Source: Arenicella chitinivorans (GTDB taxonomy: Bacteria > Pseudomonadota > Gammaproteobacteria > Arenicellales > Arenicellaceae). From it: 64,000 bases of DNA. The notes under the pieces were generated by a model. The model made no database searches and was not told the origin of the DNA. It was given only the letters and a program-made list of their open reading frames with translations. Every line of letters starts with the position of its first letter. Position 1 is the first letter of the stretch. This document shows, piece by piece, positions 1 through 64,000 of this stretch. A program made the position numbers and the translations under genes. The stretch lies in the NCBI RefSeq assembly GCF_014651515.1, contig NZ_BMXA01000001.1, positions 1,116,001 through 1,180,000 of the forward strand, written 5' to 3'.

Positions 1-797
1 TCATTTTGCACCGCGTTGATGCTTGGCCAAGCGTACCATTCATCGAGCCAGTCAGGGCGTGCGCTTGACATACCGCTGGCGATAATTGCATCGGGGTTAC
101 GCTCCAGAATCGACTCAATATTGATCACTGGGGCGATCACTGCTTCGTCTGCATAAATATTGACCCCACCACACAGCGCGATCGCGTCGCTGATGATGTG
201 TGTTCCGTTGATTGTTTGCAACGGGTCATTCCATACCTGATAAAAGGTTTTTAGCGTCGGTTTTGATTTATATTGTTCTTCTATCTCTTTGATACTAATT
301 AGAAAATTCTCCGCAACTCTAGCCGCCTCTGCGGTAGTGCCGCTGAGCACACCAATGTCCTTGATGGAGTGTGCCACATCCGCCAGTGTGTCTGGTTGAT
401 CAATGTAAACGGGGTACCCTAAAGCCTGAAGTTGCTGAATGCTGGCAGTTGAATTCCCCGACTCCCAGCTGATAATTAAATCGGGCTGTAGTTCAATTAT
501 TTTTTCCACATTGATGCTGGCGTAACCGCCAACCAGAGGCAAGTCAGTCACTGCAGCAGGGTAGTCGCTGTAGGACACGACACCAATCAATTTGTTGCCA
601 GCACCAGCGGAATAGATATTTTCGGTAATATGCGGCGCAAGCGAGACAATTCGCTCAGCTGGTTTCTTCAGCGTGACAGTCGCGCCACTAAAGTCCACCA
701 CACTGACGCTGGTGTCGGATGCGATCTGCTTGGTAGTCTGTGTTTCCTGCTGACAGGCAACGAGAAGTAGCAGGCTAAATACAATTAATCGACGCAT
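1..797 (-). CDS. btuF: Periplasmic cobalamin-binding lipoprotein BtuF-like (3' end off the left edge)
   Basis: Substrate-binding protein of a class II ABC importer, expected to capture vitamin B12 or other corrinoids in the periplasm and deliver them to BtuCD. The start is an ATG at 795-797. The N-terminus has a short hydrophobic signal ending in a lipobox-like LLLVAC, so it is probably a lipoprotein. After the signal come family-typical phrases: RIVSLAPHITE, LIGVVSYSDYP, and the 'ELQPDLIISWESGN' strand seen in BtuF/FepB-type binding proteins, then 'NPDAIIASGMS' near the end. About 265 codons are visible and the frame is still open at base 1, so the C-terminus is missing. It is the last visible gene of the B12 operon, 16 bp after cobT. 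The ABC permease and ATPase genes in the same operon support a B12 role over heme or siderophore. The exact ligand is inferred. Confidence 0.85.
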   Translation of the reverse strand, partial: MRRLIVFSLLLLVACQQETQTTKQIASDTSVSVVDFSGATVTLKKPAERIVSLAPHITENIYSAGAGNKLIGVVSYSDYPAAVTDLPLVGGYASINVEKIIELQPDLIISWESGNSTASIQQLQALGYPVYIDQPDTLADVAHSIKDIGVLSGTTAEAARVAENFLISIKEIEEQYKSKPTLKTFYQVWNDPLQTINGTHIISDAIALCGGVNIYADEAVIAPVINIESILERNPDAIIASGMSSARPDWLDEWYAWPSINAVQN

Positions 798-813
798 TGG
801 GAAATCTCTCGAA

Positions 814-1851
814 TTACTGGCTCACACCAGCTTGTTGGAAGGTCGCCATGCCGTTATGCAGGCGTAATGCATTTTGAATCACCGGAACAGCCATTGCGGC
901 ACCGCTGCCTTCACCGAGTCGCATTTCCAACGACAGTATTGGCACTGCGTCCATCGCCGATAAAGCAAGCTGGTGAGCGGGTTCTGCGGACTGATGGCTA
1001 AACATTAACCAAGGTCGAGTACTCGGGTTGAGTCTCACCGCGACGAGTGCTGCAGCCGTGGTGATAAAGCCGTCGACTAGCACGGGAATGCCGCGCTGCG
1101 CGCTTTGAATATACGCGCCGACCAGGGCTGCAATTTCAAATCCCCCAACACAGCGTAGCACATCGAGCGCGCCACGAATGTTGGGCTTATGATGCTCAAT
1201 CGCTCTCCCAATTAGGTCTTGTTTATGTGTTATGCCTTCGTGCTGCAGTCCGGTGCCGGGACCAACAGTCACGCCGCTGGGCTGGTTTAGCAGCAAGCTC
1301 AAAATCGCCGATGCGGCGCTGGTGTTGCCGATACCCATTTCACCACCAATAAATAGTTGGCTGTTACAGATCTGCTGGGCACCAAGTGCGAGTGCTGCAT
1401 GGCATTGGAGTTCCGTCATGGCTGGTTCAAACGAAAAATCTTGTGTGCCCTGCGCGATGGGCTTGTTGACCAGTGTTGGCGCATCGGCCAATGCGGTGGC
1501 AACACCGCAATTGACGACGTGGAATTCAGCATTGAGGTGTCTGGACAGGACACTGATGGCGGCACCACCAGCCAGAAAGTTCTGCACCATTTGCGCGGTG
1601 ACCGCCGGAGGAAACGCAGAGACGCCTTGCTGAGCGATGCCGTGGTCGGCAGCGAACACGCTAATTTGTACCCGTTCACATTCAGGACTAAGAGTGGATT
1701 GCCAGCCACAAAACTCAATGGCGATTTGTTCCAATCGTCCCAGCGAACCAGGGGGTTTCGTGAGTGTGTCTTGGTGTGAGCGACCCTGGTCGACCCAGTG
1801 TTGTTCTATCGTGGGGCAGTCAGTGTAAAACCAGTCGGCGTGTGTGTTCAT
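814..1851 (-). CDS. cobT: Nicotinate-nucleotide--dimethylbenzimidazole phosphoribosyltransferase CobT
   Basis: Cytosolic enzyme that transfers phosphoribose from nicotinate mononucleotide to 5,6-dimethylbenzimidazole, giving alpha-ribazole phosphate, the lower-ligand precursor of cobalamin. The protein is 345 residues, normal for the family. The N-terminal 'LTKPPGSLGRLE' motif, the central 'GEMGIGNTSAASAI' loop and the C-terminal 'LGEGSGAAMAV' are all CobT hallmarks. Glu314 in the last motif is in the position of the family's catalytic glutamate. It lies 16 bp downstream of the threonine-phosphate decarboxylase gene and 16 bp upstream of btuF, in the B12 operon, and should be under the same riboswitch. 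Nothing looks broken. Identification is firm. Confidence 0.96.
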   Translation of the reverse strand: MNTHADWFYTDCPTIEQHWVDQGRSHQDTLTKPPGSLGRLEQIAIEFCGWQSTLSPECERVQISVFAADHGIAQQGVSAFPPAVTAQMVQNFLAGGAAISVLSRHLNAEFHVVNCGVATALADAPTLVNKPIAQGTQDFSFEPAMTELQCHAALALGAQQICNSQLFIGGEMGIGNTSAASAILSLLLNQPSGVTVGPGTGLQHEGITHKQDLIGRAIEHHKPNIRGALDVLRCVGGFEIAALVGAYIQSAQRGIPVLVDGFITTAAALVAVRLNPSTRPWLMFSHQSAEPAHQLALSAMDAVPILSLEMRLGEGSGAAMAVPVIQNALRLHNGMATFQQAGVSQ

Positions 1852-1867
1852 GTGGTAGCGGGTTCGT

Positions 1868-2932
1868 TCAGTCTAATTGTTGGTTTAGCACATTATCGAG
1901 CGCGCTTTTGAGGCGTGCCCGTGCCGGTCCGGCCAATCCTAACCGTAGCCAGGGTGCCGGTTCTTGCGGCGTGTTTATGCGGGTCCAGATTTTTTGCTGG
2001 GCGAGAGCGCGATGCAACTCATACAGGGGCTGTGCTGCGCCTAAGAGACAGCAATAAAGTGATTCCACGCGTAGTTCGAGTGTCGGGCTGCGGCTCGCGA
2101 GGAACTGGCTTAAATGTCGTTCTTGGTGGTCGCGGCTTTGTCGAATGCGCCGTTGTTGAGCGACCTGCCATGCCTTGTCACGCAAGGCCGATTCCACCAC
2201 ATAACACGCCGGAGCACTCAGGGACCACGGCATCAACAGAGTTTTAAGCGCATCGGCGATACGATGCCGACTCAACAAGAAGCCGATTCTGGCACCGGCC
2301 AAGCCGAAAAATTTACCCGGCGACCTTAGGATCAAAAGGTTCGGCATCGCGTCAAGTTGGCCGACCATAGAGCTGGTCTCCGTGTCTGCAAATGCCTCGT
2401 CAACCAACAGCAGGCCGCGAAGTGTGTCGCCCAAGGCGCGCAGTTCTTCTGCGGTGTAACGTTCTGTGGTTGGGTTGTTGGGGTTTATAACCACCGCATG
2501 CTCCACCTGCTGAGTCGCCACTAATGTATTGAGTTCTGTTGAATCCTTATAAAAGTGGATGTGGTGTCCCGCCCGTTGCCAGCCGTAACGATGTTCTTGG
2601 TATCCGACCTGAGGAATGGCAACGTGGGACTGCGCATGTAACAGTGTTGGTAATAACCTGATCGCGAGTTGTGAACCTGGCGTCGCCACTACATGCGCGC
2701 GAGTGCACCCATAGTAATCGGCGGCGGCAAGGCTGAGTGATGTAGGTTCAGTAGGCAATTGATGCCACAGCGCATCGTCGATGTTGGGTAGGGGATAAGA
2801 CCACGGGCTAATCCCAGTGGAAAGGTCAAGCCAATCTTGAGCTGACCCGCCATATTGCAAGATGGCGCGACCAACATCACCACCGTGTTTTGGCGCACGC
2901 ATTAGGGCGTTATTGTTGGATGCGATTGTCAT
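1868..2932 (-). CDS. cobC: Threonine-phosphate decarboxylase (CobC in Pseudomonas naming, CobD in Salmonella)
   Basis: PLP-dependent class I/II aminotransferase-fold enzyme that decarboxylates L-threonine-O-3-phosphate to (R)-1-amino-2-propanol O-2-phosphate, the linker joined to cobyric acid by CbiB. The protein is 354 residues. 'HGGDVGRAILQYGGSAQDWLD' and 'DLSTGISPW' near the N-terminus are typical of this family, as is 'NPNNPTT' in the middle. 'LRSPGKFFGLAGARIGF' carries the Schiff-base lysine, and the C-terminal 'WLRLGLAG' binds the substrate carboxylate/phosphate region. Its ATG immediately abuts the stop of cbiB (2932/2933), so the two are likely translationally coupled, which fits consecutive steps. 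Similar fold families (HisC) were considered, but context and motifs favour CobC. Confidence 0.94.
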   Translation of the reverse strand: MTIASNNNALMRAPKHGGDVGRAILQYGGSAQDWLDLSTGISPWSYPLPNIDDALWHQLPTEPTSLSLAAADYYGCTRAHVVATPGSQLAIRLLPTLLHAQSHVAIPQVGYQEHRYGWQRAGHHIHFYKDSTELNTLVATQQVEHAVVINPNNPTTERYTAEELRALGDTLRGLLLVDEAFADTETSSMVGQLDAMPNLLILRSPGKFFGLAGARIGFLLSRHRIADALKTLLMPWSLSAPACYVVESALRDKAWQVAQQRRIRQSRDHQERHLSQFLASRSPTLELRVESLYCCLLGAAQPLYELHRALAQQKIWTRINTPQEPAPWLRLGLAGPARARLKSALDNVLNQQLD

Positions 2933-3886
2933 CTAGTAATACACCCGAGGCCACGCAGTGGCAACAGCAAGCGCTGCGATTACCGCGAGCCATAATTTGA
3001 TGGTTCCGGAGACTAAAGAGAGTGCACGTGGAATGTCGTCCGAGTCAGGCGATTTGTTGCCACCGAACTGCGGTTTTAACACCGATGTGTTGTGATACTG
3101 CGCCGTGCCACCTAATTGCAAATTCAGACTGCCCGCGCCGGCAGCCATCACCGGGCCGGCATTGGGGCTCGCAAGCAAAGGCGCGAACGCTCGCCAGCTG
3201 GTAATTGCGGTTCGGTAGTCTCCCAGTAATGCGTAGCTGCTTGCCACCAGTCGAGCAGGCAAAAAGTTCAATGCATCGTCCAGTAACGCCGCAGGTTTAC
3301 CAAACCATTCAAATTGGGCTGTCCGGTAGCCCCACATGGCATCCAAGGTATTACTCAGACGATAGGCAATGACCATGGGAGCGCCGCCTAGCAGATACCA
3401 GAATAAAACCCCGAAAACCGCATCATTGCCGTTTTCCAAGGTCGTTTCGATGGTCGCGGCACTGATTTTTTGGGCGTCGAGTTGCTCGGTGTCACGGCTT
3501 ACGATCATGCTCAGTGCTAGACGTGCACGTTGAAGTTGCTCGGCATTTAGCGCATCGTAAACAGCCAGTACATGCTGTCGTAAGCTTTGATAACCGATGG
3601 CCCAATAGACGAGCGATACATCGAATACGGTTCGCGCCAAGGTGGCGTAGTCGTTCACTTGAACTGCCATGACCTGTATTAAGGTTATCGGCACGATGAG
3701 TAAGATGACTACGCAGCCAAGCCCACCGAGAAAGGCACGCGCAGGCTGCACGCTGGTTCGATTAACTCGTCGCTCCAGCCAATGCGCAACGTGCCCGAAC
3801 CCGACCAACGGGTGCCAACGCTTTGGTTCTCCCAGTAGGGCGTCCAATAGCAATGCGGAGGCAAGGATGAGAAAGGTAGTGATCAT
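2933..3886 (-). CDS. cbiB: Adenosylcobinamide-phosphate synthase CbiB (CobD in Pseudomonas naming)
   Basis: Integral membrane enzyme that condenses adenosylcobyric acid with aminopropanol phosphate, giving adenosylcobinamide phosphate. The protein is 317 residues, normal length. It opens with a hydrophobic helix followed by 'LLGEPKRWHPLVGFGHVAHWLE', the strongly conserved CbiB N-terminal signature. The middle has 'IVSRDTEQLD' and 'TLENGNDAVFGVLFWYLLGGAP', both diagnostic. Further membrane segments lie around residues 45-75, 160-180 and at the C-terminus. The start ATG overlaps the cobU stop by 4 bases (ATGA), so translation is probably coupled. It sits between cobU and the gene making its aminopropanol-phosphate substrate. 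Confidence 0.95.
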   Translation of the reverse strand: MITTFLILASALLLDALLGEPKRWHPLVGFGHVAHWLERRVNRTSVQPARAFLGGLGCVVILLIVPITLIQVMAVQVNDYATLARTVFDVSLVYWAIGYQSLRQHVLAVYDALNAEQLQRARLALSMIVSRDTEQLDAQKISAATIETTLENGNDAVFGVLFWYLLGGAPMVIAYRLSNTLDAMWGYRTAQFEWFGKPAALLDDALNFLPARLVASSYALLGDYRTAITSWRAFAPLLASPNAGPVMAAGAGSLNLQLGGTAQYHNTSVLKPQFGGNKSPDSDDIPRALSLVSGTIKLWLAVIAALAVATAWPRVYY

Positions 3887-4413
3887 ATCGGTTGTTTTAA
3901 GCTAAGGGGGAGTCCAGCCACCACGAGGCTCACTTCACTGCATTGCGCTGCTAGTGATTGATGTAACCAGCCGCTCTGATCGACAAATTCGCGTGATAAT
4001 TGTCCCAGTGGCACAATTCCGCCGCCAACTTCGTTGCTGACCATGATCACTGTGCCCTCAAAAGCATGCACTGCGTTCAGAAGAGCCGCACGTTGATGCG
4101 GCCAACAATCCCGGTGTAGGCAATTACTAAGCCAAAGGGTCAGACAGTCGATCAGCACAATACTTTGGTCATGACACGCGCTTAACGCTGTGCCAAGCTC
4201 GACCGCGCATTCCCGTAGCTGCCACTCCGAACCGCGACGACGCTGATGTTGCTCAATTCGTTTGGCCATTTCACTGTCATCGGCAGTCGCGGTAGCAATA
4301 TAAATGAGTTCAGTCTCAGGATGCTGCTGGTGCAAGGCTGAACAAACCCCTTCGGCATACCGACTTTTACCGCTGCGTGCACCGCCCAGAATTAGGTGTT
4401 TGATCGCGCGCAT
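3883..4413 (-). CDS. cobU: Bifunctional adenosylcobinamide kinase / adenosylcobinamide-phosphate guanylyltransferase CobU (CobP)
   Basis: Phosphorylates adenosylcobinamide and then transfers GMP to give adenosylcobinamide-GDP, the substrate of cobalamin synthase CobS. The protein is 176 residues, the usual size. The P-loop is 'LGGARSGKSRYAE' at residues 9-21. The family-typical 'HQRRRGSEWQLRE' follows, with the conserved His that is guanylylated in CobU in this segment. 'LIDCLTLWLSN' and 'VSNEVGGGIVP' complete the signature. It sits 2 bp after btuD and overlaps cbiB by 4 bp. Its presence implies a CobS elsewhere, as none is visible in the window. Confidence 0.96.
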   Translation of the reverse strand: MRAIKHLILGGARSGKSRYAEGVCSALHQQHPETELIYIATATADDSEMAKRIEQHQRRRGSEWQLRECAVELGTALSACHDQSIVLIDCLTLWLSNCLHRDCWPHQRAALLNAVHAFEGTVIMVSNEVGGGIVPLGQLSREFVDQSGWLHQSLAAQCSEVSLVVAGLPLSLKQPI

Positions 4414-4415
4414 CG

Positions 4416-5222
4416 TTACCAGCCGACCACAATCGGCGAGTTGGATTCTGGATGGTTGATCACGGTCGCATCCATATTGAATAGACGATTAATAATGTGT
4501 GGTTGCACAACGTCATGCGGACTACCGAACGCGATCCGCTGACTGCATAACATGGCCAGTAATTTGTCCGAATAGTGTGCGGCTAGGTTAATATCGTGCA
4601 GTACCATGACCACCGCCACACCCTGTTGGGCAAAGGTTTTTATGGCATGCATCAACTGTTGTTGGTGCCCCAAATCCAACGCCGCGGTTGGTTCGTCAAG
4701 CAATAGTAGGCGAGTGCCATTGGTAGCGTCTTGCGCGTCCCAAATTTGCGCCAATACGCGCGCTAACTGCACGCGTTGCTTTTCACCGCCGGACAGCTCA
4801 GTATATAAACGCTGTGCTAAATAGTCGATATCCATTAAGCGCAGTGCTTGCTGGATTATTTCGTGATCTCGTTTGGCTCCGGTTTGATGAGGAATCCGAG
4901 CGAGGCCGACCACTTCAGTGACGCGGTATGGGAAATTAAGCAAACTTAGCTGCGGTAAGACGCTGATCTGGCGAGCGCGCAGGCGTGGATCTGACTCAAT
5001 GCCGTTGAATTTTAATTGTCCGGTGTACGCAATGTCACCGGCAATGGCTTTGAGTAAGGTCGATTTTCCGGCGCCATTCGGGCCAATAATGCTGAGAATG
5101 TCGCCGCCGTCGACGGCAGCGCTGACGGAATCGACCAAGCGGTGTGGTGCGGCATCCGAGGTCGGACTTAACGGCGAGCCGGGTTTGGCGATTGACACAT
5201 TTTTAAGGTCGAGAACTCGCAT
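4416..5222 (-). CDS. btuD: ABC transporter ATP-binding protein, BtuD/HmuV type
   Basis: Cytoplasmic ATPase of the corrinoid ABC importer. Walker A is 'GPNGAGKST' near residue 45, the signature is 'LSGGEKQRVQLARVL', Walker B is 'LLLLDEPTAALD', and the switch histidine is in 'VLHDINLAAH'. I start it at the ATG at 5220-5222 (268 residues, beginning MRVLDLKNV), because this lies 4 bp after the btuC stop. A longer frame from 5285 would run through the end of btuC and has no family match at its extra N-terminus. Sequence alone does not separate B12 from heme ATPases (HmuV is very similar). The operon context with btuC, btuF and btuB makes B12 the reasonable assignment. Confidence 0.9.
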   Translation of the reverse strand: MRVLDLKNVSIAKPGSPLSPTSDAAPHRLVDSVSAAVDGGDILSIIGPNGAGKSTLLKAIAGDIAYTGQLKFNGIESDPRLRARQISVLPQLSLLNFPYRVTEVVGLARIPHQTGAKRDHEIIQQALRLMDIDYLAQRLYTELSGGEKQRVQLARVLAQIWDAQDATNGTRLLLLDEPTAALDLGHQQQLMHAIKTFAQQGVAVVMVLHDINLAAHYSDKLLAMLCSQRIAFGSPHDVVQPHIINRLFNMDATVINHPESNSPIVVGW

Positions 5223-5226
5223 ATGG

Positions 5227-6264
5227 CTAGCGCATCCCATAGTCGCGACGGTGCCGCAGCAACGAGATAAAAAAGGGCGCGCCAAGCAATGCAGTGATCA
5301 AGCCTACCGGTAGTTCGATTGGCGATAGAACGGTGCGCGCTACGGTGTCCGATAATAAAAGCAGCGTCGCGCCACCAATGGCCGATGCGGGCAACAGATA
5401 GCGATGATCTGGCCCAATCAGAAGACGAACTATGTGCGGCACCACCAGGCCAATAAAGGCGATTGTGCCAGCTAAGGCAACCGACACGCCAACACCTAGG
5501 GCGACGAGTAAAATCAACTGGATCTTGATCTTCTGCACGGACAAACCAAGGTGGCGAGCTTCAGATTCGCCCAGCAACAACGCGTTTAAGGCAGTGGCAA
5601 AACGGGGTAAGCTTAGTAATACTAGCCCGCCACCAACAATGGCAGCCCACACACGCTGATAGTTTGCACCGTCTAATCCGCCCATGCGCCAAATCGTGAT
5701 ACGCCGCAACATTTCATCATCACCAAAGAATTCCAACAAGCTGGTCAGGCTAGTGGCAAGGGCGGTAATGGCGATACCGGCCAGCAACATAGTCGCGACG
5801 GAAGTGCCATGCTGATTTGTCGCCAATGTGTAGACGATGATCACCGCGAGCGCGCCGCCAATAAAGGCACCGAGTGAAACCAGACCGAGCCCCGATAATC
5901 CAGTGAGAATCAGGAGCTCGCCGGCAAAGAAGATCGCTAACGCCGCGCCGGCGGATGCGCCACTGGTGACCCCAATCAAAGATGGGTCTGCTAACGCATT
6001 GCGGAACAAACCCTGTGTTGTCGCGCCAGTGACCCCCAATATAGCACCGACCAGTGCTGCCAGAATCGCTCTGGGAAGACGGATCTGCTCAATGACCAAT
6101 GACGCTCGGCTTGCATCCGAATTACCACTTAAGACTGCCAGCGTTTCATGCCAGGGAATCGAGATGGTCCCGAGCGCCAGTGCCAGCACAAAACTGACGG
6201 GTAGCGCTAACCCTAAGCTAATTAGAATGCGTTGCCGCCCTCGATTCACAGATGCGGCGATCAT
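5227..6264 (-). CDS. btuC: ABC transporter permease BtuC (FecCD family)
   Basis: Inner-membrane channel subunit of the corrinoid importer, 345 residues with about ten hydrophobic segments as in BtuC. Family motifs: '[19 protein letters not shown]', '[20 protein letters not shown]', 'WRMGGLDG', '[10 protein letters not shown]', and the cytoplasmic coupling loop '[19 protein letters not shown]' that contacts the ATPase. The ATG overlaps the cobQ stop by 4 bp, and the stop is 4 bp before the btuD start. FecCD permeases serve siderophores, heme and B12 alike, so the substrate is inferred from the operon and riboswitch. Confidence 0.92.
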
Positions 6265-7790
6265 GAACGTGCCTGCCGCGAAGTCGTTTGCGCTGGGATA
6301 TGTCTATTAATATCGACGCCCAGCGCTAGCCACAATTCAGGACTCAGGGATTCGATTAAACAGTCTGCCAGACGATCCAGCTGGTGTTCGCGAATTGCGT
6401 TCAGGTCGAGGTGATTTTCGGATCGCAAACCGGCCCATGTCAAAAGGGCATGAGCCGCCTCGGCGTGGTCAAATAGACCGTGTAAGTAACTGCCCAATAC
6501 GGCGTTATCGGCCGAAACGCTCCCATCCCCACGACCATCCTTGAGATGCACGGGCGTGCGCTCATCGGAGGTGGTCGTACCGCAATGAATTTCATAGCCA
6601 GTGATGGCGGCACGAAGGGACCCGAGCTGAATCTGCCCTTGGCATTGTCGCAATTGCTTATGCGGTTGCAGCACCGTTTCACAGGCTAATAGGCCAAATC
6701 CGGTCTCCGTCTCGCCGGGTTCTGAATTTTCAATACCTAGCGGGTCCTGCACTGACTGACCGAGCATCTGATAGCCGCCACAAATACCAAGCACGCGCCC
6801 GCCATAGCGTAAGTGGCGTTCGAGCGTCTCTTGCCAGCCAGCCTGCTTTAGGGCACGCAGGTCGCTGATAACGTTCTTAGAACCTGGGAAAATAATTAAA
6901 TCTGTCGGTGGGCAGGGCTCGTGAATCGAAACGAATTGGCACTGCACATCGGGATGCAGTCTCAGTGCATCAAAGTCGGTGTGATTACTGATCCGAGGCA
7001 ACACCGGAACCACAATATTGAGCTTACTGGTAGCGCCCGCGTCGGGTTGCTGCGCACAAATCGCGTCTTCTGCATCCAAGTAAAAATCATGCAAATAGGG
7101 CACAACACCCAACACCGGTTTGCCAGTTTGCTGTTCCAGCCAATCCAGTCCCGATTGTAGTAAGGCAATATCGCCACGAAAGCGGTTAATCACAAAGCCT
7201 ACGACTCGCGCCTGTTCTGTCGCAGACAATAACGACAACGTGCCGACTAAATGCGCAAACACGCCACCACGATCAATGTCGGCGACCAAAATCACCGGGC
7301 AGTCGACGGCTTCGGCAAAGCCCATATTGGCTATGTCCCGATCTCGTAAATTGATCTCTGCTGGGCTGCCAGCGCCTTCAACCACAATGTGTGCATACTG
7401 CGTGGTGAGCCGACGGTGCGAGTCCAGTACCGCCTGCAATGCCACCTGTTTGTATTGGTGGTACGACTGTGCCTGCATATTGCCAACAGCGTGACCATGT
7501 ACAATCACCTGCGCGCCAATATCTGTGTTGGGCTTTAGCAATATCGGATTAAAATCCGTGTGGGCTGGCACATTGCAAGCCTGCGCTTGCACCGCTTGTG
7601 CACGGCCGATTTCGCCGCCATCAGCTGTCACGGCACTGTTGAGCGCCATGTTTTGGGGTTTGAATGGGGCTACGCGTTTTCCGTCACGCGCTAGGACACG
7701 ACACAGTCCAGCCACTATGACCGATTTGCCAGCGTCCGAGGTGCACCCTTGCACCATCAGTGTTTGACTATGTCGGAATCCGCTCAGCAA
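6261..7790 (-). CDS. cobQ: Cobyric acid synthase CobQ (CbiP)
   Basis: Glutamine-dependent enzyme that amidates the b, d, e and g carboxylates of adenosylcobyrinic acid a,c-diamide to give adenosylcobyric acid. The protein is 509 residues, usual length. The N-terminal dethiobiotin-synthetase-like ATPase half has '[15 protein letters not shown]' and '[11 protein letters not shown]'. '[21 protein letters not shown]' follows, and '[10 protein letters not shown]' is another hallmark. The C-terminal type 1 glutamine amidotransferase half has the nucleophile Cys337 in '[11 protein letters not shown]' and the His of '[10 protein letters not shown]'. It lies 1 bp downstream of cobO and overlaps btuC by 4 bp. 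CobQ is usually part of de novo synthesis, yet no corrin-ring genes are nearby. Confidence 0.96.
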
Positions 7791-7791
7791 T

Positions 7792-8409
7792 TCAGCAATC
7801 CACGCCTGGGCGCGCTTTTATGCCGGCTTTGTAGGCATGTTTAATATTTTTAACTTCCGACACGGTGTCCATGATGTCACGCAGTTCACTGCCGCCACCG
7901 CGACCGGTTACGACCACGCTTTGCTCGCGAGGGCGATGTTCGATTGCCGGCAATACTAAGTCGCGCGGTAAGTATTTGTATCCCAGCATATAGGTAAGTT
8001 CATCTAAAACCACGAGGTCGTAGCGCTCATCGGCCAGCATTCGAGCTGCGTCCTGCCAGGTTCGTTCCGCTGCGGCGATGTCGGCCGATTTATCCTGCGT
8101 GTTCCAGGTGAAACCCGTGCCCATTTGTACCAGATCGACACTGGGGCAGTGCGCTGCGATAAAATTGACCTCGCCAGACTGTTGCGCGCCTTTAATAAAC
8201 TGCACGATGCCCACTTTTTGGCCGTAACCAAGTGCGCGAAACACCATACCAAACGCTGAGCTGGATTTACCTTTGCCGTTACCAGTTAACAGGACAGCCA
8301 CACCGCGTTCTTGATTGGCCGCTGCGATGGCTGCGTCGACTTTTTCTTTTTGCTTCTGCATTTTCTTACGATGCAGTTTTTGATCGTCTGTTTGGTTTTT
8401 GGTACTCAT
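7792..8409 (-). CDS. cobO: Corrinoid adenosyltransferase CobO/BtuR
   Basis: Transfers the 5'-deoxyadenosyl group of ATP to the cobalt of reduced corrinoids; it acts in both de novo synthesis and salvage. The P-loop is 'GNGKGKSS' at residues 43-50. '[15 protein letters not shown]', 'GTGFTWNTQ', '[11 protein letters not shown]' and the end '[14 protein letters not shown]' match BtuR/CobO along the whole length. I choose the ATG at 8407-8409 (205 residues), preceded by a GGAA ribosome-binding site. The frame can be extended to 8466, but the added residues do not resemble the family. The Lys/Gln-rich N-terminus is normal for the family. It follows btuB by about 74 bp and precedes cobQ by 1 bp. 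Confidence 0.95.
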
Positions 8410-8483
8410 AGTTGTTCCGGGTTTGTCTGTGTTGGACTGAGCGCCTTGTCGCAACAGTCCAACCAAGGAAAGGGACGACCGAT

Positions 8484-10301
8484 CTAGAAACTGTATCGTA
8501 CGCTGATGCGTGCAGTCCGACCTTCAGTATTGTACCGGTCGACACTGTTTACCAAGTTTAAGGTGTAATCTTTATCTAGCGCGTTCTCGACTTTGGCCGA
8601 CACGCGAAGTTGATCATTCAATTGATACACCACACCAATATCAAATAATCCGTAACTCGGTAGTTCTGTACCGCTCCGATCATACAAGCCGCGCTGCGCG
8701 CGCAAATCAAATCGGGCTTCTAATTTGTCAAATCGCCGGCTTGCCGTTGCCGCGAAATTTTGTTCGGCGCGACCATCCAATTCGACGTCAGTGTCTTTAT
8801 TGGTGGCCGATAATAAGTCTAGATTTAACTTGAGCTGCCAATCGGCAACGGATGTGCCAAGCTCCGCTTCAATCCCTTCCAGTTCCGCTTCACCGATATT
8901 GGCAGCAAGGAACGTATTTGAGTCAAAGCTAAATAGGTTCTCGATCTCCGTTTGATACGCAGAGACGCGCCAGTTTAAATTGCGATGTTCCCCAACTAAG
9001 CTGAGCTCCGTACTGGCGGATTCTTCCGGTAGAATGTCTGGGTTGCCGAAGCCTGGGAAATACAAGTAATTAAACGAAGGCGCAACGAATGCGGTGCCAT
9101 AACTGGCAACGAGACGTACATCGTCGGTCAAATTGAAACTACCCGCAATACTGCCATTTGTGTTGGTCTCATAGGCTGAGTTATCGTCGTAACGCAGGCT
9201 GGCAACAAGTCCAGTGCGCGAACCGGTTAGCTTGACTTGTCCATAGACGCCCGCGTTGTCGCGCTCGGTGAGGTCGTAGGTATTCGTTGAGTCGATTTCC
9301 TCTTGGTAGTAGTCGGCTCCCAAGGTAACCACAAAATTAGCGTTTTCACTCCAAGACAACTCGGTACCCAGACTCTCTCGGCTGGTCTCAAATAGCGAGG
9401 GGAAGCTGCTAAATGTTTCTGCTTCATCTTCGTTTAGACCCAGCGTGGTTGACCAACGGAGTGACGCGCTCAAATTCGATTCGATTGCGAATGCCGTGCT
9501 GAGCGTTTTGGTCTCGGTATAGCGGCCCCCGTCGTTACCGAATGTGTCATCGAATTCCACCGCGTTGTCAGTACCAAGCACGGACAGCTTGGCAACTGTG
9601 TTTTCGCCGATGGCGAGCTGACCGCCAACGCTGATCGCTTGCTCTTCAAAGCTGTCGATGTCGTCGTTGCCACCGGTAAGGATTGAGGTGCGATCGATGC
9701 CGTCGGTATCTTCACTGTGCGCGGCTACGTGGAAGCTGTAACCCTGACCGCCGCCGTTGAAACTGGCATCGTATTCTTGCAATGAGTGGCTGCCGAAGGC
9801 AGCGCTTACTGATCCCAAGCCATCGCCACCTTTCTTGGTAAAAATCTGAATGACACCACCAACCGCATCGGCTCCGTAAATCCCCGAGAAAGGTCCTTTC
9901 AATACTTCGATACGCTCAATCGCTTCGATGGGGTAGCTGTTTAGCGCCGCCTCACCGAGCGTGGCACTGCCAACGCGAACGCCATCGATTAACACAATGG
10001 TTTGTGAGCCAGAAACACCGCGCACGAATACGCTGGTTGCGGAGCCTCGACCACCGGATTCGATCACGTTAACACCGCTGATGGCAGCCAGTAATTCTGG
10101 AATGTCAGCAACTTGTGCTGATTCAATGTCTTCCAAGGTAAAGATATGGGCCGTATGAAGTGCTTCGTTCCAAGCTTGGCCGCCTTTGGCGGTGACAACG
10201 ATCTGGTCGCGTGGTGAAGTCGGGATGTCTGAATTAGCATGGACACTGCTGGCGGCCAGCAGGCAGGCTGCCGCGAGTGTGGATTTGACGGGAATAGTCA
10301 T
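8484..10301 (-). CDS. btuB: TonB-dependent outer-membrane cobalamin receptor BtuB
   Basis: Active outer-membrane transporter for vitamin B12, energised by TonB. The protein is 605 residues, close to E. coli BtuB. A signal peptide (residues 1-22, ending in SVHA) is followed by the TonB box region 'DQIVVTAK' and a plug domain with 'VFVRGVSGSQTIVLIDGVR' and 'IERIEVLKGPFSGIYGADA'. The 22-strand barrel follows and ends in the terminal aromatic 'RYSF' expected for BAM recognition. 'NALDKDYTL' near the end is typical of the last strands. It is the first gene after a cobalamin riboswitch, the classic btuB arrangement. An AAGGTG ribosome-binding site lies about 10 nt before the ATG. Other TonB receptors could look similar, but the riboswitch and operon settle the ligand class. 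Confidence 0.94.
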   Translation of the reverse strand: MTIPVKSTLAAACLLAASSVHANSDIPTSPRDQIVVTAKGGQAWNEALHTAHIFTLEDIESAQVADIPELLAAISGVNVIESGGRGSATSVFVRGVSGSQTIVLIDGVRVGSATLGEAALNSYPIEAIERIEVLKGPFSGIYGADAVGGVIQIFTKKGGDGLGSVSAAFGSHSLQEYDASFNGGGQGYSFHVAAHSEDTDGIDRTSILTGGNDDIDSFEEQAISVGGQLAIGENTVAKLSVLGTDNAVEFDDTFGNDGGRYTETKTLSTAFAIESNLSASLRWSTTLGLNEDEAETFSSFPSLFETSRESLGTELSWSENANFVVTLGADYYQEEIDSTNTYDLTERDNAGVYGQVKLTGSRTGLVASLRYDDNSAYETNTNGSIAGSFNLTDDVRLVASYGTAFVAPSFNYLYFPGFGNPDILPEESASTELSLVGEHRNLNWRVSAYQTEIENLFSFDSNTFLAANIGEAELEGIEAELGTSVADWQLKLNLDLLSATNKDTDVELDGRAEQNFAATASRRFDKLEARFDLRAQRGLYDRSGTELPSYGLFDIGVVYQLNDQLRVSAKVENALDKDYTLNLVNSVDRYNTEGRTARISVRYSF

Positions 10302-10449
10302 TGGGTTTTAACACCTTATATATAAAATTTGTGTAAGGTGATAAAGCGAGGAATCAAGGAGGGTTACGCTGGTCGAGTCACTACAGGGACGGAACTCGGA
10401 ATACGCGACGTAACTTGCCCTTGGATGGTAGCCCTCCGCTCCATCAACG

Positions 10450-10616
10450 GTCTAGAACCTGTGCAGCACCGTTACGCGGTGACTGACATTTCAGGCCGGT
10501 TCCGGACTCACAATCGCGACATCTGAGGATGCTCGGACTGAATACCGTTGCGGGGGCAGCGTTGGATTTACACCAACTTCCCAGTTTAACCGCCAAACTG
10601 CGAGGCGGACCTGTGT
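10450..10616 (-). ncRNA. Cobalamin riboswitch (AdoCbl/B12 aptamer) in the btuB leader
   Basis: On the minus strand the leader shows conserved B12-riboswitch core elements in order. First is a GGGAA...GGTG...AA.CC segment, then GCTGCCCCCGCAACGGTA (about 10543-10560), then a B12-box-like GAGTCCGGAACCGGCCTG (10492-10509). Just 3' of the box is a small hairpin, CACCG-CGTAA-CGGTG (10467-10481), which is a candidate for the P13 stem-loop used in the kissing-loop switch. Transcripts from the promoter at 10627-10654 would start right at the aptamer. Binding of cobalamin is expected to lower expression of btuB and probably the whole downstream operon. The boundaries given are approximate, and I did not fold the expression platform in the remaining 150 nt before btuB. 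Confidence 0.92.
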
Positions 10617-10626
10617 TCTGCGGCCG

Positions 10627-10654
10627 ATTATAGGGCGGGGTCACTTAAAGTCAA
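10627..10654 (-). promoter_or_regulatory. Sigma-70 promoter of the B12 operon
   Basis: On the minus strand TTGACT (10649-10654) and TATAAT (10627-10632) are separated by 16 bp, a near-consensus promoter. The predicted start of transcription is about 10620, a few bases before the aptamer, which fits a riboswitch-controlled leader of about 320 nt. No other good promoter is apparent inside the operon. Confidence 0.8.
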
Positions 10655-10701
10655 TTGCGTGTGTGGCGAAACCTTGCGATGAATTTGCTAACGATATAAA
10701 A

Positions 10702-10732
10702 AAAGCCAGTTGCCGTGTTGGCAACTGGCTTT
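10702..10732 (-). terminator. Rho-independent terminator of ibpA
   Basis: A perfect 13-bp inverted repeat (10702-10714 and 10720-10732) with a 5-nt loop. Read on the minus strand it is followed by a run of T, so it ends ibpA transcription. It also insulates the B12 operon promoter immediately downstream. Confidence 0.9.
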
Positions 10733-10774
10733 CGGCTAAACGCGGTCAGGCCGCATTAGTCCACTGAGTTTGCG

Positions 10775-11242
10775 CTATGCGGCTTTGTCTTTGTTCTCGT
10801 GCTCGATTGCACGCGGTGCCGCAGAATTGATCGCAATGGATTTTGGCTTCATGGCCTCTGGGATCTCTTTGACCAGATGGACTCGTAACAAGCCATCTGC
10901 CAAGCCAGCGTCGACAACTTCGACGTGGTCAGCGAGATTAAACTTGCGCTCAAACGAACGTGAGGCGATGCCTTGGTGCAGGAATGTGGTTTTGTTTTCT
11001 TCCGCTTCCTTTTTGCCACGCACAGTCAGGACACCGTTTTCGACTTGGATGTCGAGCTCGTCTTGCTTAAAGCCCGCAACAGCAATGGTGATTGCGTAGT
11101 TATTCTCCTCAATAACCTCAATATTGTAAGGAGGGTAACCCGCAGATGACTTCTCGGTTTGGAAAGCTGCGTCTAACAACGAGCCAAAACGATCAAATCC
11201 AACGCTGCTGCGATATAAAGGTGTAAGGTCAATACGGTTCAT
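10775..11242 (-). CDS. ibpA: Small heat-shock protein IbpA-type (Hsp20)
   Basis: ATP-independent holdase chaperone that binds unfolding proteins and aggregates in the cytoplasm and hands them to DnaK/ClpB. The protein is 155 residues when started at the ATG at 11240-11242, which has a strong AGGAGA site; a longer frame to 11317 is unlikely. The N-terminus 'DLTPLYRSSVGFDRF' and then 'GYPPYNIEVIEENNYAITIAVAGF' are very IbpA-like. The alpha-crystallin domain (about residues 35-125) contains 'VENGVLTVRGKK', 'GIASRSFERKF' and 'GLADGLLRVHL'. A C-terminal 'KSIAIN' takes the place of the I-x-I anchoring motif. It is monocistronic, with its own terminator and a sigma-32-type promoter about 120 bp upstream. 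Confidence 0.95.
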   Translation of the reverse strand: MNRIDLTPLYRSSVGFDRFGSLLDAAFQTEKSSAGYPPYNIEVIEENNYAITIAVAGFKQDELDIQVENGVLTVRGKKEAEENKTTFLHQGIASRSFERKFNLADHVEVVDAGLADGLLRVHLVKEIPEAMKPKSIAINSAAPRAIEHENKDKAA

Positions 11243-11365
11243 AATAAATCTCCTATTCATGCTCTCTGTGAGCCATAAATGATTAAAGTTTTTCAGCAAA
11301 AGCCTCGTGTAGAGCACTGGTGCTGAGCTGCTTGGTCAACGCTTCTTCAGCCGTCGACAGTAATT

Positions 11366-11393
11366 AATTAGGGATGCAAAATTCGATTTCAAG
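11366..11393 (-). promoter_or_regulatory. Sigma-32 heat-shock promoter of ibpA
   Basis: On the minus strand CTTGAAA (11387-11393), a 13-bp spacer, then CCCTAATT (11366-11373). This is very close to the sigma-32 consensus CTTGAAA-N13-CCCCATNT. It gives a leader of about 115 nt before the ibpA start, long enough to hold an RNA thermometer, although I could not establish one. Confidence 0.82.
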
Positions 11394-11562
11394 TAATTCA
11401 GTAATTTTTTTTTGGTTATTAAAATCAACGTATTAGCGAACATGTTCTTGGGGTTGAAGCAAAATATATCAAGCGTTGTTGCATGCTGATAGGGGACGCA
11501 GTCTCACGTACGGTTCACCTGAGATATGGAATGCTGCGCTCGAATTGACTTGGGAGGTGATT

Positions 11563-12234
11563 ATGCAAACACGCAGTCTTGTGATCGGTGCCAATGGCAC
11601 GATAGGACGTGCTTTGTGCGACGTGATGGCGCCAGAAACGGAGTTGCATCAACTGTCTCGCGACAACTGCGATTATTCCAGTTCGCACCTGCAGATGCAT
11701 GCCGCCAGATTGGCTAAAATTGGTGAGTTCGATCGTATTATATGCTGTATCGGAGCCTTGCATAACGATCGTATTCAACCAGAGAAGAAACTGGCTGACC
11801 TCGACCCCAATGTGCTGGCAGAATATTTTGCTGTTAACACAATTTTACCTGCCATGACATTGCGGTGGTTCAGTTCGTTATTGCGTAAACAAGCAGCGAG
11901 TCATTTTCTTGTGTTAAGTGCCATGGTCGGCAGTATTGAGGACAATAAGCTCGGAGGTTGGTACGGGTACCGCAGCGCAAAGGCAGCGCTGAATCAGGTG
12001 GTCCGCACGGCGGCGATCGAGCTACGCCGAATTAAGCCTAAAACATGCGTAGTTGCGGTGCATCCGGGAACCACTCGTGGTGAACTCACGGCTCCGTATG
12101 CGCGTAACATAAAGCCGGGCAAGTACTACACACCGAGTGAATCGGCACGTCGCATGCTGGCGCTCACCGACCGTCTGACTGCGCAAGACAGTGGTGGTTT
12201 TTTTAACTGGGATGGAAACCCGTTGCCGTGGTAA
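11563..12234 (+). CDS. Short-chain dehydrogenase/reductase (SDR), substrate unknown
   Basis: NAD(P)-dependent oxidoreductase of the classical SDR fold. The Rossmann motif is 'VIGANGTIGRALCD' at the N-terminus, followed by 'CCIGALHND' (the NNAG-like strand). The catalytic YxxxK is in 'YGYRSAKAALNQ', with the serine in 'LSAMVGSI'. 'VVAVHPGTTRGEL' is the usual PG motif. I start at the ATG at 11563 (223 residues), which has a strong GGGAGGTG site; the frame extends back to 11476 without family similarity. It resembles the CsgA/C-factor-like SDR group common beside housekeeping genes. It lies just before the RNA methyltransferase gene on the same strand, with an 86-bp gap. Confidence 0.88.
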   Translation: MQTRSLVIGANGTIGRALCDVMAPETELHQLSRDNCDYSSSHLQMHAARLAKIGEFDRIICCIGALHNDRIQPEKKLADLDPNVLAEYFAVNTILPAMTLRWFSSLLRKQAASHFLVLSAMVGSIEDNKLGGWYGYRSAKAALNQVVRTAAIELRRIKPKTCVVAVHPGTTRGELTAPYARNIKPGKYYTPSESARRMLALTDRLTAQDSGGFFNWDGNPLPW

Positions 12235-12320
12235 TCGTACGCTTGAATGCCGCAGCCATGTTATAGTCGCGCTCGATTGACAAAAGCCTCAGCAACACTA
12301 CTTTAACTAACGCGAATACG

Positions 12321-13613
12321 ATGAAACCCGCAGCCCAGATTCAAGCCACCATTGAGCTTCTCGACGAGCGTGATGAGACTCAGTACCCAGCCGATCGATT
12401 AATGGCCGGGTACTTTAAGCAGCGACGTTACATAGGATCAAAAGATAAAGCGGCTATTTCAGAGCACTTTTACGCCGTGCTGCGTCAACGCAACGCATTG
12501 GGGTACTTGCTGTCTAGTGTAAGCTTGCCGGTGGATAATCGTGGCTTGGTGGCGGTGTTAAACCACATGCAGGGGCAGGCGGTTGCCGCGCTTTTCAATG
12601 GAGATCGGTACAGCCCTGTACCATTTAGCGCGGACATACTCGCCAAGTTGGCGAGCATCGACTCGGCGGTCCTCGAGACCGCGCCACAACATGTGCGCTT
12701 AAATTACCCCGAGTGGCTAGAACCAAGCTTGTCGGCGTCACTTGGTGATCGACTGGATACCGAAATGTTGGCGATGAGTGACCGCGCCAGTACGGATATT
12801 CGGGTCAATACGCTCAAAGCCAGCCGTGATCAATTGCTGGCAAATCTTACGCAACAAGGGTTATCTGCCACACCGACACCGCTGTCACCGTGGGGGCTGC
12901 GGTTCGATGGCCGAGTTGCGCTATTTAACTTACAAGCTTTTCGCGACGGTTGGTTTGAAGTTCAGGATGAAGGTTCACAGCTATTAGCGTGGTTGACCCA
13001 GGTACAAGCGGGTCAAACGGTCGTTGATTTTTGTGCTGGTGCAGGCGGTAAATCGCTGGCCATGGCCGCCATGATGGGTAACAAAGGTGCACTCTATGCT
13101 TGCGATGTGCACTCCAAGCGACTCGGTCAATTGGCAAAACGTAAAAATCGAGCTGGTGTACATAATATCCGCACGCACGTCTTGAGTTCAGAGCAGGATA
13201 AATGGGTCAAGCAGCATGCGGGGCGAGCGGATATGGTGTTAGTTGATGCGCCGTGCTCAGGAACCGGTACTTGGCGGCGAAGTCCCGACAGTCGCTGGAA
13301 CTTGACACCCATTGATGTCGACGAGCTGGTTGCATTGCAGCGCTCTATATTAACCAGTGCACAGCGCTTAGTGAAGCCAGGTGGAAAACTGGTTTACGCA
13401 ACGTGTTCGCTACTTAATGTGGAAAACCATGATCAGGCTGCGTGGTTTGCGGCCGAGTTCACTGACTTTGTCGCGGCACCACTACCATCCCCGGATTCGC
13501 TGGGTGTGGCGCACGAGAGCGTGATCGTCAATGCAAATACCTTTCAGACTTTGCCTGCACTGAGTGACACGGACGCTTTTTTCTTGTCTGCATTTGAACG
13601 CCAAGCGAAGTGA
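12321..13613 (+). CDS. RsmB/NOP2-family RNA (cytosine-5) methyltransferase
   Basis: SAM-dependent m5C methyltransferase acting on rRNA, probably 16S rRNA by family precedent. The protein is 430 residues, the length of RsmB. The N-terminal ~150 residues ('LMAGYFKQRRYIGSKDKAAI') correspond to the RNA-binding NusB-like/N1 region. The catalytic domain starts near 'YPEWLEPSL' and 'IRVNTLKASRDQL', which are typical. The SAM motif is 'VVDFCAGAGGKSLAMAA'. Motif IV 'VDAPCSGTGTWRRSPD' and motif VI 'YATCSLLNVEN' carry the two Cys used in catalysis and product release. It is not close enough to E. coli RsmB for me to assign the exact target base. The neighbouring gene at the 3' side is convergent, 23 bp away. 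Confidence 0.9.
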   Translation: MKPAAQIQATIELLDERDETQYPADRLMAGYFKQRRYIGSKDKAAISEHFYAVLRQRNALGYLLSSVSLPVDNRGLVAVLNHMQGQAVAALFNGDRYSPVPFSADILAKLASIDSAVLETAPQHVRLNYPEWLEPSLSASLGDRLDTEMLAMSDRASTDIRVNTLKASRDQLLANLTQQGLSATPTPLSPWGLRFDGRVALFNLQAFRDGWFEVQDEGSQLLAWLTQVQAGQTVVDFCAGAGGKSLAMAAMMGNKGALYACDVHSKRLGQLAKRKNRAGVHNIRTHVLSSEQDKWVKQHAGRADMVLVDAPCSGTGTWRRSPDSRWNLTPIDVDELVALQRSILTSAQRLVKPGGKLVYATCSLLNVENHDQAAWFAAEFTDFVAAPLPSPDSLGVAHESVIVNANTFQTLPALSDTDAFFLSAFERQAK

Positions 13614-13636
13614 TTTAAAAGGCATCCAATCCGACA

Positions 13637-14626
13637 CTACATAAGCTTGATGTAGAGCAGGATGATCAGCGCAATCCAGGCTGTTTCGGTGACCAAAATC
13701 AGAATTGGTTTCACGCCAACATGCAACAACTGTCGCAGGTTGCTTTTCATACCGATAGCCGCGATGGCCATCACCAACGCAAAGCGTGACACCTCACTGG
13801 CGCCGGTAATCAATGTTTCGGGTAGAGTGACAAGGCTGTTCAGTATCATCAAGGCGATGAACGCGGTGAGAAACCAGGGTAAAAGCGGAACTCGGTGAGC
13901 CTCTGTGTGCTCTTTACGGGCTTTAAGAAAAAGCACGAACATCAACACCACGGGTACTAGATAACTAACGCGTACCAGTTTAGTCAGGGTTGACAGATCC
14001 CCAGTTTCGGTTGATACGGAGTAACCGGCACCAACCACCTGGGCTACATCGTGGATAGTGCCACCCAGAAATAAACTGGTTTCATAAGTTGACAAGCCGA
14101 GTTTCGCAGCGAGAATCGGATACATAATCATGGCGACCGTAGAAAGTAAGGTAACGCCAATCACCGTTAGCAAGGTATCACGTTCACGGCCAGGGTAGTT
14201 TGGCATGACCGAGGAGATTGCCAGTGCTGCCGAAGCGCCACATATTCCGACCGCACCACCGCTGAGTGCACCGAAATAACGTGACATACCAGCAAGTCGG
14301 CTGATGGTCAGACCGATCAGAATCGTGGAGCCGACTGCCAGAGCAAGCAGCAAGCATGCCTGCCATCCCAGCGCGAGTAAATCGGCTACCGCGACCCGCA
14401 ATCCAATCAGCGCAACGCCAGCCTTGAGCAAGTGGCTGGCTGCAAAATCGATGCCATATTGACACTTCGTTTCTTCATAGAGAAATGAGACTGCAATGCC
14501 CAGCAGGAGCGCCAGCAGCATTACCGGCGTTGCGTAATGTTCGCTTAAGAACATGGCCGCCAATCCAGTAATCCCCACCACACCAATTCCGGGTGAAAAT
14601 CGCTGCCAAGCGTTGAGAAAACCCAT
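13637..14626 (-). CDS. Putative sulfate/sulfite exporter, PSE/YeiH family (UPF0324)
   Basis: Inner-membrane protein of 329 residues with about ten hydrophobic segments. 'KAGVALIGLRVAVADLLALG', 'FGALSGGAVGICGASAAL' and 'LFLGGTIHDVAQVVGAGY' are hallmark segments of the YeiH/UPF0324 family, placed in the Putative Sulfate Exporter group with SuyZ, which is encoded with sulfonate-degrading enzymes in Paracoccus. It is the last gene of the minus-strand operon, starting 13 bp after the TauD-family dioxygenase stop. That position suggests it removes sulfite (or sulfate) released by C-S bond cleavage. The transport activity of this family is known mainly from gene context, so the substrate is an inference. 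Confidence 0.85.
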   Translation of the reverse strand: MGFLNAWQRFSPGIGVVGITGLAAMFLSEHYATPVMLLALLLGIAVSFLYEETKCQYGIDFAASHLLKAGVALIGLRVAVADLLALGWQACLLLALAVGSTILIGLTISRLAGMSRYFGALSGGAVGICGASAALAISSVMPNYPGRERDTLLTVIGVTLLSTVAMIMYPILAAKLGLSTYETSLFLGGTIHDVAQVVGAGYSVSTETGDLSTLTKLVRVSYLVPVVLMFVLFLKARKEHTEAHRVPLLPWFLTAFIALMILNSLVTLPETLITGASEVSRFALVMAIAAIGMKSNLRQLLHVGVKPILILVTETAWIALIILLYIKLM

Positions 14627-14639
14627 AAAAATCTGAACC

Positions 14640-15614
14640 TTATGCGGCTAATGCAACAAGTACTTCACGTTTTCGTTCACCACTGTATGGACGGCGACCG
14701 TGCATGGTTAATTTATTATCCACCAATGCCACATCGCCATCCTGCCACTGCAAATCGAAGGTGTATTTTTGGGCCAAATCGACAATGAGATCCAGCCCCT
14801 CACGGGGGATCGCTGAGCCGTCACCGAAGGTGATGGCGCGCGAGGGATTTTCACGCACGCCTTGCCACCCAAGGTACGCGGCAATGAGCTGGTTGTAAAA
14901 TACGCGCGTGCCGTTTTCCAATGTCAGTACGGCGGGTAGAACCGGCGTGGTAGCACGCAGGCCACCGTTTGAATCCCATTCCCAAGTGTAGCCCATGCCC
15001 GCCAACTTGGCCTCGGCCTCGGTGATGTCTTGCGCACTCATGGTACTGCGCCAACTGCGGCCCTGACCTGATGCATGATCGTCTTCGGCTGGCATGTGCG
15101 TGGTATACAATAAGCCGAGTGAGGCAAACTTGGCGGCTAGCTCGGCGTCGGCTGCTTCCAACCCTGCGAACAACATGTCAGAGCGACAGAGGGGGGTCGC
15201 GCCACCTTGATCTGCAGCGGACTTGCAGAAAAAAAACAGTTTTTGCGGCGATTTGGGTGTTTGTGCCATTTCGTGGTGAAGAAATATCTCAACGTCTTTG
15301 GGCGCCTCATTGGCCGTAAACACACGCTTAGTGAAATTGATCCTTACCGCGTTTGATAGTGATTCCTGATACGTGAAGCTCGGGTAGCCAAACGCATCTG
15401 AAAAGGTATCGAAGGATTCGGCATCAACAACCGGAAACCCGCGGAATAACAGGGCTCCAGATTGGGCCAATTCGGTTTCCAGTTCTTGTTGGTTGGCCTG
15501 TAGCCATGCGCGTGTTTCGTCCAGCGTGCGAAACTCTTGCTCGTTTACCACAATAGAAGGGAAAACGCCGGATTCGAACTGGAGTTGGTCTTTGCTTGTC
15601 TGATAGTTAATCAT
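14640..15614 (-). CDS. TauD/TfdA-family Fe(II)/2-oxoglutarate dioxygenase, candidate sulfonate dioxygenase
   Basis: Probable non-heme iron oxygenase coupling substrate hydroxylation to 2-oxoglutarate decarboxylation. With a C-S substrate this gives aldehyde plus sulfite. I start at the ATG at 15612-15614 (324 residues), which has an AAGGAG site. Visible features are 'ALLFRGFPV' (residues 54-62), the iron motif H113-x-E115 in 'FLHHEMAQ', the distal His305 in 'KLTMHGRRPY', and Arg314/Arg316 for 2-oxoglutarate. The HxE form and 'KRVFTANEAP' place it nearer the SyrP/plant clavaminate-synthase-like subgroup than E. coli TauD. It lies between an aldo-keto reductase and a PSE exporter, 30 bp and 13 bp away, so an organosulfonate substrate is likely; the sugar sulfoquinovose is my leading guess. 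Confidence 0.85.
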   Translation of the reverse strand: MINYQTSKDQLQFESGVFPSIVVNEQEFRTLDETRAWLQANQQELETELAQSGALLFRGFPVVDAESFDTFSDAFGYPSFTYQESLSNAVRINFTKRVFTANEAPKDVEIFLHHEMAQTPKSPQKLFFFCKSAADQGGATPLCRSDMLFAGLEAADAELAAKFASLGLLYTTHMPAEDDHASGQGRSWRSTMSAQDITEAEAKLAGMGYTWEWDSNGGLRATTPVLPAVLTLENGTRVFYNQLIAAYLGWQGVRENPSRAITFGDGSAIPREGLDLIVDLAQKYTFDLQWQDGDVALVDNKLTMHGRRPYSGERKREVLVALAA

Positions 15615-15644
15615 GAGTGGACTCCTTGACGTGCGCAATTGATA

Positions 15645-16613
15645 TTAATCATAAATTGGGTGAAAGCGATTGAATGCCTGAGCACAAAATACCCCGGGGT
15701 CATTAAATCGACGGTTTTGGTTTAATGCACTAATCGACTGCATTTCCGCGTCACTGAGTTCGAAATCGAAGAGCGCGGCATTCTCGATCATTCGTTCTGG
15801 CTTACTGGTTTTGGGGATGATCGCTGTACCGCGCTGAATCCCCCAGCGTAGCACGACTTGAGCTGGTGTCTTTCCAGTTCGTTTAGCTGCTTCCAATACA
15901 CTCTGTTGGCTGAGCACAGACTCTTGCTGGGTGGCCATGTCTAATTCTAGATAAGACAGCGCGCCGAGGGGCGAAAAGGCAGTGACCGGGATATCGTTCA
16001 TGGCACACAAACGCAGCAGTGGTTCTTGTGTGAGGTAAGGGTGCGCTTCGATTTGCATCATCGCTGGCTTCACGTGCGCGTAGCTTAGTAGGTCATGTAA
16101 CAGTCCAGTGTTGTAATTACACACTCCAATTTGACGGGCAAGGCCTGCGGCATGAATATCTTCCATTCCTTGCCATGTTTCACTCAATGGCACTTTGGCT
16201 GGGACCATCCGCGGCGCATCTGCCGCAGGGTCAAAAAACCAGCCTGCAGGGTAACGGGTTTCAATTGGAACATACGTTTGAGCGATCGGAAAATGCACTA
16301 AATACAAATCAAGATAGTCTAATTGTAAGTCACTCAGGCTTTTTTCAATCGCCGGTAGAACATGCTCACGCGCGTGATGGGTGTTCCAAAGCTTCGACGT
16401 GACCCACAGTTCGTCCCGGGTGCAAAGGCCGTCGTTTAATGCACGCTTTATTCCCATGCCGACCTCGCGCTCGTTACCGTAGTCGCTGGCGCTATCCAGG
16501 TGTCGGTAACCCAGTTCAATGGCTTTATATACCGTATCGGCACAGGTTTCAGGTGGCAATTTCCACAGGCCGAAACCAACGGGAGGAATCTGAGTGAGGG
16601 TTTTAGTGTTCAT
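15645..16613 (-). CDS. Aldo-keto reductase, aldose/xylose-reductase-like (AKR2 type)
   Basis: NAD(P)H-dependent carbonyl reductase of 322 residues when started at the ATG at 16611-16613; an in-frame ATG at 16644-16646 would add 11 residues. The catalytic tetrad is visible: Asp and Tyr in 'LDSASDYGNE', Lys in 'VTSKLWNTHH', His in 'LVHFP'. 'RWGIQRGTAIIPKTSKPERM' is the cofactor phosphate loop, and the late 'RFNDPGVF' closely resembles yeast xylose reductases. It is the first gene of an operon with the dioxygenase and exporter, 30 bp upstream of the former. In that setting it could reduce the aldehyde left by desulfonation, for example 6-oxoglucose to glucose. The alternative is reduction of a free aldose such as xylose. 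Its start lies close to a palindromic operator. Confidence 0.88.
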   Translation of the reverse strand: MNTKTLTQIPPVGFGLWKLPPETCADTVYKAIELGYRHLDSASDYGNEREVGMGIKRALNDGLCTRDELWVTSKLWNTHHAREHVLPAIEKSLSDLQLDYLDLYLVHFPIAQTYVPIETRYPAGWFFDPAADAPRMVPAKVPLSETWQGMEDIHAAGLARQIGVCNYNTGLLHDLLSYAHVKPAMMQIEAHPYLTQEPLLRLCAMNDIPVTAFSPLGALSYLELDMATQQESVLSQQSVLEAAKRTGKTPAQVVLRWGIQRGTAIIPKTSKPERMIENAALFDFELSDAEMQSISALNQNRRFNDPGVFCAQAFNRFHPIYD

Positions 16614-16665
16614 CAATTCTTTGGTTTTTTGTTGTCGGTGTTGCATTTATGCTGCGCTCAATATT

Positions 16666-16686
16666 ATTATATCTTATATAAGATAT
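16666..16686. promoter_or_regulatory. Palindromic operator overlapping the reductase-operon promoter
   Basis: A perfect 18-bp palindrome, ATATCTTATATAAGATAT (16669-16686), sits between the divergent reductase operon and the gntR-type gene. A minus-strand TATAAT (16666-16671) overlaps it, so a bound regulator would occlude the -10/spacer region of the reductase operon. The -35 is poor. The core TCTTATATAAGA recurs before the TonB receptor gene at 21536-21547. The adjacent GntR/UTRA protein is the obvious candidate binder. Confidence 0.7.
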
Positions 16687-16840
16687 CAAAGTTATTTTGT
16701 ATGAGGTCTTGGCGTATTATTTGCATTGCAGAGGTCCTTATTGTTTGAGACTTGGTTAGAATAGGGTGGAGTTCGTGAAACTGGCAGCGGTTGTTGTCAT
16801 GTCTCGAACCACACTAAATTCAACTATTCGGGTGTGCGCC

Positions 16841-17560
16841 ATGTCCCTTACAACAAATTTTCAACCGCTTTATAAACAGGTTTACGACGTCTTGGTCAAG
16901 CGACTGGTCGATGGTTACTGGAAACCCGCTGAGACGCTGCCGAGTGAATTCGCGTTGGCAAAAGAACTCGGGGTCAGTCAAGGCACCGTGCGAAAAGCGT
17001 TGAATCAGATGGTGGCGGAAAACTTGTTGCGCCGCCGTCAAGGTAAGGGCACCTATGTGTCTGAGCACACTCAAGAGAGTTCCTTGTATCGATTTTTTCG
17101 ATACCGCGAGCCCGGTGGCGAGAAGGTTATTCCGGAAACCACGGTGATCGGGACACGACGTCGCAAGGCAACAAAGCAAGAACAATCGAGATTTGGTTTG
17201 GGCTCGAACGTGCAGTTAGTGGAAATGCAAAGGCTAAGAACTATCAAAGATTTACCAGCGATTTATGAGATTGTTGTTCAGCCTTTATCATTGTTTCCAG
17301 ACATCGACAAAGAAAAAGAGTTACCGAACTCGCTCTACACGCTTTATCAAGAAAAGTATGGCATGAGTGTAGTTGAAGTGCGTGATGAACTGAGCGCTGT
17401 CATTTTGTCTGAAGAAATTGCAGAGCACCTGGACTTAAAGCCGGGCGCGCCCGCGCTAAAAAACACGCGCTCGAGTATCAGTATCGATGGTCGTGTTATT
17501 GAAGTGAGCACGGCTTATTGTAGCAGTAACAATTTTGTTTATTCGGTCACCATAAAATAA
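16841..17560 (+). CDS. GntR-family transcriptional regulator with UTRA ligand-binding domain
   Basis: Predicted DNA-binding repressor sensing a sugar or sugar phosphate. The N-terminal winged helix (about residues 8-75) contains 'PLYKQVYDVLVKRLVDGYW', 'LPSEFALAKELGVSQGTVRK' and 'LLRRRQGKGTYVSEH', a clear HutC-subfamily GntR pattern. Residues about 95-235 form the UTRA domain, with the typical 'MQRLRTIKDLPAIYEIVVQP' and 'SSISIDGRVIEVSTAYCSSNNF'. I start at the ATG at 16841 (239 residues); the frame extends back to 16766 but the extra N-terminus has no HTH content. It is 41 bp upstream of the GH31 gene on the same strand and divergent from the reductase operon, so it probably controls the whole locus. 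Confidence 0.9.
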   Translation: MSLTTNFQPLYKQVYDVLVKRLVDGYWKPAETLPSEFALAKELGVSQGTVRKALNQMVAENLLRRRQGKGTYVSEHTQESSLYRFFRYREPGGEKVIPETTVIGTRRRKATKQEQSRFGLGSNVQLVEMQRLRTIKDLPAIYEIVVQPLSLFPDIDKEKELPNSLYTLYQEKYGMSVVEVRDELSAVILSEEIAEHLDLKPGAPALKNTRSSISIDGRVIEVSTAYCSSNNFVYSVTIK

Positions 17561-17601
17561 CTCAACTATGCGCTGAGGTGGCCAGCGTGATTGTGTAATT
17601 T

Positions 17602-19743
17602 ATGACTAAAAACAAACTGGCCCAATCACTATCTCTGGATACCCCCGACTGGAACGCCATTGACGCAGCGCATGTGGTAGGAACACTCGAACACTGCTCA
17701 AGTACTCGGGTTTCGATACCGTTGTCTATTGGTACCATCTCGGTGGAAATGTTCGAACATGGTGTGCGCTTCGCTTCCGATAAGCAACGACAATACGATT
17801 ATCAGCTTGTGCTCAATCCACCGGCACTCAGCGAGCTGTCGCTCAATGTGATGGAGGAGTATGCAGAAATTAGTTCGCCACATTATGTGATGCGAGTGGA
17901 CTTCGCGCCGTTCGCGTTTCAGGTGGTCAATCATCGCGGGCGAGTACTGGCAGCCTCTGCCAATGACGGTCACTTTGTTCGTCAACATCGCATACCACCC
18001 TTGGCTCGCACTGAAGATGGATGGCTTTGGTCTATGGCTATGGCGTCTGGGGAACGGTTTTACGGCTTAGGCGAAAAATGGGGGGCTCTGGATAAGCGCG
18101 GTCAGTTAGTCCGATCATACAATCACGACGCGCTGGGTGTGAATGGCGAGATATCCTATAAAAACACCCCGTTTGGCTGGAGTCCCGAAGGGTGGGGCGT
18201 GTTCATCCATACACCAGCCGCCGTCACACATGCAGTAGGTTTTCCGGCATGGTCGCAGCGTAGCTATTGCGCGTACATCGAAGATACTGTGCTCGATATC
18301 TTCGTGCTGTTATCGGATCCCGATGTCGTTGCGCCAAGCGTCGGCCATACGATGCTTCGGCTCTATTCGGATATCACCGGTTACGCACCACCACCGCCAA
18401 GTTGGTCGGGTGGTGCCATTCTGTCCAAAGCTTACTACAAAACCGCAGATGAAATTATTGCTGTGGCGGAAGATGTGCGGCGACGTCAACTTCCTTGCGA
18501 TGTGATTACCTTTGATGGTCGCGCTTGGCAGGATACCGATACACGCTTTGCGTTCGAATGGGATGCGTCAAGATATCCAGATCCAAAGCCTGTGATCGAC
18601 CGTTTAAAGCAGCTTAATTTTAAGATCTGCGTTTGGGAGTATCCGCTTATTTCCGTTCAGCATCCTTGGTTTGACGAATTTGCTGAGAAGGGCTGGCTAC
18701 TCAAAGATCGGCGCACGGGCGAGGCCTATCGCTATTCGTGGGACATGCAAGCTTTTGGCAAGGTACTTACGCCGTTGCCCGATTCTGGGATTGTGGATTT
18801 TACGCACCCAGATGCTTACGCATTTTGGCGAGATGCACACAAGCCTTTGTTTGAACTCGGTGTTGATATGATCAAGGCTGATTTTGGTGAGCAGGTCGAA
18901 GATGACCAGATGATCGCGCACAACGGTGAGCATGGTTTGGCATTGCATAATGTGTATGCACACCTGTACAACCGGTGCGTTTATGAAGCGGCAGAAATGT
19001 ACTGTCAGTCTGGACCTTTCCTATTTAGCCGCTCAGCATGGACTGGCAGCCAACGGTACAACAGTCAATGGGGCGGCGATCCACAGGCAGACTGGGAAGG
19101 CATGATGGGGAATATCCGCGGTGGCTTGTCTTGGGGGCTCTCTGGCGCACCATTTTATGCAACGGATATCGGTGGATTTTATAAAGATACGCGAAACGCT
19201 GCACTTTATGTTCGCTGGGCTCAAGCCGGTGTGTTTTCTGCACACTACCGACTCCATGGTATCGGGGCACGTGAGCCGTGGTCCTACGACGCGGCTGCAG
19301 AGTCTGCGGTGCGATCTGCGATCCTATTACGGTATCAGCTTCAGTATTACCTTCAGCGCACAATGCGCCAAGCCACCGAGAGCGGTATTCCGGTACAGCG
19401 CCCCATGGTGTTGTCATTTCCAAATGAGAAGCAGGCATGGGCGTTCGAAAATCAATTCATGTTTGGTGAAGATATTCTGGTTGCACCTTGTTTCTCGCCT
19501 GACGGCGTTGTTGACGTGTATTTTCCACACGGGCAATGGGTGAGACTCGATATCAATGCGAGCGCATCGCAAGCTGTCTACGACGGGGGACGAGTGCACA
19601 GGTTGGCGCTTGCGCTCGACGAGATTCCGGCGTTCATTCAAACCAGCTCACGAATCCCGTTGAATGCGCTACATCAAGTTACATCGGACATACCGATGGA
19701 CCAAGACAATAACTACAAAATAGAACGATTCTGGCCACAATAG
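17602..19743 (+). CDS. Glycoside hydrolase family 31 (alpha-xylosidase-like), candidate sulfoglycosidase
   Basis: Retaining alpha-glycosidase of 713 residues with no signal peptide, so cytoplasmic. The N-terminal beta domain has 'GERFYGLGEKWGALDKRG'. The TIM barrel has the nucleophile Asp427 in 'MIKADFGEQ' and the acid/base Asp493 in 'QWGGDPQADW', spaced 66 residues as in E. coli YicI. 'DIGGF' and 'SAHYRLHG' also follow the YicI pattern. The -1 subsite loop, 'DCFW' in YicI and 'DID' in alpha-glucosidases, reads 'DGRAW' here, putting Arg307 at the specificity position. The Arg and Trp of YihQ-type sulfoquinovosidases are not conserved at the aligned positions. An anionic C6 group is therefore plausible but unproven; alpha-xylosidase is the conservative call. 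It is followed 18 bp later by the symporter gene. Confidence 0.85.
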   Translation: MTKNKLAQSLSLDTPDWNAIDAAHVVGTLEHCSSTRVSIPLSIGTISVEMFEHGVRFASDKQRQYDYQLVLNPPALSELSLNVMEEYAEISSPHYVMRVDFAPFAFQVVNHRGRVLAASANDGHFVRQHRIPPLARTEDGWLWSMAMASGERFYGLGEKWGALDKRGQLVRSYNHDALGVNGEISYKNTPFGWSPEGWGVFIHTPAAVTHAVGFPAWSQRSYCAYIEDTVLDIFVLLSDPDVVAPSVGHTMLRLYSDITGYAPPPPSWSGGAILSKAYYKTADEIIAVAEDVRRRQLPCDVITFDGRAWQDTDTRFAFEWDASRYPDPKPVIDRLKQLNFKICVWEYPLISVQHPWFDEFAEKGWLLKDRRTGEAYRYSWDMQAFGKVLTPLPDSGIVDFTHPDAYAFWRDAHKPLFELGVDMIKADFGEQVEDDQMIAHNGEHGLALHNVYAHLYNRCVYEAAEMYCQSGPFLFSRSAWTGSQRYNSQWGGDPQADWEGMMGNIRGGLSWGLSGAPFYATDIGGFYKDTRNAALYVRWAQAGVFSAHYRLHGIGAREPWSYDAAAESAVRSAILLRYQLQYYLQRTMRQATESGIPVQRPMVLSFPNEKQAWAFENQFMFGEDILVAPCFSPDGVVDVYFPHGQWVRLDINASASQAVYDGGRVHRLALALDEIPAFIQTSSRIPLNALHQVTSDIPMDQDNNYKIERFWPQ

Positions 19744-19761
19744 GCTGGAGCAGGGGGAGGC

Positions 19762-21471
19762 ATGTTTGCCAACGAACTCATATTTACGCTGTTGTCGTGT
19801 GTCTTCTTTATGGCACTCGTCGGCTGGTTGTCGTATCAAAAAACCAAAGGAAGTGTGGATGACAAGGACGGCTATTTTTTGGCTGGACGAGGCTTAACTG
19901 GCACATTCATCGCGGGGTCAATGTTGCTCACGAATTTGTCAGCTGAGCAATTGATCGGTCTAAATGGCTCGGCGTACGGCTTTAATATGAGTGCCATGGC
20001 CTGGGAAGTCACAGCGGGCTTTGCGACGATCATTATGGCATTGGTGTTTTTACCTCGATATTTATCAGGTGCTTTCGCCACATTGCCTACGTTTCTGCAA
20101 GACAGGTACGATGACGGCGTACGTCGATTAACCGTGGTTCTATTTATGGTTGGTTATGGCCTAGTCACCATACCATCGATTCTCTATTCTGGGTCGGTTG
20201 CCGTATTGCGACTCTTCGATGTACCTACGTTGTTGAACCTGCCTTACTCGCAAGCCCTCGTCGTTACCGTGTTGATTGTGGGGTCAGTCGGCGCAGTGTA
20301 CGCCGTGTTTGGCGGGTTGAAGGCAGTTGTTGTGTCCGACACTATCAATGGCATCGGGCTGCTCATTATTGGGTTGCTGGTGCCAACACTGGGCTTGATT
20401 CTGCTCGGAGACGGGAGTTTTATGCAAGGCCTGACCACCGTGGCGACCACTGAAACGCATAAGCTAAACGCAATTGGTTCGCCAACTGATCCAGTGCCTT
20501 TTGGGACGATTTTTACCGGCATGATCTTAGCCAATTTATTTTATTGGGGCACAAACCAGTACGTTATTCAGCGTACGCTCGGTGCGGCAAGTTTGGCAGA
20601 AGGACAGAAGGGCGTATTGCTCTCGGGTTTCTTCAAGCTGTTGGTGCCGTTTATGATGATGATTCCCGGGGTTATTGCCTACCATCTTTACAATCACGGT
20701 GGCGAGACCCTCCCGTCTATCGATCTGGCTTATCCACAGTTGGTCAAAGATGTCTTGCCCATCTACTTGTCTGGCTTTTTCCTCGCCGTGTTACTTGGCG
20801 CCGTATTTAGTTCGTTTAACTCTTTGTTGAATAGCGCTGCGACGCTGTTTTGTTTGGACGTTTACCAACCGCTGAAAAAAACCGAAGTATCTGATTCAGA
20901 GTTAATCAAAGTGGCGAAAATTGCCAGTATTGTGATCGCCATATTCTCGTTTATCGTAGCGCCGCTGCTGCAATTTGCCCCCGAGGGTTTGTGGCAGATT
21001 ATTCGCATCTTTACGGGTTTCTATAATATTCCCGTTATCACGATTGTCTTGGTCGGGCTCTTCACGCGCCGGGTACCCGCACTTGCCGCTAAAGTCGCGA
21101 TTTGTTTCCATGTTGTGGCTTATGGGTTACTTAAATTTGTCATCGATATCGATTTAAATTTCATCCATATCTACGCGGTGTTATTTGTGATCGAGGTTGC
21201 CATTATGTTGTTGATCAGTTACTGGCAGCCCCGCAGCACGGATTGGCACTTTAAGCATGCTGCTAAGGTGGATATGCGGCCATGGCGTTACGCGCCGGCG
21301 GCAAGCATGACGATGATTAGCGCGATAATCCTGGTGTATTTGCTTTTTTCTCCGGTCGGTTTGGTTGGCGGAATTACGCCAGCGTTCTGGGTTTACGCTA
21401 GCGTGTGCGTATTGCTTAATGTTGCGCTATGCCTTTGGTCAATTAAACGACCGCGTCAAACGCATTCCTAA
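19762..21471 (+). CDS. Sodium:solute symporter (SSS family), SGLT/YidK-like sugar transporter
   Basis: Inner-membrane Na+-coupled transporter, 569 residues with about 14 hydrophobic segments. 'DGYFLAGRGLTGTFIAGSML' and 'NLSAEQLIGLNGSAYGF' are typical of the SGLT-like branch, as is 'VYAVFGGLKAVVVSDTINGIG'. 'FYWGTNQYVIQRTLGA' corresponds to the TM7 region that carries the sugar-binding Asn/Gln in vSGLT. A strong GGGGGAGG ribosome-binding site precedes the ATG by a few bases, 18 bp after the GH31 stop, so the two genes form one transcript. The likely cargo is the glycoside cleaved by the GH31 enzyme. No clear terminator follows. Confidence 0.9.
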   Translation: MFANELIFTLLSCVFFMALVGWLSYQKTKGSVDDKDGYFLAGRGLTGTFIAGSMLLTNLSAEQLIGLNGSAYGFNMSAMAWEVTAGFATIIMALVFLPRYLSGAFATLPTFLQDRYDDGVRRLTVVLFMVGYGLVTIPSILYSGSVAVLRLFDVPTLLNLPYSQALVVTVLIVGSVGAVYAVFGGLKAVVVSDTINGIGLLIIGLLVPTLGLILLGDGSFMQGLTTVATTETHKLNAIGSPTDPVPFGTIFTGMILANLFYWGTNQYVIQRTLGAASLAEGQKGVLLSGFFKLLVPFMMMIPGVIAYHLYNHGGETLPSIDLAYPQLVKDVLPIYLSGFFLAVLLGAVFSSFNSLLNSAATLFCLDVYQPLKKTEVSDSELIKVAKIASIVIAIFSFIVAPLLQFAPEGLWQIIRIFTGFYNIPVITIVLVGLFTRRVPALAAKVAICFHVVAYGLLKFVIDIDLNFIHIYAVLFVIEVAIMLLISYWQPRSTDWHFKHAAKVDMRPWRYAPAASMTMISAIILVYLLFSPVGLVGGITPAFWVYASVCVLLNVALCLWSIKRPRQTHS

Positions 21472-21535
21472 CACGAAGCACTTTTTTTGCGTCTTGATTC
21501 GAACCAAGCGCACCACGACCGAGGACGCATATAAC

Positions 21536-21583
21536 TCTTATATAAGATATCTATTGTAAAATAAACCAGTGTTGGGGTAGACT
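21536..21583 (+). promoter_or_regulatory. Second copy of the TCTTATATAAGA operator, with a possible promoter, before the TonB receptor
   Basis: The 12-bp palindrome TCTTATATAAGA (21536-21547) is identical to the core of the operator at 16672-16683, and its right flank (TAT) also matches. It is about 170 bp upstream of the receptor gene. A weak promoter, TTGTAA (21554-21559) and TAGACT (21578-21583) with 18-bp spacing, lies just downstream of it. The rest of the 21472-21719 intergenic region shows nothing else I can name. Confidence 0.6.
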
Positions 21584-21719
21584 GGTTTGATTGGTGTAAT
21601 CTGACACGCGCAACTCAGCGTAAGTTTGGCGTAACGCGACTCATACCGTGTTGATCAGAGGCCCAATACTCAGTTAGAGCAGCGTCGCTCTGACAATAAC
21701 CACTGAGAGGAGAAAAATA

Positions 21720-24035
21720 ATGAATACAAGGTTAAAAGCAATCCCGAGGCTTATTTTGTCGGGCACTGTCGCGGCCGGATTATCCATGCCCGTTGCACAC
21801 GCGCAGACCGTGTTAGAAGAAATCGTGGTGACCGCACAAAAACGAGAAGAAAGAGTCTCCGATGTGCCAATCGCAGTGTCCGTACTAAACTCAGATAAAA
21901 TTGACGCCGCGCACGCGGTGGGCTTCGAGGGTTTGCAGCAGCTAATACCTTCGGTATCTGTCCGAAAGGGGAATACCAACCGCAACTCGACAGTGGTTAT
22001 CCGAGGGATCGGCACCATCTCTTTTAGTACCGCCGCTGAGCCAAGTGTCTCTACCGTCGTCGACGGCGTGGTACTTGCGCGCTCTGGGCAGGCTTTCACC
22101 GATCTATATGATCTGGAGAGGCTAGAGGTCTTGCGCGGGCCACAAGGCACCTTATTTGGTAAGAATGCGTCCGCTGGCGTGGTGAATATGACCACCAAAC
22201 GGCCCAGCGAAGAATTGACTGGCAGTGTGGATGTCTCTGTTTTCGAAGGCAATGAAACCCGTCTGAAAGGTCGCATATCTGGGCCGTTGTCGGAATCTGC
22301 GCGAGCCAGCTTGACGGTGTTTGATGGCAGTTTCGATGGTTACATTACCAACACGTTCACAGGCCAAGACACCAACGGATACGATCGCACTGGTTTCCGA
22401 GGTATGCTTGAATGGGATGTGTCTGACTCGGTCGACGTTTTGGTCATTGCCGAGGATTACAGCGCTGAGGATAATTGTTGTGCGGACTTAGAGGGTTTGC
22501 CGAGTGGCCGTAACCCAGCATCGCCTGCCGCTCCTAACAGTGCGGGCATTGTCAATGGTGTTGCCGATATCGACTTATCTCAACGTTTAATTGATCATGA
22601 TCTGGAAACCAGTACGCAAGACGACCATTCAGCGTTGTCGGTGCAAATCGATGCGGATATTGGTGATTATGTACTGACCTCAATCACCGCGGGCCGCGAG
22701 TGGGATAACACTGAAGTCCGTGAAGGCGACTTCACTTCCAATGCTGGTGACGTTGCACAACCGGTGGACTTTTCGAACACCTTCTTCCAGCTTCATGACC
22801 TGGGTATTCAAAGCTGGGAACAGTTTTCGCAGGAATTGCGCATTACCTCGCCAGCCGGTGAACGGTTTTCATGGCAAGCCGGTTTGTTCTACTGGAATTT
22901 GGAGTCTGACCGTAGCTTCAGACGCGACGCCAGTTGCCAAGTGCACCCAAATAATGACCCAATCTTGGAGGCGAACCCTGGCTTAACGTGCTTAGCCAAC
23001 GATATCGTTGCAGCCACAGCCGTATTTGATACCAAGTTCGAGAACTTTGCGGTTTTCGGACAGGGTAATTTGCGTCTCAGTGACACGCTTAATTTGATAT
23101 TAGGCTTGCGTTACACCGATGACGAAGTGTCCTTTAACCATCGACGAACCAATGACGACCCATTTGGCCGACGCGGTGTTGGTGTACGTGGGGCCGGCAA
23201 TAACACTGACTTTTCAAATTCAACCAGCGAGACCAATACGTCAGGAAAGATTGGTTTGCAATGGGATGTGTCGGACAGTGGTATGCTGTACGCAACCTAC
23301 TCACAAGGCTACAAGGGCCCGGCCTTTAACACTTTTTATAATATGGCCGAGACCGACACCTTACCGATTGGTGCGGAAACGTCGGACGCGTATGAGTTGG
23401 GGTACAAACTGACTACCGATTCTTTGTTTGCCAACCTGACCTTATTCAAAACCGACATCGAAGGGTTTCAAGCCAATAACTTTGACGACTCCAGCGGTGT
23501 CACCATCACGCGGTTGACGAATGCAGGCGACGTTTCAACCCAAGGCATCGAGCTCGATTTACTGTGGCAAGCTACTGACAACTTGCAAATTTCGGGTGGC
23601 TTTGCTTCGGTGGACGCAGAGATTGACCGATTTAATTGCCCGCGCGATGCGGCGGCGGGTAGCTGTACGGATCGAAGTGGCCTGGATGTGCCATTTTCAC
23701 CTGACTTAAAGTACACCTTGAGTGCGAACTACGTGCTGCCGATGTCATCGTTTGACGTCATTCTCAATGGCTCGTTCGTTCATATGGACGAACAAGTGTC
23801 TGATCTGCCTGGCAACAACGGTACGGTTAACCCCGCCGCGGTCTTGCCTGGTTATGACATTTTGAATGCCAGCGTGGCCTTCTCATTTAACGAGGGGCGA
23901 TACGTGCTGACATTGATTGGTAAAAATCTAGGCGATGAGTCCTATGTGACGACCTACAGCGGGGACAATTTCCGCTACCAAATTCCGCGCGATGCAGAGC
24001 GGTATTTTGGCGTCTCATTCAAGGCCGAGTTCTAA
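21720..24035 (+). CDS. TonB-dependent outer-membrane receptor, probable glycoside importer
   Basis: 771-residue outer-membrane transporter. A signal peptide of about 28 residues ends in AHAQ, then the TonB-box-containing 'LEEIVVTAQKREERVSDVPI' and a plug with 'VVIRGIGTISF' and 'LYDLERLEVLRGPQGTLFGKNASAG'. The long beta-barrel ends in '...FGVSFKAEF' with terminal Phe. This 'EEIVVTAQKREE' class is abundant in marine proteobacteria and often imports carbohydrates rather than iron. There are four Cys in two close pairs in extracellular-loop-like stretches ('DNCCADLEG' and 'RDASCQVH...LTCLAND'), plus 'FNCPRD...GSCTDRSG'. A GAGGAGAA site precedes the ATG. It shares an operator with the reductase operon, so I group it with the GH31/dioxygenase locus. 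Its ligand is inferred. Confidence 0.88.
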   Translation: MNTRLKAIPRLILSGTVAAGLSMPVAHAQTVLEEIVVTAQKREERVSDVPIAVSVLNSDKIDAAHAVGFEGLQQLIPSVSVRKGNTNRNSTVVIRGIGTISFSTAAEPSVSTVVDGVVLARSGQAFTDLYDLERLEVLRGPQGTLFGKNASAGVVNMTTKRPSEELTGSVDVSVFEGNETRLKGRISGPLSESARASLTVFDGSFDGYITNTFTGQDTNGYDRTGFRGMLEWDVSDSVDVLVIAEDYSAEDNCCADLEGLPSGRNPASPAAPNSAGIVNGVADIDLSQRLIDHDLETSTQDDHSALSVQIDADIGDYVLTSITAGREWDNTEVREGDFTSNAGDVAQPVDFSNTFFQLHDLGIQSWEQFSQELRITSPAGERFSWQAGLFYWNLESDRSFRRDASCQVHPNNDPILEANPGLTCLANDIVAATAVFDTKFENFAVFGQGNLRLSDTLNLILGLRYTDDEVSFNHRRTNDDPFGRRGVGVRGAGNNTDFSNSTSETNTSGKIGLQWDVSDSGMLYATYSQGYKGPAFNTFYNMAETDTLPIGAETSDAYELGYKLTTDSLFANLTLFKTDIEGFQANNFDDSSGVTITRLTNAGDVSTQGIELDLLWQATDNLQISGGFASVDAEIDRFNCPRDAAAGSCTDRSGLDVPFSPDLKYTLSANYVLPMSSFDVILNGSFVHMDEQVSDLPGNNGTVNPAAVLPGYDILNASVAFSFNEGRYVLTLIGKNLGDESYVTTYSGDNFRYQIPRDAERYFGVSFKAEF

Positions 24036-24058
24036 TTCAGCGCGCTTCGATACTCACC

Positions 24059-24086
24059 AAAAGCCTCGCACACGCGGGGCTTTTTT
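24059..24086 (+). terminator. Rho-independent terminator after the TonB receptor gene
   Basis: An 11-bp G/C-rich stem (24059-24069 with 24074-24084, one G-T pair) with loop ACAC, followed by a run of six T. It lies about 24 bp after the receptor stop codon. Confidence 0.85.
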
Positions 24087-24135
24087 ATGGCGGCGCACAA
24101 GGATGTGCGCAGGATAATGCATCATGGCCTGTCGC

Positions 24136-24891
24136 CTAGCGACGTGTTTGAAAGCGCATAACCTCCGGTGCGCCAAAGTGCCCAAATACAGTTTGTGCGT
24201 ACTGCTTATAACCCTCTGCAGTAAACCAAGCGCCGAGCCCATCACGGTTACTTGCGTCTTCAATATGGAATTGCTGCGCTGGCATATAACTATAGCCAAC
24301 CAGGTACGCGTGCTCGCCCAGCAGACTTGTTGCCTGATCAACCACCACCGATACATGGCCAATGCCACCGCTATTATTTTGCACAAACATATCGCCCGCC
24401 CTTAGCTCGGAGAGCGAGCGCACCTTTTCTGCACCAGCTTTAATTGAGTACGAGTTTGAATACGCCATATGCCATCGTAAATACGCGGTAAAGTCTTTGT
24501 CTGCGTTGGCAAATGGTCTGGGGTTGCCGTGATAATCATAGAGTGCAAGTTGGTCTAATGCATTCACACTGTTTAGGTAATCTGCCCAAAGCCGCATGCT
24601 GAAGTCGGCGCACTGTTCTAAGTCAGCATCAAATAGCAATGGCAGATCAAGGACCGCAACTGAGTCGTAATAGTCTTCGGGTAGGAACGCACCAGTCCAC
24701 AATGCAACTTGCTTAGTCTGTTTGAGCGGTAGGCCGCGTAAGAAAGCTTGATAGCTCTGAGCAGCGTTTTCTGTTCGCGTATACCCATCAGGCGGCGAAA
24801 TGTCCCCGATGCGCTTCGCGGCATGACTAGTCATTGGGTTGGCGCAAAACCAGAACAATAGGAGTACCAAGGTGTGTTTGAGACTGAACAT
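24136..24891 (-). CDS. Exported DUF4846 family protein
   Basis: 251-residue protein of unknown function with a signal peptide of about 24 residues (hydrophobic run LVLLLFWFCAN, then AxA-like SHAA). The body matches the DUF4846 pattern: 'YQAFLRGLPL', 'VAVLDLPLLFDADLEQCADFSMRLWADYL', then 'LRAGDMFVQNN', 'IGHVSVVVDQA' and 'GYSYMPAQQFHIED'. The last three recall a papain/NlpC-like fold (a conserved GH and a conserved strand), but I cannot identify a catalytic Cys with confidence. It is convergent with the TonB receptor gene and seems monocistronic. No role can be assigned from context. Confidence 0.75.
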   Translation of the reverse strand: MFSLKHTLVLLLFWFCANPMTSHAAKRIGDISPPDGYTRTENAAQSYQAFLRGLPLKQTKQVALWTGAFLPEDYYDSVAVLDLPLLFDADLEQCADFSMRLWADYLNSVNALDQLALYDYHGNPRPFANADKDFTAYLRWHMAYSNSYSIKAGAEKVRSLSELRAGDMFVQNNSGGIGHVSVVVDQATSLLGEHAYLVGYSYMPAQQFHIEDASNRDGLGAWFTAEGYKQYAQTVFGHFGAPEVMRFQTRR

Positions 24892-25086
24892 AGCGTATCA
24901 GGGGAGGGCGATGTTGAATTTTCCTTTCACTTACTTTCACTTAGACACTCCGTTAGTCACAGACGAGTCTAGCAGCGTTGTGCTGCACTATAGCAGAGAG
25001 TCTGCTGCGCACTACTGAACCATTACCGCTCGGTAAAGTGTCTGATCAGATGCGTTGTCGTTGGATTGCGAGATAGTATAGTGGGC

Positions 25087-25177
25087 TGGCGGAGAGAGGG
25101 GGATTCGAACCCCCGATACGCTATAAACGTATACACACTTTCCAGGCGTGCGCATTCGACCACTCTGCCACCTCTCC
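25087..25177 (-). tRNA. tRNA-Ser (anticodon GGA)
   Basis: Read on the minus strand, the 7-bp acceptor stem GGAGAGG pairs with TCTCTCC, followed by discriminator G and an encoded CCA. The anticodon loop CTGGAAA gives anticodon GGA. There is a long class II variable arm of the serine type and a T-arm GGGGG-TTCGAAT-CCCCC. The flanking stretches, 24892-25086 and 25178-25379, show no other gene. Confidence 0.96.
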
Positions 25178-25379
25178 GATTGCAATGCCGTCAGCTTTTG
25201 TGTTGTCTAAGCTGAACCGAAACCTGGCGGTTTCGTTGGTTCTGACTGTCTGTGTTTGGCCGTTAGTCAGAACGATGCGGAGGATAAACTAGTTTGCGGT
25301 GAGGTTCAATTGCTTATTGCGAGGTAAGGCGCGAATCGCTATTCTGCGCATCATGCGTATTCATCTCGTAATCCCTCAA

Positions 25380-26783
25380 ATGTATCGACTGCTGGCGAGT
25401 GCAGTACGCTTTTTATTCCGTCATGTAGAGCTAATACTGATTTTAGGGTTAATCACGCTCGCGGCGGTGCAATATTATTTGCGTCCACAGTCCCAGTCGT
25501 TGGATCAAGTCCTCGCGAGTGGAGAGCTGCGAGTGCTTATTGCCGACGAACCCGATTCGCAGTTTATGTTCAATCGCCAGCATTACGGCTTTGAGTATGA
25601 ATTGTTGGCACGGCTGGCGGAAGACCTTGGTGTCGAATTACAGTTGGATGTGGTGCCGTATGGTGAGCTGTTCACCTTGCTCGACAGTGGTATTGCAGAC
25701 ATTGCCGTTGGAGGTATTCTCGAGTCACCGTTTGTTCACCGAGTTAGTCAACCGACTATTCCGTGGTACCAGGCTAAAACTACGGTTGTCTACAAGCGGG
25801 GCACTCAACGTCCTAAAAATCTACAGGACTTGCAGAATGCGAAGATCCTAGCTGGTGCACGTTATTATCAGCTCGATGAGCTTGCCGGGCTTAACTTGGT
25901 GGACGATCACCGCTCCGAATACGATTTATTTACCGCGGTAGACAAGGGCAAAGAGCAGTTTGTGCTGAGTACCAATTATCGCGCCCTAAATGCTAAACAC
26001 TACATGCCGTACTTAAACCGTAGTTTTATTTTGCCAGAGAAAGTTGGCGTGGTCTGGGCCTTGCCTAAACGTGTCGATACGGCCTTGTTGAATCGCGTCA
26101 ACGGGTTTCTACAAGCAGCATTGGATGAAGGGCTGCCAGCGACACTGGCGAATGATTATTTCAAAGCACCGAATCGGCTCTCGACGTACGATGTGTTGGC
26201 GATACATCGTAAAATTGAATCTGCCTTGCCCGACTTCGAATTCGCCTTTCGCAAAGCCGCGCGGCGCGGTAAAACCGATTGGCATCTACTGGCTGCGATG
26301 GCCTATCAAGAATCTCGTTGGTCCAACGATGCGACGTCGCCCACGGGTGTGCGGGGCATTATGCAACTCACAACCCAAACCGCCGAATACCTGGGAGTCG
26401 AAGATCGGCTCGATATGACTCAAAGTATTGATGCTGCAGCCCGTTATTTATACCTGCTCAAGGCTAAATTACCTAAGGAAATCAAGGAGCCAGAGCGCAC
26501 ATGGTTTGCTGTTGGTGCATACAATATTGGCTGGAAACACATTCGTTATGCTTACCAAAAGGCCAAGCGCGATGGCAAGGATTACACGCAATGGCGGACC
26601 ATCAGCGACATGCTTCCGACTCTGTACGATGAACCCTACTCAAAAGGCGTGCAGGCTAAGCGTTATGTTGAGCGGGTCCAAATCTTCACCGACATTATGC
26701 GGTTTTATGATTTGCATCAGCGCGAAGATACGCCCCTCGAACCGGGTGTCGCAGAGATCGGCAATTTACGAGCACAGAAATGA
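25380..26783 (+). CDS. mltF: Membrane-bound lytic murein transglycosylase F (MltF)
   Basis: Cleaves peptidoglycan glycan strands to 1,6-anhydromuropeptides in the periplasm. An N-terminal hydrophobic segment ('ELILILGLITLAAVQYYL') anchors or exports it. Next is an SBP_bac_3-type regulatory domain ('ASGELRVLIADEPDSQF', 'YELLARLAEDLGVELQLDVVPYG', 'DIAVGGI'). The C-terminal SLT domain has the catalytic Glu in 'MAYQESRWSNDATSPTGVRG', then 'IMQLTTQTAEYLGV' and 'GAYNIGWKHI'. The start is uncertain: ATG at 25380 or 25353, or GTG at 25299, the last with a GGAGG site 15 nt upstream. I use 25380, giving 467 residues, as it places the hydrophobic segment near the N-terminus. It appears monocistronic. 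Confidence 0.93.
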   Translation: MYRLLASAVRFLFRHVELILILGLITLAAVQYYLRPQSQSLDQVLASGELRVLIADEPDSQFMFNRQHYGFEYELLARLAEDLGVELQLDVVPYGELFTLLDSGIADIAVGGILESPFVHRVSQPTIPWYQAKTTVVYKRGTQRPKNLQDLQNAKILAGARYYQLDELAGLNLVDDHRSEYDLFTAVDKGKEQFVLSTNYRALNAKHYMPYLNRSFILPEKVGVVWALPKRVDTALLNRVNGFLQAALDEGLPATLANDYFKAPNRLSTYDVLAIHRKIESALPDFEFAFRKAARRGKTDWHLLAAMAYQESRWSNDATSPTGVRGIMQLTTQTAEYLGVEDRLDMTQSIDAAARYLYLLKAKLPKEIKEPERTWFAVGAYNIGWKHIRYAYQKAKRDGKDYTQWRTISDMLPTLYDEPYSKGVQAKRYVERVQIFTDIMRFYDLHQREDTPLEPGVAEIGNLRAQK

Positions 26784-26864
26784 TCCCCAAACACTGTATC
26801 CGTAAGGGCGCAGCCGCTATAATCGCGCGCTTTCAATCCAGAAATTGTGCGGTAACTTAGGACT

Positions 26865-27740
26865 ATGTCGGCACCAGAAACTTTTTTCCATATTGGTTAT
26901 GCGCGCGCAGCGTCAACGTTTTTGCAAAAAACTGTGTTTCCGGCGCTCACTGGCTTGCAATACATTCCACGCAACAATTTTCGCGTTCGGGAGCGCGAGA
27001 AGCGCCGATTTAAGGCCGACAAAATTTTAATGTCGCGCGAAGCAGGGGAGTTTATCTTTGATCGGGTTGAGCGCGTTCATGAAATATTTGGCAGCCGAAT
27101 AATAATTTCGTTGCGTCGTCATGATGTGTTGGCGGCATCAACCTATCGACTGTATGTTAAAAATGGTCAGACCTTCCGATTTGAACAGTTTCTGGATTTA
27201 GAAAACAATAATGGTGTGCGAAAACTGGAAGATTTCACCTACATGCGTCTGTTTGAGCATGTGGAAAAAGTGACTGGTCAAAAGCCGATTGTCCTAATCT
27301 TTGAAGATTACATCGCTGACCCTGATTTCTACATCGACACTCTGTGTACGGCGTTGGATTGCGGCGTGGACAAATCCAAACTCAGCCACCGCGCCGTGCA
27401 CAAATCATACAGTGACAAGCAGTTACGCCTGCGACGTCAGATGTCGGAAAAGTATTTGTCGCCAACGGAGTCACATGCACGTTTAACGGGCATCGGGATT
27501 GACGACTATACCTTTGGTCGGCGTATGAAAGAAAAAATTATGGTCCGTGTATCGGGTCTGCTGATGCGCCTAATTCGCTTCGCGCCGGACTCTTGGCTAA
27601 ATCAAGAACCGCTGATTAATCAGGCGCATGCAGACGCCGTACGTGAGTATTTCGCTGAGGATTGGAAGGCAGCCTATGCGTACGTCGAGCACCAAAGCGA
27701 GGCGCTCGGCGTAACACGTCGTAAACCTGCGCCGTACTAG
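26865..27740 (+). CDS. Sulfotransferase-like protein
   Basis: 291-residue protein resembling PAPS-dependent sulfotransferases. The N-terminal 'FFHIGYARAASTFLQKTVFP' fits the 5'-phosphosulfate-binding loop (consensus like GxxRxGTTxLQ, here ending in STFLQ). 'IIISLRRHDVLAASTYRLYVKNG' fits the 3'-phosphate motif (R..D...S.Y). 'PIVLIFEDYIADPDFYIDTLC' matches the later conserved segment. No signal peptide or membrane segment is evident, so the enzyme should be cytosolic. The acceptor is unknown; such enzymes modify polysaccharides, lipids or small molecules. A TATAAT (26817-26822) lies shortly upstream. The stop codon overlaps the end of the convergent acyl-CoA dehydrogenase gene by 4 bp. Confidence 0.72.
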   Translation: MSAPETFFHIGYARAASTFLQKTVFPALTGLQYIPRNNFRVREREKRRFKADKILMSREAGEFIFDRVERVHEIFGSRIIISLRRHDVLAASTYRLYVKNGQTFRFEQFLDLENNNGVRKLEDFTYMRLFEHVEKVTGQKPIVLIFEDYIADPDFYIDTLCTALDCGVDKSKLSHRAVHKSYSDKQLRLRRQMSEKYLSPTESHARLTGIGIDDYTFGRRMKEKIMVRVSGLLMRLIRFAPDSWLNQEPLINQAHADAVREYFAEDWKAAYAYVEHQSEALGVTRRKPAPY

Positions 27741-28963
27741 CGGTAACCGGCAAGTTCCTTACGGGCAACTTGCATTCGATGGACTGAATCTGGACCATCC
27801 GCGAAGCGCAGAGTACGCATCTGCGCGTACATATCCGCCAACGGCGTGTCTTGCGAGACCCCTGTGCCGCCAAACATTTGCATGGCTTCGTCAATCACCT
27901 TCAAGGCCATGTTTGGTGCTACTACTTTGATTTGTGATATGTATGGCGCTGCTGCATGCGGGTCACCCTGATCCATCATCCAGGCGGCTTTTAGGCAGAG
28001 CAGTCGCGCTTGCTCGATACCAATTCGACAATCCGCAATGATGTCGTAGTTCGCGCCTAGCTTCGCCAGCGGGCGGCCAAAGGCAGTACGGCTGGTGGCG
28101 CGTTCACACATCAGTTTCAAGGCACGCTCGGCCTGACCAATCGCACGCATGCAGTGGTGGATACGTCCTGGGCCTAAGCGACCTTGACTCACTTCAAAAC
28201 CGCGTCCTTCACCCAAGAGCAGTGCAGAGGCTGGGACTCGAACATTCTCGAATCGAATGTGCATATGACCGTGTGGTGCATCGTCATGACCAAATACAGT
28301 CATGGCGCGCAGAATCTTGATACCGGGCGCGTCTGCTGGAACCACAAACATTGAATGTTGCGCGTGTCGTGGTGCTTCGTCGACGGCCGTCTTAGCCATC
28401 AGAATGTACACTTTGCAGCGCTCATCGCCAGCGCCCGAAGACCAGTACTTCTCGCCGTTGAACACCCAGTCGTCGCCATCACGCACGGCACTGAACTTGA
28501 GATTAGTTGCATCGGATGACGCGACATCGGGCTCAGTCATTAAATATGCGGATCGTATTTTACTTTCAAGAAGTGGTTCAAGCCATTGTTTTTTATGATC
28601 TTCTGAGCCATATCGCTCCAGGACTTCCATATTGCCGGTGTCTGGCGCTGAGCAATTGAACACCTGAGGACCTAACACACACCAGCCCATTTGTTCTGCC
28701 AAATACGCGTACTCGACCGTCGACAGTCCGTAGCCGCGCTTCGAATCGGTTAGCCAAAAGTTCCACAAACCTTGTTCACGGGCTTTGGCCTGCAAGCCCT
28801 CTAAAATTTCATACTGACGTTGAGTCATGGCGAAGCGATTGCCGTCTTTGCCAACTTCACGATGAAATTCGATGTCGGCGTCCAGCACTTCTTCCTGAAT
28901 CAGCTTAGTTACTTTGTCTAAAATGGGTTGCAGTCGTTCGGTGACCCCTAAGTTCATAGTCAT
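27737..28963 (-). CDS. Acyl-CoA dehydrogenase, ACAD10/11-like
   Basis: FAD-dependent enzyme introducing the alpha,beta double bond in acyl-CoA esters, 408 residues. 'EVFNCSAPDTGNMEVL' fits the ACAD11-like group (here QVFNCSAPDTGNMEVL). 'SAYLMTEPDVASSDATNL' is the flavin-binding motif, 'VFNGEKYWSSGAGDERC' follows, and 'ALLLGEGRGFEVSQGRLGPGRIHHCMR' and 'MQMFGGTGVSQDTPLADMYAQMRTLRFADGPDSVH' (two runs) close the fold. Good ribosome-binding site AAAGGAAT before the ATG at 28963. No other beta-oxidation gene is adjacent, so chain-length preference cannot be judged. Confidence 0.93.
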   Translation of the reverse strand: MTMNLGVTERLQPILDKVTKLIQEEVLDADIEFHREVGKDGNRFAMTQRQYEILEGLQAKAREQGLWNFWLTDSKRGYGLSTVEYAYLAEQMGWCVLGPQVFNCSAPDTGNMEVLERYGSEDHKKQWLEPLLESKIRSAYLMTEPDVASSDATNLKFSAVRDGDDWVFNGEKYWSSGAGDERCKVYILMAKTAVDEAPRHAQHSMFVVPADAPGIKILRAMTVFGHDDAPHGHMHIRFENVRVPASALLLGEGRGFEVSQGRLGPGRIHHCMRAIGQAERALKLMCERATSRTAFGRPLAKLGANYDIIADCRIGIEQARLLCLKAAWMMDQGDPHAAAPYISQIKVVAPNMALKVIDEAMQMFGGTGVSQDTPLADMYAQMRTLRFADGPDSVHRMQVARKELAGYR

Positions 28964-29119
28964 ACGGATTCCTTTGGTTATTGGTTACTTTGTCTAATTA
29001 TATTCTGCCACCAATTCTACGATATTCGGTCCATTTGATGTGGGCTATTTGCTCCAGGCTATCGTAAGCTTAGCAATGCCGTTACAATCAGCGACCGAGT
29101 GAACCCAAGAGAACAAGTA

Positions 29120-30139
29120 ATGCAGACCATTCTCGCGCCGATGGAGGGCGTCATTGATGCCGAGATGCGTGCGTTGTTAACCAGTCTGGGTGGTTTCGAT
29201 CGCTGCGTTACGGAGTTTGTTCGAGTCACTGAGCAACGACTTCCAGCCAAAGTGTTTCTGCGGTATGCACCGGAGCTCGAGCAGGGTGGTGTGACACCGT
29301 CGGGCGTACCCGTGTATTTGCAACTTTTGGGCGGCAATCCTCGTGCCATGGCCTTCAATGCGCAACGCGTGGCGAAACTCGAGCCGGCGGGCATTGATTT
29401 AAATTTTGGTTGTCCATCCAAAACCGTAAATCGCAGCGATGGTGGCTCGATATTGCTTCGAGAGCCACAGCGCGTGTTCGATATTGTTAAAGCGGTTAGA
29501 GACGCTGTTGACCCGTCCATACCCGTGACAGCTAAAATTCGGCTCGGCTTCAGCAATGCCGATCACCTGCTGGAAATCGCGCATAATATTGCCGTCGCCG
29601 GCGCAAACGAACTCTGCATTCATGCGCGTACGCGGGAAGACCGCTACAAACCGCCTGCATACTGGCATCTGGTTAAGCCTGTCCAACGAACGCACTGCTT
29701 GCCAATTACCATCAATGGTGAAATCTGGTCTGTCGAAGATGCATTGCAGGCGCGCGCGGTCAGTGGTTGTACTGGTGTGATGCTCGGGCGCGGCGTATTG
29801 CGTTTTCCGCAGTTGGCAGCACAGTTACGGGCGTATGATTTAGGGCAGGGGTTTGAGGAGTTCGATTGGTTTGGGCTGCAAAGTCGAATCACCGATTATT
29901 TAAATTCTACCCAAAAGCGGCATAAGTATTTTGTTGGTGGTCGCGCCAAACAATGGCTGGGATTTTTATTGCGCCGATATCCTCAGGCTGGTGAGCTGTT
30001 TCATCGAATTAAACGTTTGCGATTCGCTGATGAGGTGTTGGCCGAGTTCGACGCCTTCGCCGCAGAATCGAAGACAACTGGCTACGCGACAGTGAAAACA
30101 GGTCCCGAACCGCATGCCATGGAACTGGTAAAACCATGA
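29120..30139 (+). CDS. dusC: tRNA-dihydrouridine synthase, DusC type
   Basis: FMN/NADPH enzyme reducing uridine in tRNA to dihydrouridine; the DusC group targets U16. 'TILAPMEGVIDAEMRALL' at the N-terminus contains the FMN-binding PM.G motif. 'IDLNFGCPSKTVNRSDGGS' has the catalytic Cys, then 'TAKIRLGF', 'CIHARTREDRYKPPAYW' and 'INGEIWSVEDA' follow, with 'GVMLGRGVLRFP' near the end of the barrel. I start at the ATG at 29120 (339 residues), preceded by GAGAA; a GTG at 29099 is in frame but less likely. The stop overlaps the MFS start by 4 bp (ATGA), so the next gene is probably translationally coupled. Confidence 0.93.
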   Translation: MQTILAPMEGVIDAEMRALLTSLGGFDRCVTEFVRVTEQRLPAKVFLRYAPELEQGGVTPSGVPVYLQLLGGNPRAMAFNAQRVAKLEPAGIDLNFGCPSKTVNRSDGGSILLREPQRVFDIVKAVRDAVDPSIPVTAKIRLGFSNADHLLEIAHNIAVAGANELCIHARTREDRYKPPAYWHLVKPVQRTHCLPITINGEIWSVEDALQARAVSGCTGVMLGRGVLRFPQLAAQLRAYDLGQGFEEFDWFGLQSRITDYLNSTQKRHKYFVGGRAKQWLGFLLRRYPQAGELFHRIKRLRFADEVLAEFDAFAAESKTTGYATVKTGPEPHAMELVKP

Positions 30140-31578
30140 CATCACTGGCGCCACCGCAGGAAGAGGAAATTACCCGCATTGGATTGTCGTTGATCGTTAT
30201 CCTGGCTGGGTCTTTTTTAGCCCCGTTGTTGATGCATTCAACCACCTTGGCAATTCCGAGCATGGCGGTGGATTTGGCCCTGAATGCCGAGGCGGTCAGT
30301 TTACTAACGCTTGGCCACGTGTTGTGCAGCGCCTGTACGGTGCTGCCCGCAGGTAAACTGTCTGATAAATATGGTCGGCGCCGCGTGTACGCCTGCGGCA
30401 CTATTATTTCCGGGTTAGCTTGCATGCTAGGTGCTGGTGCGAATTCGGCGGTATTATTGATTGCCGCGCGATGCTTGCAGGGCGTTGGCGGCGCGCTGAT
30501 TTTTGCGAGTGCTCTCGCGTTAGTGAACCGCATTCCTCCGCCTGCGCACAAAGCGCGCGTGATGGGTATCTATATTGCGGTGGCGTACTTAGGGATTGTC
30601 GTCGGTCCCCCCTTCGGCGGTATGGTATTGGCGGTCGCCAGTTGGCACTGGGTATTCCTAATTCCGGGCATATTGTTATTGATAACCGGTCTCGTTGGTT
30701 TGTTTGGGCTCGATTGGGAACGTTACGGTAATCGGCAAACGAGATTGCGCGGACTCGACACCAGCCTATACGTGCTGTCCTTGAGCTTGATCGCAGTCTC
30801 TGTGTTTAAGATGGATGAATTGATCGGACGGTTGACCCTACTGATTGGTCTATTGGCATTTATCGGGTTTTGCTGGTTTCAGTCGCATCGTCGCGACCCC
30901 TTACTACAAGTCGCGTTGTTTCGCCACAATGCGGTATTCACGGTCATGGGATCGACCTATTTTTTGGTCTACAGTGCAATTCTAGCGTTGGCATTTACAC
31001 TGACCTTGTATCTTCAGTACCTGCTTGGCATCGACGCGCTGACTACGGGCTGGATTTTGTTATCGCAAGCCTTGATGACCGCCTTGATCGCACCTGCTTC
31101 TGGTTGGCTGAGTGAACGGTTTAAAGTCCACCAATTGTTGCTGTTCGGCACCTCGTCCATGGTGCTGGGTATCGCGTGTTTTAATGCGCTGGATGCGGAT
31201 CAGAGCGTTTGGGTAGTGTTGCTGGGGCTTAGTTTGGTCGGGCTCTCGGTCGGCGTAATGGACACGCAAATTATAAATGCCGCACTGAATTCGGTTGCTG
31301 CCGAAGATTTGGGTAGCGCCTCAGCCACACTTAATGGGTTGCGTACCATGGGCGGTTTTGTTGGCGTTGGCCTAGTGTCATTTTTGATGAGTCAGTATTT
31401 GGGCAAGCAGGAGATCGTGCCGGCCTTATACCCGGCATTAACCCAAATGTTGCATAGTTACTTTATAATTTCGACTGTGCTGGTGTCGTTGGCTCTGGCA
31501 TTGGTGGTTTGGGGATACACACAAGGCTTATATTCTGGTCTCAATACACGTAAACATCATGACAAACCCAAACCCTGA
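30136..31578 (+). CDS. MFS drug-efflux transporter, DHA2-like (14 TM)
   Basis: Inner-membrane proton-coupled exporter, 480 residues, with hydrophobic segments compatible with 14 helices. Motif A is 'GKLSDKYGRRRVY' between TM2 and TM3, motif C is 'GIVVGPPFGGMVLA' in TM5, and 'QGVGGALIFASALALVNRI' is the typical TM4 stretch. Homologues export multiple drugs or metabolites; the substrate here is unknown. It overlaps dusC by 4 bp at its start and the thioesterase gene by 20 bp at its end, so the three genes form a tightly linked unit despite unrelated roles. Confidence 0.9.
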   Translation: MTSLAPPQEEEITRIGLSLIVILAGSFLAPLLMHSTTLAIPSMAVDLALNAEAVSLLTLGHVLCSACTVLPAGKLSDKYGRRRVYACGTIISGLACMLGAGANSAVLLIAARCLQGVGGALIFASALALVNRIPPPAHKARVMGIYIAVAYLGIVVGPPFGGMVLAVASWHWVFLIPGILLLITGLVGLFGLDWERYGNRQTRLRGLDTSLYVLSLSLIAVSVFKMDELIGRLTLLIGLLAFIGFCWFQSHRRDPLLQVALFRHNAVFTVMGSTYFLVYSAILALAFTLTLYLQYLLGIDALTTGWILLSQALMTALIAPASGWLSERFKVHQLLLFGTSSMVLGIACFNALDADQSVWVVLLGLSLVGLSVGVMDTQIINAALNSVAAEDLGSASATLNGLRTMGGFVGVGLVSFLMSQYLGKQEIVPALYPALTQMLHSYFIISTVLVSLALALVVWGYTQGLYSGLNTRKHHDKPKP

Positions 31579-32002
31579 CTGGCTCTATTCTGATCCATTT
31601 ATTCTGCCTGTTACCGTCGGAGCCGACGCGATCGACAGCTATCAACACGTCAATAATTCAGTGTACCTGCGTTGGGTTGATGACTGCGCCAGAGCACATT
31701 CACTCGCGGCCGGAATTGACTGTGAACACGCGGTTAGCTTTGGTCATGGTATGGCGGTGCGAGAGAGCCGCGCCACCTATCTGGCGGCGGCGTTTGAGGG
31801 CGAGCAGCTGTTGGTCGGAGCTTGGGTTCTGCGCAACGATCGCAAGCTGCGTATAACCCGGCAATTCCAGATTGTGCGCAAAACCGATGCGGCAACACTG
31901 GTTACCGCGGAAGTCGATTACGTGTGTATCGACATTCAGTCCGGTAAGCCCGCCAGAATGCCCGCCGAATTCCGCGATAACTATATTCCGATTCAAATTT
32001 AA
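31559..32002 (+). CDS. Acyl-CoA thioesterase of the hotdog fold (4HBT/YbgC-like)
   Basis: 147-residue single-domain hotdog protein, probably cytosolic, hydrolysing acyl-CoA or acyl-ACP. The N-terminal 'VGADAIDSYQHVNNSVYLRWVDDCA' contains the conserved D-x-x-x-H-V-N-N-x-x-Y-L-R-W motif, with Asp in the catalytic position. 'ESRATYLAAAFEGEQLLVGAWV' and 'TAEVDYVCIDIQSGKPARMP' match the rest of the fold. The coding sequence begins 20 bp before the MFS stop in another frame. Substrate unknown. Confidence 0.88.
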   Translation: MTNPNPDWLYSDPFILPVTVGADAIDSYQHVNNSVYLRWVDDCARAHSLAAGIDCEHAVSFGHGMAVRESRATYLAAAFEGEQLLVGAWVLRNDRKLRITRQFQIVRKTDAATLVTAEVDYVCIDIQSGKPARMPAEFRDNYIPIQI

Positions 32003-32112
32003 AGCTCACACAGCGCCCGCATATGACATTTCGATGTGCATTGTGTGGGGCAACGCATAAGCGCAGCATCTAACTCTACACTGACCGAGTCAACCTTAAC
32101 TCGGAGTGTGGA

Positions 32113-33225
32113 ATGGAACAGTGTGATTTAGCAATTGTCGGTGGCAGCTTTGCCGGTCTCTCGTGTGCACGTGAAGCGGCGCATAATGGATTAGCCACGC
32201 AGGTGTTTGAGCGCAAGGTCGCGCCCGGCGCGTACACTCAAAGCACCGGTCTATTCGTGCAGGAAATCGCCGAGCAAATGGCTTTGCCCGAACGCTTGAT
32301 CCGGCGTATCACCGGCGTACGTTTGTACGCACCAAATTTAAACTACGTCGACCTTAAATCACCGGGCTATGAGTTCATCGCCACCGATACGCCTAAGCTT
32401 TTGACTTGGATGGCAGAGCAAGCGCAACAGGCTGGCGCGATTATTTCCGCTTCGGAGCAGGTGCAAAATGTGGTCCAGTATGCGGATCGTGTTGTCTTGC
32501 CAGAGCAGGATACTGCTGCACGGTATCTCGTCGCGGCAGATGGTGCTAACTCCACGGTGGCCCGCGCACTCGGCCTCGGCACCAACAAAGTGATGCTAAG
32601 TGGCGCGGAATACGAAGTCGATGGTTTCCATGACCTGCCGGACGACATGTTGCATGTATTTATCAGTAATGAGTACGCGCCGGGCTATATTGGTTGGCTA
32701 TTTAAGGGCGTTCACAGTGCGCAGTTAGGCATCGCGGTTAAGCCCGGTCATCGAGTACGCCTACGCGCATTTTTTGAGCTTCTGAAGCAGCGGTTTGATC
32801 CGAACGCCAAGATGCTAAGCGGACGCGGCGGCTATATTCCCTGTGGTGGTGTGGTGCATCCCTGGGCCAGAGACAATGCCTGTCTGCTCGGTGACGCCGC
32901 CGGTATGGTGTCGCCGCTCACCGCAGGCGGAATCCATCCCAGCATCGAAGTAGGGCAGCAACTTGGCGCTGCCATCGCCATGCATCTACGGCACGATCTA
33001 CCACTCCCGCAAGAGCAGATTCGCGCACTGGTCAAAACGTATCCCGTTAAGCGTCAACTGCGCAGAATAGCGAATCTGGTGTCGTTCTCGGATCACATAA
33101 GCAACCACGTCATCAACAACACCGCATTCCAGCGCGCAGCGCAATTAATATTCTTCCACAACCGCGGCCTGTTTTCCAAGCGGGCATGGGGCGAGATTTT
33201 ATTCTCAAAGGGGCTCGCTCCATAA
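32113..33225 (+). CDS. FAD-dependent oxidoreductase, geranylgeranyl-reductase family
   Basis: 370-residue flavoprotein. The N-terminal dinucleotide fold is 'DLAIVGGSFAGLSCAREAA' followed by 'VFERKVAPG'. The middle has 'YLVAADGANSTVARALGLG' (DG motif), and the second FAD motif is 'ACLLGDAAGMVSPLTAGGIHPSIEVG', strongly reminiscent of geranylgeranyl reductases and related prenyl or lipid reductases. 'GYIGWLFKGVHSAQLGIAVK' matches the substrate domain. No membrane segment is obvious. It lies 110 bp after the thioesterase gene, on the same strand; the reaction cannot be named from sequence. Confidence 0.85.
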   Translation: MEQCDLAIVGGSFAGLSCAREAAHNGLATQVFERKVAPGAYTQSTGLFVQEIAEQMALPERLIRRITGVRLYAPNLNYVDLKSPGYEFIATDTPKLLTWMAEQAQQAGAIISASEQVQNVVQYADRVVLPEQDTAARYLVAADGANSTVARALGLGTNKVMLSGAEYEVDGFHDLPDDMLHVFISNEYAPGYIGWLFKGVHSAQLGIAVKPGHRVRLRAFFELLKQRFDPNAKMLSGRGGYIPCGGVVHPWARDNACLLGDAAGMVSPLTAGGIHPSIEVGQQLGAAIAMHLRHDLPLPQEQIRALVKTYPVKRQLRRIANLVSFSDHISNHVINNTAFQRAAQLIFFHNRGLFSKRAWGEILFSKGLAP

Positions 33226-33343
33226 GAATGCTTTTTCATGCTTGAATGGTCGAGTAGTGCCCAACTGTGCGTGAGTATTGATGAATTTATAGTCAATAAA
33301 ATCAAATAGATAAATAAATAACTTGAAGTAAATTAACCTGCCT

Positions 33344-33372
33344 TTGACATTAACAATTGTTTAGAATATCTT
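33344..33372 (+). promoter_or_regulatory. Sigma-70 promoter of the giant gene
   Basis: TTGACA (33344-33349), a 17-bp spacer, then TATCTT (33367-33372), about 110 bp before the start codon at 33487. A short AAGGGA site lies directly before the ATG. The 261-bp intergenic region (33226-33486) is AT-rich and otherwise shows no gene. Confidence 0.72.
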
Positions 33373-33486
33373 ACTACTTTGGTTGGAAATGGAGCGCGCT
33401 TGACTCACCAAGTGGTCTCTAACTGAATATTGAATCAGGGTTACACGCCCCGGAAGGCATAATTGTTTATTTATATGTAAGGGAAT

Positions 33487-36400
33487 ATGAACCTGCTCGT
33501 ATCCCTTAAGCACTTATTTGACTCACGGTCTGCGCTGTTATTGTTGGCGATTTCCACGTTCTCGGCTGTGGCTTCTGCACAGTTGGATATCCGTGTGGCT
33601 GACCCTGCGAGTTTGATATCTGCACAACCAGGTCAAATTAGATACCTAGCGCAAATTGGACGTTGCAGCGATTTGGTCTCGGTGCAGGTCGGTGTGGACG
33701 GCGCGACACAGTCTGTTGATCTGGAAGACCTGGTGGCCTTGCCGGAGCAGGGTGATGCGTGTGTGGCGTATTTTCCAGATGGTTTAAGCACGAGCGATGT
33801 GCCGTCGGTGCAGGTAGTTCGACGCAATGATGAACAGGAATCACTTACCGAACAGTTTCAGAGCGAAACCACCTTACCTTCAATTGAATTCAAGCACGTC
33901 GCCATCGTCGGCGATGCAGGAACGCAAAGGCTGGCGGTTACCGTGTCGGCAAATGATGACACGGATATTTCGCATGTTGGTTTTGATGTGGTCGGGTTGC
34001 GTGCATCGGATTTATCCACAACTGGCGGCGTCATATTTGAAGCCAAGCAACGGGCTTTTGCTCATACGGATGTGTCCACGCGCGTGTATCCGGATACCGA
34101 GGGTCAAAGTCAGTTTACATTGAGTTTGCCGATCAATGGACAGCTCACAAACGAAGAAATCGCATTCGATGTCGTTGTGTTGGTGGATGCGTCGGTGGTG
34201 GACTCCTCGGGCAATCAACGTGCATTGTCAAAGGTTGCATTCACCGGTGACTCCATTCAAGAAGAGGCACGCGCATTGATACTCCAGACGCAGGAGATCA
34301 ATATCAGCGACCGACTACAGCGCCCAGTCATTGTCCCTTCGGTCGAATTTCAGTTTCGCGGCTTGGTGCCGTTATCAGGTGCGGGTAATGGCGTAAGTTA
34401 TCAGTCGTCGCATCCACACCTGATTGCGGTGACTGCGGCTGGTACTCTGTATGCACTAGAAGAAACGGGCGCGGAAGACGTTTTTATTACCGTGACGTAT
34501 CCCGGCTTGCCCAGTGCGCAGGTGCGGGTAATTGCGGACTTTACGCGGGAATTGGCCGGTCTTGAGTTTGATGGCGTTACCAGTAATGACTTGTTCACGC
34601 TAGCGCGGCTGAATTCGTATATCTCGTTGCCGGATCTGCAGGTGGTATTTGACGATGGTTCAAAGTCACCGCTATCGGGTATCTGGAAACCGATTATTCA
34701 GGTGGCCTCGGCGGACAACGCGTACTTGAGTGCGAATAACCAATATCAGCTCAAAGCCAGTGTCACGATTGATGCAGCCGCACCGGCAATCATTCAAGCC
34801 TATGTGCCGAATGTGCCTGAGTTGACGGCCAGTTTAAAAATTGCCGCCAGTGATGCACCGCCGACCGTGGCGATTGATGCACCTGTATCCGTACTCTCGG
34901 GTACTGAGCTTCGGGTTAAGGCTGCGGTGGAAGACGACGTTGCTGTTCAGCGTGTGGTGATTCGCATGGACGGCGCGGTGGTCGGGGCGATTGATTCAGC
35001 GCCGTATCAGATCGATCTGCCTATTTCTGAACAACTGCAAGGACGAACTCTGGTTTTTTCAGCCGAGGCGGTTGATTCAGCAGGGCAGAGCACGGTGTCG
35101 ACAGATCACCAAGTGGTGGTGAGTAAGCCAAGCGTGGTGGCGTTTCCAGACTATGAATTCTCTAGACCATTGGATGGTCAGCGCGTGGTTGAGTCTTCAC
35201 CAACTGTCTTGCAGATTGAGTCCTCGCTCGGTCTGATGCCGGAACCTAAACAACGCAGCGGCATCACCAGCGTGGATTTCTTTTTTGATGGCAACAAAGT
35301 GGGCACGTCGACGTATCCACTGATTGAAATACGTGAATTTTTAGACGCCAATGGTCAGCCGCAACAGGAGATGTTTGAATTGTGGCAACTACGCACTAAC
35401 ACACCCAATATTGCCACCACCGAAACCTCGCTCGCGGTTGGCGCGCAGGTATCGGTGCGTGGCGGGTCGCAAAGCGCGCCAAGTCGGTTGCTCCGCATTC
35501 TCGAAAATGGGCCGCCTCGCATCAAAATTTTGGCACCGTCCAATGACAGCAGCGCCGCGGCTGGGGGCGAGCTGAATGTGGCAGTCGAAGTCACCGATGA
35601 CGCGCTGCATCTAGGGAGTAAGGTTGAGCTATTCATCGATGGCACCGTGTACGCATCACAGGACATCAGTAATCCGGAGTTGGTCGAAACCGGCTTGTCA
35701 ACCCAAACGCGAACGGTGCGTTTTCAGCGGCCGTTAACGAACGAAGACATTGGCAGCACGTTACGTCTGCAGGCGCGAATTACAGACTTTCATCAGGAGG
35801 TGAACACCTCTGAAGTGGTGAGAGTGCCGGTGAAGGCAGATCAGTCTCCGAGTGTTGCGATCACCAATCCGACCGAAGGTGGCGCGTTTGTGTCAGGATT
35901 GCCAATTCAGCTTCGCGCGACCGCTGCCGATGATTTAGCGATCGACTATGTTGAGTTTCTGGTCAATGGCCAGAGCGTTGGTGCTGATTCGGTGGCGCCG
36001 TATGCTGTGATCTACGAAACAGAAGAAAACCTCAACGTTGAACAGGTATTGCGTGTCTCAGCGACTGCCTACGATTCTGGCGGGCAGCAAGCGCAAAGCA
36101 ATACGGTCAAAGTGACGCTCGGGCAAGACCGTGAACCACCGGTCGTGAATATAAGTTCACCTGTAATTTCAGGCACCGATTCGGGCGACGATATCGCAGG
36201 TGTGTTGGAACAAAGCGAATTTGTATTAAAGGTGTCCGGTTTCGATAATGTCGGTGCCGAATTTGCCCGCATTACTGGCGTCCGTTCGCTTGGCAGTCAG
36301 GGCTACTTGCTCACTGGTGACCCGAATGACGTGCTAGAGGGCGAACAGGTTCCGATAAACGAGATTCCAGGAACGATACGTGCCTATAGTGCTTTAGCAT

Positions 36401-39400
36401 TGGTCAAGTCGCCATCTTTCGATTCCGCACAAGGAAGCCAGTTTAATCGCTACCCAGTTAGTTTCTCGGTTGACGACGAGGCAGGGAATCGCTCAACTGC
36501 CTCGATCACGGTTGGTGTTTACCGCGATCAGGCGCCAGAAATAGTCAGTTTGGTTCCAGAAAACACCCTCTATTTTAATCAGGATACGGTGCGGGTCGAT
36601 ATTCTCGCTCGCGATGATAAAGCGGTGTCTCGAATTGAGGTCGACTACCTGATCGATGGACAAAAAATACATGGAAACGTGTACAGCGCCGATACTGGTC
36701 TCACACCGAAACCGTCGCAACAGCGCCTCGACGAATTTGATTTGCTCAGTGCGGCTCAACCAATCAATAACCTTGATCAAACCTTGCTAATCGAGGTGCG
36801 TGCCTACGATAACAATGCCGCGGTGTCCGAAACCGCGACAACTCAAGTCAGGATTCTGCAAGACGCCGACGCCCCGAATGCGACGATTTTTGAACCGGTT
36901 TCCGGTGGTGTTTTGTACCAAGGCGACACGGTCCAGTTTCGTGTGCGCGCCACCGATCAAAGTGGGCTGCAGTCGCTGCGGGTCTTGCGCGGTGCCGAGG
37001 TGGTCACTCAATCGGCTTTAACTGGTCAAAATTCCGAACATACATTTAGTTACACCATTCCCGTCCAGCCTGAGCTGTCGTTCGAGTTAGAGGTGGTCGA
37101 CGTACAGGGTAACACCACGAGTCACACGCAGACCTACACGATTGAGCGTGACGCACCACCTGAAATTTCAATACGCCAACCTGCCGCAGGCAGTCGCTAC
37201 ATCGAAGGTCAGTGGGTTACTGTAAATGCGTTGGTCAGCGATAACCGACGGCTGAATTCGGTACAACTCGACGTGGTTTCAAACGGGACCACGGTGTTCG
37301 CTAAAACGTTCAGCGCGAGCGAATCGAACGCGCTCATGGATGCTGGCAACTATTTCACAGTCCGTTTTCGTGCGCCAACGGTTCCAGGTGCAGGAAACAT
37401 CGTGGTCTCGATGTCAGCAACAGATGACAATAATCAGACCCATAGCATCCCTCTGGAACTGGATTTTCTAGACGACGCAGAAGCGCCGACCATTACGTAT
37501 TCCGAGCCAGATCAGGATTTGACGCTACTGCCCGGCGACGCATTTCGCTTGCGCGGGGTCTCAACCGATAATATCTACATCCAAACCCTGCAAGTCATTT
37601 TGGTAGGCGAAAATGAGGAGCGGACGCTCGATTGGGAAACATTGTCGCGCGACGATCGAATCGAGGAAATCCGTGTTGGCAATACCGACTCATTGGGCTC
37701 AGTACTGGTCGGAGAACGTTTTTACACTGAATTCGATGGTCGTGTTCGAATACCAGAGTCTTTTCTTGACTCGGCTGGTGATACCTATGAGCTCGTAGTC
37801 CGCGCCAGTGACTACGGTGTCAATATAGTTGATTCTAATTCAGTAAAACTCACCATCGCGCATGATGAGGAAGTGCCTGAAATAAAACTGACCAACCCGC
37901 CGAGTACTGTGGTGGAACGTCAAATCGTGAAGGTGAGTGGTGAAATCACCGACAATCTAGGCATTGAGAGCTACAGTGTGTCGGTGCTCGATGGCGATAG
38001 TGCTCAGCTTATAGAACAGGTCAGCGGCGAGAACGCCAAGCACATTCCGCTGAATCCAGAGCAAACCATTGATCTGAACAGTTTTGGCGTAATTCCGGAC
38101 ACTGGTCATGAGTTCAACCTCGATGTTTCAGCGAAAGATCTCAGTGGAAATGAAGGGCACCTAACTCGGTTGGTGAAGATCGTTAAGGATCAACCACCGA
38201 GTGTTGAACTTATGGCTGCGGTGCCCAATGCCAACCTGTTGAAAGGCGGGTTGTTGTTTACACGTGTTCAAGTCACAGATGATTTAGTTGAAGGTGGTCA
38301 AAACACGCTTGATTTGTTGTATAGCTCTATGAGTGGACTGGCGCAGGGTCAAGCACGAGATCTAAATTTCTTACCAGCTCTCAATCGGCTGGAACATGCG
38401 TGGCAGTTTCGTTATCCAGAAGCTCAGGCGTTGAGTGGCCAACTGCACGTTAACGGTGGTCCGGTTTGGACCTTCAATGCGGGCCAGAGTTCGATCAAGG
38501 CGCATTCTATTGACGAGATAAAAACCCTGCAATTCGAGGTAGTCGGACACCAAGTTGATTATCAGTTGAACCTGTATTCAAATGACCCGTGTCACATTGA
38601 ACACGTGCAGATTACGGTAGAGAGCGCAGATTTGGCCGCAGACAGTGGCCAACTCAATTTAAATAACTACAACCTCGATGGCTTTGCTGGCCGTATTGTT
38701 GTTCGTCCGCGTATCGTCGGACTCGATGATCAGGCACAGTTTTTGAAACAAATTATAATCCGCAAAACGGAGCAACCCGCTGACTTAGAGTTTAGTCTCG
38801 ACAGCAGCGACTTTGGCGTTGGTCGGACTGAGGCACTTACACTTCTGGTTCAGGATCTGGCTGGCCCTAACGAATCGGCCTTGATAGCCGTGCCACCGAA
38901 GACCAGCGTGTCGCGCTTGAAGCAGGTGAGTAATCACGCACTCAAGCTGGTGTCACATCCAGATGTAAACGTGCTCAAAATGTTTGCTGCAGCGACGGAC
39001 CGATTTAGTCACGAGCGTGGTGTGTTTAGCCCTGCCGAGTTATTGACCGTGGATTTATCGATTGATGAGACAGATCCGGCAATTCAAATTACCTCACCAG
39101 TAGCTGGAACCAATGTGGTACCGGGACAAACGATCGAACTCGGTGTGCTCACTACGGATGATTCTTATGTGGTTGAGGATATTCAGTTATTCGACAACGA
39201 TGGCAAGGTCGCAGAACGAGTTGGTGTATTTCAGTTTGAAGGCGAGTACCCGTTCCAATACACCGTGCCGCAAGCACGTCTAGCAGGGGATTTGAATCTC
39301 CGCGTCGTCGCGCGTGACCCATCTGGGCGCAAGCGTGCGGCGGAACTGGTGTTGCCGATCGTGCCAAATGAAGCCCCCGAGATCAATTTTACGCGTTTTG

Positions 39401-42400
39401 CTAGCTATGAAGTCAACGATGTCTTTCAAAAAGTCCTGACCGACCCTGAACGACTTAACTACGGCGAGTTTTGGCTTCGGATTGGCGAACGGTTCGAGAT
39501 TGGGGCCGAGCTGCGTGATGATGCCGGGCTCAGTTTGTATACGATTCATCGGATTGAATCGAATGGCAACCTGGTGCTTGAGCACGATCGTAGTTTCCCA
39601 AATACCTGTCCTGCGCTGCCGGTTGTCTTCCAACCACAGGAGACAGTGGCGCTGGTATTTGGCGAGTCTGAGCCGACGCAATACCAAATACAATTGACGG
39701 ACAATACCGGTAATGTCACGACACGCATGATTCTAATCCATCCATTAGATAATGTGGCACCCGAGATTCGTATCACCAAACCAGCGCCAAACCAGCTGGT
39801 GGCGGCTGGCACTTTCAATATGGCAATTGGCGTGGTGGCCGCGGATGATCGTCAATTGTCGCAACAAGATATTAAGCTGTTCGCAAACGGTGTGCGCCTC
39901 AACTTGCGAACAGCCGCGGTCAGTGGCGTCGCGGATTCTGAAATAGCGCGCGCGTTTGACTCGATTTACGATGCTTATGAGCGAAAGTACAGCATCGATG
40001 TGGCGGATGACTACGGCAAACAAAACAGCGAGTTTTCAATCTCAAATGTGGCTCTTTTTGATGTTCCCAGTGGATTGATCAAAGCCAATGAAACCATTGA
40101 ATTGATGGCGCAGATTAAGGACACGGATGATGCGGTCGCCACGCATGTTGTCGAGTTCATTGGAGCAGCAGACAATATTAACCCGGAAATTTCCATCATT
40201 CATCCCACCGTCGGGTATGGACCGCCTGAGTTTTCCGACTTCTCTGTTCGTTATCGCGCCTATGACAACGTTAAGGTCAAACAACTCGAAGTGTACACCA
40301 GCTACGGCGCGCAGCTTAAAAATGGCGGCTACCAGAAGCTTGAGTTTGGCGTGCCGTTACGGACCATCTCTGACATTCAGAGTGTTGATCACGAGCCAGT
40401 CACAACGAACAACATAGATACGCTCATCTATGATCAGCTCATTCACGTAGACCGTCAGGCCGATATCTTGTCTCAGTTTGATGGCTTGATCTTGGACGAC
40501 GTGGCGCGATTTGATATCTGGGTGCGGGTTGTCGCGCGTGATGCGTCGGATAACCAACGAACACGTGAACTTAGCTTCCCGGTCCGTAGCGACGAAAGAC
40601 CAGTGGTGGATATTCTCAAACCGCTGCACGCGTCGTCTGTTGTAGAAGAGACCGATCTGCAAATTAATGTCGCGGCGTATGACGATGTTGGGATCGATTC
40701 ACTTGAAATCGATGTGTTGGTTGGCGCTGATGGTCAAGAGACATCAGTCTTAAGTAATCCCTTCACTTTGCGACAACCGCCATACAGTATCAGTGTTCGA
40801 CTACCGACTGCTGATCTGGCAAACCCCGAGCGTAATCGGGTGGTGGTGACCGCCACAGCATTGGACACGTACGGTGCCGTGTACGGTGATTTGGATAATC
40901 ATCAGGCTACCGAGAAAATTGTTGCGAGACTGGTTGCCGACGTCCCGCCGGAAGTGAAAATTGCGACACCGGTCGATGGCACCGCGGTCACCGAAGGTGA
41001 GTTTGTCTTGGTGCAGCTCACCGCCATTGATGACGTTGGCATCGATAAGGTCACACTTAATGTGCAAAATCTGGTTGGTGGTGACAAAGTCCTCACTGAT
41101 GTCACGTTCCCATATGAGTTTCTATTGGAATTGCCGTATGGACAAGCGGGCAATGCGTTGGAGTTGACAGCATCCGCGACCGAACAACGGCAGAACGGTG
41201 CCGCACGCACGGTTCAAGCACTTGAATCAGTGACCCTGATAGTGAATGAAGATGTGGATCCGCCGACACTGACGGTGACCGCGCCAGCAGAAACCAGCCC
41301 ACTGCCGAGTGTGGCAGAGAAACGATTCTTTAATTACGCCATTACCGCGCTGGACGATGTGCGCGTGACATCGGTTAAGTTGCAGCTTGCGGCCGACAGT
41401 AATGGAGATGGGTTATTTGATGACACTGAAATTAAGCACACCAAGGTGTTGTTAGCACCGCCTTACTCGGGTGCGATGTCGGTCGAATCGATTGAGGATT
41501 ACACCGATCAACCGACGAACCTCTTGCCATTGCAATTCACGGTCATTGCGCAGGATGGTGCAGGTAACCAAAGCGTTGTTACGCGAGCACTCAATTTGGT
41601 ACGTAACCAACCACCGGTGGTGACTGGGTTCCAAGTCTTGGATCAACGCGGTGAGTCCTTGGGTGCACTGCAAGAAATAACCGAGGGGCGTGAATTTATC
41701 GTACATGTTTTGGCCTCTGATCAAGAGATTGGCGTAGACAATGTCACTTTATACCGAGCGACTGGCGATAATCCGGACTCCAACGCGTTTGTCGCCGTGG
41801 CAAGCGACGGAGCAGCGCCATTTCAATTCAGTGAAACTGCGCCGGTTGGTCAGATCGGCCAACGGCTTGTGTATAAAGCGGTGGCAACTGACATTGATGG
41901 CAAGGTCTCGGATTTGGCAGTCAGCCCAGTAAAAAGCTTGACTATCAAACAAGATGAGCCGCCCGAAGTCACGATTATCAGCCCGCTGGATGGCGCGGTG
42001 TTTATCGAAGGTCAGGCGCTGGAAGTCACCGCGCGTACCAAGGACGACTTAGGCTTTAATGGCATCGACCGAGTCGAGTTCTATTTGAATGACAAGCTGG
42101 TTACGACAGTTTATCAACACGACACCACCAACACCGGTGCCGCGAGTGCCGAACGTCATTATTCGACCACGCTCGAACCACCGTTAGGCGTAGATGGTTT
42201 TACCTTGCAGGCCGTGGCGTACGATCAACGGAATCAGGCCGGGCAGTCGACCGTTGTCAATCTGGGTAATATTGATGATACGGTCGCCCCGAAGCTCTCG
42301 GTATTGACACCATTTGATAACGACATTTTAAATTTCAGTAATGCTAAACCGATTGTCGCTGCGGTATCGGTGCTTGATATTGGATTGGAATCCGAGCGGC

Positions 42401-45400
42401 GAGTCGCGCAGCAATGGGTGAGAGAGCACCAAAACGCGCAAGGCGAGTGGATTGAAATTGCGTGGTATCCAAGTAATCCAGATGCTTGGGTCGACTTATC
42501 CAGAGACGACAATCCAACAGGTCGACCAGACCTACCGCTGAGCGACCCGGATAATTACTATTTTATCTATTGGCACACGTTGGCTGATGGTGAAGTGCTA
42601 CAACGTGGCGGCTACGATCGTGAACGTGTTCGCATTGAAACGCGTGTTACTTCGCCGAATCACACAACCAGCGACACGACCTATCATGAGGTCGCTGCAC
42701 CGGTGTCGGAACGACGCTTTTTTGCGCCGTTGACGCCACCTGAATTGAATTTGCCACCGCGCGAAGACGTGATGCAAAGCGTGCATTACACAGCGGTTGA
42801 TCAATATATAAGCCCGACTCGTCAAGGCGCGATGATCGGCGCCTGGGCAACCCATGACCCAGCGCATTACGAGGGTCTGTTTGGCGATATCCCCGAGGAG
42901 CTACCCGGTCTTGATTGCATCGAGTGTACCGGCATTTTCTTCGCGGACATCGAAGACGAGGTTCAGGATCAAGGCAACATTCTGTTGCACACGAGCTTGT
43001 TGGCAGGTAATAGTGAGATTTTTGCGGGTACGATCGGCAATATTCATACCGATGCTAATTTCGTCCTGGCAGCAAAATCGGGTGTTCAGAATCTATCACC
43101 AGCAGCGGATGGAAAAGCACCCTTCGTTACGGCGCTGCGCCACGAAATCCTAGGTGCAGCCGGAGACAAAAACCTCCACTACGAGAATACCGGCGGCGAA
43201 CTGCTAATCTTTACCAATCAGAACGCGGACGAGCAGTTTGGTCTACCGTATTTGCTGCAAGGTCGGGTGGATTTGCCATTTAGCCAAGCGTACGGGTTGG
43301 ATCGACGTGATGATCTGGTTTTAGTGGCGAACGGCCATGGCGGTGTGCAGGTGTTCGATATTTCGAACACAGCGTACCCATATCGTGTTGGATTTGTGAA
43401 GCCAAATGGTTATGCCCGCGACGTCAAGATCAAAGGTCAGTATGCCTATATCGCGGCCTCAGAAGAAGGCGTGGTGGTGGTCGATATTGCCAATCCTCAT
43501 CTTCCGGTCGTTGACGTGATTGATACGCTGGGCGTCGCGAATCGTTTGCATATCGACGGTAACCGTTTATTTGTCACCGATATGTCGGGTACCGGCACGG
43601 TCTCACAATTGAACATCATCAATATTGCCGATCCGCACAATCTGGTCATGCAACGTACCGTGGAACTGCAACCAGCGCGACAAGACTGGGTGAGCGATGG
43701 CGTTTACGATGTGGCCGTGGTTGGCAACAAAGCCTACGTGTCGGTGATGTACTCGGATCAGGAGGACAAGCCCAGCCAGTCGGTGGTCGAAATTATTGAT
43801 CTGGAGTCGCTTGGTGAGCCCTTGGTTGACGCCACCGTACCTTCGGTGATTATTCCGCAAGCAGATCACTCTAATTTTGCGGTTCGCGACATGGTCGTGG
43901 CGCGTGGCGCGGTGCATGCCGCAGGTGGTAAATCAGGGTTAAACCGAATAGAGTTTCCGGAACTGACGGTCGTGCGACATACGCCGACTGCAGCCGAGTC
44001 CAACGTGACAACTGCACTGTCGCAGATCGACATTGAGTTATCCGTTCCGGTCACGACTAGCCGAGCATTAAATGAAGTGATCCATGTGTATCGTGGTGCA
44101 GTGTTGCCGAGTACTGACGGCGGTTATGCCTTAGGTGAAAAACTGACAGACAGTGTCAGTTTTGAGTACGTGATTGGACCAGATCCAAGCAGCACACGTG
44201 ATTTGCGCGTTTTGATCAATGAACCGCTTTATCCGGACACTGAATATGTCGTGGTGGTCAAAGCCGGTCTTGAACCACTGGCCGGTAATGCATTGAGTCA
44301 AGATTATCGTTTCAGTTTTTACACCTCCGTGGCTGGCGCGGTTATGCAGCCAGAGATACAGTCGATCACGCCTGCTTCGGGCACGACCTTGGGTGGCGAC
44401 CGAATACTGATTCAGGGTGCTGGCTTTGGTGCTGAACCTAAAGTCCGTATTGGTGGAATCGAGTTGGTCATTGAATCGTATGATCGGGCGACAGCGGATG
44501 ACGAGTTCGACCGTATCACTGCAGTGACGGTGCCAAATGTGGCGGGTCCGGCTGCGGTTGAGATCGCGACGGAAAACGGCTTGCGTGATTTCGTGATCGG
44601 CGGTTTTACCTACGTTGATGACCTGCAAGTTTCGTTTATAACCCCGGCCGTGGTAAACATTAGCCAACAAGGTGAAAACCAAGTCGTGGATATTGTTGGA
44701 TACGGCTTTAATCAACAAGTCCAGCTGCGTTCATTCCCGAGTGGTGCCAACCGCGATCACGTAAATGCTGCTACGCAATTCGCGGCAGACCAAGACTCGC
44801 TCGTGGTCGAGTCGCCGCAACGTATGCGCTGGTCAGTGCCGAGTATTGGCGACGATTACCGTGGTTACGTTGATATCGAGTTGAGTGACGACACTGGCCG
44901 GTTTGTGTATGTGCCCCGGGCTTTATTTTACGGTGGTCTAGGTGCAAACGCAGGCATCGATCTGAGTCAGCCATTAAGTGTAAATCAGATTAATGATGAG
45001 TTGGCGTCGATTAGCAATGGTACTGGCTCCCTCATTGTCCGCGACCCGAGCAAATTACCAGCCGGACGTATTGTTGGACTGGCTAATGATGCGGATTTAA
45101 ATCTCATTTACGTATTGGGTCGCGGCGCGCCGTTAAGTGGCAACCCAGTTCCAAACCCATCTAACACTGAAAACCAAACCGCGCTGCAACATTACATTTC
45201 GCCCAGTTGGTTGGAACTCATTACCTATGACGAAGCAAATTTGTCGGCGGCATCACCGGCCGTTAACCTTGGGTACTTTGACCTACCACAAGGCCTCAAT
45301 GCTGCCGGTTTGACGCTGGGTGACAAGCAGCTCTATGTGTCGGCTGAGGGTATGCATTTTCCGCATATTGAAGTGCCTTACGAAGATGCAAACTGGCTGC

Positions 45401-48400
45401 TGGTTTATGATCGCGAAACACGCCTCCCAACACAGGGCGAAGACGCTAGAGATCGAGATATTCTCTACAGCGTGCCGCTACCGGTGAGTGAGCCACCGAG
45501 TCAAATGTTGGTTGCAGGCAGCATCCTCGTAGCGAATGCTGGCGACGACGGTGTGTTGCTCGTTAGTCTGGCAGATCCGCTACGCCCAACCGTGTTACGG
45601 AGCCTAACGCGCTTTGTGGCGAACGGCGCGCCGCGTCAATTGAAAGCGCGCTCGATCAGTCTCCAGGGCCATTATCTGTCTGTTGTGACACCAATCGGTT
45701 CGAAAAATGCTGTGGAGTACCGTCGTGCCGTGTTCGACTTGAGTAAGCCGAGTACACCTCAGGTAGCCGATTATTCACTTGCCGATAAATCAACTGAGCT
45801 GCTTGGGCTACCGACCATGCAAGCCACCGCGTTCTACGCAGAGGGCATCGGACTCTTTGATGACGGCGACATAGCGAATGTGCGAGAAGTACAACAGTAC
45901 CGCGCGAATGGATTTGACCTGCCAGGCGGCCCGGTCGCACTCGGCGGTTGGTCGACGTCACTGACGGCTCTAAATCTCAATGCAGGGCAATCAAAGCAAC
46001 CCTCCCAGCTGTATTTAAACTTGTTCGATGCCAGCGGTGATTCTGAAGTTTCAATTCAGGATTCGATTGCCTTGATGGATGCCGTGTATGGTTATGTCCA
46101 GTACAAAGATTACTCTTTAGATCGCTGGGCACATACTCATTCCGCAGATGGTTTCGTGGCAGCGGCCGTTTATGAGGGCAGCAGTTCAACCTTAAAGCTG
46201 ATTAATACCTATGTGCTGGACCTGGTCGAGTCCAAACCAGCCCAGGGTCAGCAGGCGGTTAACCCGGATGCGCCGTTGATGTTGCGCTTTAATCGTCGAC
46301 TCACGATTCCAGACACACAGACTGTGCAACAATATCTGTCGCGCTATCTGTCACTGATAAAGGCAGACGGGACGAGTGCAGGGCAGGCGGTTGAAGTCGT
46401 GATTTCCATTGATCCGGCCGCAGAGAATGCAGTGCTCATAACGCCCAACCAAGCGCTCGAAGCCGATACCAGCTATGTCGTGCGTATGGAAGCGGAGCCC
46501 ACGGATGGTGGACGACGCTCAACCGGCTTATTTGATCTTGACATACACTTTTCAACCGCTTCTGCCGCTGGTGAGCCGCCACGCATTATGTCGGTGGCAC
46601 CAGCTACAGTGGATATTGCTGGTGGCGAGATCACTGTTGTGGTCGAGAACGCTGATTTACCCGCATTCGAAGTGTCAGGGCAAGCCGCGGCCATGCTAAA
46701 TTCAGTCGATCTTTCACCGACCCTGCAGCAGTTTCAGCTAAGCGTGCCGTCTAGCCTCGCTGGCCCAGCGAACCTTCTGGTGCGTAATGCGAATGGTCAG
46801 CAAACCAATCTTTTGGGCGCGTTTCAGTATATTGAGCCGTTGGTCTTAGAATCGTTGAGTCCGGCCGAAGGCTCGGTTGTTGGTGGGACACGAGTTACCG
46901 TCAAAGGTCGAGGCTTCCAAGCCGGTGCGCATCAGACCACGGTATTCATGCGTGACATTCAAGTCCCCGATCATCTGGTTAAGGTATTGGATTCTGAAAC
47001 TCTCGAGTTCACCACGATTCCAGGGCAACTGGGTAGTACGGACGTACGTGTTGCAACGGCAACACAATCGGTAACGCTAGAAGATGCATTTACTTTCTTA
47101 CAACCGGTTAAGACCAATATTACGGGCGCAGAGTCAGATCGGTTTTATGACCTGGTGCTCGATACGGGCGGCGATTACGCGGTCGCTGCGGCGGGTTCCG
47201 GCGGCGTTCTCATCTTTAATATCAATTCTTCAACATTAATTGGCGATGTCGAAGACGTCACGAACGCAGATCAACTACGCGAACTGGTTGATCACAACAA
47301 CGACGGTGTGGATGATCGGCTGGTGACTCGTATTCAACTGCCGTCCGGTTACTATGCGGTCGGCGTAGACCTTTATTTTGAGCGCAACAATGACCGGATT
47401 TTTGTTACCGGTGTGCGCCCAGGTTCAAATTCTGGTGATGCAAAGCTCTTTGTTTATTCGGTTGATGATCTGGATATCACTTCGCACACCCTAATCAATA
47501 CACTTAGTTTAGGCAGTAATCTGGCAAAGGGAATCACGACCCAAAATAATCAGGCAATTGTCGCGCTCGGTGAACGTGGTGTTGGCTTTGTGGATATGTA
47601 TCTGCACAGCAAATTGTATCTGTCACAGCACATCCAGTTGCCGGGTGGCCGTTCTGCCCTCGATGTCGAGCCGGTTCTCTATTTCGATCAACCTCAGCAG
47701 ATTTACGCGGCCGTTGGCGGTACCTACGATGTGGCCAGCAACCGGTTGACGGATCGTGAACGCGTTGGTGCTGGTGGCTTCCACTTAATTCGAAACTCGA
47801 CCACCTTAGGGCTTGAGGTGATTTCGTCGCTGGATATCCCAGCCAGCAAAGTATTAATCGAGAACAGTAACGAGGCGTACCCAAGACCTCGATACGCTTA
47901 TTTGTCCGCCGGTGGCATGGGTACCGTGGTTGTGGACATCGAGGACATTCTCAATCCGCGCATCGCGTATCGCATTCCCGGGCCAAGCTTGGATATCGCT
48001 TTGTATGGCAACACCTTGTATGTGGCTACCGGCACAGCAGGTATCGCCAGCTACGACGTGACGGACCCACAGCGTCCGGTATACGTTGATAGCTATGAAG
48101 CCTACAACGGAAATTCGATCGATACGGTATTAGCGACCCCGTATTCCGTGCTTGGTGGTGGTGTAAGTACACTGGGTCTTGGCGTCTTGCAGGAAACACC
48201 GGATGCGGTGCTCAAAATCCACGGCGTCGATCCAGGTAATGGCCTGCTTGACTTTGACGTTGATGGCTTGGCCGCAATTCGTGTGCGGTTTAATAAAGCG
48301 ATCGATCAATTTGCGGAAAACACGCAATATTTCACTCTGTTGAATGCCAGCGGCCAGCCAGTGCCGATTGAAGTATCCATCGTGAACAATGATGCTCTGA

Positions 48401-51400
48401 TCCAGCTGGTCCAACCCTCAGCATTGACAACGGGCGATACATTGTTGCTTGAGGTCGGCGCTGGTTTGGTGGCAAGTAAGCCAATACTCAGTAATGGCGA
48501 GCAGATTAATCTGGAACTGTATCGTTTGAGATCCACACAACGGCTGCCATTTACCTATCGTGGTGGTACCGCGGCGAGCAGTGCGATTGAGTCTGTACAA
48601 CCGAGACGCATCGTAACGAATAAACCAGCAACGATTACGATTGCAGGCACGGGCATACCGAGTCGAATCGATGATGTGACCGTGTATGTTGGCGATCAGC
48701 AGATTGATGTCACCGAGATTCAAGCCGATTCAGAGGATCCTCGAATCGCAATCATAACCGCCGAGGTGACACCAATCGCAGAGGCCGGCCAATACGATGT
48801 GAGTGTGATTGTCGCTCGGCTGGGTATTGCTCAACGCGCTGTGTATCGTGCCGGTTTACAAGTGGACGATGCGATAGAGTTTGAAGCGCTTACACCACGT
48901 TGGGGCCCGATTCAGGGCGGCACGCTCGTGACCGTCCACGGCAAAGGTTTTGAGCCCGGCAATACAGTCATGACTGGCCTGAATGTGACCATTGGTTCGA
49001 TGCCAGTGCAGTCGCTGCGTGTTCTGGCGAGTGATACTCTGCAGTTCGTTACGCCGCGCGGCGTGAGTGGGCTAAACACTGTCTATGGCACGGATCGCTA
49101 CGGCAATACCACTCGCCTTGTCGGTGAAGATGGATTTGGTTATGGAATCACGCAGCTTTCGCAAATTTCTGCGGCGCTGGTGAATCCACTGGATGTGTAT
49201 GTCGATCAGGAGACCGGTGTTGCTGCGACCACCGCTGGCTATTTCCGTTCTTGGTCGTTCGAAGACGTGCTTCGATTGCCACAGTTCAATGAGTCGAATT
49301 TGGCTGCGACCTTCGACGTACAAAATCCGACACAACCACTGTTAGTCGGTGGTGTACCTTCCTTGCCAAGTGGTGAAGCGGGAAGGGCCATGCTGGATCG
49401 TTATTCGCGGTACCAAGCACTCAATAAAAAGCTCATCGAACACGAGCATCTAATTGATAAGCCTGCGCTCACACCGGAAGAAAAGGTCGAACTTGAATCC
49501 TTGCGCGGCAGCGCTGATGATTTGGCCTTTTCGGTAGACTCATTACGCCTGCAGCCAGTCACCGAGCACGAGGACGGGGTTGCTCATAAGCGCTTGTATG
49601 TTGCCGCTGGTAACTCGGGTGTGATGCGCCTTAATTTTGATGAGCAAAATGGACTGCAAGTATTGAATCGTGTTTCCAGTGGCGGGATCACGCGCGACCT
49701 AGAGAAAGTTGGTTACAGCGTCTACAGCACGCAAACCAGCGGCGCGGATGTGGATGATCCGCCCAAAGAGTGCACGAGTAAGGCAGGTCGGTCTCTTTCC
49801 GGCAGTTTGCAGGAGTTCAGCTTTATCGTCCCAGACGATCCAATAAGCCTGCCGAGTTCGTTGCAAATCAGAGGCGGTGAGTTGATGGCGTATCACGACC
49901 AATGGTTGTACGCCGGTGGTAACGGTCAGTCCGCCGTTTGGGGGCAATGTCCACCAGCCTGGATTTCAGAGACGGCTTCAAAGCCAACATCGGCAGGCCC
50001 AGATCAGATTTCGGCCGTCAATCTGGATGACCCTGAATTAACCCGAGATTTTAATTTTGATAGCACGGTATTCGATGTCGGTTTTTATGCCGATGTGATG
50101 TTTGCCGCGCTCGGCCAACAAGGCGTCGATGTGGTTGACATCCATGGCGTGAAACCCGCACTGCGTATTGACCTGAATGCCTTACAGAATGAACAGGCAA
50201 CCGCACGGCGTGTTAAGGTGATTGGCAACCTGTTGTTTGTCAGTGCCGATGCGGCCGGTGTGATTGTGTTGGACATCACGGACCCTTGGTCGCCGTACGT
50301 GGTCTCGGCTGGCAATAAGGAGTCTGCGGACGTGGTCGATGTGTACCGAGATCGCTTAATTGTCGGTGCTGATTCAGCCGGTTTGCGGACCATGCAATTG
50401 CCCGCATCGTTTGTTGTTTCATCCTCGACCCCGCACCTCGGCTATCTGAGCGACTCGGCGTCGTTGCTGGTTAGCTTTAATGAAGCCATGGATGTGGATT
50501 CCATGATGGCGTCTGGGGTTGTTTCTGTCACCGCGCTTGGCACGCAGAGTGCGGTGGATGTTCAAGTTACTGCGGTTAACCAAGATGGCGCCAGCGCACG
50601 TCAATTTGAAATAGCTTTTGCAAGACAGGCTGGAGAGCAGTATCAGGTGGCCATTGATGGCGCACAAAATTTACGCGGCTCTGGACAATGGCGCCCGTAC
50701 TCGCAGCAGGTTATTGCCGCCACGTCTGGCGCGATTAAGCCTATCGTCAATGAACTGGATGGTAATGTATTCCATTCTGAGAATCAGGGCGTGATTACTG
50801 TGCATGGCGACGGCTTTCAGCCCACCACCCAAGTCTGGATTGGTTCGTATTTGGTGAGTAGCGTGTTCGTCGACCAACACACATTGCAGATACCAGCCTC
50901 GGCACTTGGCCTCTTACCGTTGACGAGTGGGCAGCACACCCTTCGGGTAGTTAACGAGGAGTTCGTGACGACCGTGGCCGGCGCGATTCTAATTGGCGAC
51001 AAGTTGAGCGATGCTGAATTCGAGTTGGATACCGAAACCGTGGATATACGTGGTGGAAACGAAGCGACGATCCAAGCCTCGCACGCGGTGATCTTGCCTG
51101 GGGCTCGAGTTATCATGCGCTCGGCGACAGAGGAAATCCGCACCACGGTTAATCCGCTTGGCTTCTACGATGTTGATCTTAAAGACAATGTGCGTAGCCT
51201 AACCGAATTTACTTTCCGAGTACCAAGCGTGGTGCAACCGGAACGTTACCAGGTATACCTCGCGATTGGAGATCAGGAAGTTCGAGTCGGTCAACTGGTC
51301 TATACACTGGCGAATGGCCTTGGGTTTGGGTTACCAAACTATCCTCCGCACGTGTTGGGAGGTGCGGAGATTCGCGATGACATTCTGTTTGCTGGCGTGT

Positions 51401-54400
51401 TGGACGGTGCAAAACCCAATACGAGCAACCGCTTCTTGATGGAGTCTGGTCTGGAGATATTCGATATCGGCATCTGGGAAAATCCGATCAGATTGGCTCA
51501 GTTGCGGACTGATCAGCCAGTAAGTGGTGTGGCCGCTTTGGATAACACACTTTACATGGCAACTGGACGCGATGGACTCAGTGTGGTGAACGTCACAGAT
51601 CTGACGCAACCACTGTTGGTGCAGAATTTTGCCATTCCCGGTCATGTGGCGACGGATGTGGATGTCGATCCAGTGCGCCGCATTTTGGCGATGTCTGTAG
51701 CCGACGAACTCGGTACTGGATTCGTACGATTTTACGATCTGACGGATGATGGTCTGGCACCACCTGCTGGTTACACTGCGTTGCAATTCAACTCTGGCGA
51801 CTTACTGGGGCAGCCAATTGATTTGCAATGGTTGGCAGGCAAACTCCATGTGTTGATCAAGCGTGATCGAGCATTGTACTTGGCCGTCTTTGAGTCATTG
51901 GATCAAGCACCAGTCAGCTATCAAGTCACCAAGATCGAACGTGGCGCGGTAGATGGCCTCTACGGTGCCTCCATGCTGGTTCAACATGGTCAAGTGACGA
52001 TCACGACCACCAATGAAATTATCGTGCTGCAACTGGATCAGAGCGGTGCGTACGAGACTGTTTACTGGAACAGCATTGGCGTGCCCGGCGCGGAGCTGTT
52101 CACGCATCACGGCGGTGTACTCGCGTTTGACGGTCGAGGTGCGGTCACAACGCCGAGTCCGGCACTCGTCGTCAGTCAAATATCACCGGCGAGCGGCGCA
52201 GAAATCGCGGCGAACGACGAAATTCGAATTCAGTTTAATCAATTGATCAATACGCAGTCTGACGTCATTGAGTCAGGTGTTCAACTGTTGGATAGTACAT
52301 CCACGCCATTGCCAGCGTCCGCGTATCAACTTGATCCCGTCAACACGCTTAGCGGTGCGTATATTAAGGTCAACTTTACCGAACAGAATCAGTTCGCCGG
52401 TGAATTTACCTTGATGGTCAACACCGAGATTCGGGCGCTCGATACTCGGCCTTTGATTGCGCCGGTAGAAGCAACATACACGCTGCGTACAAGTACACGC
52501 CCAGTCATCGATAGCGTTAACCGAGTTGTGAGCGGCGGGGCTGCAAACCACTTTTTCCATGCAGACGGCACCGAGCGTGCATTGATCCGGGGTCAAGGCT
52601 TTGGTACACAGGCCGGTGATATCACCGTGCGCATCGGTGAGTTAGCGCTGCCTAGCGCCATGATCACGCGCGTGAGCGACAACGAATTGGAAATCGACAT
52701 GCCCAACTTGTTCCTCAGTCGCCGTGTTACCAGTCTGCCGGTCAGCGTTGAAGTCAATGCATTACGAGCGGTTAAACAAGGTGCCATTGTGGTGTTACCA
52801 CGTGTTGATATTGATGACGTGCAGCCGACGCGAGGTCCACCTCAGGGTGGCAATGGTGTTGAACTATTTGGTGCTGGGTTCAACCACGCATCGGTCGTGC
52901 GGTTTGGGGAGACCGTTGCTGGTGGACTAGAGGTTGTGAATAGCGGTCATATTCGCGTTCGTGCGCCCTCTGGCAACTTTGGTCCAGTCGCAATCAGCGT
53001 CGAAAATACCCAGTTCGAAGGTGAACGTACCGTCGCGCCGGTGGATTATTTCTACACTGCGAACCCAGTAGGCTATGTTGATCTCGATGATGAAAAACCG
53101 AGTCCGGTGTCGGGAATTTATCTGGGTGAACAGATTCTGTATTCGGTGACTGGCGGTGAATACGAACTGATTAACCGTCAATCGGGTCAGATTGACGGAA
53201 GACTGTTTTCTAACGTAGCGCGCTTGGTTGTAGCGGATGTATCAGACCCGGTTCGCCCAACTATCATTGAGCGTGAGTTGGCCGAGGCGAGCTTCCCGTA
53301 TCATTTGGACGTAACTGGCGGTCTGGGGACCTCTGGCTTCCAGGCAATCGCCGGAGAGGGCGTTAATCTGTATCTGATCGGTGGTAACAATTTGTATCAC
53401 TACGACACCACCCTGCCTGCCGAACCAAACTTGTTAGACACCGTGCAGTTGCCGGGCACAGCGCGGGATATCGTGGTTGATGGCAGCCTGATCTTTATTT
53501 CCGACACACGTGGCATCCAGATATACCAATTGACCGATAAACGTCGTCTGCGCTTACTCAAAACCATCACCAGCCTGGAGCTTCGCGGCACTACAGACCG
53601 TTTGTTCTTGCAAGGCAATAGCCTATGGGCAGCGATGCCAAATTCTCGGCGCATTGTTGAAATCGAGCTGATGAGTGGTTACTACAATCTGGTGCGTGAT
53701 ATCCCAGCGACGAATCTTGCTGGCAAACGTTTTAAACCGCGTGATCTCGTGGTACAAGCCGACAAGTTATTTGTCGCGACCGGCGAGCTTGGAACCGTCG
53801 AGTTGTTTGTGCTGGATGACACCGGCGGTGAGGTGGTCGCGAGCATGAACCTCGCGTATCTGGTTCGCCACGGCAGTCTCAATGCCAGCGGCATAGAGTT
53901 GCGCGGCCAAACACTGTACATCACTGGCGGGCAGGGCGATCTGCAATTATTCGATGTGTCCGGCTGGCTACAGCGCGATTTCCAGGCACAACCGACCTTA
54001 CGAAATTACTTTTCCGTTCAGGGTGATGCGCAAACCTTTGCATTCCATCCGCGCGCACTCTATGTGGGCAGCGCATTCCCATACGTGGCTGGCGAGCCAG
54101 CTGAAAACCCATTGGATGACCCAGAAGCTGCAAGTCAGTTGGGCGGGCGTTTAAGTACGCTGACTAACGATCAACTCACGATTGTGTCGCAACATCCACG
54201 CCCAGAAACAATCGTCGCCAGCGATACGGTGATCGAACTGCAGTGCAACCGCCATCTGGATCGAGCGCAGATACAATCTTTGGGCTCAGACCTGTTTGAG
54301 GTCTACCAAAATGGCGTCAAACAAGCCGGATTCGTGTCCTTGTTAACGACGCGCGATGGTTCCTTGCTCAAATTCGCGCCATTGACGGAATGGCAGGACG

Positions 54401-57400
54401 GTAAGCGGTATCGGGTTAAATTGTCGGGCGCTGTGCGTGACAATCAAGGTGTGGCGCTGGGTAGCGATTTTGACTTCCGATTCCATGCAGACGCCAATGC
54501 ACAACCAGCTTTGAGCGAAGTACGTCCACCGTTTGCCAGCTGGCGTGGCGGCGCCGAGGTCACCCTGGTTGGTGACAATTTTGACTTACAGACCGAGGTG
54601 TTGGTTGGTGCCAACCCGATTGATTCAGCGCAGATACTCTCTGTTTCAAAGAACCAGTTACGATTCCGTTTGCCAGCTCTAGAGGCTTCCCCGGACGATA
54701 ATGTCCTGATGGGTGTCGAAGTGCGAAATGGAAAGCTGTCTGCCAGCTTGCGTGCTGCATTCAGCTACATTGCCGACCCGATCATTGAACAGGCTGGTGC
54801 TTACAACGCCGAAACTGGTGAATTCGACGCTGACCAGACGCATTTCCGTTTCAATGGACGTGACCGAGTTGCAATCCAGGGTGTTGGTTTTAGCGAGCAA
54901 ACACAGGTGTATATCAACGGCGTCCTCGCAAGCGGAGTGCGCTTAGAAGGCCCTAATCTGATCAGCTTTGAATTGCCAGTCGACACGATCGGTGAACTTG
55001 TCATCACCGTATCGAATCACGAAGACGGTGTAGACCTATATACCAACACCAGTTTGTCGATTGGCTTGGAGGCCGAAGATCAATGGCACGGTGTAACCAA
55101 GCTGTTCCGTACCGATCGCTTTCTCATACTGACAGAGTCTGAGTCAGATGGCGACGTTTGGCGGCTAACCACCACGCAAGATTCATTGCTGCCATTGACT
55201 CTATCGAGTGGCAATCGCCCTGGCACTATCACGAGCGCATCGATCAGCGGCCACTATATGGCGCTTCTGAGTCACAATAATGGCGCACAAATCACCGTGT
55301 ATGACATCAGCAATGTGTATGCACCGGAAATCGTCAATAGTTTCGAAAACCCGTCGCGTTTGGCACTCACCGAGATTCACTTATCTGGCAATGTGTTGAT
55401 GGCGCGTGCTGGCAATGCTTTGGTGAGCGGACATGTGCTCGGTGATCATTTGGCGACACAAGAGTTTGCGTTCCCCGTCGTTGATATCGCATTTGATGAT
55501 ACGGGTGCGTATGTGCTCGATGATACGGAGGTGGCGTTCTACGCCATACCAAATCTGGATCAGCGCGCTGCTAGCTACGCGCACACCGTTTTTGCCGCTG
55601 AGCAAGTACTCATCGATGGGCAACGACTGGCGATTCGGTCGGATCAAGAGTTCGAGTTGGTCGATCTCGTGCGCCTGAGGGCCAATAGTACTCAAGCCCT
55701 GATTGGCAAGGCATTTGTGTCGCATGAAGCAGCGCAACTCAATGGCGAACTCCTCGGATTGGTCAATCAGAGTGGCGAACTGACGGTCTATGACATTAAT
55801 CGGTTCGGTCAGGAATTGTCACTCAAGCCACTGACGCTCTTCTCGCCAGGACTGTCAGACAGCGCACCACAACTGGCATTCCGTAATGACCTACTGGAAT
55901 GGGTGAGTGCGGGGCAGGTGTACAGCAATATCTCGCTGCCGTTTAATAATCTAGTTGGACTTAGTCCAGATAGACTCAGTGCCAGTACACAACCTATAAA
56001 GCTCGAAATCAGCGGCGACTCCGACAATTGGCAGACCGTCGTGGTCGATGTGGTTCCAGCGTCAACCGGGGTACGTTTGCCTGGTTATCAACATGTGGTT
56101 GGACGAGATCTGGTGTTTGAGGTTTTCGGAGCAGAATACAACCTAGGTGAGTCTTACTCAGTGTCGCTCGCGGTGCCACCGATTCAGCCGATCGTTGGTG
56201 CTGAAGTTGAACTGGATTTACCGTGGACACTCGGCACTGCGCCGTTGTTTGACAATTCGAATGCGCATCTGCAAGACATCAACCCTGCAAACAGCATCAC
56301 CGGCCGAAGTATCGATTATTCAGTACGTGGGCAGGCACTGCATAAGGTAACTGAGTTACGGTTAGGTGGCGATAGCGTTCCGGTGGCCGAGCTGACCGTG
56401 GAAGCAAATGGCGAAGGGCTAGCATTTACCAACACCCAAACCGAACCGGGTTATAAGTCACTGCAAATTGACCAAGGTGACTTTGCTGCCGTCTCTACTT
56501 TGCCAGCAGCCGTCTTGATTTCTCAAGCCATCGACGTGCAGGCGGTAGTGACCTCCAATTCAGTGAACGCTCAGTCATTAAGCGACAGTGGTGGCGATCA
56601 AATAGAGGTCGCAGGCCTCGGGTTAGATGGTGATATTCAAGTACACCTCGTTCCGTATCAAGGTGGTGTGCCCGTGTCGGCTGCCAACCGAATTGCACAT
56701 CGCTATGTCACTGGCAACCTGGTGATTGGGCCAACACCACAGGTGCTCCCAAACCAGCTATATCAGTTGGTGATCATTCGAGAAGCCACTGAGGAACATG
56801 TTGCCCTGACGTCGCCGTACCTGCTGACTGGTGTTGACGATACCGCGCCCAAGCGAGCTGGGGCGGTACAGACTCTGGGGCGTGGTAGACCCTTAGTGAT
56901 CGCCTACAATGAGCCGGTGACTGCCACCGAGTTCTTGGTGACTAAAACATTTAATGATTATTCCGAGCAAGAAGATCAAGATGTATCGGGTCGATTCGAG
57001 CTGATTAATCTCACACCGACCACGCTGAGTTTAAGGCTGAAGACAGGCGCGACACTGGAAGACAACGCCAGTTATGCTGTTTCGCTGAGCAATATACGTG
57101 ACGTCGCAGGTAACCTCGCCGTTGATGTTGGTGATGGTGCTGGTCAGTATCGAGATACCTACGTCGCACGTGACACCTTAGCACCAATTACGCCGCGAAT
57201 TCTGGTCAAACGAGCGGGTATCTTCACACCCGTGGATCCGGCAACTGAGTTGACGAAAGGTCGATCTTATACTTTCAAACTCGAGGCCGCAGATAACTAT
57301 CAACCAGACGACGCGCTGAATTACAGTGCAAAGTATTCGACTCGCTTCAGTACTGATCTTGGTCGATCCATCGCAATCAAAAAACAGCAGTTTACGCAGT

Positions 57401-60400
57401 TAATGGGCGCAGACTTCGAGCACTTTAAACTGGATCTGGTCGTGGCAGACCTGACCGGGAATAAATTACTTGAGTCAGTTATCATCGAATTGCGAGACCC
57501 TGAGATTGAAGTCGAAACATTCACGACTAATCCGGTGGAGCCTGAGGAGTCGACGCGCGTTGTCCTAAATGTCGATCTTGGCAAAGACACGGATATGGTC
57601 AATACCGTGCACCTTGGCGTGGCGCAAATTCAAAACGGCTTGATGCACGATGTAGTCGACACCTATGACCCAGTAACAGGCACCTTGAGCGGTTCTTTTC
57701 TGAATCCCAAAATCCGTGATTTACCATCCTTACCGGGTGACCCCGTGCCATACCCGATGACTGCGAAGGTGGAAGTCGAGTTCGGGGTAGGTTACTTCGC
57801 TTCGTTTGATCTGCCTTATCTGTTGGCTTTGGATAAGACCCCACCGAGTCTATCGATTGTGTCACCCGAAGACGGCGATTATGTGGCGATTGGAGAGCGC
57901 ACCGATGTTCTGATCAAGTCGTTCGACAAATACGGCATTGATCGTGTCGAGGTGTCTCGAGATGGTGTTAACTTCACCGTACTGGAGGATCCAAATCGCT
58001 ACAGCTTTGTGCCAACTGTTGAAGACAGTCAGTCAGGTGTGGAGATTTGGGTGCGCGCCTTTGATTCAAACCAGAATCAGAGCAGCGTTGAACAAATCAA
58101 GGTGTATCCATACGACGCCGAGTCAGGGGCCCCGAAGGTGGCCATTATCGCGCCGCAGAACGGCACGCATTTTTACGAAAATGAAACTGTTGAGTTCGAC
58201 ATCCAGATGCGAAATGTGCTGGAGGCTGAGCTGTTGTTTGATATCGGCGGCATTGAAGCTGCACCAGAAACAGCAATTCGCATCAGCCGTAGTGCGGACC
58301 AGCCTGAGCGCCAGATTGTGCAAGCACAGCTTCCTTCGGTAGACGAGAGTATTGTGGTGATCGCACGTGTTCAGAGCGGCAATCTGCGCGGATTTAGCTA
58401 TCTGAATGTGGCAGATGATGGCGGAATCTCCGAGTCTGTGACCATCGAATCAATTCCAGACCAACGCGTGCTGAGCGGCAGCTTGCTGCAGGTGGACGTG
58501 CCTGTGCCTGCGGACATGGCGGATTTTTCAGCGAACTCCTCAGTGCGGGTAGATGACCCTGTTGGTGATAACTTGACCGCATCTGGTTCATTCGGTGCGT
58601 CGTTCTGGAGTCAGGTATCGACTCTCGGTGATCACCTCGATATCACTGCAGAGTTACGAGATCGATCGGCCAATGCGCGGTTTGAAAGTAAGCGACTGGA
58701 AAAACTCAGTTACTTTGATTCGACACCAGCGAGCACGATGTTTACTGCCGAGGTTGGCGAGCAAATCGACTTTATCGTGGCGATGCCGGATTCGGCTAGC
58801 TCGGGTCGCTTTATTGCCGGCATCAACAACAAGGCTGGTGGCTACCGTATTGCCTCAGAAGCCGCGACCATTGCGGCATCAACTACTGGCACGCTGTTAG
58901 ATCTAGTTGATACCGGTACTGGCCTGGTGTCCGTGGTGGTCCAGGACGGCGTAAGCTTACTGGAATATCGACGTCGATCTGGGAACACATTCGCGGCACC
59001 GATTGTTAGCCCGCTCGCTGGCGAGTTTCTTGCGGCTGCTGGTTCGTCGGTGTGGCTCGCGTATGGCAATACTGTTGGCTTGAAGCTTGCTGGTGACACT
59101 GATTTTGTTCCTGCCATTGCGCACGGTATGTCAGAACCGCTGCGTGCGGCGGCGGCACATGGCCAGGATTTGTTAATCTTGACTGAGAGCGGCATCACGC
59201 GCTTGAGTTTGGTGGTCGATGACGAACCAAAACTCGACGTAACCGACTTCGTTGCCTTACCGGATCAGCGAGGCTTGAGTGTGTCAGGTGCCACAGTGGT
59301 AACGTGGGATGATGCAACCGTGACCACACACACGCTGCTTGAAGACGGCTCCTTGGTAAGTTCCACACCGGCAGCGCATTCCGGCACGGTGAACGCAGTA
59401 GTGAGTGATGGCGATTTGATCTGGTTGCAGTCCGCAGCGCAACAGGGTGATTGGTGGCACGCATACTTGAATGGCGAATTGGTTGGCGTACAGCGAGCCG
59501 AGCAGGGCGATACAGTACGCGCGGTATCGCCAGGTGGGCTGTTAGCACGCTCTACTCACAACGGCGTAGATCAGATTGTACTGCACACCCTGGATACCAC
59601 GGCTGAGGCCAGTGCGACCCCAAGCATCAATGCAACACACGACATCGTTACACACGGTGTCAGGATTAAGGTTGAGCCACTTGGCTTCCCATTCGGCGTT
59701 ACCGCGCTGTGGTTCACTGACCAAGATGGTCGCGCTCTGCCAGCCAAACCCGTGTGGCAGCAAGGGCAGGTGTCCTACCAGATTGACAATCTTCATCTGG
59801 CGGCTGTGTCGAATGTGCAGGTGTTTGCCGCAGATCATCACGCGCAAGCTTCAGCGATATTGCCGATCTCAAGTGCGAGCCACGTTGACGTTGAATCGAC
59901 TAACTGGGCGCCAACAGGGGTACTGACGCAGAGCGCGGACGCACCGATTGTCGTGGTCTACGGTGATACAGCACGAATTATCGACGAGTCGCTGACCCAG
60001 TCTGGAACAAGTGTCGAGCTGGTGAGCGATACCAATGGGCATGCCTTTGGTTGGACTGACATTGTGAATCCCGTTTCTGAAGCGGTGATCTTACAAATGA
60101 ATCAAACAAGTCAACCGGCATTGGTCGCAAATGTGACCACCAATGCTGTTCCAGACGCTGACTTACGAATCCTTGAACCACAGAATAACAATACGTTTGA
60201 GGAGGGCGCGCGTGTTGCTGTGGCGTACCAGTCCAGCGGCCCCGCCTCAAGCGAATATCGTTATACCCGCATCGCACTCACGGACTTTAATGGAAATCTC
60301 ATTACCTCAGTACTGACGTCTGCACCAAATGGTGAGTTGCAAATTCAATTACCGGCGGTACAACAGCTTGATACTTACTATTTGCGGATTCGCAATTATT

Positions 60401-63400
60401 ATGGCCAGGAGCTGAACTTCCTAGAACGAGAAGTCGGTCTACGCATCACACCGAGATTGAGTGTGCCCGCGCCGAGTTTGATTGGGCTCTCGAGTGAGGT
60501 GTTTGCAGGCAGTACACTCGATCTCATGTTGGATCCGAGTGTCGTTAGTGCTGCTTCGGGTGTGTCTATTGAAGTCTATGACGATCAAGGCACGCTGTTG
60601 TTTGCAGGAAACGAGTTACTTAGCTTTGTTGTTCCGCAGGGTACGGCGTTCCTCACGGTAGTGACAACCGTGCGAGACGAGTTTGGCAATCAGCGTCGAA
60701 CTGAACAGCGAGTGAACGTGGTCTCTGGGTTTGAACCCGCGCTGACCACCCAAAACGCATTGGACTATGACCATATTTTGCCACGACCAGCTGGTGCCTG
60801 GTTGGCGCAAGGCCGCTTACTGCTCGACGAGAACGGACACCAGTTGGCAGAGTTGGATGCCGATATTACCGCCCTCGCCAACTTGACAGATCGGTTGCTG
60901 GTCGCGCTGTCCGACCAACAGCTGGTGGTGCTTGATCCGGTAGAAAACTACCAAGTTGTCGGCAACTATCGTCACAGTGCGCGCGTGGTCGAGCTGGTGA
61001 CCTTCGGTGATCGTATTCTGGCGCGCGATATTGGCGGCAATGTGTCGGCCTTCAACAGTTCCGGTAACGAATTGAGCCCACAGGGGCTACGTTTGCGGAC
61101 CAGTGCAACGCGAACCACCGCATTCGAACAAACATCTAACGCGATTCAATTGCTCAATTCCAGCTCGGGTTTTGCTGTCTTGTTCGAAGACAACCTGAGT
61201 GAGTTTGATCTTGAATTTACCACCGCGCAGTCAGTTAGTTATGAAGTCGCCGATGCGGTCGCTGCGGTTGAGAAGGGCGGGCGTTTTCTTGTGGTTAGTC
61301 GCAACCAAACCATCTTTAGTATTCAATCTGGCCAAAGCGCACGCCAATTTGATCTCGGTGTTAATCTTGACTGGCTGCACACCTACGGGCGCTACCTGCT
61401 CGGCCTCAATGACACACAACTCGTGTTTATTGACGCGCTTAATCCTGCCTCTCCGGTACGCGTCGGCGTCTACCCAATCAGTGGCTTGCCAGAGCGACAG
61501 TCGGCTGATTTAGTCGATGGTCGAATTGAGTTTGGCGGTGACGCAGGGCAAGCGTTACTCATGTCACGCGCTGCGCAGCCAATTACCACATTGTATGCGG
61601 ATTCCAATGCACGGGGCTTTACGCAAGATGTGGCGATCCACAATGGTTTGGTGGTCGCGGCTGCGAGTGAGTTCGGTGCACAGATTATCCAGACAGCAAA
61701 CGGCAGCTGGCAGTCGAGCCACTATCCGCAGCAAGCCTATACACTCGCTAGCCACCTCAGTGCGATTGATGATCAGCGACTGTATCTCGCGCAACAAGAC
61801 CGTCGAGTCGTTGAAGCAGTAAGTTTATCTAGCACAACACCTCGCCAGGCTACGCAGCCGAACGTTGTCTTCAGTGGATTGGTTGCGACTCAGCTTGCAC
61901 TCACCCAACGATTTGTGGTGGCAGCGGCGGCGAATCAGCTTTATATCGCAGATAAACAAAACCTAAATGCCACCGGCACGATCACGTTGCCGAATAATGC
62001 ACAGGTCAAAGATCTCGTGGTGTTCGGCGACTCCGTGTTTGTAGCCACGTTGTCCAATACACTACTGCGCTATGAGTTGACTTCACTGCCGATCGTGCCT
62101 GAGTTAGTTGCGCCTAAAACCTTATTAAACGGTGGTGGTTCAATTGATGCACTCGCGACTTCAGGTGATTTTCTATTCTTTGCCTCCGATGGCGTGTTGC
62201 ACAGGCTTGGTTTGAACGATGATACGGATGCCACCTTGTCGCTCAATGACTCGGTTGGCGTGTTCGATTTCGTTTATGGTGATGGTTTAGTCTGGCTTGC
62301 AGACCGCACCAGCACCGCCGTTCGCTTGCGCGCGATCGATGTGACCAGTTGGCAATTCTTGCCAGACGCATCGATCTCTCTGAATCAAGCGGTCACCAGT
62401 CTGGCTTACCATGCCGGGACGTTAGCCGTTGCCACAGGTAGCCAAGGTGTGAGCATCTATCAGATCGACAGCGCTGAAGCTTCCACTAACGCGGCAACGG
62501 TCGCTCCGCGCGCAGATAAAATAGTGGTGCAAGGCGACTACCTGTCATTGTCTATCGCCGACCCCGTGGGCACAGTGGCTGCCGAGTATTTGATTAACGA
62601 CACGCTGGTGGTGAGCTCGGACCAGTCACCCTTTGCGAGTCGTATACTGGTGCCTGCGAACCTACGCAATGGCCAACCGTTTACCGTGCGTACACGTATT
62701 GAAATGCCCGATGGTCGACTCGTTACCTCTGAGCCACGCCAGGTATTGCTCCAGGGCGAAGACCTGCCGGTGAACAGTTTCCGCGTCAATATCACGCACC
62801 CGGTCACCGATGTGCCGACCTTTACACCGAAACCTCTCGAAATTCGTGCACAAGTCAGTAATTCAACACAGCCGGTGTATCAAGTTGAATACTATGAGGC
62901 AGACAACGCTGATGGTCCATTTCGCATCATTGGCAAGCATTACGGTCCAGAGTACGTCATCTTTCGTGAGTATGACGAAGCTGATTCCGGCAAATTCTTG
63001 CAGGTTCGCGCGATCGATGTGTTCGGCAATGTGACCAGTTCAACCCCGATCGCCATCGAGCGACGTTCAGACACGCAATTGCCCGTCATCACACCCTTTA
63101 CCATTGAGGGGCCGCTGATGCCTGGTGGCCAAATAGTAGAACGACATGACTTTATGATCGCAAGCCATGTCTCAGATGCACAGAGCAGTATCGACTCGGC
63201 TATTTTGACGCGCAACGGGGTAGTCGTTGCCGCCGTATTCGAGGATGGACCACTCCGTTTTACGGAAACGACGGCACAGCGCGATCAGGTATTGAATTAC
63301 ACATTGACCGTCCGCGATAACGCTGGAAATCAGGACTCAATTACTCGGTCGTACACCATTATTGAGGACACCAAACCAAGCCTGTCCGAGCTTGTGATAT

Positions 63401-64000
63401 CGCCACAACCCGTGTTGGAGCGTGGACAGTTCAATGTGCGCTTCCGAGCAGAGGACCAAGTAGCCATCGCTGCGGCAGAGGTTATTTGGAACGGTTTTAC
63501 CACTAATGTGCCAGTAAGCAGTTCGCAGAATGGGCCGGTATCGCTCAATCTCACTGCTCAGATGCGTGACCGACGCGCCAGTCGACTACCGGCCTTGCAG
63601 TCGCAGACGGCGGTGATAGCGGTTATTGATGACTTAGGACAACGTTCAGAAGCAGTGATCGACGTTGATGTGACGCCTGACTTGCCGCCGATCGCTGACA
63701 ACCTTGCAGTCGACTACAACGCCAACGACTTTTACGGTAATTCGTTCATGGTGAGTTTGTCTCAAGTTCGTGCATCGAATGATGGTGATGATCCCGTCAA
63801 GCTCGAAATTATTGAAGCATCACCGCAAGCTGGTAAACGCATTGTGGCGGCCGAGGTTGTTGCATTAGATCAGACTACGGCGCTCAGTTTCCGCCTGCCT
63901 AACGAAGAAATACCAGATGATGAATATCGCTTTCGCGTGCGAATTACGGATCATTTAGGTCAAACCGATGAAACCGCGTTGCACAAGGTTGCGCTGACGC
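33487..64000 (+). CDS. Giant secreted multidomain protein (Ig-like, beta-propeller, Big_5, IPT/TIG), 3' end off the right edge
   Basis: A single frame runs from the ATG at 33487 to the window edge, 10,171 codons and still open; its end is not visible. The first ~32 residues are a signal peptide (hydrophobic 'ALLLLAISTFSAVASA'). A Cys pair follows ('RCSDLV', 'GDACVAY') in a region without a family match. Residues about 440-2940 are tandem Ig-like domains of the 'PPxVxIxxPxxGxxFxxG...D' type. Residues about 3240-7780 are seven repeats of propeller, Big_5-like and two TIG domains. The rest is more Ig-like and propeller-like sequence. Cys is rare overall. Two Ca-loop-like strings (DSNGDGLFDD, DHNNDGVDD) are present. 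The likely role is a cell-surface or extracellular structural or adhesive protein; I see no catalytic domain in the visible part. Confidence 0.9.
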   Translation, partial: MNLLVSLKHLFDSRSALLLLAISTFSAVASAQLDIRVADPASLISAQPGQIRYLAQIGRCSDLVSVQVGVDGATQSVDLEDLVALPEQGDACVAYFPDGLSTSDVPSVQVVRRNDEQESLTEQFQSETTLPSIEFKHVAIVGDAGTQRLAVTVSANDDTDISHVGFDVVGLRASDLSTTGGVIFEAKQRAFAHTDVSTRVYPDTEGQSQFTLSLPINGQLTNEEIAFDVVVLVDASVVDSSGNQRALSKVAFTGDSIQEEARALILQTQEINISDRLQRPVIVPSVEFQFRGLVPLSGAGNGVSYQSSHPHLIAVTAAGTLYALEETGAEDVFITVTYPGLPSAQVRVIADFTRELAGLEFDGVTSNDLFTLARLNSYISLPDLQVVFDDGSKSPLSGIWKPIIQVASADNAYLSANNQYQLKASVTIDAAAPAIIQAYVPNVPELTASLKIAASDAPPTVAIDAPVSVLSGTELRVKAAVEDDVAVQRVVIRMDGAVVGAIDSAPYQIDLPISEQLQGRTLVFSAEAVDSAGQSTVSTDHQVVVSKPSVVAFPDYEFSRPLDGQRVVESSPTVLQIESSLGLMPEPKQRSGITSVDFFFDGNKVGTSTYPLIEIREFLDANGQPQQEMFELWQLRTNTPNIATTETSLAVGAQVSVRGGSQSAPSRLLRILENGPPRIKILAPSNDSSAAAGGELNVAVEVTDDALHLGSKVELFIDGTVYASQDISNPELVETGLSTQTRTVRFQRPLTNEDIGSTLRLQARITDFHQEVNTSEVVRVPVKADQSPSVAITNPTEGGAFVSGLPIQLRATAADDLAIDYVEFLVNGQSVGADSVAPYAVIYETEENLNVEQVLRVSATAYDSGGQQAQSNTVKVTLGQDREPPVVNISSPVISGTDSGDDIAGVLEQSEFVLKVSGFDNVGAEFARITGVRSLGSQGYLLTGDPNDVLEGEQVPINEIPGTIRAYSALALVKSPSFDSAQGSQFNRYPVSFSVDDEAGNRSTASITVGVYRDQAPEIVSLVPENTLYFNQDTVRVDILARDDKAVSRIEVDYLIDGQKIHGNVYSADTGLTPKPSQQRLDEFDLLSAAQPINNLDQTLLIEVRAYDNNAAVSETATTQVRILQDADAPNATIFEPVSGGVLYQGDTVQFRVRATDQSGLQSLRVLRGAEVVTQSALTGQNSEHTFSYTIPVQPELSFELEVVDVQGNTTSHTQTYTIERDAPPEISIRQPAAGSRYIEGQWVTVNALVSDNRRLNSVQLDVVSNGTTVFAKTFSASESNALMDAGNYFTVRFRAPTVPGAGNIVVSMSATDDNNQTHSIPLELDFLDDAEAPTITYSEPDQDLTLLPGDAFRLRGVSTDNIYIQTLQVILVGENEERTLDWETLSRDDRIEEIRVGNTDSLGSVLVGERFYTEFDGRVRIPESFLDSAGDTYELVVRASDYGVNIVDSNSVKLTIAHDEEVPEIKLTNPPSTVVERQIVKVSGEITDNLGIESYSVSVLDGDSAQLIEQVSGENAKHIPLNPEQTIDLNSFGVIPDTGHEFNLDVSAKDLSGNEGHLTRLVKIVKDQPPSVELMAAVPNANLLKGGLLFTRVQVTDDLVEGGQNTLDLLYSSMSGLAQGQARDLNFLPALNRLEHAWQFRYPEAQALSGQLHVNGGPVWTFNAGQSSIKAHSIDEIKTLQFEVVGHQVDYQLNLYSNDPCHIEHVQITVESADLAADSGQLNLNNYNLDGFAGRIVVRPRIVGLDDQAQFLKQIIIRKTEQPADLEFSLDSSDFGVGRTEALTLLVQDLAGPNESALIAVPPKTSVSRLKQVSNHALKLVSHPDVNVLKMFAAATDRFSHERGVFSPAELLTVDLSIDETDPAIQITSPVAGTNVVPGQTIELGVLTTDDSYVVEDIQLFDNDGKVAERVGVFQFEGEYPFQYTVPQARLAGDLNLRVVARDPSGRKRAAELVLPIVPNEAPEINFTRFASYEVNDVFQKVLTDPERLNYGEFWLRIGERFEIGAELRDDAGLSLYTIHRIESNGNLVLEHDRSFPNTCPALPVVFQPQETVALVFGESEPTQYQIQLTDNTGNVTTRMILIHPLDNVAPEIRITKPAPNQLVAAGTFNMAIGVVAADDRQLSQQDIKLFANGVRLNLRTAAVSGVADSEIARAFDSIYDAYERKYSIDVADDYGKQNSEFSISNVALFDVPSGLIKANETIELMAQIKDTDDAVATHVVEFIGAADNINPEISIIHPTVGYGPPEFSDFSVRYRAYDNVKVKQLEVYTSYGAQLKNGGYQKLEFGVPLRTISDIQSVDHEPVTTNNIDTLIYDQLIHVDRQADILSQFDGLILDDVARFDIWVRVVARDASDNQRTRELSFPVRSDERPVVDILKPLHASSVVEETDLQINVAAYDDVGIDSLEIDVLVGADGQETSVLSNPFTLRQPPYSISVRLPTADLANPERNRVVVTATALDTYGAVYGDLDNHQATEKIVARLVADVPPEVKIATPVDGTAVTEGEFVLVQLTAIDDVGIDKVTLNVQNLVGGDKVLTDVTFPYEFLLELPYGQAGNALELTASATEQRQNGAARTVQALESVTLIVNEDVDPPTLTVTAPAETSPLPSVAEKRFFNYAITALDDVRVTSVKLQLAADSNGDGLFDDTEIKHTKVLLAPPYSGAMSVESIEDYTDQPTNLLPLQFTVIAQDGAGNQSVVTRALNLVRNQPPVVTGFQVLDQRGESLGALQEITEGREFIVHVLASDQEIGVDNVTLYRATGDNPDSNAFVAVASDGAAPFQFSETAPVGQIGQRLVYKAVATDIDGKVSDLAVSPVKSLTIKQDEPPEVTIISPLDGAVFIEGQALEVTARTKDDLGFNGIDRVEFYLNDKLVTTVYQHDTTNTGAASAERHYSTTLEPPLGVDGFTLQAVAYDQRNQAGQSTVVNLGNIDDTVAPKLSVLTPFDNDILNFSNAKPIVAAVSVLDIGLESERRVAQQWVREHQNAQGEWIEIAWYPSNPDAWVDLSRDDNPTGRPDLPLSDPDNYYFIYWHTLADGEVLQRGGYDRERVRIETRVTSPNHTTSDTTYHEVAAPVSERRFFAPLTPPELNLPPREDVMQSVHYTAVDQYISPTRQGAMIGAWATHDPAHYEGLFGDIPEELPGLDCIECTGIFFADIEDEVQDQGNILLHTSLLAGNSEIFAGTIGNIHTDANFVLAAKSGVQNLSPAADGKAPFVTALRHEILGAAGDKNLHYENTGGELLIFTNQNADEQFGLPYLLQGRVDLPFSQAYGLDRRDDLVLVANGHGGVQVFDISNTAYPYRVGFVKPNGYARDVKIKGQYAYIAASEEGVVVVDIANPHLPVVDVIDTLGVANRLHIDGNRLFVTDMSGTGTVSQLNIINIADPHNLVMQRTVELQPARQDWVSDGVYDVAVVGNKAYVSVMYSDQEDKPSQSVVEIIDLESLGEPLVDATVPSVIIPQADHSNFAVRDMVVARGAVHAAGGKSGLNRIEFPELTVVRHTPTAAESNVTTALSQIDIELSVPVTTSRALNEVIHVYRGAVLPSTDGGYALGEKLTDSVSFEYVIGPDPSSTRDLRVLINEPLYPDTEYVVVVKAGLEPLAGNALSQDYRFSFYTSVAGAVMQPEIQSITPASGTTLGGDRILIQGAGFGAEPKVRIGGIELVIESYDRATADDEFDRITAVTVPNVAGPAAVEIATENGLRDFVIGGFTYVDDLQVSFITPAVVNISQQGENQVVDIVGYGFNQQVQLRSFPSGANRDHVNAATQFAADQDSLVVESPQRMRWSVPSIGDDYRGYVDIELSDDTGRFVYVPRALFYGGLGANAGIDLSQPLSVNQINDELASISNGTGSLIVRDPSKLPAGRIVGLANDADLNLIYVLGRGAPLSGNPVPNPSNTENQTALQHYISPSWLELITYDEANLSAASPAVNLGYFDLPQGLNAAGLTLGDKQLYVSAEGMHFPHIEVPYEDANWLLVYDRETRLPTQGEDARDRDILYSVPLPVSEPPSQMLVAGSILVANAGDDGVLLVSLADPLRPTVLRSLTRFVANGAPRQLKARSISLQGHYLSVVTPIGSKNAVEYRRAVFDLSKPSTPQVADYSLADKSTELLGLPTMQATAFYAEGIGLFDDGDIANVREVQQYRANGFDLPGGPVALGGWSTSLTALNLNAGQSKQPSQLYLNLFDASGDSEVSIQDSIALMDAVYGYVQYKDYSLDRWAHTHSADGFVAAAVYEGSSSTLKLINTYVLDLVESKPAQGQQAVNPDAPLMLRFNRRLTIPDTQTVQQYLSRYLSLIKADGTSAGQAVEVVISIDPAAENAVLITPNQALEADTSYVVRMEAEPTDGGRRSTGLFDLDIHFSTASAAGEPPRIMSVAPATVDIAGGEITVVVENADLPAFEVSGQAAAMLNSVDLSPTLQQFQLSVPSSLAGPANLLVRNANGQQTNLLGAFQYIEPLVLESLSPAEGSVVGGTRVTVKGRGFQAGAHQTTVFMRDIQVPDHLVKVLDSETLEFTTIPGQLGSTDVRVATATQSVTLEDAFTFLQPVKTNITGAESDRFYDLVLDTGGDYAVAAAGSGGVLIFNINSSTLIGDVEDVTNADQLRELVDHNNDGVDDRLVTRIQLPSGYYAVGVDLYFERNNDRIFVTGVRPGSNSGDAKLFVYSVDDLDITSHTLINTLSLGSNLAKGITTQNNQAIVALGERGVGFVDMYLHSKLYLSQHIQLPGGRSALDVEPVLYFDQPQQIYAAVGGTYDVASNRLTDRERVGAGGFHLIRNSTTLGLEVISSLDIPASKVLIENSNEAYPRPRYAYLSAGGMGTVVVDIEDILNPRIAYRIPGPSLDIALYGNTLYVATGTAGIASYDVTDPQRPVYVDSYEAYNGNSIDTVLATPYSVLGGGVSTLGLGVLQETPDAVLKIHGVDPGNGLLDFDVDGLAAIRVRFNKAIDQFAENTQYFTLLNASGQPVPIEVSIVNNDALIQLVQPSALTTGDTLLLEVGAGLVASKPILSNGEQINLELYRLRSTQRLPFTYRGGTAASSAIESVQPRRIVTNKPATITIAGTGIPSRIDDVTVYVGDQQIDVTEIQADSEDPRIAIITAEVTPIAEAGQYDVSVIVARLGIAQRAVYRAGLQVDDAIEFEALTPRWGPIQGGTLVTVHGKGFEPGNTVMTGLNVTIGSMPVQSLRVLASDTLQFVTPRGVSGLNTVYGTDRYGNTTRLVGEDGFGYGITQLSQISAALVNPLDVYVDQETGVAATTAGYFRSWSFEDVLRLPQFNESNLAATFDVQNPTQPLLVGGVPSLPSGEAGRAMLDRYSRYQALNKKLIEHEHLIDKPALTPEEKVELESLRGSADDLAFSVDSLRLQPVTEHEDGVAHKRLYVAAGNSGVMRLNFDEQNGLQVLNRVSSGGITRDLEKVGYSVYSTQTSGADVDDPPKECTSKAGRSLSGSLQEFSFIVPDDPISLPSSLQIRGGELMAYHDQWLYAGGNGQSAVWGQCPPAWISETASKPTSAGPDQISAVNLDDPELTRDFNFDSTVFDVGFYADVMFAALGQQGVDVVDIHGVKPALRIDLNALQNEQATARRVKVIGNLLFVSADAAGVIVLDITDPWSPYVVSAGNKESADVVDVYRDRLIVGADSAGLRTMQLPASFVVSSSTPHLGYLSDSASLLVSFNEAMDVDSMMASGVVSVTALGTQSAVDVQVTAVNQDGASARQFEIAFARQAGEQYQVAIDGAQNLRGSGQWRPYSQQVIAATSGAIKPIVNELDGNVFHSENQGVITVHGDGFQPTTQVWIGSYLVSSVFVDQHTLQIPASALGLLPLTSGQHTLRVVNEEFVTTVAGAILIGDKLSDAEFELDTETVDIRGGNEATIQASHAVILPGARVIMRSATEEIRTTVNPLGFYDVDLKDNVRSLTEFTFRVPSVVQPERYQVYLAIGDQEVRVGQLVYTLANGLGFGLPNYPPHVLGGAEIRDDILFAGVLDGAKPNTSNRFLMESGLEIFDIGIWENPIRLAQLRTDQPVSGVAALDNTLYMATGRDGLSVVNVTDLTQPLLVQNFAIPGHVATDVDVDPVRRILAMSVADELGTGFVRFYDLTDDGLAPPAGYTALQFNSGDLLGQPIDLQWLAGKLHVLIKRDRALYLAVFESLDQAPVSYQVTKIERGAVDGLYGASMLVQHGQVTITTTNEIIVLQLDQSGAYETVYWNSIGVPGAELFTHHGGVLAFDGRGAVTTPSPALVVSQISPASGAEIAANDEIRIQFNQLINTQSDVIESGVQLLDSTSTPLPASAYQLDPVNTLSGAYIKVNFTEQNQFAGEFTLMVNTEIRALDTRPLIAPVEATYTLRTSTRPVIDSVNRVVSGGAANHFFHADGTERALIRGQGFGTQAGDITVRIGELALPSAMITRVSDNELEIDMPNLFLSRRVTSLPVSVEVNALRAVKQGAIVVLPRVDIDDVQPTRGPPQGGNGVELFGAGFNHASVVRFGETVAGGLEVVNSGHIRVRAPSGNFGPVAISVENTQFEGERTVAPVDYFYTANPVGYVDLDDEKPSPVSGIYLGEQILYSVTGGEYELINRQSGQIDGRLFSNVARLVVADVSDPVRPTIIERELAEASFPYHLDVTGGLGTSGFQAIAGEGVNLYLIGGNNLYHYDTTLPAEPNLLDTVQLPGTARDIVVDGSLIFISDTRGIQIYQLTDKRRLRLLKTITSLELRGTTDRLFLQGNSLWAAMPNSRRIVEIELMSGYYNLVRDIPATNLAGKRFKPRDLVVQADKLFVATGELGTVELFVLDDTGGEVVASMNLAYLVRHGSLNASGIELRGQTLYITGGQGDLQLFDVSGWLQRDFQAQPTLRNYFSVQGDAQTFAFHPRALYVGSAFPYVAGEPAENPLDDPEAASQLGGRLSTLTNDQLTIVSQHPRPETIVASDTVIELQCNRHLDRAQIQSLGSDLFEVYQNGVKQAGFVSLLTTRDGSLLKFAPLTEWQDGKRYRVKLSGAVRDNQGVALGSDFDFRFHADANAQPALSEVRPPFASWRGGAEVTLVGDNFDLQTEVLVGANPIDSAQILSVSKNQLRFRLPALEASPDDNVLMGVEVRNGKLSASLRAAFSYIADPIIEQAGAYNAETGEFDADQTHFRFNGRDRVAIQGVGFSEQTQVYINGVLASGVRLEGPNLISFELPVDTIGELVITVSNHEDGVDLYTNTSLSIGLEAEDQWHGVTKLFRTDRFLILTESESDGDVWRLTTTQDSLLPLTLSSGNRPGTITSASISGHYMALLSHNNGAQITVYDISNVYAPEIVNSFENPSRLALTEIHLSGNVLMARAGNALVSGHVLGDHLATQEFAFPVVDIAFDDTGAYVLDDTEVAFYAIPNLDQRAASYAHTVFAAEQVLIDGQRLAIRSDQEFELVDLVRLRANSTQALIGKAFVSHEAAQLNGELLGLVNQSGELTVYDINRFGQELSLKPLTLFSPGLSDSAPQLAFRNDLLEWVSAGQVYSNISLPFNNLVGLSPDRLSASTQPIKLEISGDSDNWQTVVVDVVPASTGVRLPGYQHVVGRDLVFEVFGAEYNLGESYSVSLAVPPIQPIVGAEVELDLPWTLGTAPLFDNSNAHLQDINPANSITGRSIDYSVRGQALHKVTELRLGGDSVPVAELTVEANGEGLAFTNTQTEPGYKSLQIDQGDFAAVSTLPAAVLISQAIDVQAVVTSNSVNAQSLSDSGGDQIEVAGLGLDGDIQVHLVPYQGGVPVSAANRIAHRYVTGNLVIGPTPQVLPNQLYQLVIIREATEEHVALTSPYLLTGVDDTAPKRAGAVQTLGRGRPLVIAYNEPVTATEFLVTKTFNDYSEQEDQDVSGRFELINLTPTTLSLRLKTGATLEDNASYAVSLSNIRDVAGNLAVDVGDGAGQYRDTYVARDTLAPITPRILVKRAGIFTPVDPATELTKGRSYTFKLEAADNYQPDDALNYSAKYSTRFSTDLGRSIAIKKQQFTQLMGADFEHFKLDLVVADLTGNKLLESVIIELRDPEIEVETFTTNPVEPEESTRVVLNVDLGKDTDMVNTVHLGVAQIQNGLMHDVVDTYDPVTGTLSGSFLNPKIRDLPSLPGDPVPYPMTAKVEVEFGVGYFASFDLPYLLALDKTPPSLSIVSPEDGDYVAIGERTDVLIKSFDKYGIDRVEVSRDGVNFTVLEDPNRYSFVPTVEDSQSGVEIWVRAFDSNQNQSSVEQIKVYPYDAESGAPKVAIIAPQNGTHFYENETVEFDIQMRNVLEAELLFDIGGIEAAPETAIRISRSADQPERQIVQAQLPSVDESIVVIARVQSGNLRGFSYLNVADDGGISESVTIESIPDQRVLSGSLLQVDVPVPADMADFSANSSVRVDDPVGDNLTASGSFGASFWSQVSTLGDHLDITAELRDRSANARFESKRLEKLSYFDSTPASTMFTAEVGEQIDFIVAMPDSASSGRFIAGINNKAGGYRIASEAATIAASTTGTLLDLVDTGTGLVSVVVQDGVSLLEYRRRSGNTFAAPIVSPLAGEFLAAAGSSVWLAYGNTVGLKLAGDTDFVPAIAHGMSEPLRAAAAHGQDLLILTESGITRLSLVVDDEPKLDVTDFVALPDQRGLSVSGATVVTWDDATVTTHTLLEDGSLVSSTPAAHSGTVNAVVSDGDLIWLQSAAQQGDWWHAYLNGELVGVQRAEQGDTVRAVSPGGLLARSTHNGVDQIVLHTLDTTAEASATPSINATHDIVTHGVRIKVEPLGFPFGVTALWFTDQDGRALPAKPVWQQGQVSYQIDNLHLAAVSNVQVFAADHHAQASAILPISSASHVDVESTNWAPTGVLTQSADAPIVVVYGDTARIIDESLTQSGTSVELVSDTNGHAFGWTDIVNPVSEAVILQMNQTSQPALVANVTTNAVPDADLRILEPQNNNTFEEGARVAVAYQSSGPASSEYRYTRIALTDFNGNLITSVLTSAPNGELQIQLPAVQQLDTYYLRIRNYYGQELNFLEREVGLRITPRLSVPAPSLIGLSSEVFAGSTLDLMLDPSVVSAASGVSIEVYDDQGTLLFAGNELLSFVVPQGTAFLTVVTTVRDEFGNQRRTEQRVNVVSGFEPALTTQNALDYDHILPRPAGAWLAQGRLLLDENGHQLAELDADITALANLTDRLLVALSDQQLVVLDPVENYQVVGNYRHSARVVELVTFGDRILARDIGGNVSAFNSSGNELSPQGLRLRTSATRTTAFEQTSNAIQLLNSSSGFAVLFEDNLSEFDLEFTTAQSVSYEVADAVAAVEKGGRFLVVSRNQTIFSIQSGQSARQFDLGVNLDWLHTYGRYLLGLNDTQLVFIDALNPASPVRVGVYPISGLPERQSADLVDGRIEFGGDAGQALLMSRAAQPITTLYADSNARGFTQDVAIHNGLVVAAASEFGAQIIQTANGSWQSSHYPQQAYTLASHLSAIDDQRLYLAQQDRRVVEAVSLSSTTPRQATQPNVVFSGLVATQLALTQRFVVAAAANQLYIADKQNLNATGTITLPNNAQVKDLVVFGDSVFVATLSNTLLRYELTSLPIVPELVAPKTLLNGGGSIDALATSGDFLFFASDGVLHRLGLNDDTDATLSLNDSVGVFDFVYGDGLVWLADRTSTAVRLRAIDVTSWQFLPDASISLNQAVTSLAYHAGTLAVATGSQGVSIYQIDSAEASTNAATVAPRADKIVVQGDYLSLSIADPVGTVAAEYLINDTLVVSSDQSPFASRILVPANLRNGQPFTVRTRIEMPDGRLVTSEPRQVLLQGEDLPVNSFRVNITHPVTDVPTFTPKPLEIRAQVSNSTQPVYQVEYYEADNADGPFRIIGKHYGPEYVIFREYDEADSGKFLQVRAIDVFGNVTSSTPIAIERRSDTQLPVITPFTIEGPLMPGGQIVERHDFMIASHVSDAQSSIDSAILTRNGVVVAAVFEDGPLRFTETTAQRDQVLNYTLTVRDNAGNQDSITRSYTIIEDTKPSLSELVISPQPVLERGQFNVRFRAEDQVAIAAAEVIWNGFTTNVPVSSSQNGPVSLNLTAQMRDRRASRLPALQSQTAVIAVIDDLGQRSEAVIDVDVTPDLPPIADNLAVDYNANDFYGNSFMVSLSQVRASNDGDDPVKLEIIEASPQAGKRIVAAEVVALDQTTALSFRLPNEEIPDDEYRFRVRITDHLGQTDETALHKVALT
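34800..42300 (+). repeat. Tandem Ig-like (Big-type) domain array in the giant protein
   Basis: Roughly residues 440-2940. Successive units begin with phrases such as 'PPTVAIDAPVSVLSGTEL', 'SPSVAITNPTEGGAFVSG', 'PPEISIRQPAAGSRYIEGQ', 'DPAIQITSPVAGTNVVPGQ', 'PPEVKIATPVDGTAVTEGE' and 'PPEVTIISPLDGAVFIEGQ', spaced unevenly by some 95-250 residues. They are related but diverged, with no near-identical DNA copies seen. A Ca-binding-like loop lies at 41395-41430. Confidence 0.75.
43200..56830 (+). repeat. Seven-copy super-repeat (propeller, Big_5-like, TIG, TIG) in the giant protein
   Basis: Units start near 43200, 44950, 47110, 49160, 51310, 53070 and 55060, and the last ends near 56830. Each has an LVIVD-like propeller of about 260-420 residues (for example 'GVQVFDISNTAYPYRVGF', 'GVVVVDIANPHLPVVDV', 'GIASYDVTDPQRPVYV'). 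A Big_5-like domain of about 80-115 residues follows ('LRFNRRL', 'VRFNKAI', 'VSFNEAM', 'IQFNQLI'). Two IPT/TIG domains close the unit ('PASGTTLGGDRILIQGAGF', 'PAEGSVVGGTRVTVKGRGF', 'PRWGPIQGGTLVTVHGKGF', 'PTRGPPQGGNGVELFGAGF'). The copies are divergent at sequence level but keep domain order, except that the last TIG of units 1, 4 and 7 is weaker. Confidence 0.78.
58700..62500 (+). repeat. Further propeller-like segments in the giant protein
   Basis: Two stretches, about 58700-59900 and 60700-62500, show short repeats such as 'LLVALSDQQLVVLDP', 'LYIADKQNLNATGTITLPNNAQVKDLVVFGDSVFVATLSNTL' (split in the gene order) and 'TSLAYHAGTLAVATGSQGVSIYQID', which look like beta-propeller blades. They are not followed by TIG pairs, so they fall outside the seven-copy pattern. 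Ig-like sequence resumes at about 62500 and continues to the edge. Confidence 0.55.

Follow-up and report, generated by a model that had tools for sequence, protein, structure and literature searches.

We report that a locus of Arenicella chitinivorans, lying in a 64,000-nucleotide stretch of DNA that was analysed as a whole (“the window”), very probably constitutes a self-contained, GntR-controlled regulon for the aerobic use of sulfoquinovosides by the sulfo-SDO route, with a GH31 glycosidase of a lineage separate from YihQ. The substrate would be a sulfoquinovoside, probably sulfoquinovosyl glycerol, that enters intact through the TonB-dependent receptor and the SSS symporter. A cytoplasmic GH31 enzyme would split it into sulfoquinovose (SQ) and glycerol, the TauD-family dioxygenase would oxidise C6 of SQ with O2 and 2-oxoglutarate to give sulfite and 6-dehydroglucose, the aldo-keto reductase (AKR) would reduce the latter to glucose, and the PSE protein would export sulfite or sulfate, while the sugar would free the GntR protein from two palindromes. 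The evidence consists of the genes present and their conserved order, the operators, the altered residues, the exchange of sulfoquinovosidase families and the linkage to sulfo-ED-like genes; from it we infer these activities, the exact substrate, the direction of transport and the mode of regulation. An earlier sequence-only reading had proposed import, hydrolysis, desulfonation, aldehyde reduction and sulfite export for a sulfonated alpha-glycoside, sulfoquinovose-like or of another sulfosugar; comparative genomics supports this chain and narrows it to SQ, because sulfite/sulfate genes recur at related loci, known sulfoquinovosidases replace the GH31 and the same GH31 accompanies sulfo-ED-like genes in two genomes. 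With somewhat less assurance, we consider it likely that the GH31 represents a second, YihQ-independent GH31 sulfoquinovosidase lineage (and a third kind of sulfoquinovosidase), derived from the alpha-xylosidase side and marked by GRAWQDT...TR. On this view it is usual in sulfo-SDO loci of marine Alteromonadales, Arenicella and SAR92-type bacteria and occurs also in sulfo-ED bacteria; together with a TonB receptor and a single palindrome it would make up a regulon for the uptake of whole sulfoquinovosides.

Features of the locus, with positions in the window and the matches on which each assignment rests
Feature	Position	Strand	Basis
PSE-family anion (sulfite/sulfate) exporter, putative	13637..14626	-	PF03601, 218 bits; end gene of AKR-TauD-PSE operon
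TauD-family Fe(II)/2-oxoglutarate dioxygenase, proposed SQ dioxygenase (SqoD-type)	14640..15614	-	PF02668, 111 bits
Aldo-keto reductase (AKR), proposed 6-dehydroglucose reductase (SquF role)	15645..16646	-	PF00248, 167 bits
Candidate operator palindrome TCTTATATAAGA, AKR/GntR intergenic	16672..16683	.	motif search
GntR/UTRA (HutC-type) regulator, proposed locus repressor	16841..17560	+	PF00392 + PF07702
GH31 glycosidase, YicI-side lineage, proposed sulfoquinovosidase	17602..19743	+	PF01055
SSS-family sodium symporter, proposed inner-membrane sulfoglycoside importer	19762..21471	+	NF007790, 726 bits, cut-off 401
Second candidate operator palindrome TCTTATATAAGA, upstream of TonB receptor	21536..21547	.	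motif search
TonB-dependent outer-membrane receptor, proposed sulfoglycoside receptor	21720..24035	+	PF00593 + PF07715

All seven genes that had been read from the letters were confirmed at the same coordinates by Pfam or NCBIfam profile matches. The dioxygenase ORF opens at 15638, the ATG at 15614 being chosen by alignment with its kin; comparison with kin likewise suggests the ATG at 16841 for the GntR gene (ORF opening at 16766), and the probable start of the AKR is the ATG at 16613. By eye, the N-terminus of the TonB receptor is signal-like. The gene order is kept in 11 other Arenicella genomes as far as their contigs extend, the exception being one locus (L025) without GntR between GH31 and AKR. 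The tight AKR-TauD-PSE operon proposed earlier stands in the window, with 6 bases between AKR and TauD (30 when counted from the likely ATG) and 13 between TauD and PSE, but not with PSE as a constant member in Arenicella: among 12 Arenicella neighbourhoods, only the window and L018 have PSE directly after TauD (the contig of L015 ends too early).

To place the locus among its relatives, we compared 81 loci, comprising the window stretch 4000–26000 and the best 80 of at least 519 relatives (hereafter the best-match loci); counts over them are not independent because many are close kin. Neighbour families were sought by tblastn (1e-12, a single query per family, up to 10.5 kb away from the dioxygenase), so that distant members may be missed, and weak matches were counted (PSE, 28%, L083; TonB receptor, 33%, L101; GlpD, 28%, L085). 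The Arenicella loci L015–L025 lie outside the 81 but are included in the 60 GH31 ORFs and 67 tree rows considered below.

The dioxygenase residues H113-x-E115, H305 and R316, which we take by analogy to be the metal and 2OG ligands, are invariant in an alignment of 12 orthologues. Among solved proteins the enzyme comes closest to At3g21360 (a clavaminate-synthase-like protein) and 9yut; as far as this comparison reaches, it is not placed firmly with amino-acid or antibiotic hydroxylases, a placement that the earlier reading had named as a ground for refutation. The best solved kin of the AKR are aldose and xylose reductases, and in 74 of the 81 best-match loci an AKR lies no more than 1.5 kb from the dioxygenase; in one genome (G403) a dioxygenase match (40%) stands without the reductase. 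Two traits of the sulfo-SDO route are found in the window: an Fe/2OG dioxygenase of the TauD family whose presumed metal and 2OG ligands are all kept, and an adjoining reductase, for which 6-dehydroglucose is the presumed substrate.

Sulfo-SDO (sulfo-ASDO), with SqoD and SquF, was described in Marinobacterium aestuarii (Ye et al, 2023, as cited in PMC12890257, PMC13372026 and PMC13219744). The dioxygenase route for SQ is already published, and the GH31 is the new point. Compared with the route as these citing papers describe it, the window locus agrees in a TauD-type Fe/2OG dioxygenase adjoining a reductase, with sulfite as the expected product, and in its occurrence in marine Gammaproteobacteria, including Alteromonadaceae and Vibrio. 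It may differ in its non-YihQ GH31, SSS symporter, TonB receptor, PSE protein and GntR palindrome regulon. Vibrio ulleungensis is listed as sulfo-SDO by BLASTp (at least 30% identity and E ≤ 1e-50; PMC13372026), and the sole PF02668 protein found in it is the orthologue of the window dioxygenase (54% to the query).

The window GH31 shares with YihQ-type enzymes (E. coli YihQ, SmoI) the GH31 fold, the retaining catalytic pair and an SQ-pathway neighbourhood; its nucleophile D427 and acid/base D493 align with D405/D472 of YihQ and D416/D482 of YicI. In contrast to the YihQ type, it belongs to a separate clade (support 100/99) on the YicI side of a tree of 67 rows (58 different) whose outside references are only YihQ and YicI; YihQ and the GH31 of L100 (L100_3) form their own clade (100/100), and the window enzyme thus falls outside the monophyletic YihQ group. 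It is 25% identical to YihQ and 32% to YicI. At the YihQ positions R301, W304 and Y508, presumably the sulfonate-site residues (positions checked on the E. coli sequence), the window GH31 has D313 or a gap, F316 and F526, whereas the YihQ-type GH31 of L100 keeps all three. Instead it carries the signature G306-R307-A-W-Q-D...R315, in which R307 and R315 are near-invariant (59 of 60 GH31 ORFs). The N-terminus, inspected by eye, shows no export signal, and the enzyme is therefore probably cytoplasmic. Glycosidase type had been counted as a distinguishing trait of the locus; SQ loci ordinarily use a GH31, and what holds is that the window enzyme is not a member of the YihQ group.

With the YicI-type alpha-xylosidases the window GH31 shares the nearer side of the tree and the K-x-DFGE nucleophile motif, and the equivalents of YicI W345, K414, F417 and F515 are retained, that of F277 being Tyr. 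One reading, which we regard as highly improbable, is that the locus serves an alpha-xyloside or another neutral alpha-glycoside: the GH31 would be a YicI-type alpha-xylosidase, the AKR would resemble xylose reductases and the dioxygenase would have some unrelated substrate. The best-scoring GH31 model is indeed an alpha-xylosidase, 5f7c and YicI are among the top solved proteins, and xylose reductases are among the best AKR matches. However, the score of 400.9 bits lies below the curated cut-off of 606, and of the residues that we take to line the YicI pocket (C307, F308 and W315; positions checked on the E. coli sequence) none is retained: C307 is G, W315 is R, and F308 is R or A depending on the alignment, since R307 either replaces F308 or is inserted beside it according to the aligner. 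A literature search found no passage on the YicI pocket residues or on YihQ Arg301/Trp304. Together with the sulfite/sulfate genes that recur near the dioxygenase, the score below the cut-off and the changed pocket led us to reject the alpha-xyloside reading. A sulfoquinovosidase lineage may instead have evolved on the alpha-xylosidase (YicI) side, with two arginines placed where YicI closes its xylose pocket, and from these sequence comparisons the window-type GH31 appears to be a lineage so far unrecognised, apart from YihQ. It is found in 2 of 299 genomes of a phylum sample (the window genome and G458) and in 6 of 369 genomes of a class sample; all six of the latter have a sulfo-SDO or sulfo-ED-like route, four of them belonging to one genus and routes being counted in those six.

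Glycosidases exchange beside the dioxygenase. A window-type GH31 is present in 53 of the 81 best-match loci, GH188 in seven and a YihQ-type GH31 in one (L100), so that known sulfoquinovosidase families replace the GH31 in eight; the L100 dioxygenase falls within those that partner a window-type GH31 (10-row clade, 100/100). GH188 (SqgA, NAD-dependent sulfoquinovosidases) takes the glycosidase role beside the same dioxygenase family, although it belongs, unlike GH31, to an unrelated family (GFO/IDH/MocA), and none was found near the window locus. The GH188 of L102, the one of seven inspected by residue, retains the R-x3-L-x-K sulfonate motif and matches the SqgA structures 8qc3 (2e-97) and 8qc2 (2e-94); its top solved match is the oxidoreductase 8zn9 (3e-99). 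In 20 of the 81 best-match loci no glycosidase lies in the stretch, some contigs being short, and in two Paraglaciecola among these a glycosidase is found about 17–19 kb away. A GlpD-like gene adjoins the GH31 in four best-match loci, which fits the release of glycerol.

This exchange bears on two further readings. It is unlikely that the same chemistry acts on another sulfosugar or a larger sulfonated glycan (sulfofucose, SQ-bearing oligosaccharides): the GH31 is not YihQ-like and the same regulon includes a TonB receptor, a type of protein commoner for larger ligands, but the dioxygenase can partner with GH188 or YihQ-type enzymes, both sulfoquinovosidase families. Least probable of all is that dioxygenase and reductase act on SQ whereas the GH31, linked to them only by co-regulation, releases some other anionic sugar (e.g. 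a uronate). The two added arginines would suit a carboxylate too, and TRAP transporters, which are common carboxylate carriers, stand in place of SSS at some loci; against this, sulfoquinovosidase families substitute for the GH31, and no uronate genes occur in the nine annotated neighbour families. Among the best-match loci, SSS is found in 40 of 81, TRAP DctM in 16 and a TonB receptor match in 43 (L101 being weak).

The sulfoquinovoside reading gains ground from two genomes that, like the sulfo-ED organism Pseudomonas putida SQ1, carry a matching gene set, here paired with a window-type GH31. The Balneatrix set (L151) comprises an SDR, lactonase, ALDH, dehydratase, aldolase, window-type GH31, TRAP and TauE, and the best solved match of its SDR is 9GWU, the P. 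putida SQ dehydrogenase. The second genome, G118, has a window-type GH31 and no dioxygenase match at E 1e-80; on another contig (L159), genes for a lactonase, a dehydratase and an aldolase accompany a homologue (58%) of SQ dehydrogenase. Both homologues keep the sulfonate residues Arg152 and Arg154, within a WMRGR placed by Ser147, Tyr160 and Lys164, which argues against another sulfosugar as well as against an alpha-xyloside. The latter could draw on families that the Balneatrix set has in common with pentose pathways: among NCBIfam models the SDR scores best with that for D-xylose 1-dehydrogenase (310 bits, under the cut-off of 400), the dehydratase exceeds the L-arabinonate dehydratase cut-off (941 vs 882 bits), the ALDH exceeds that of a succinate-semialdehyde model (729 vs 646 bits), and the best solved kin of the aldolase is a deoxy-galactarate aldolase. 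At E 1e-30 the sulfo-ED set was absent from the window and the other 80 loci (best of at least 519), apart from one weak ALDH match (L069).

Genes that would handle the sulfite released, or sulfate, are frequent near the dioxygenase and belong to several families without relation to one another. Within the best-match loci, PSE occurs in 47 of 81 (one at only 28%, L083), a SorA-like molybdopterin oxidoreductase in 23, its small SorB-like partner (named by position and by a CxxCH motif seen by eye, without a Pfam match) in 22, TauE in 14 and SulP in five; 52 have at least one of PSE, SorA, TauE and SulP, one of them by the 28% PSE match. The window PSE scores under the TIGR00698 (YeiH/PSE) cut-off (140.2 vs 232.6 bits) and is assigned by the broader PF03601. 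The exporter had been singled out as a distinguishing part, which holds for the window; within Arenicella it is optional. Full-length PF03601 is present in only four of 11 Arenicella genomes, two of the four on other contigs, and the exporter was rejected as a core part; two loci of uncultured bacteria (L035 and L063), whose dioxygenases cluster in the tree with one from Arenicella, do have PSE. SorA-type sulfite oxidation in Arenicella was likewise rejected, PF00174 being found in none of 10 genomes, nine of them Arenicella. TauE-family presence is uninformative, because it extends to 11 of 11 Arenicella genomes but also to 14 of 14 controls.

SQ is the sulfur-containing sugar of membrane lipids in plants and algae. 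Its production is put at about 10 billion tons a year (PMC13219744). A survey relying on yihQ or GH188 as its gateway marker would score the bacteria described here as unable to open sulfolipid glycosides. If the GH31 is a separate solution, it would provide a new marker gene and a clear case in which to test whether sulfonate recognition has converged within a single enzyme family; the outer-membrane receptor and the regulator could be examined for a role in sensing sulfoquinovosides in widespread marine genera.

Finally, the proposal that the AKR/GntR region and the TonB receptor have an operator in common was borne out: at up to one mismatch, TCTTATATAAGA has only two matches in the window, where 0.06 are expected and none of 100 shuffles reached two, and there is no further exact copy in this genome. 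Over the 81 best-match loci (1.49 Mb) the operator has 127 sites compared with seven control sites, and it is found in 48 of the 53 loci with a window-type GH31. This excess, together with the order kept across families, led us to reject chance clustering of the genes. On a second Balneatrix contig the operator lies within the sulfo-ED-like set. In a further genome (G767), three operator-like sites are located on another contig, beside genes without an evident tie to SQ.

The seven genes that the sequence-only reading had placed in the window (a PSE exporter, a TauD dioxygenase, an aldo-keto reductase (AKR), a GntR/UTRA regulator, a GH31 glycosidase, an SSS symporter and a TonB receptor) were borne out in coordinates and families by gene and family searches of the window, which belongs to a genome of 4.03 Mb. 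At an E-value of 1e-40, dioxygenase matches occur in 12 of the 109 genomes of the order, all from a single genus and including the window's own. The order TauD-AKR / GntR-GH31-SSS-TonB receptor is retained in 11 other neighbourhoods up to contig ends, with one deviation, L025, in which GntR is missing between GH31 and AKR. Of the 12 Arenicella neighbourhoods, the window and L018 are the sole cases of PSE coming next after TauD (the contig of L015 is too short to judge), and 4 of 11 Arenicella genomes carry a full-length PSE. No PF03601 match was found in five dioxygenase-bearing Arenicella genomes (G001, G002, G009, which is 85% complete, G014 and G016), and sulfite would therefore have to exit or be used otherwise there. 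A PF00174 protein was found in none of the nine Arenicella genomes searched. Further features of the window's genome are listed in the table.

Additional features in the genome carrying the window
Feature	Position	Naming	Observation
Second TauD-family protein (fetched loci L002, L026)	G000:C2:198105-199022		26% identity to the window dioxygenase; no match in 20 kb searched around it with the other window genes as queries
Cobalamin-type neighbourhood: TonB receptor, corrinoid adenosyltransferase-like, CobQ-like and BtuC/FecCD-like proteins	Window 5227-10301	By eye	Retained in several Arenicella loci; also adjoins fetched loci L094 and L098
Sulfotransferase-like protein near the locus	Window 26865-27740	By eye	96% identity in Arenicella locus L015

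Scanning named genomes for the dioxygenase yielded at least 519 relatives, of which we kept the best 80, from Alteromonas, Paraglaciecola, Glaciecola, Pseudoalteromonas, Vibrio, Colwellia kin, SAR92-type bacteria and others. Within the resulting 81 loci (the window and the best 80 of at least 519 relatives), an AKR lies at most 1.5 kb from the dioxygenase in 74, and PSE is nearby in 47, one match reaching no more than 28% identity. Molybdopterin oxidoreductases of SorA-like type are present in 23 loci and their small partner, in which CxxCH was seen by eye and a Pfam match was absent, in 22; TauE was found in 14 and SulP in five, and 52 of the 81 loci have at least one of these four (PSE, SorA, TauE, SulP) near the dioxygenase. 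Because several unrelated sulfite/sulfate families adjoin one dioxygenase, the neighbourhoods speak for sulfite release. Transport genes comprise SSS (40 of 81), TRAP DctM (16) and TonB receptors (43). Three dioxygenase orthologues lie beside GH188, with the usual AKR not matched (L082, L083, L097). One AKR-TauD pair lies on a contig of a metagenome-assembled genome titled Planctomycetota (L103), a label that would reflect either transfer or a binning error.

The solved proteins nearest to the dioxygenase are At3g21360 and 9yut. An indirect clue to the identity of the window dioxygenase comes from V. ulleungensis, in which a search at a threshold of E 0.001 gave a single PF02668 protein, its orthologue; PMC13372026 lists this species, possibly from a different assembly, under the sulfoquinovose (SQ) dioxygenase route, sulfo-SDO, on the strength of BLASTp matches to the reference SQ dioxygenase.

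As nearby glycosidase, 53 of the 81 loci have a window-type GH31, seven GH188 and one a YihQ-type GH31; in 20 none was found. The GH188 protein of L102 matched SqgA structures (codes as given in PMC10755693), which ranked second behind 8zn9, and retains the sulfonate-binding arginine, leucine and lysine of SqgA; the remaining six were assigned through similarity to it. The YihQ-type enzyme, from Vibrio sp. CK2-1 (L100), has the YihQ loop and 54% identity to YihQ, and the dioxygenase of that locus is nested in the tree among those partnered with window-type GH31. A GlpD-like gene adjoins GH31 in L091, L094, L098 and L099, as would be expected if glycerol were released.

The window GH31 is nearer to the alpha-xylosidase YicI (32% identity) than to YihQ (25%), and scores under the cut-off of the alpha-xylosidase model (400.9 versus 606 bits). 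YicI residues F277, C307 and W315 align with Y278, G306 and R315, while F308 corresponds to R307 in one alignment and to A308, with R307 inserted, in the other; W345, K414, F417 and F515 are retained. The compared positions presumably line the sugar pocket. The catalytic pair is retained, and R307 and R315 are present in 59 of 60 GH31 ORFs (the sole exception is the YihQ-type L100) as well as in the GH31 proteins of Balneatrix, Paraglaciecola and G118. Window-type GH31 proteins form a single clade (support 100/99) separate from YihQ and L100, with YicI and YihQ as the only outside references.

The exact palindrome TCTTATATAAGA occurs twice in the window, between AKR and GntR and upstream of the TonB receptor, and these are its sole exact copies genome-wide; two one-mismatch sites elsewhere are within control level (four sites in total versus seven for the control). 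Searching 12 other genomes with the 16-base pattern, one mismatch allowed, we found it in 11, mostly inside the dioxygenase or GH31 locus, versus five control matches over four genomes. Off-locus exceptions are one operator-like site in G764 and three on another contig in G767. The three sites in L150 (G767, C14) lie near an SSS-like gene 34% identical to the window's, with no evident tie to SQ. Allowing one mismatch, 57 of the 81 loci contain operator-like sites; the 1.49 Mb scanned hold 127 of them, versus seven matches to the reversed pattern. They accompany window-type GH31 in 48 of 53 loci and are present in 9 of 20 loci where no glycosidase was found, in none of the seven with GH188 and not in the single YihQ locus. 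P. mesophila and P. polaris carry GH31, TRAP and GntR genes, with an operator-like site, about 17-19 kb from the dioxygenase.

Sulfo-SDO chemistry is already published (PMC12890257). Two sulfoquinovosidase types are described, YihQ of GH31 and SqgA of GH188 (PMC12330013); the GH31 sulfoquinovosidases known so far all belong to a single monophyletic group, and yihQ is absent from some SQ degraders (PMC13219744). In the literature searched, whose coverage is partial, we found neither a GH31 sulfoquinovosidase placed outside the YihQ group, nor a TonB receptor for SQ, nor the palindromic operator. Since the chemistry is published and these three elements are unreported in that literature, we file the Arenicella locus as a putative altered form of an already known pathway.

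In Balneatrix alpica, an operator-like site lies on a second contig, in a set comprising a window-type GH31, a TRAP transporter, TauE, GntR, an SDR, an SMP-30 lactonase, an aldehyde dehydrogenase, an IlvD/Edd dehydratase and an HpcH/HpaI aldolase. The set matches the steps of sulfo-ED, a separate SQ route, as described in PMC12133307. The top solved match of the SDR is the P. putida SQ dehydrogenase (277 bits versus 231 for the runner-up), and it retains Arg152 and Arg154, placed at the sulfonate in the same paper. NCBIfam names are contrary: D-xylose 1-dehydrogenase for the SDR, under cut-off, and L-arabinonate dehydratase and succinate-semialdehyde dehydrogenase, both over cut-offs. Because both sulfonate arginines are present, we nevertheless read the set as an SQ route, and its predicted action on SQ was decided on these two residues. 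Balneatrix (L151 and L089) apparently holds sulfo-SDO and sulfo-ED-like routes in one genome, with a similar operator for both.

Of 369 genomes sampled from the class (E 1e-120 for window-type GH31, 1e-80 for the dioxygenase), six carry the GH31, seven the dioxygenase and five both, four of the five being Arenicella. In the sole GH31-only genome, G118, the gene adjoins TRAP genes and a TonB receptor and is accompanied by an operator with one mismatch; on a different contig, G118 has a homologue of the Balneatrix dehydrogenase (58%, same arginines) adjoined by dehydratase, lactonase and aldolase. An apparent SQ route accompanies window-type GH31 in six of six genomes, a rate taken from these six alone. 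The dioxygenase-only genomes are G368, with GH188-AKR-TauD, and G403, with a 40% homologue lacking an AKR.
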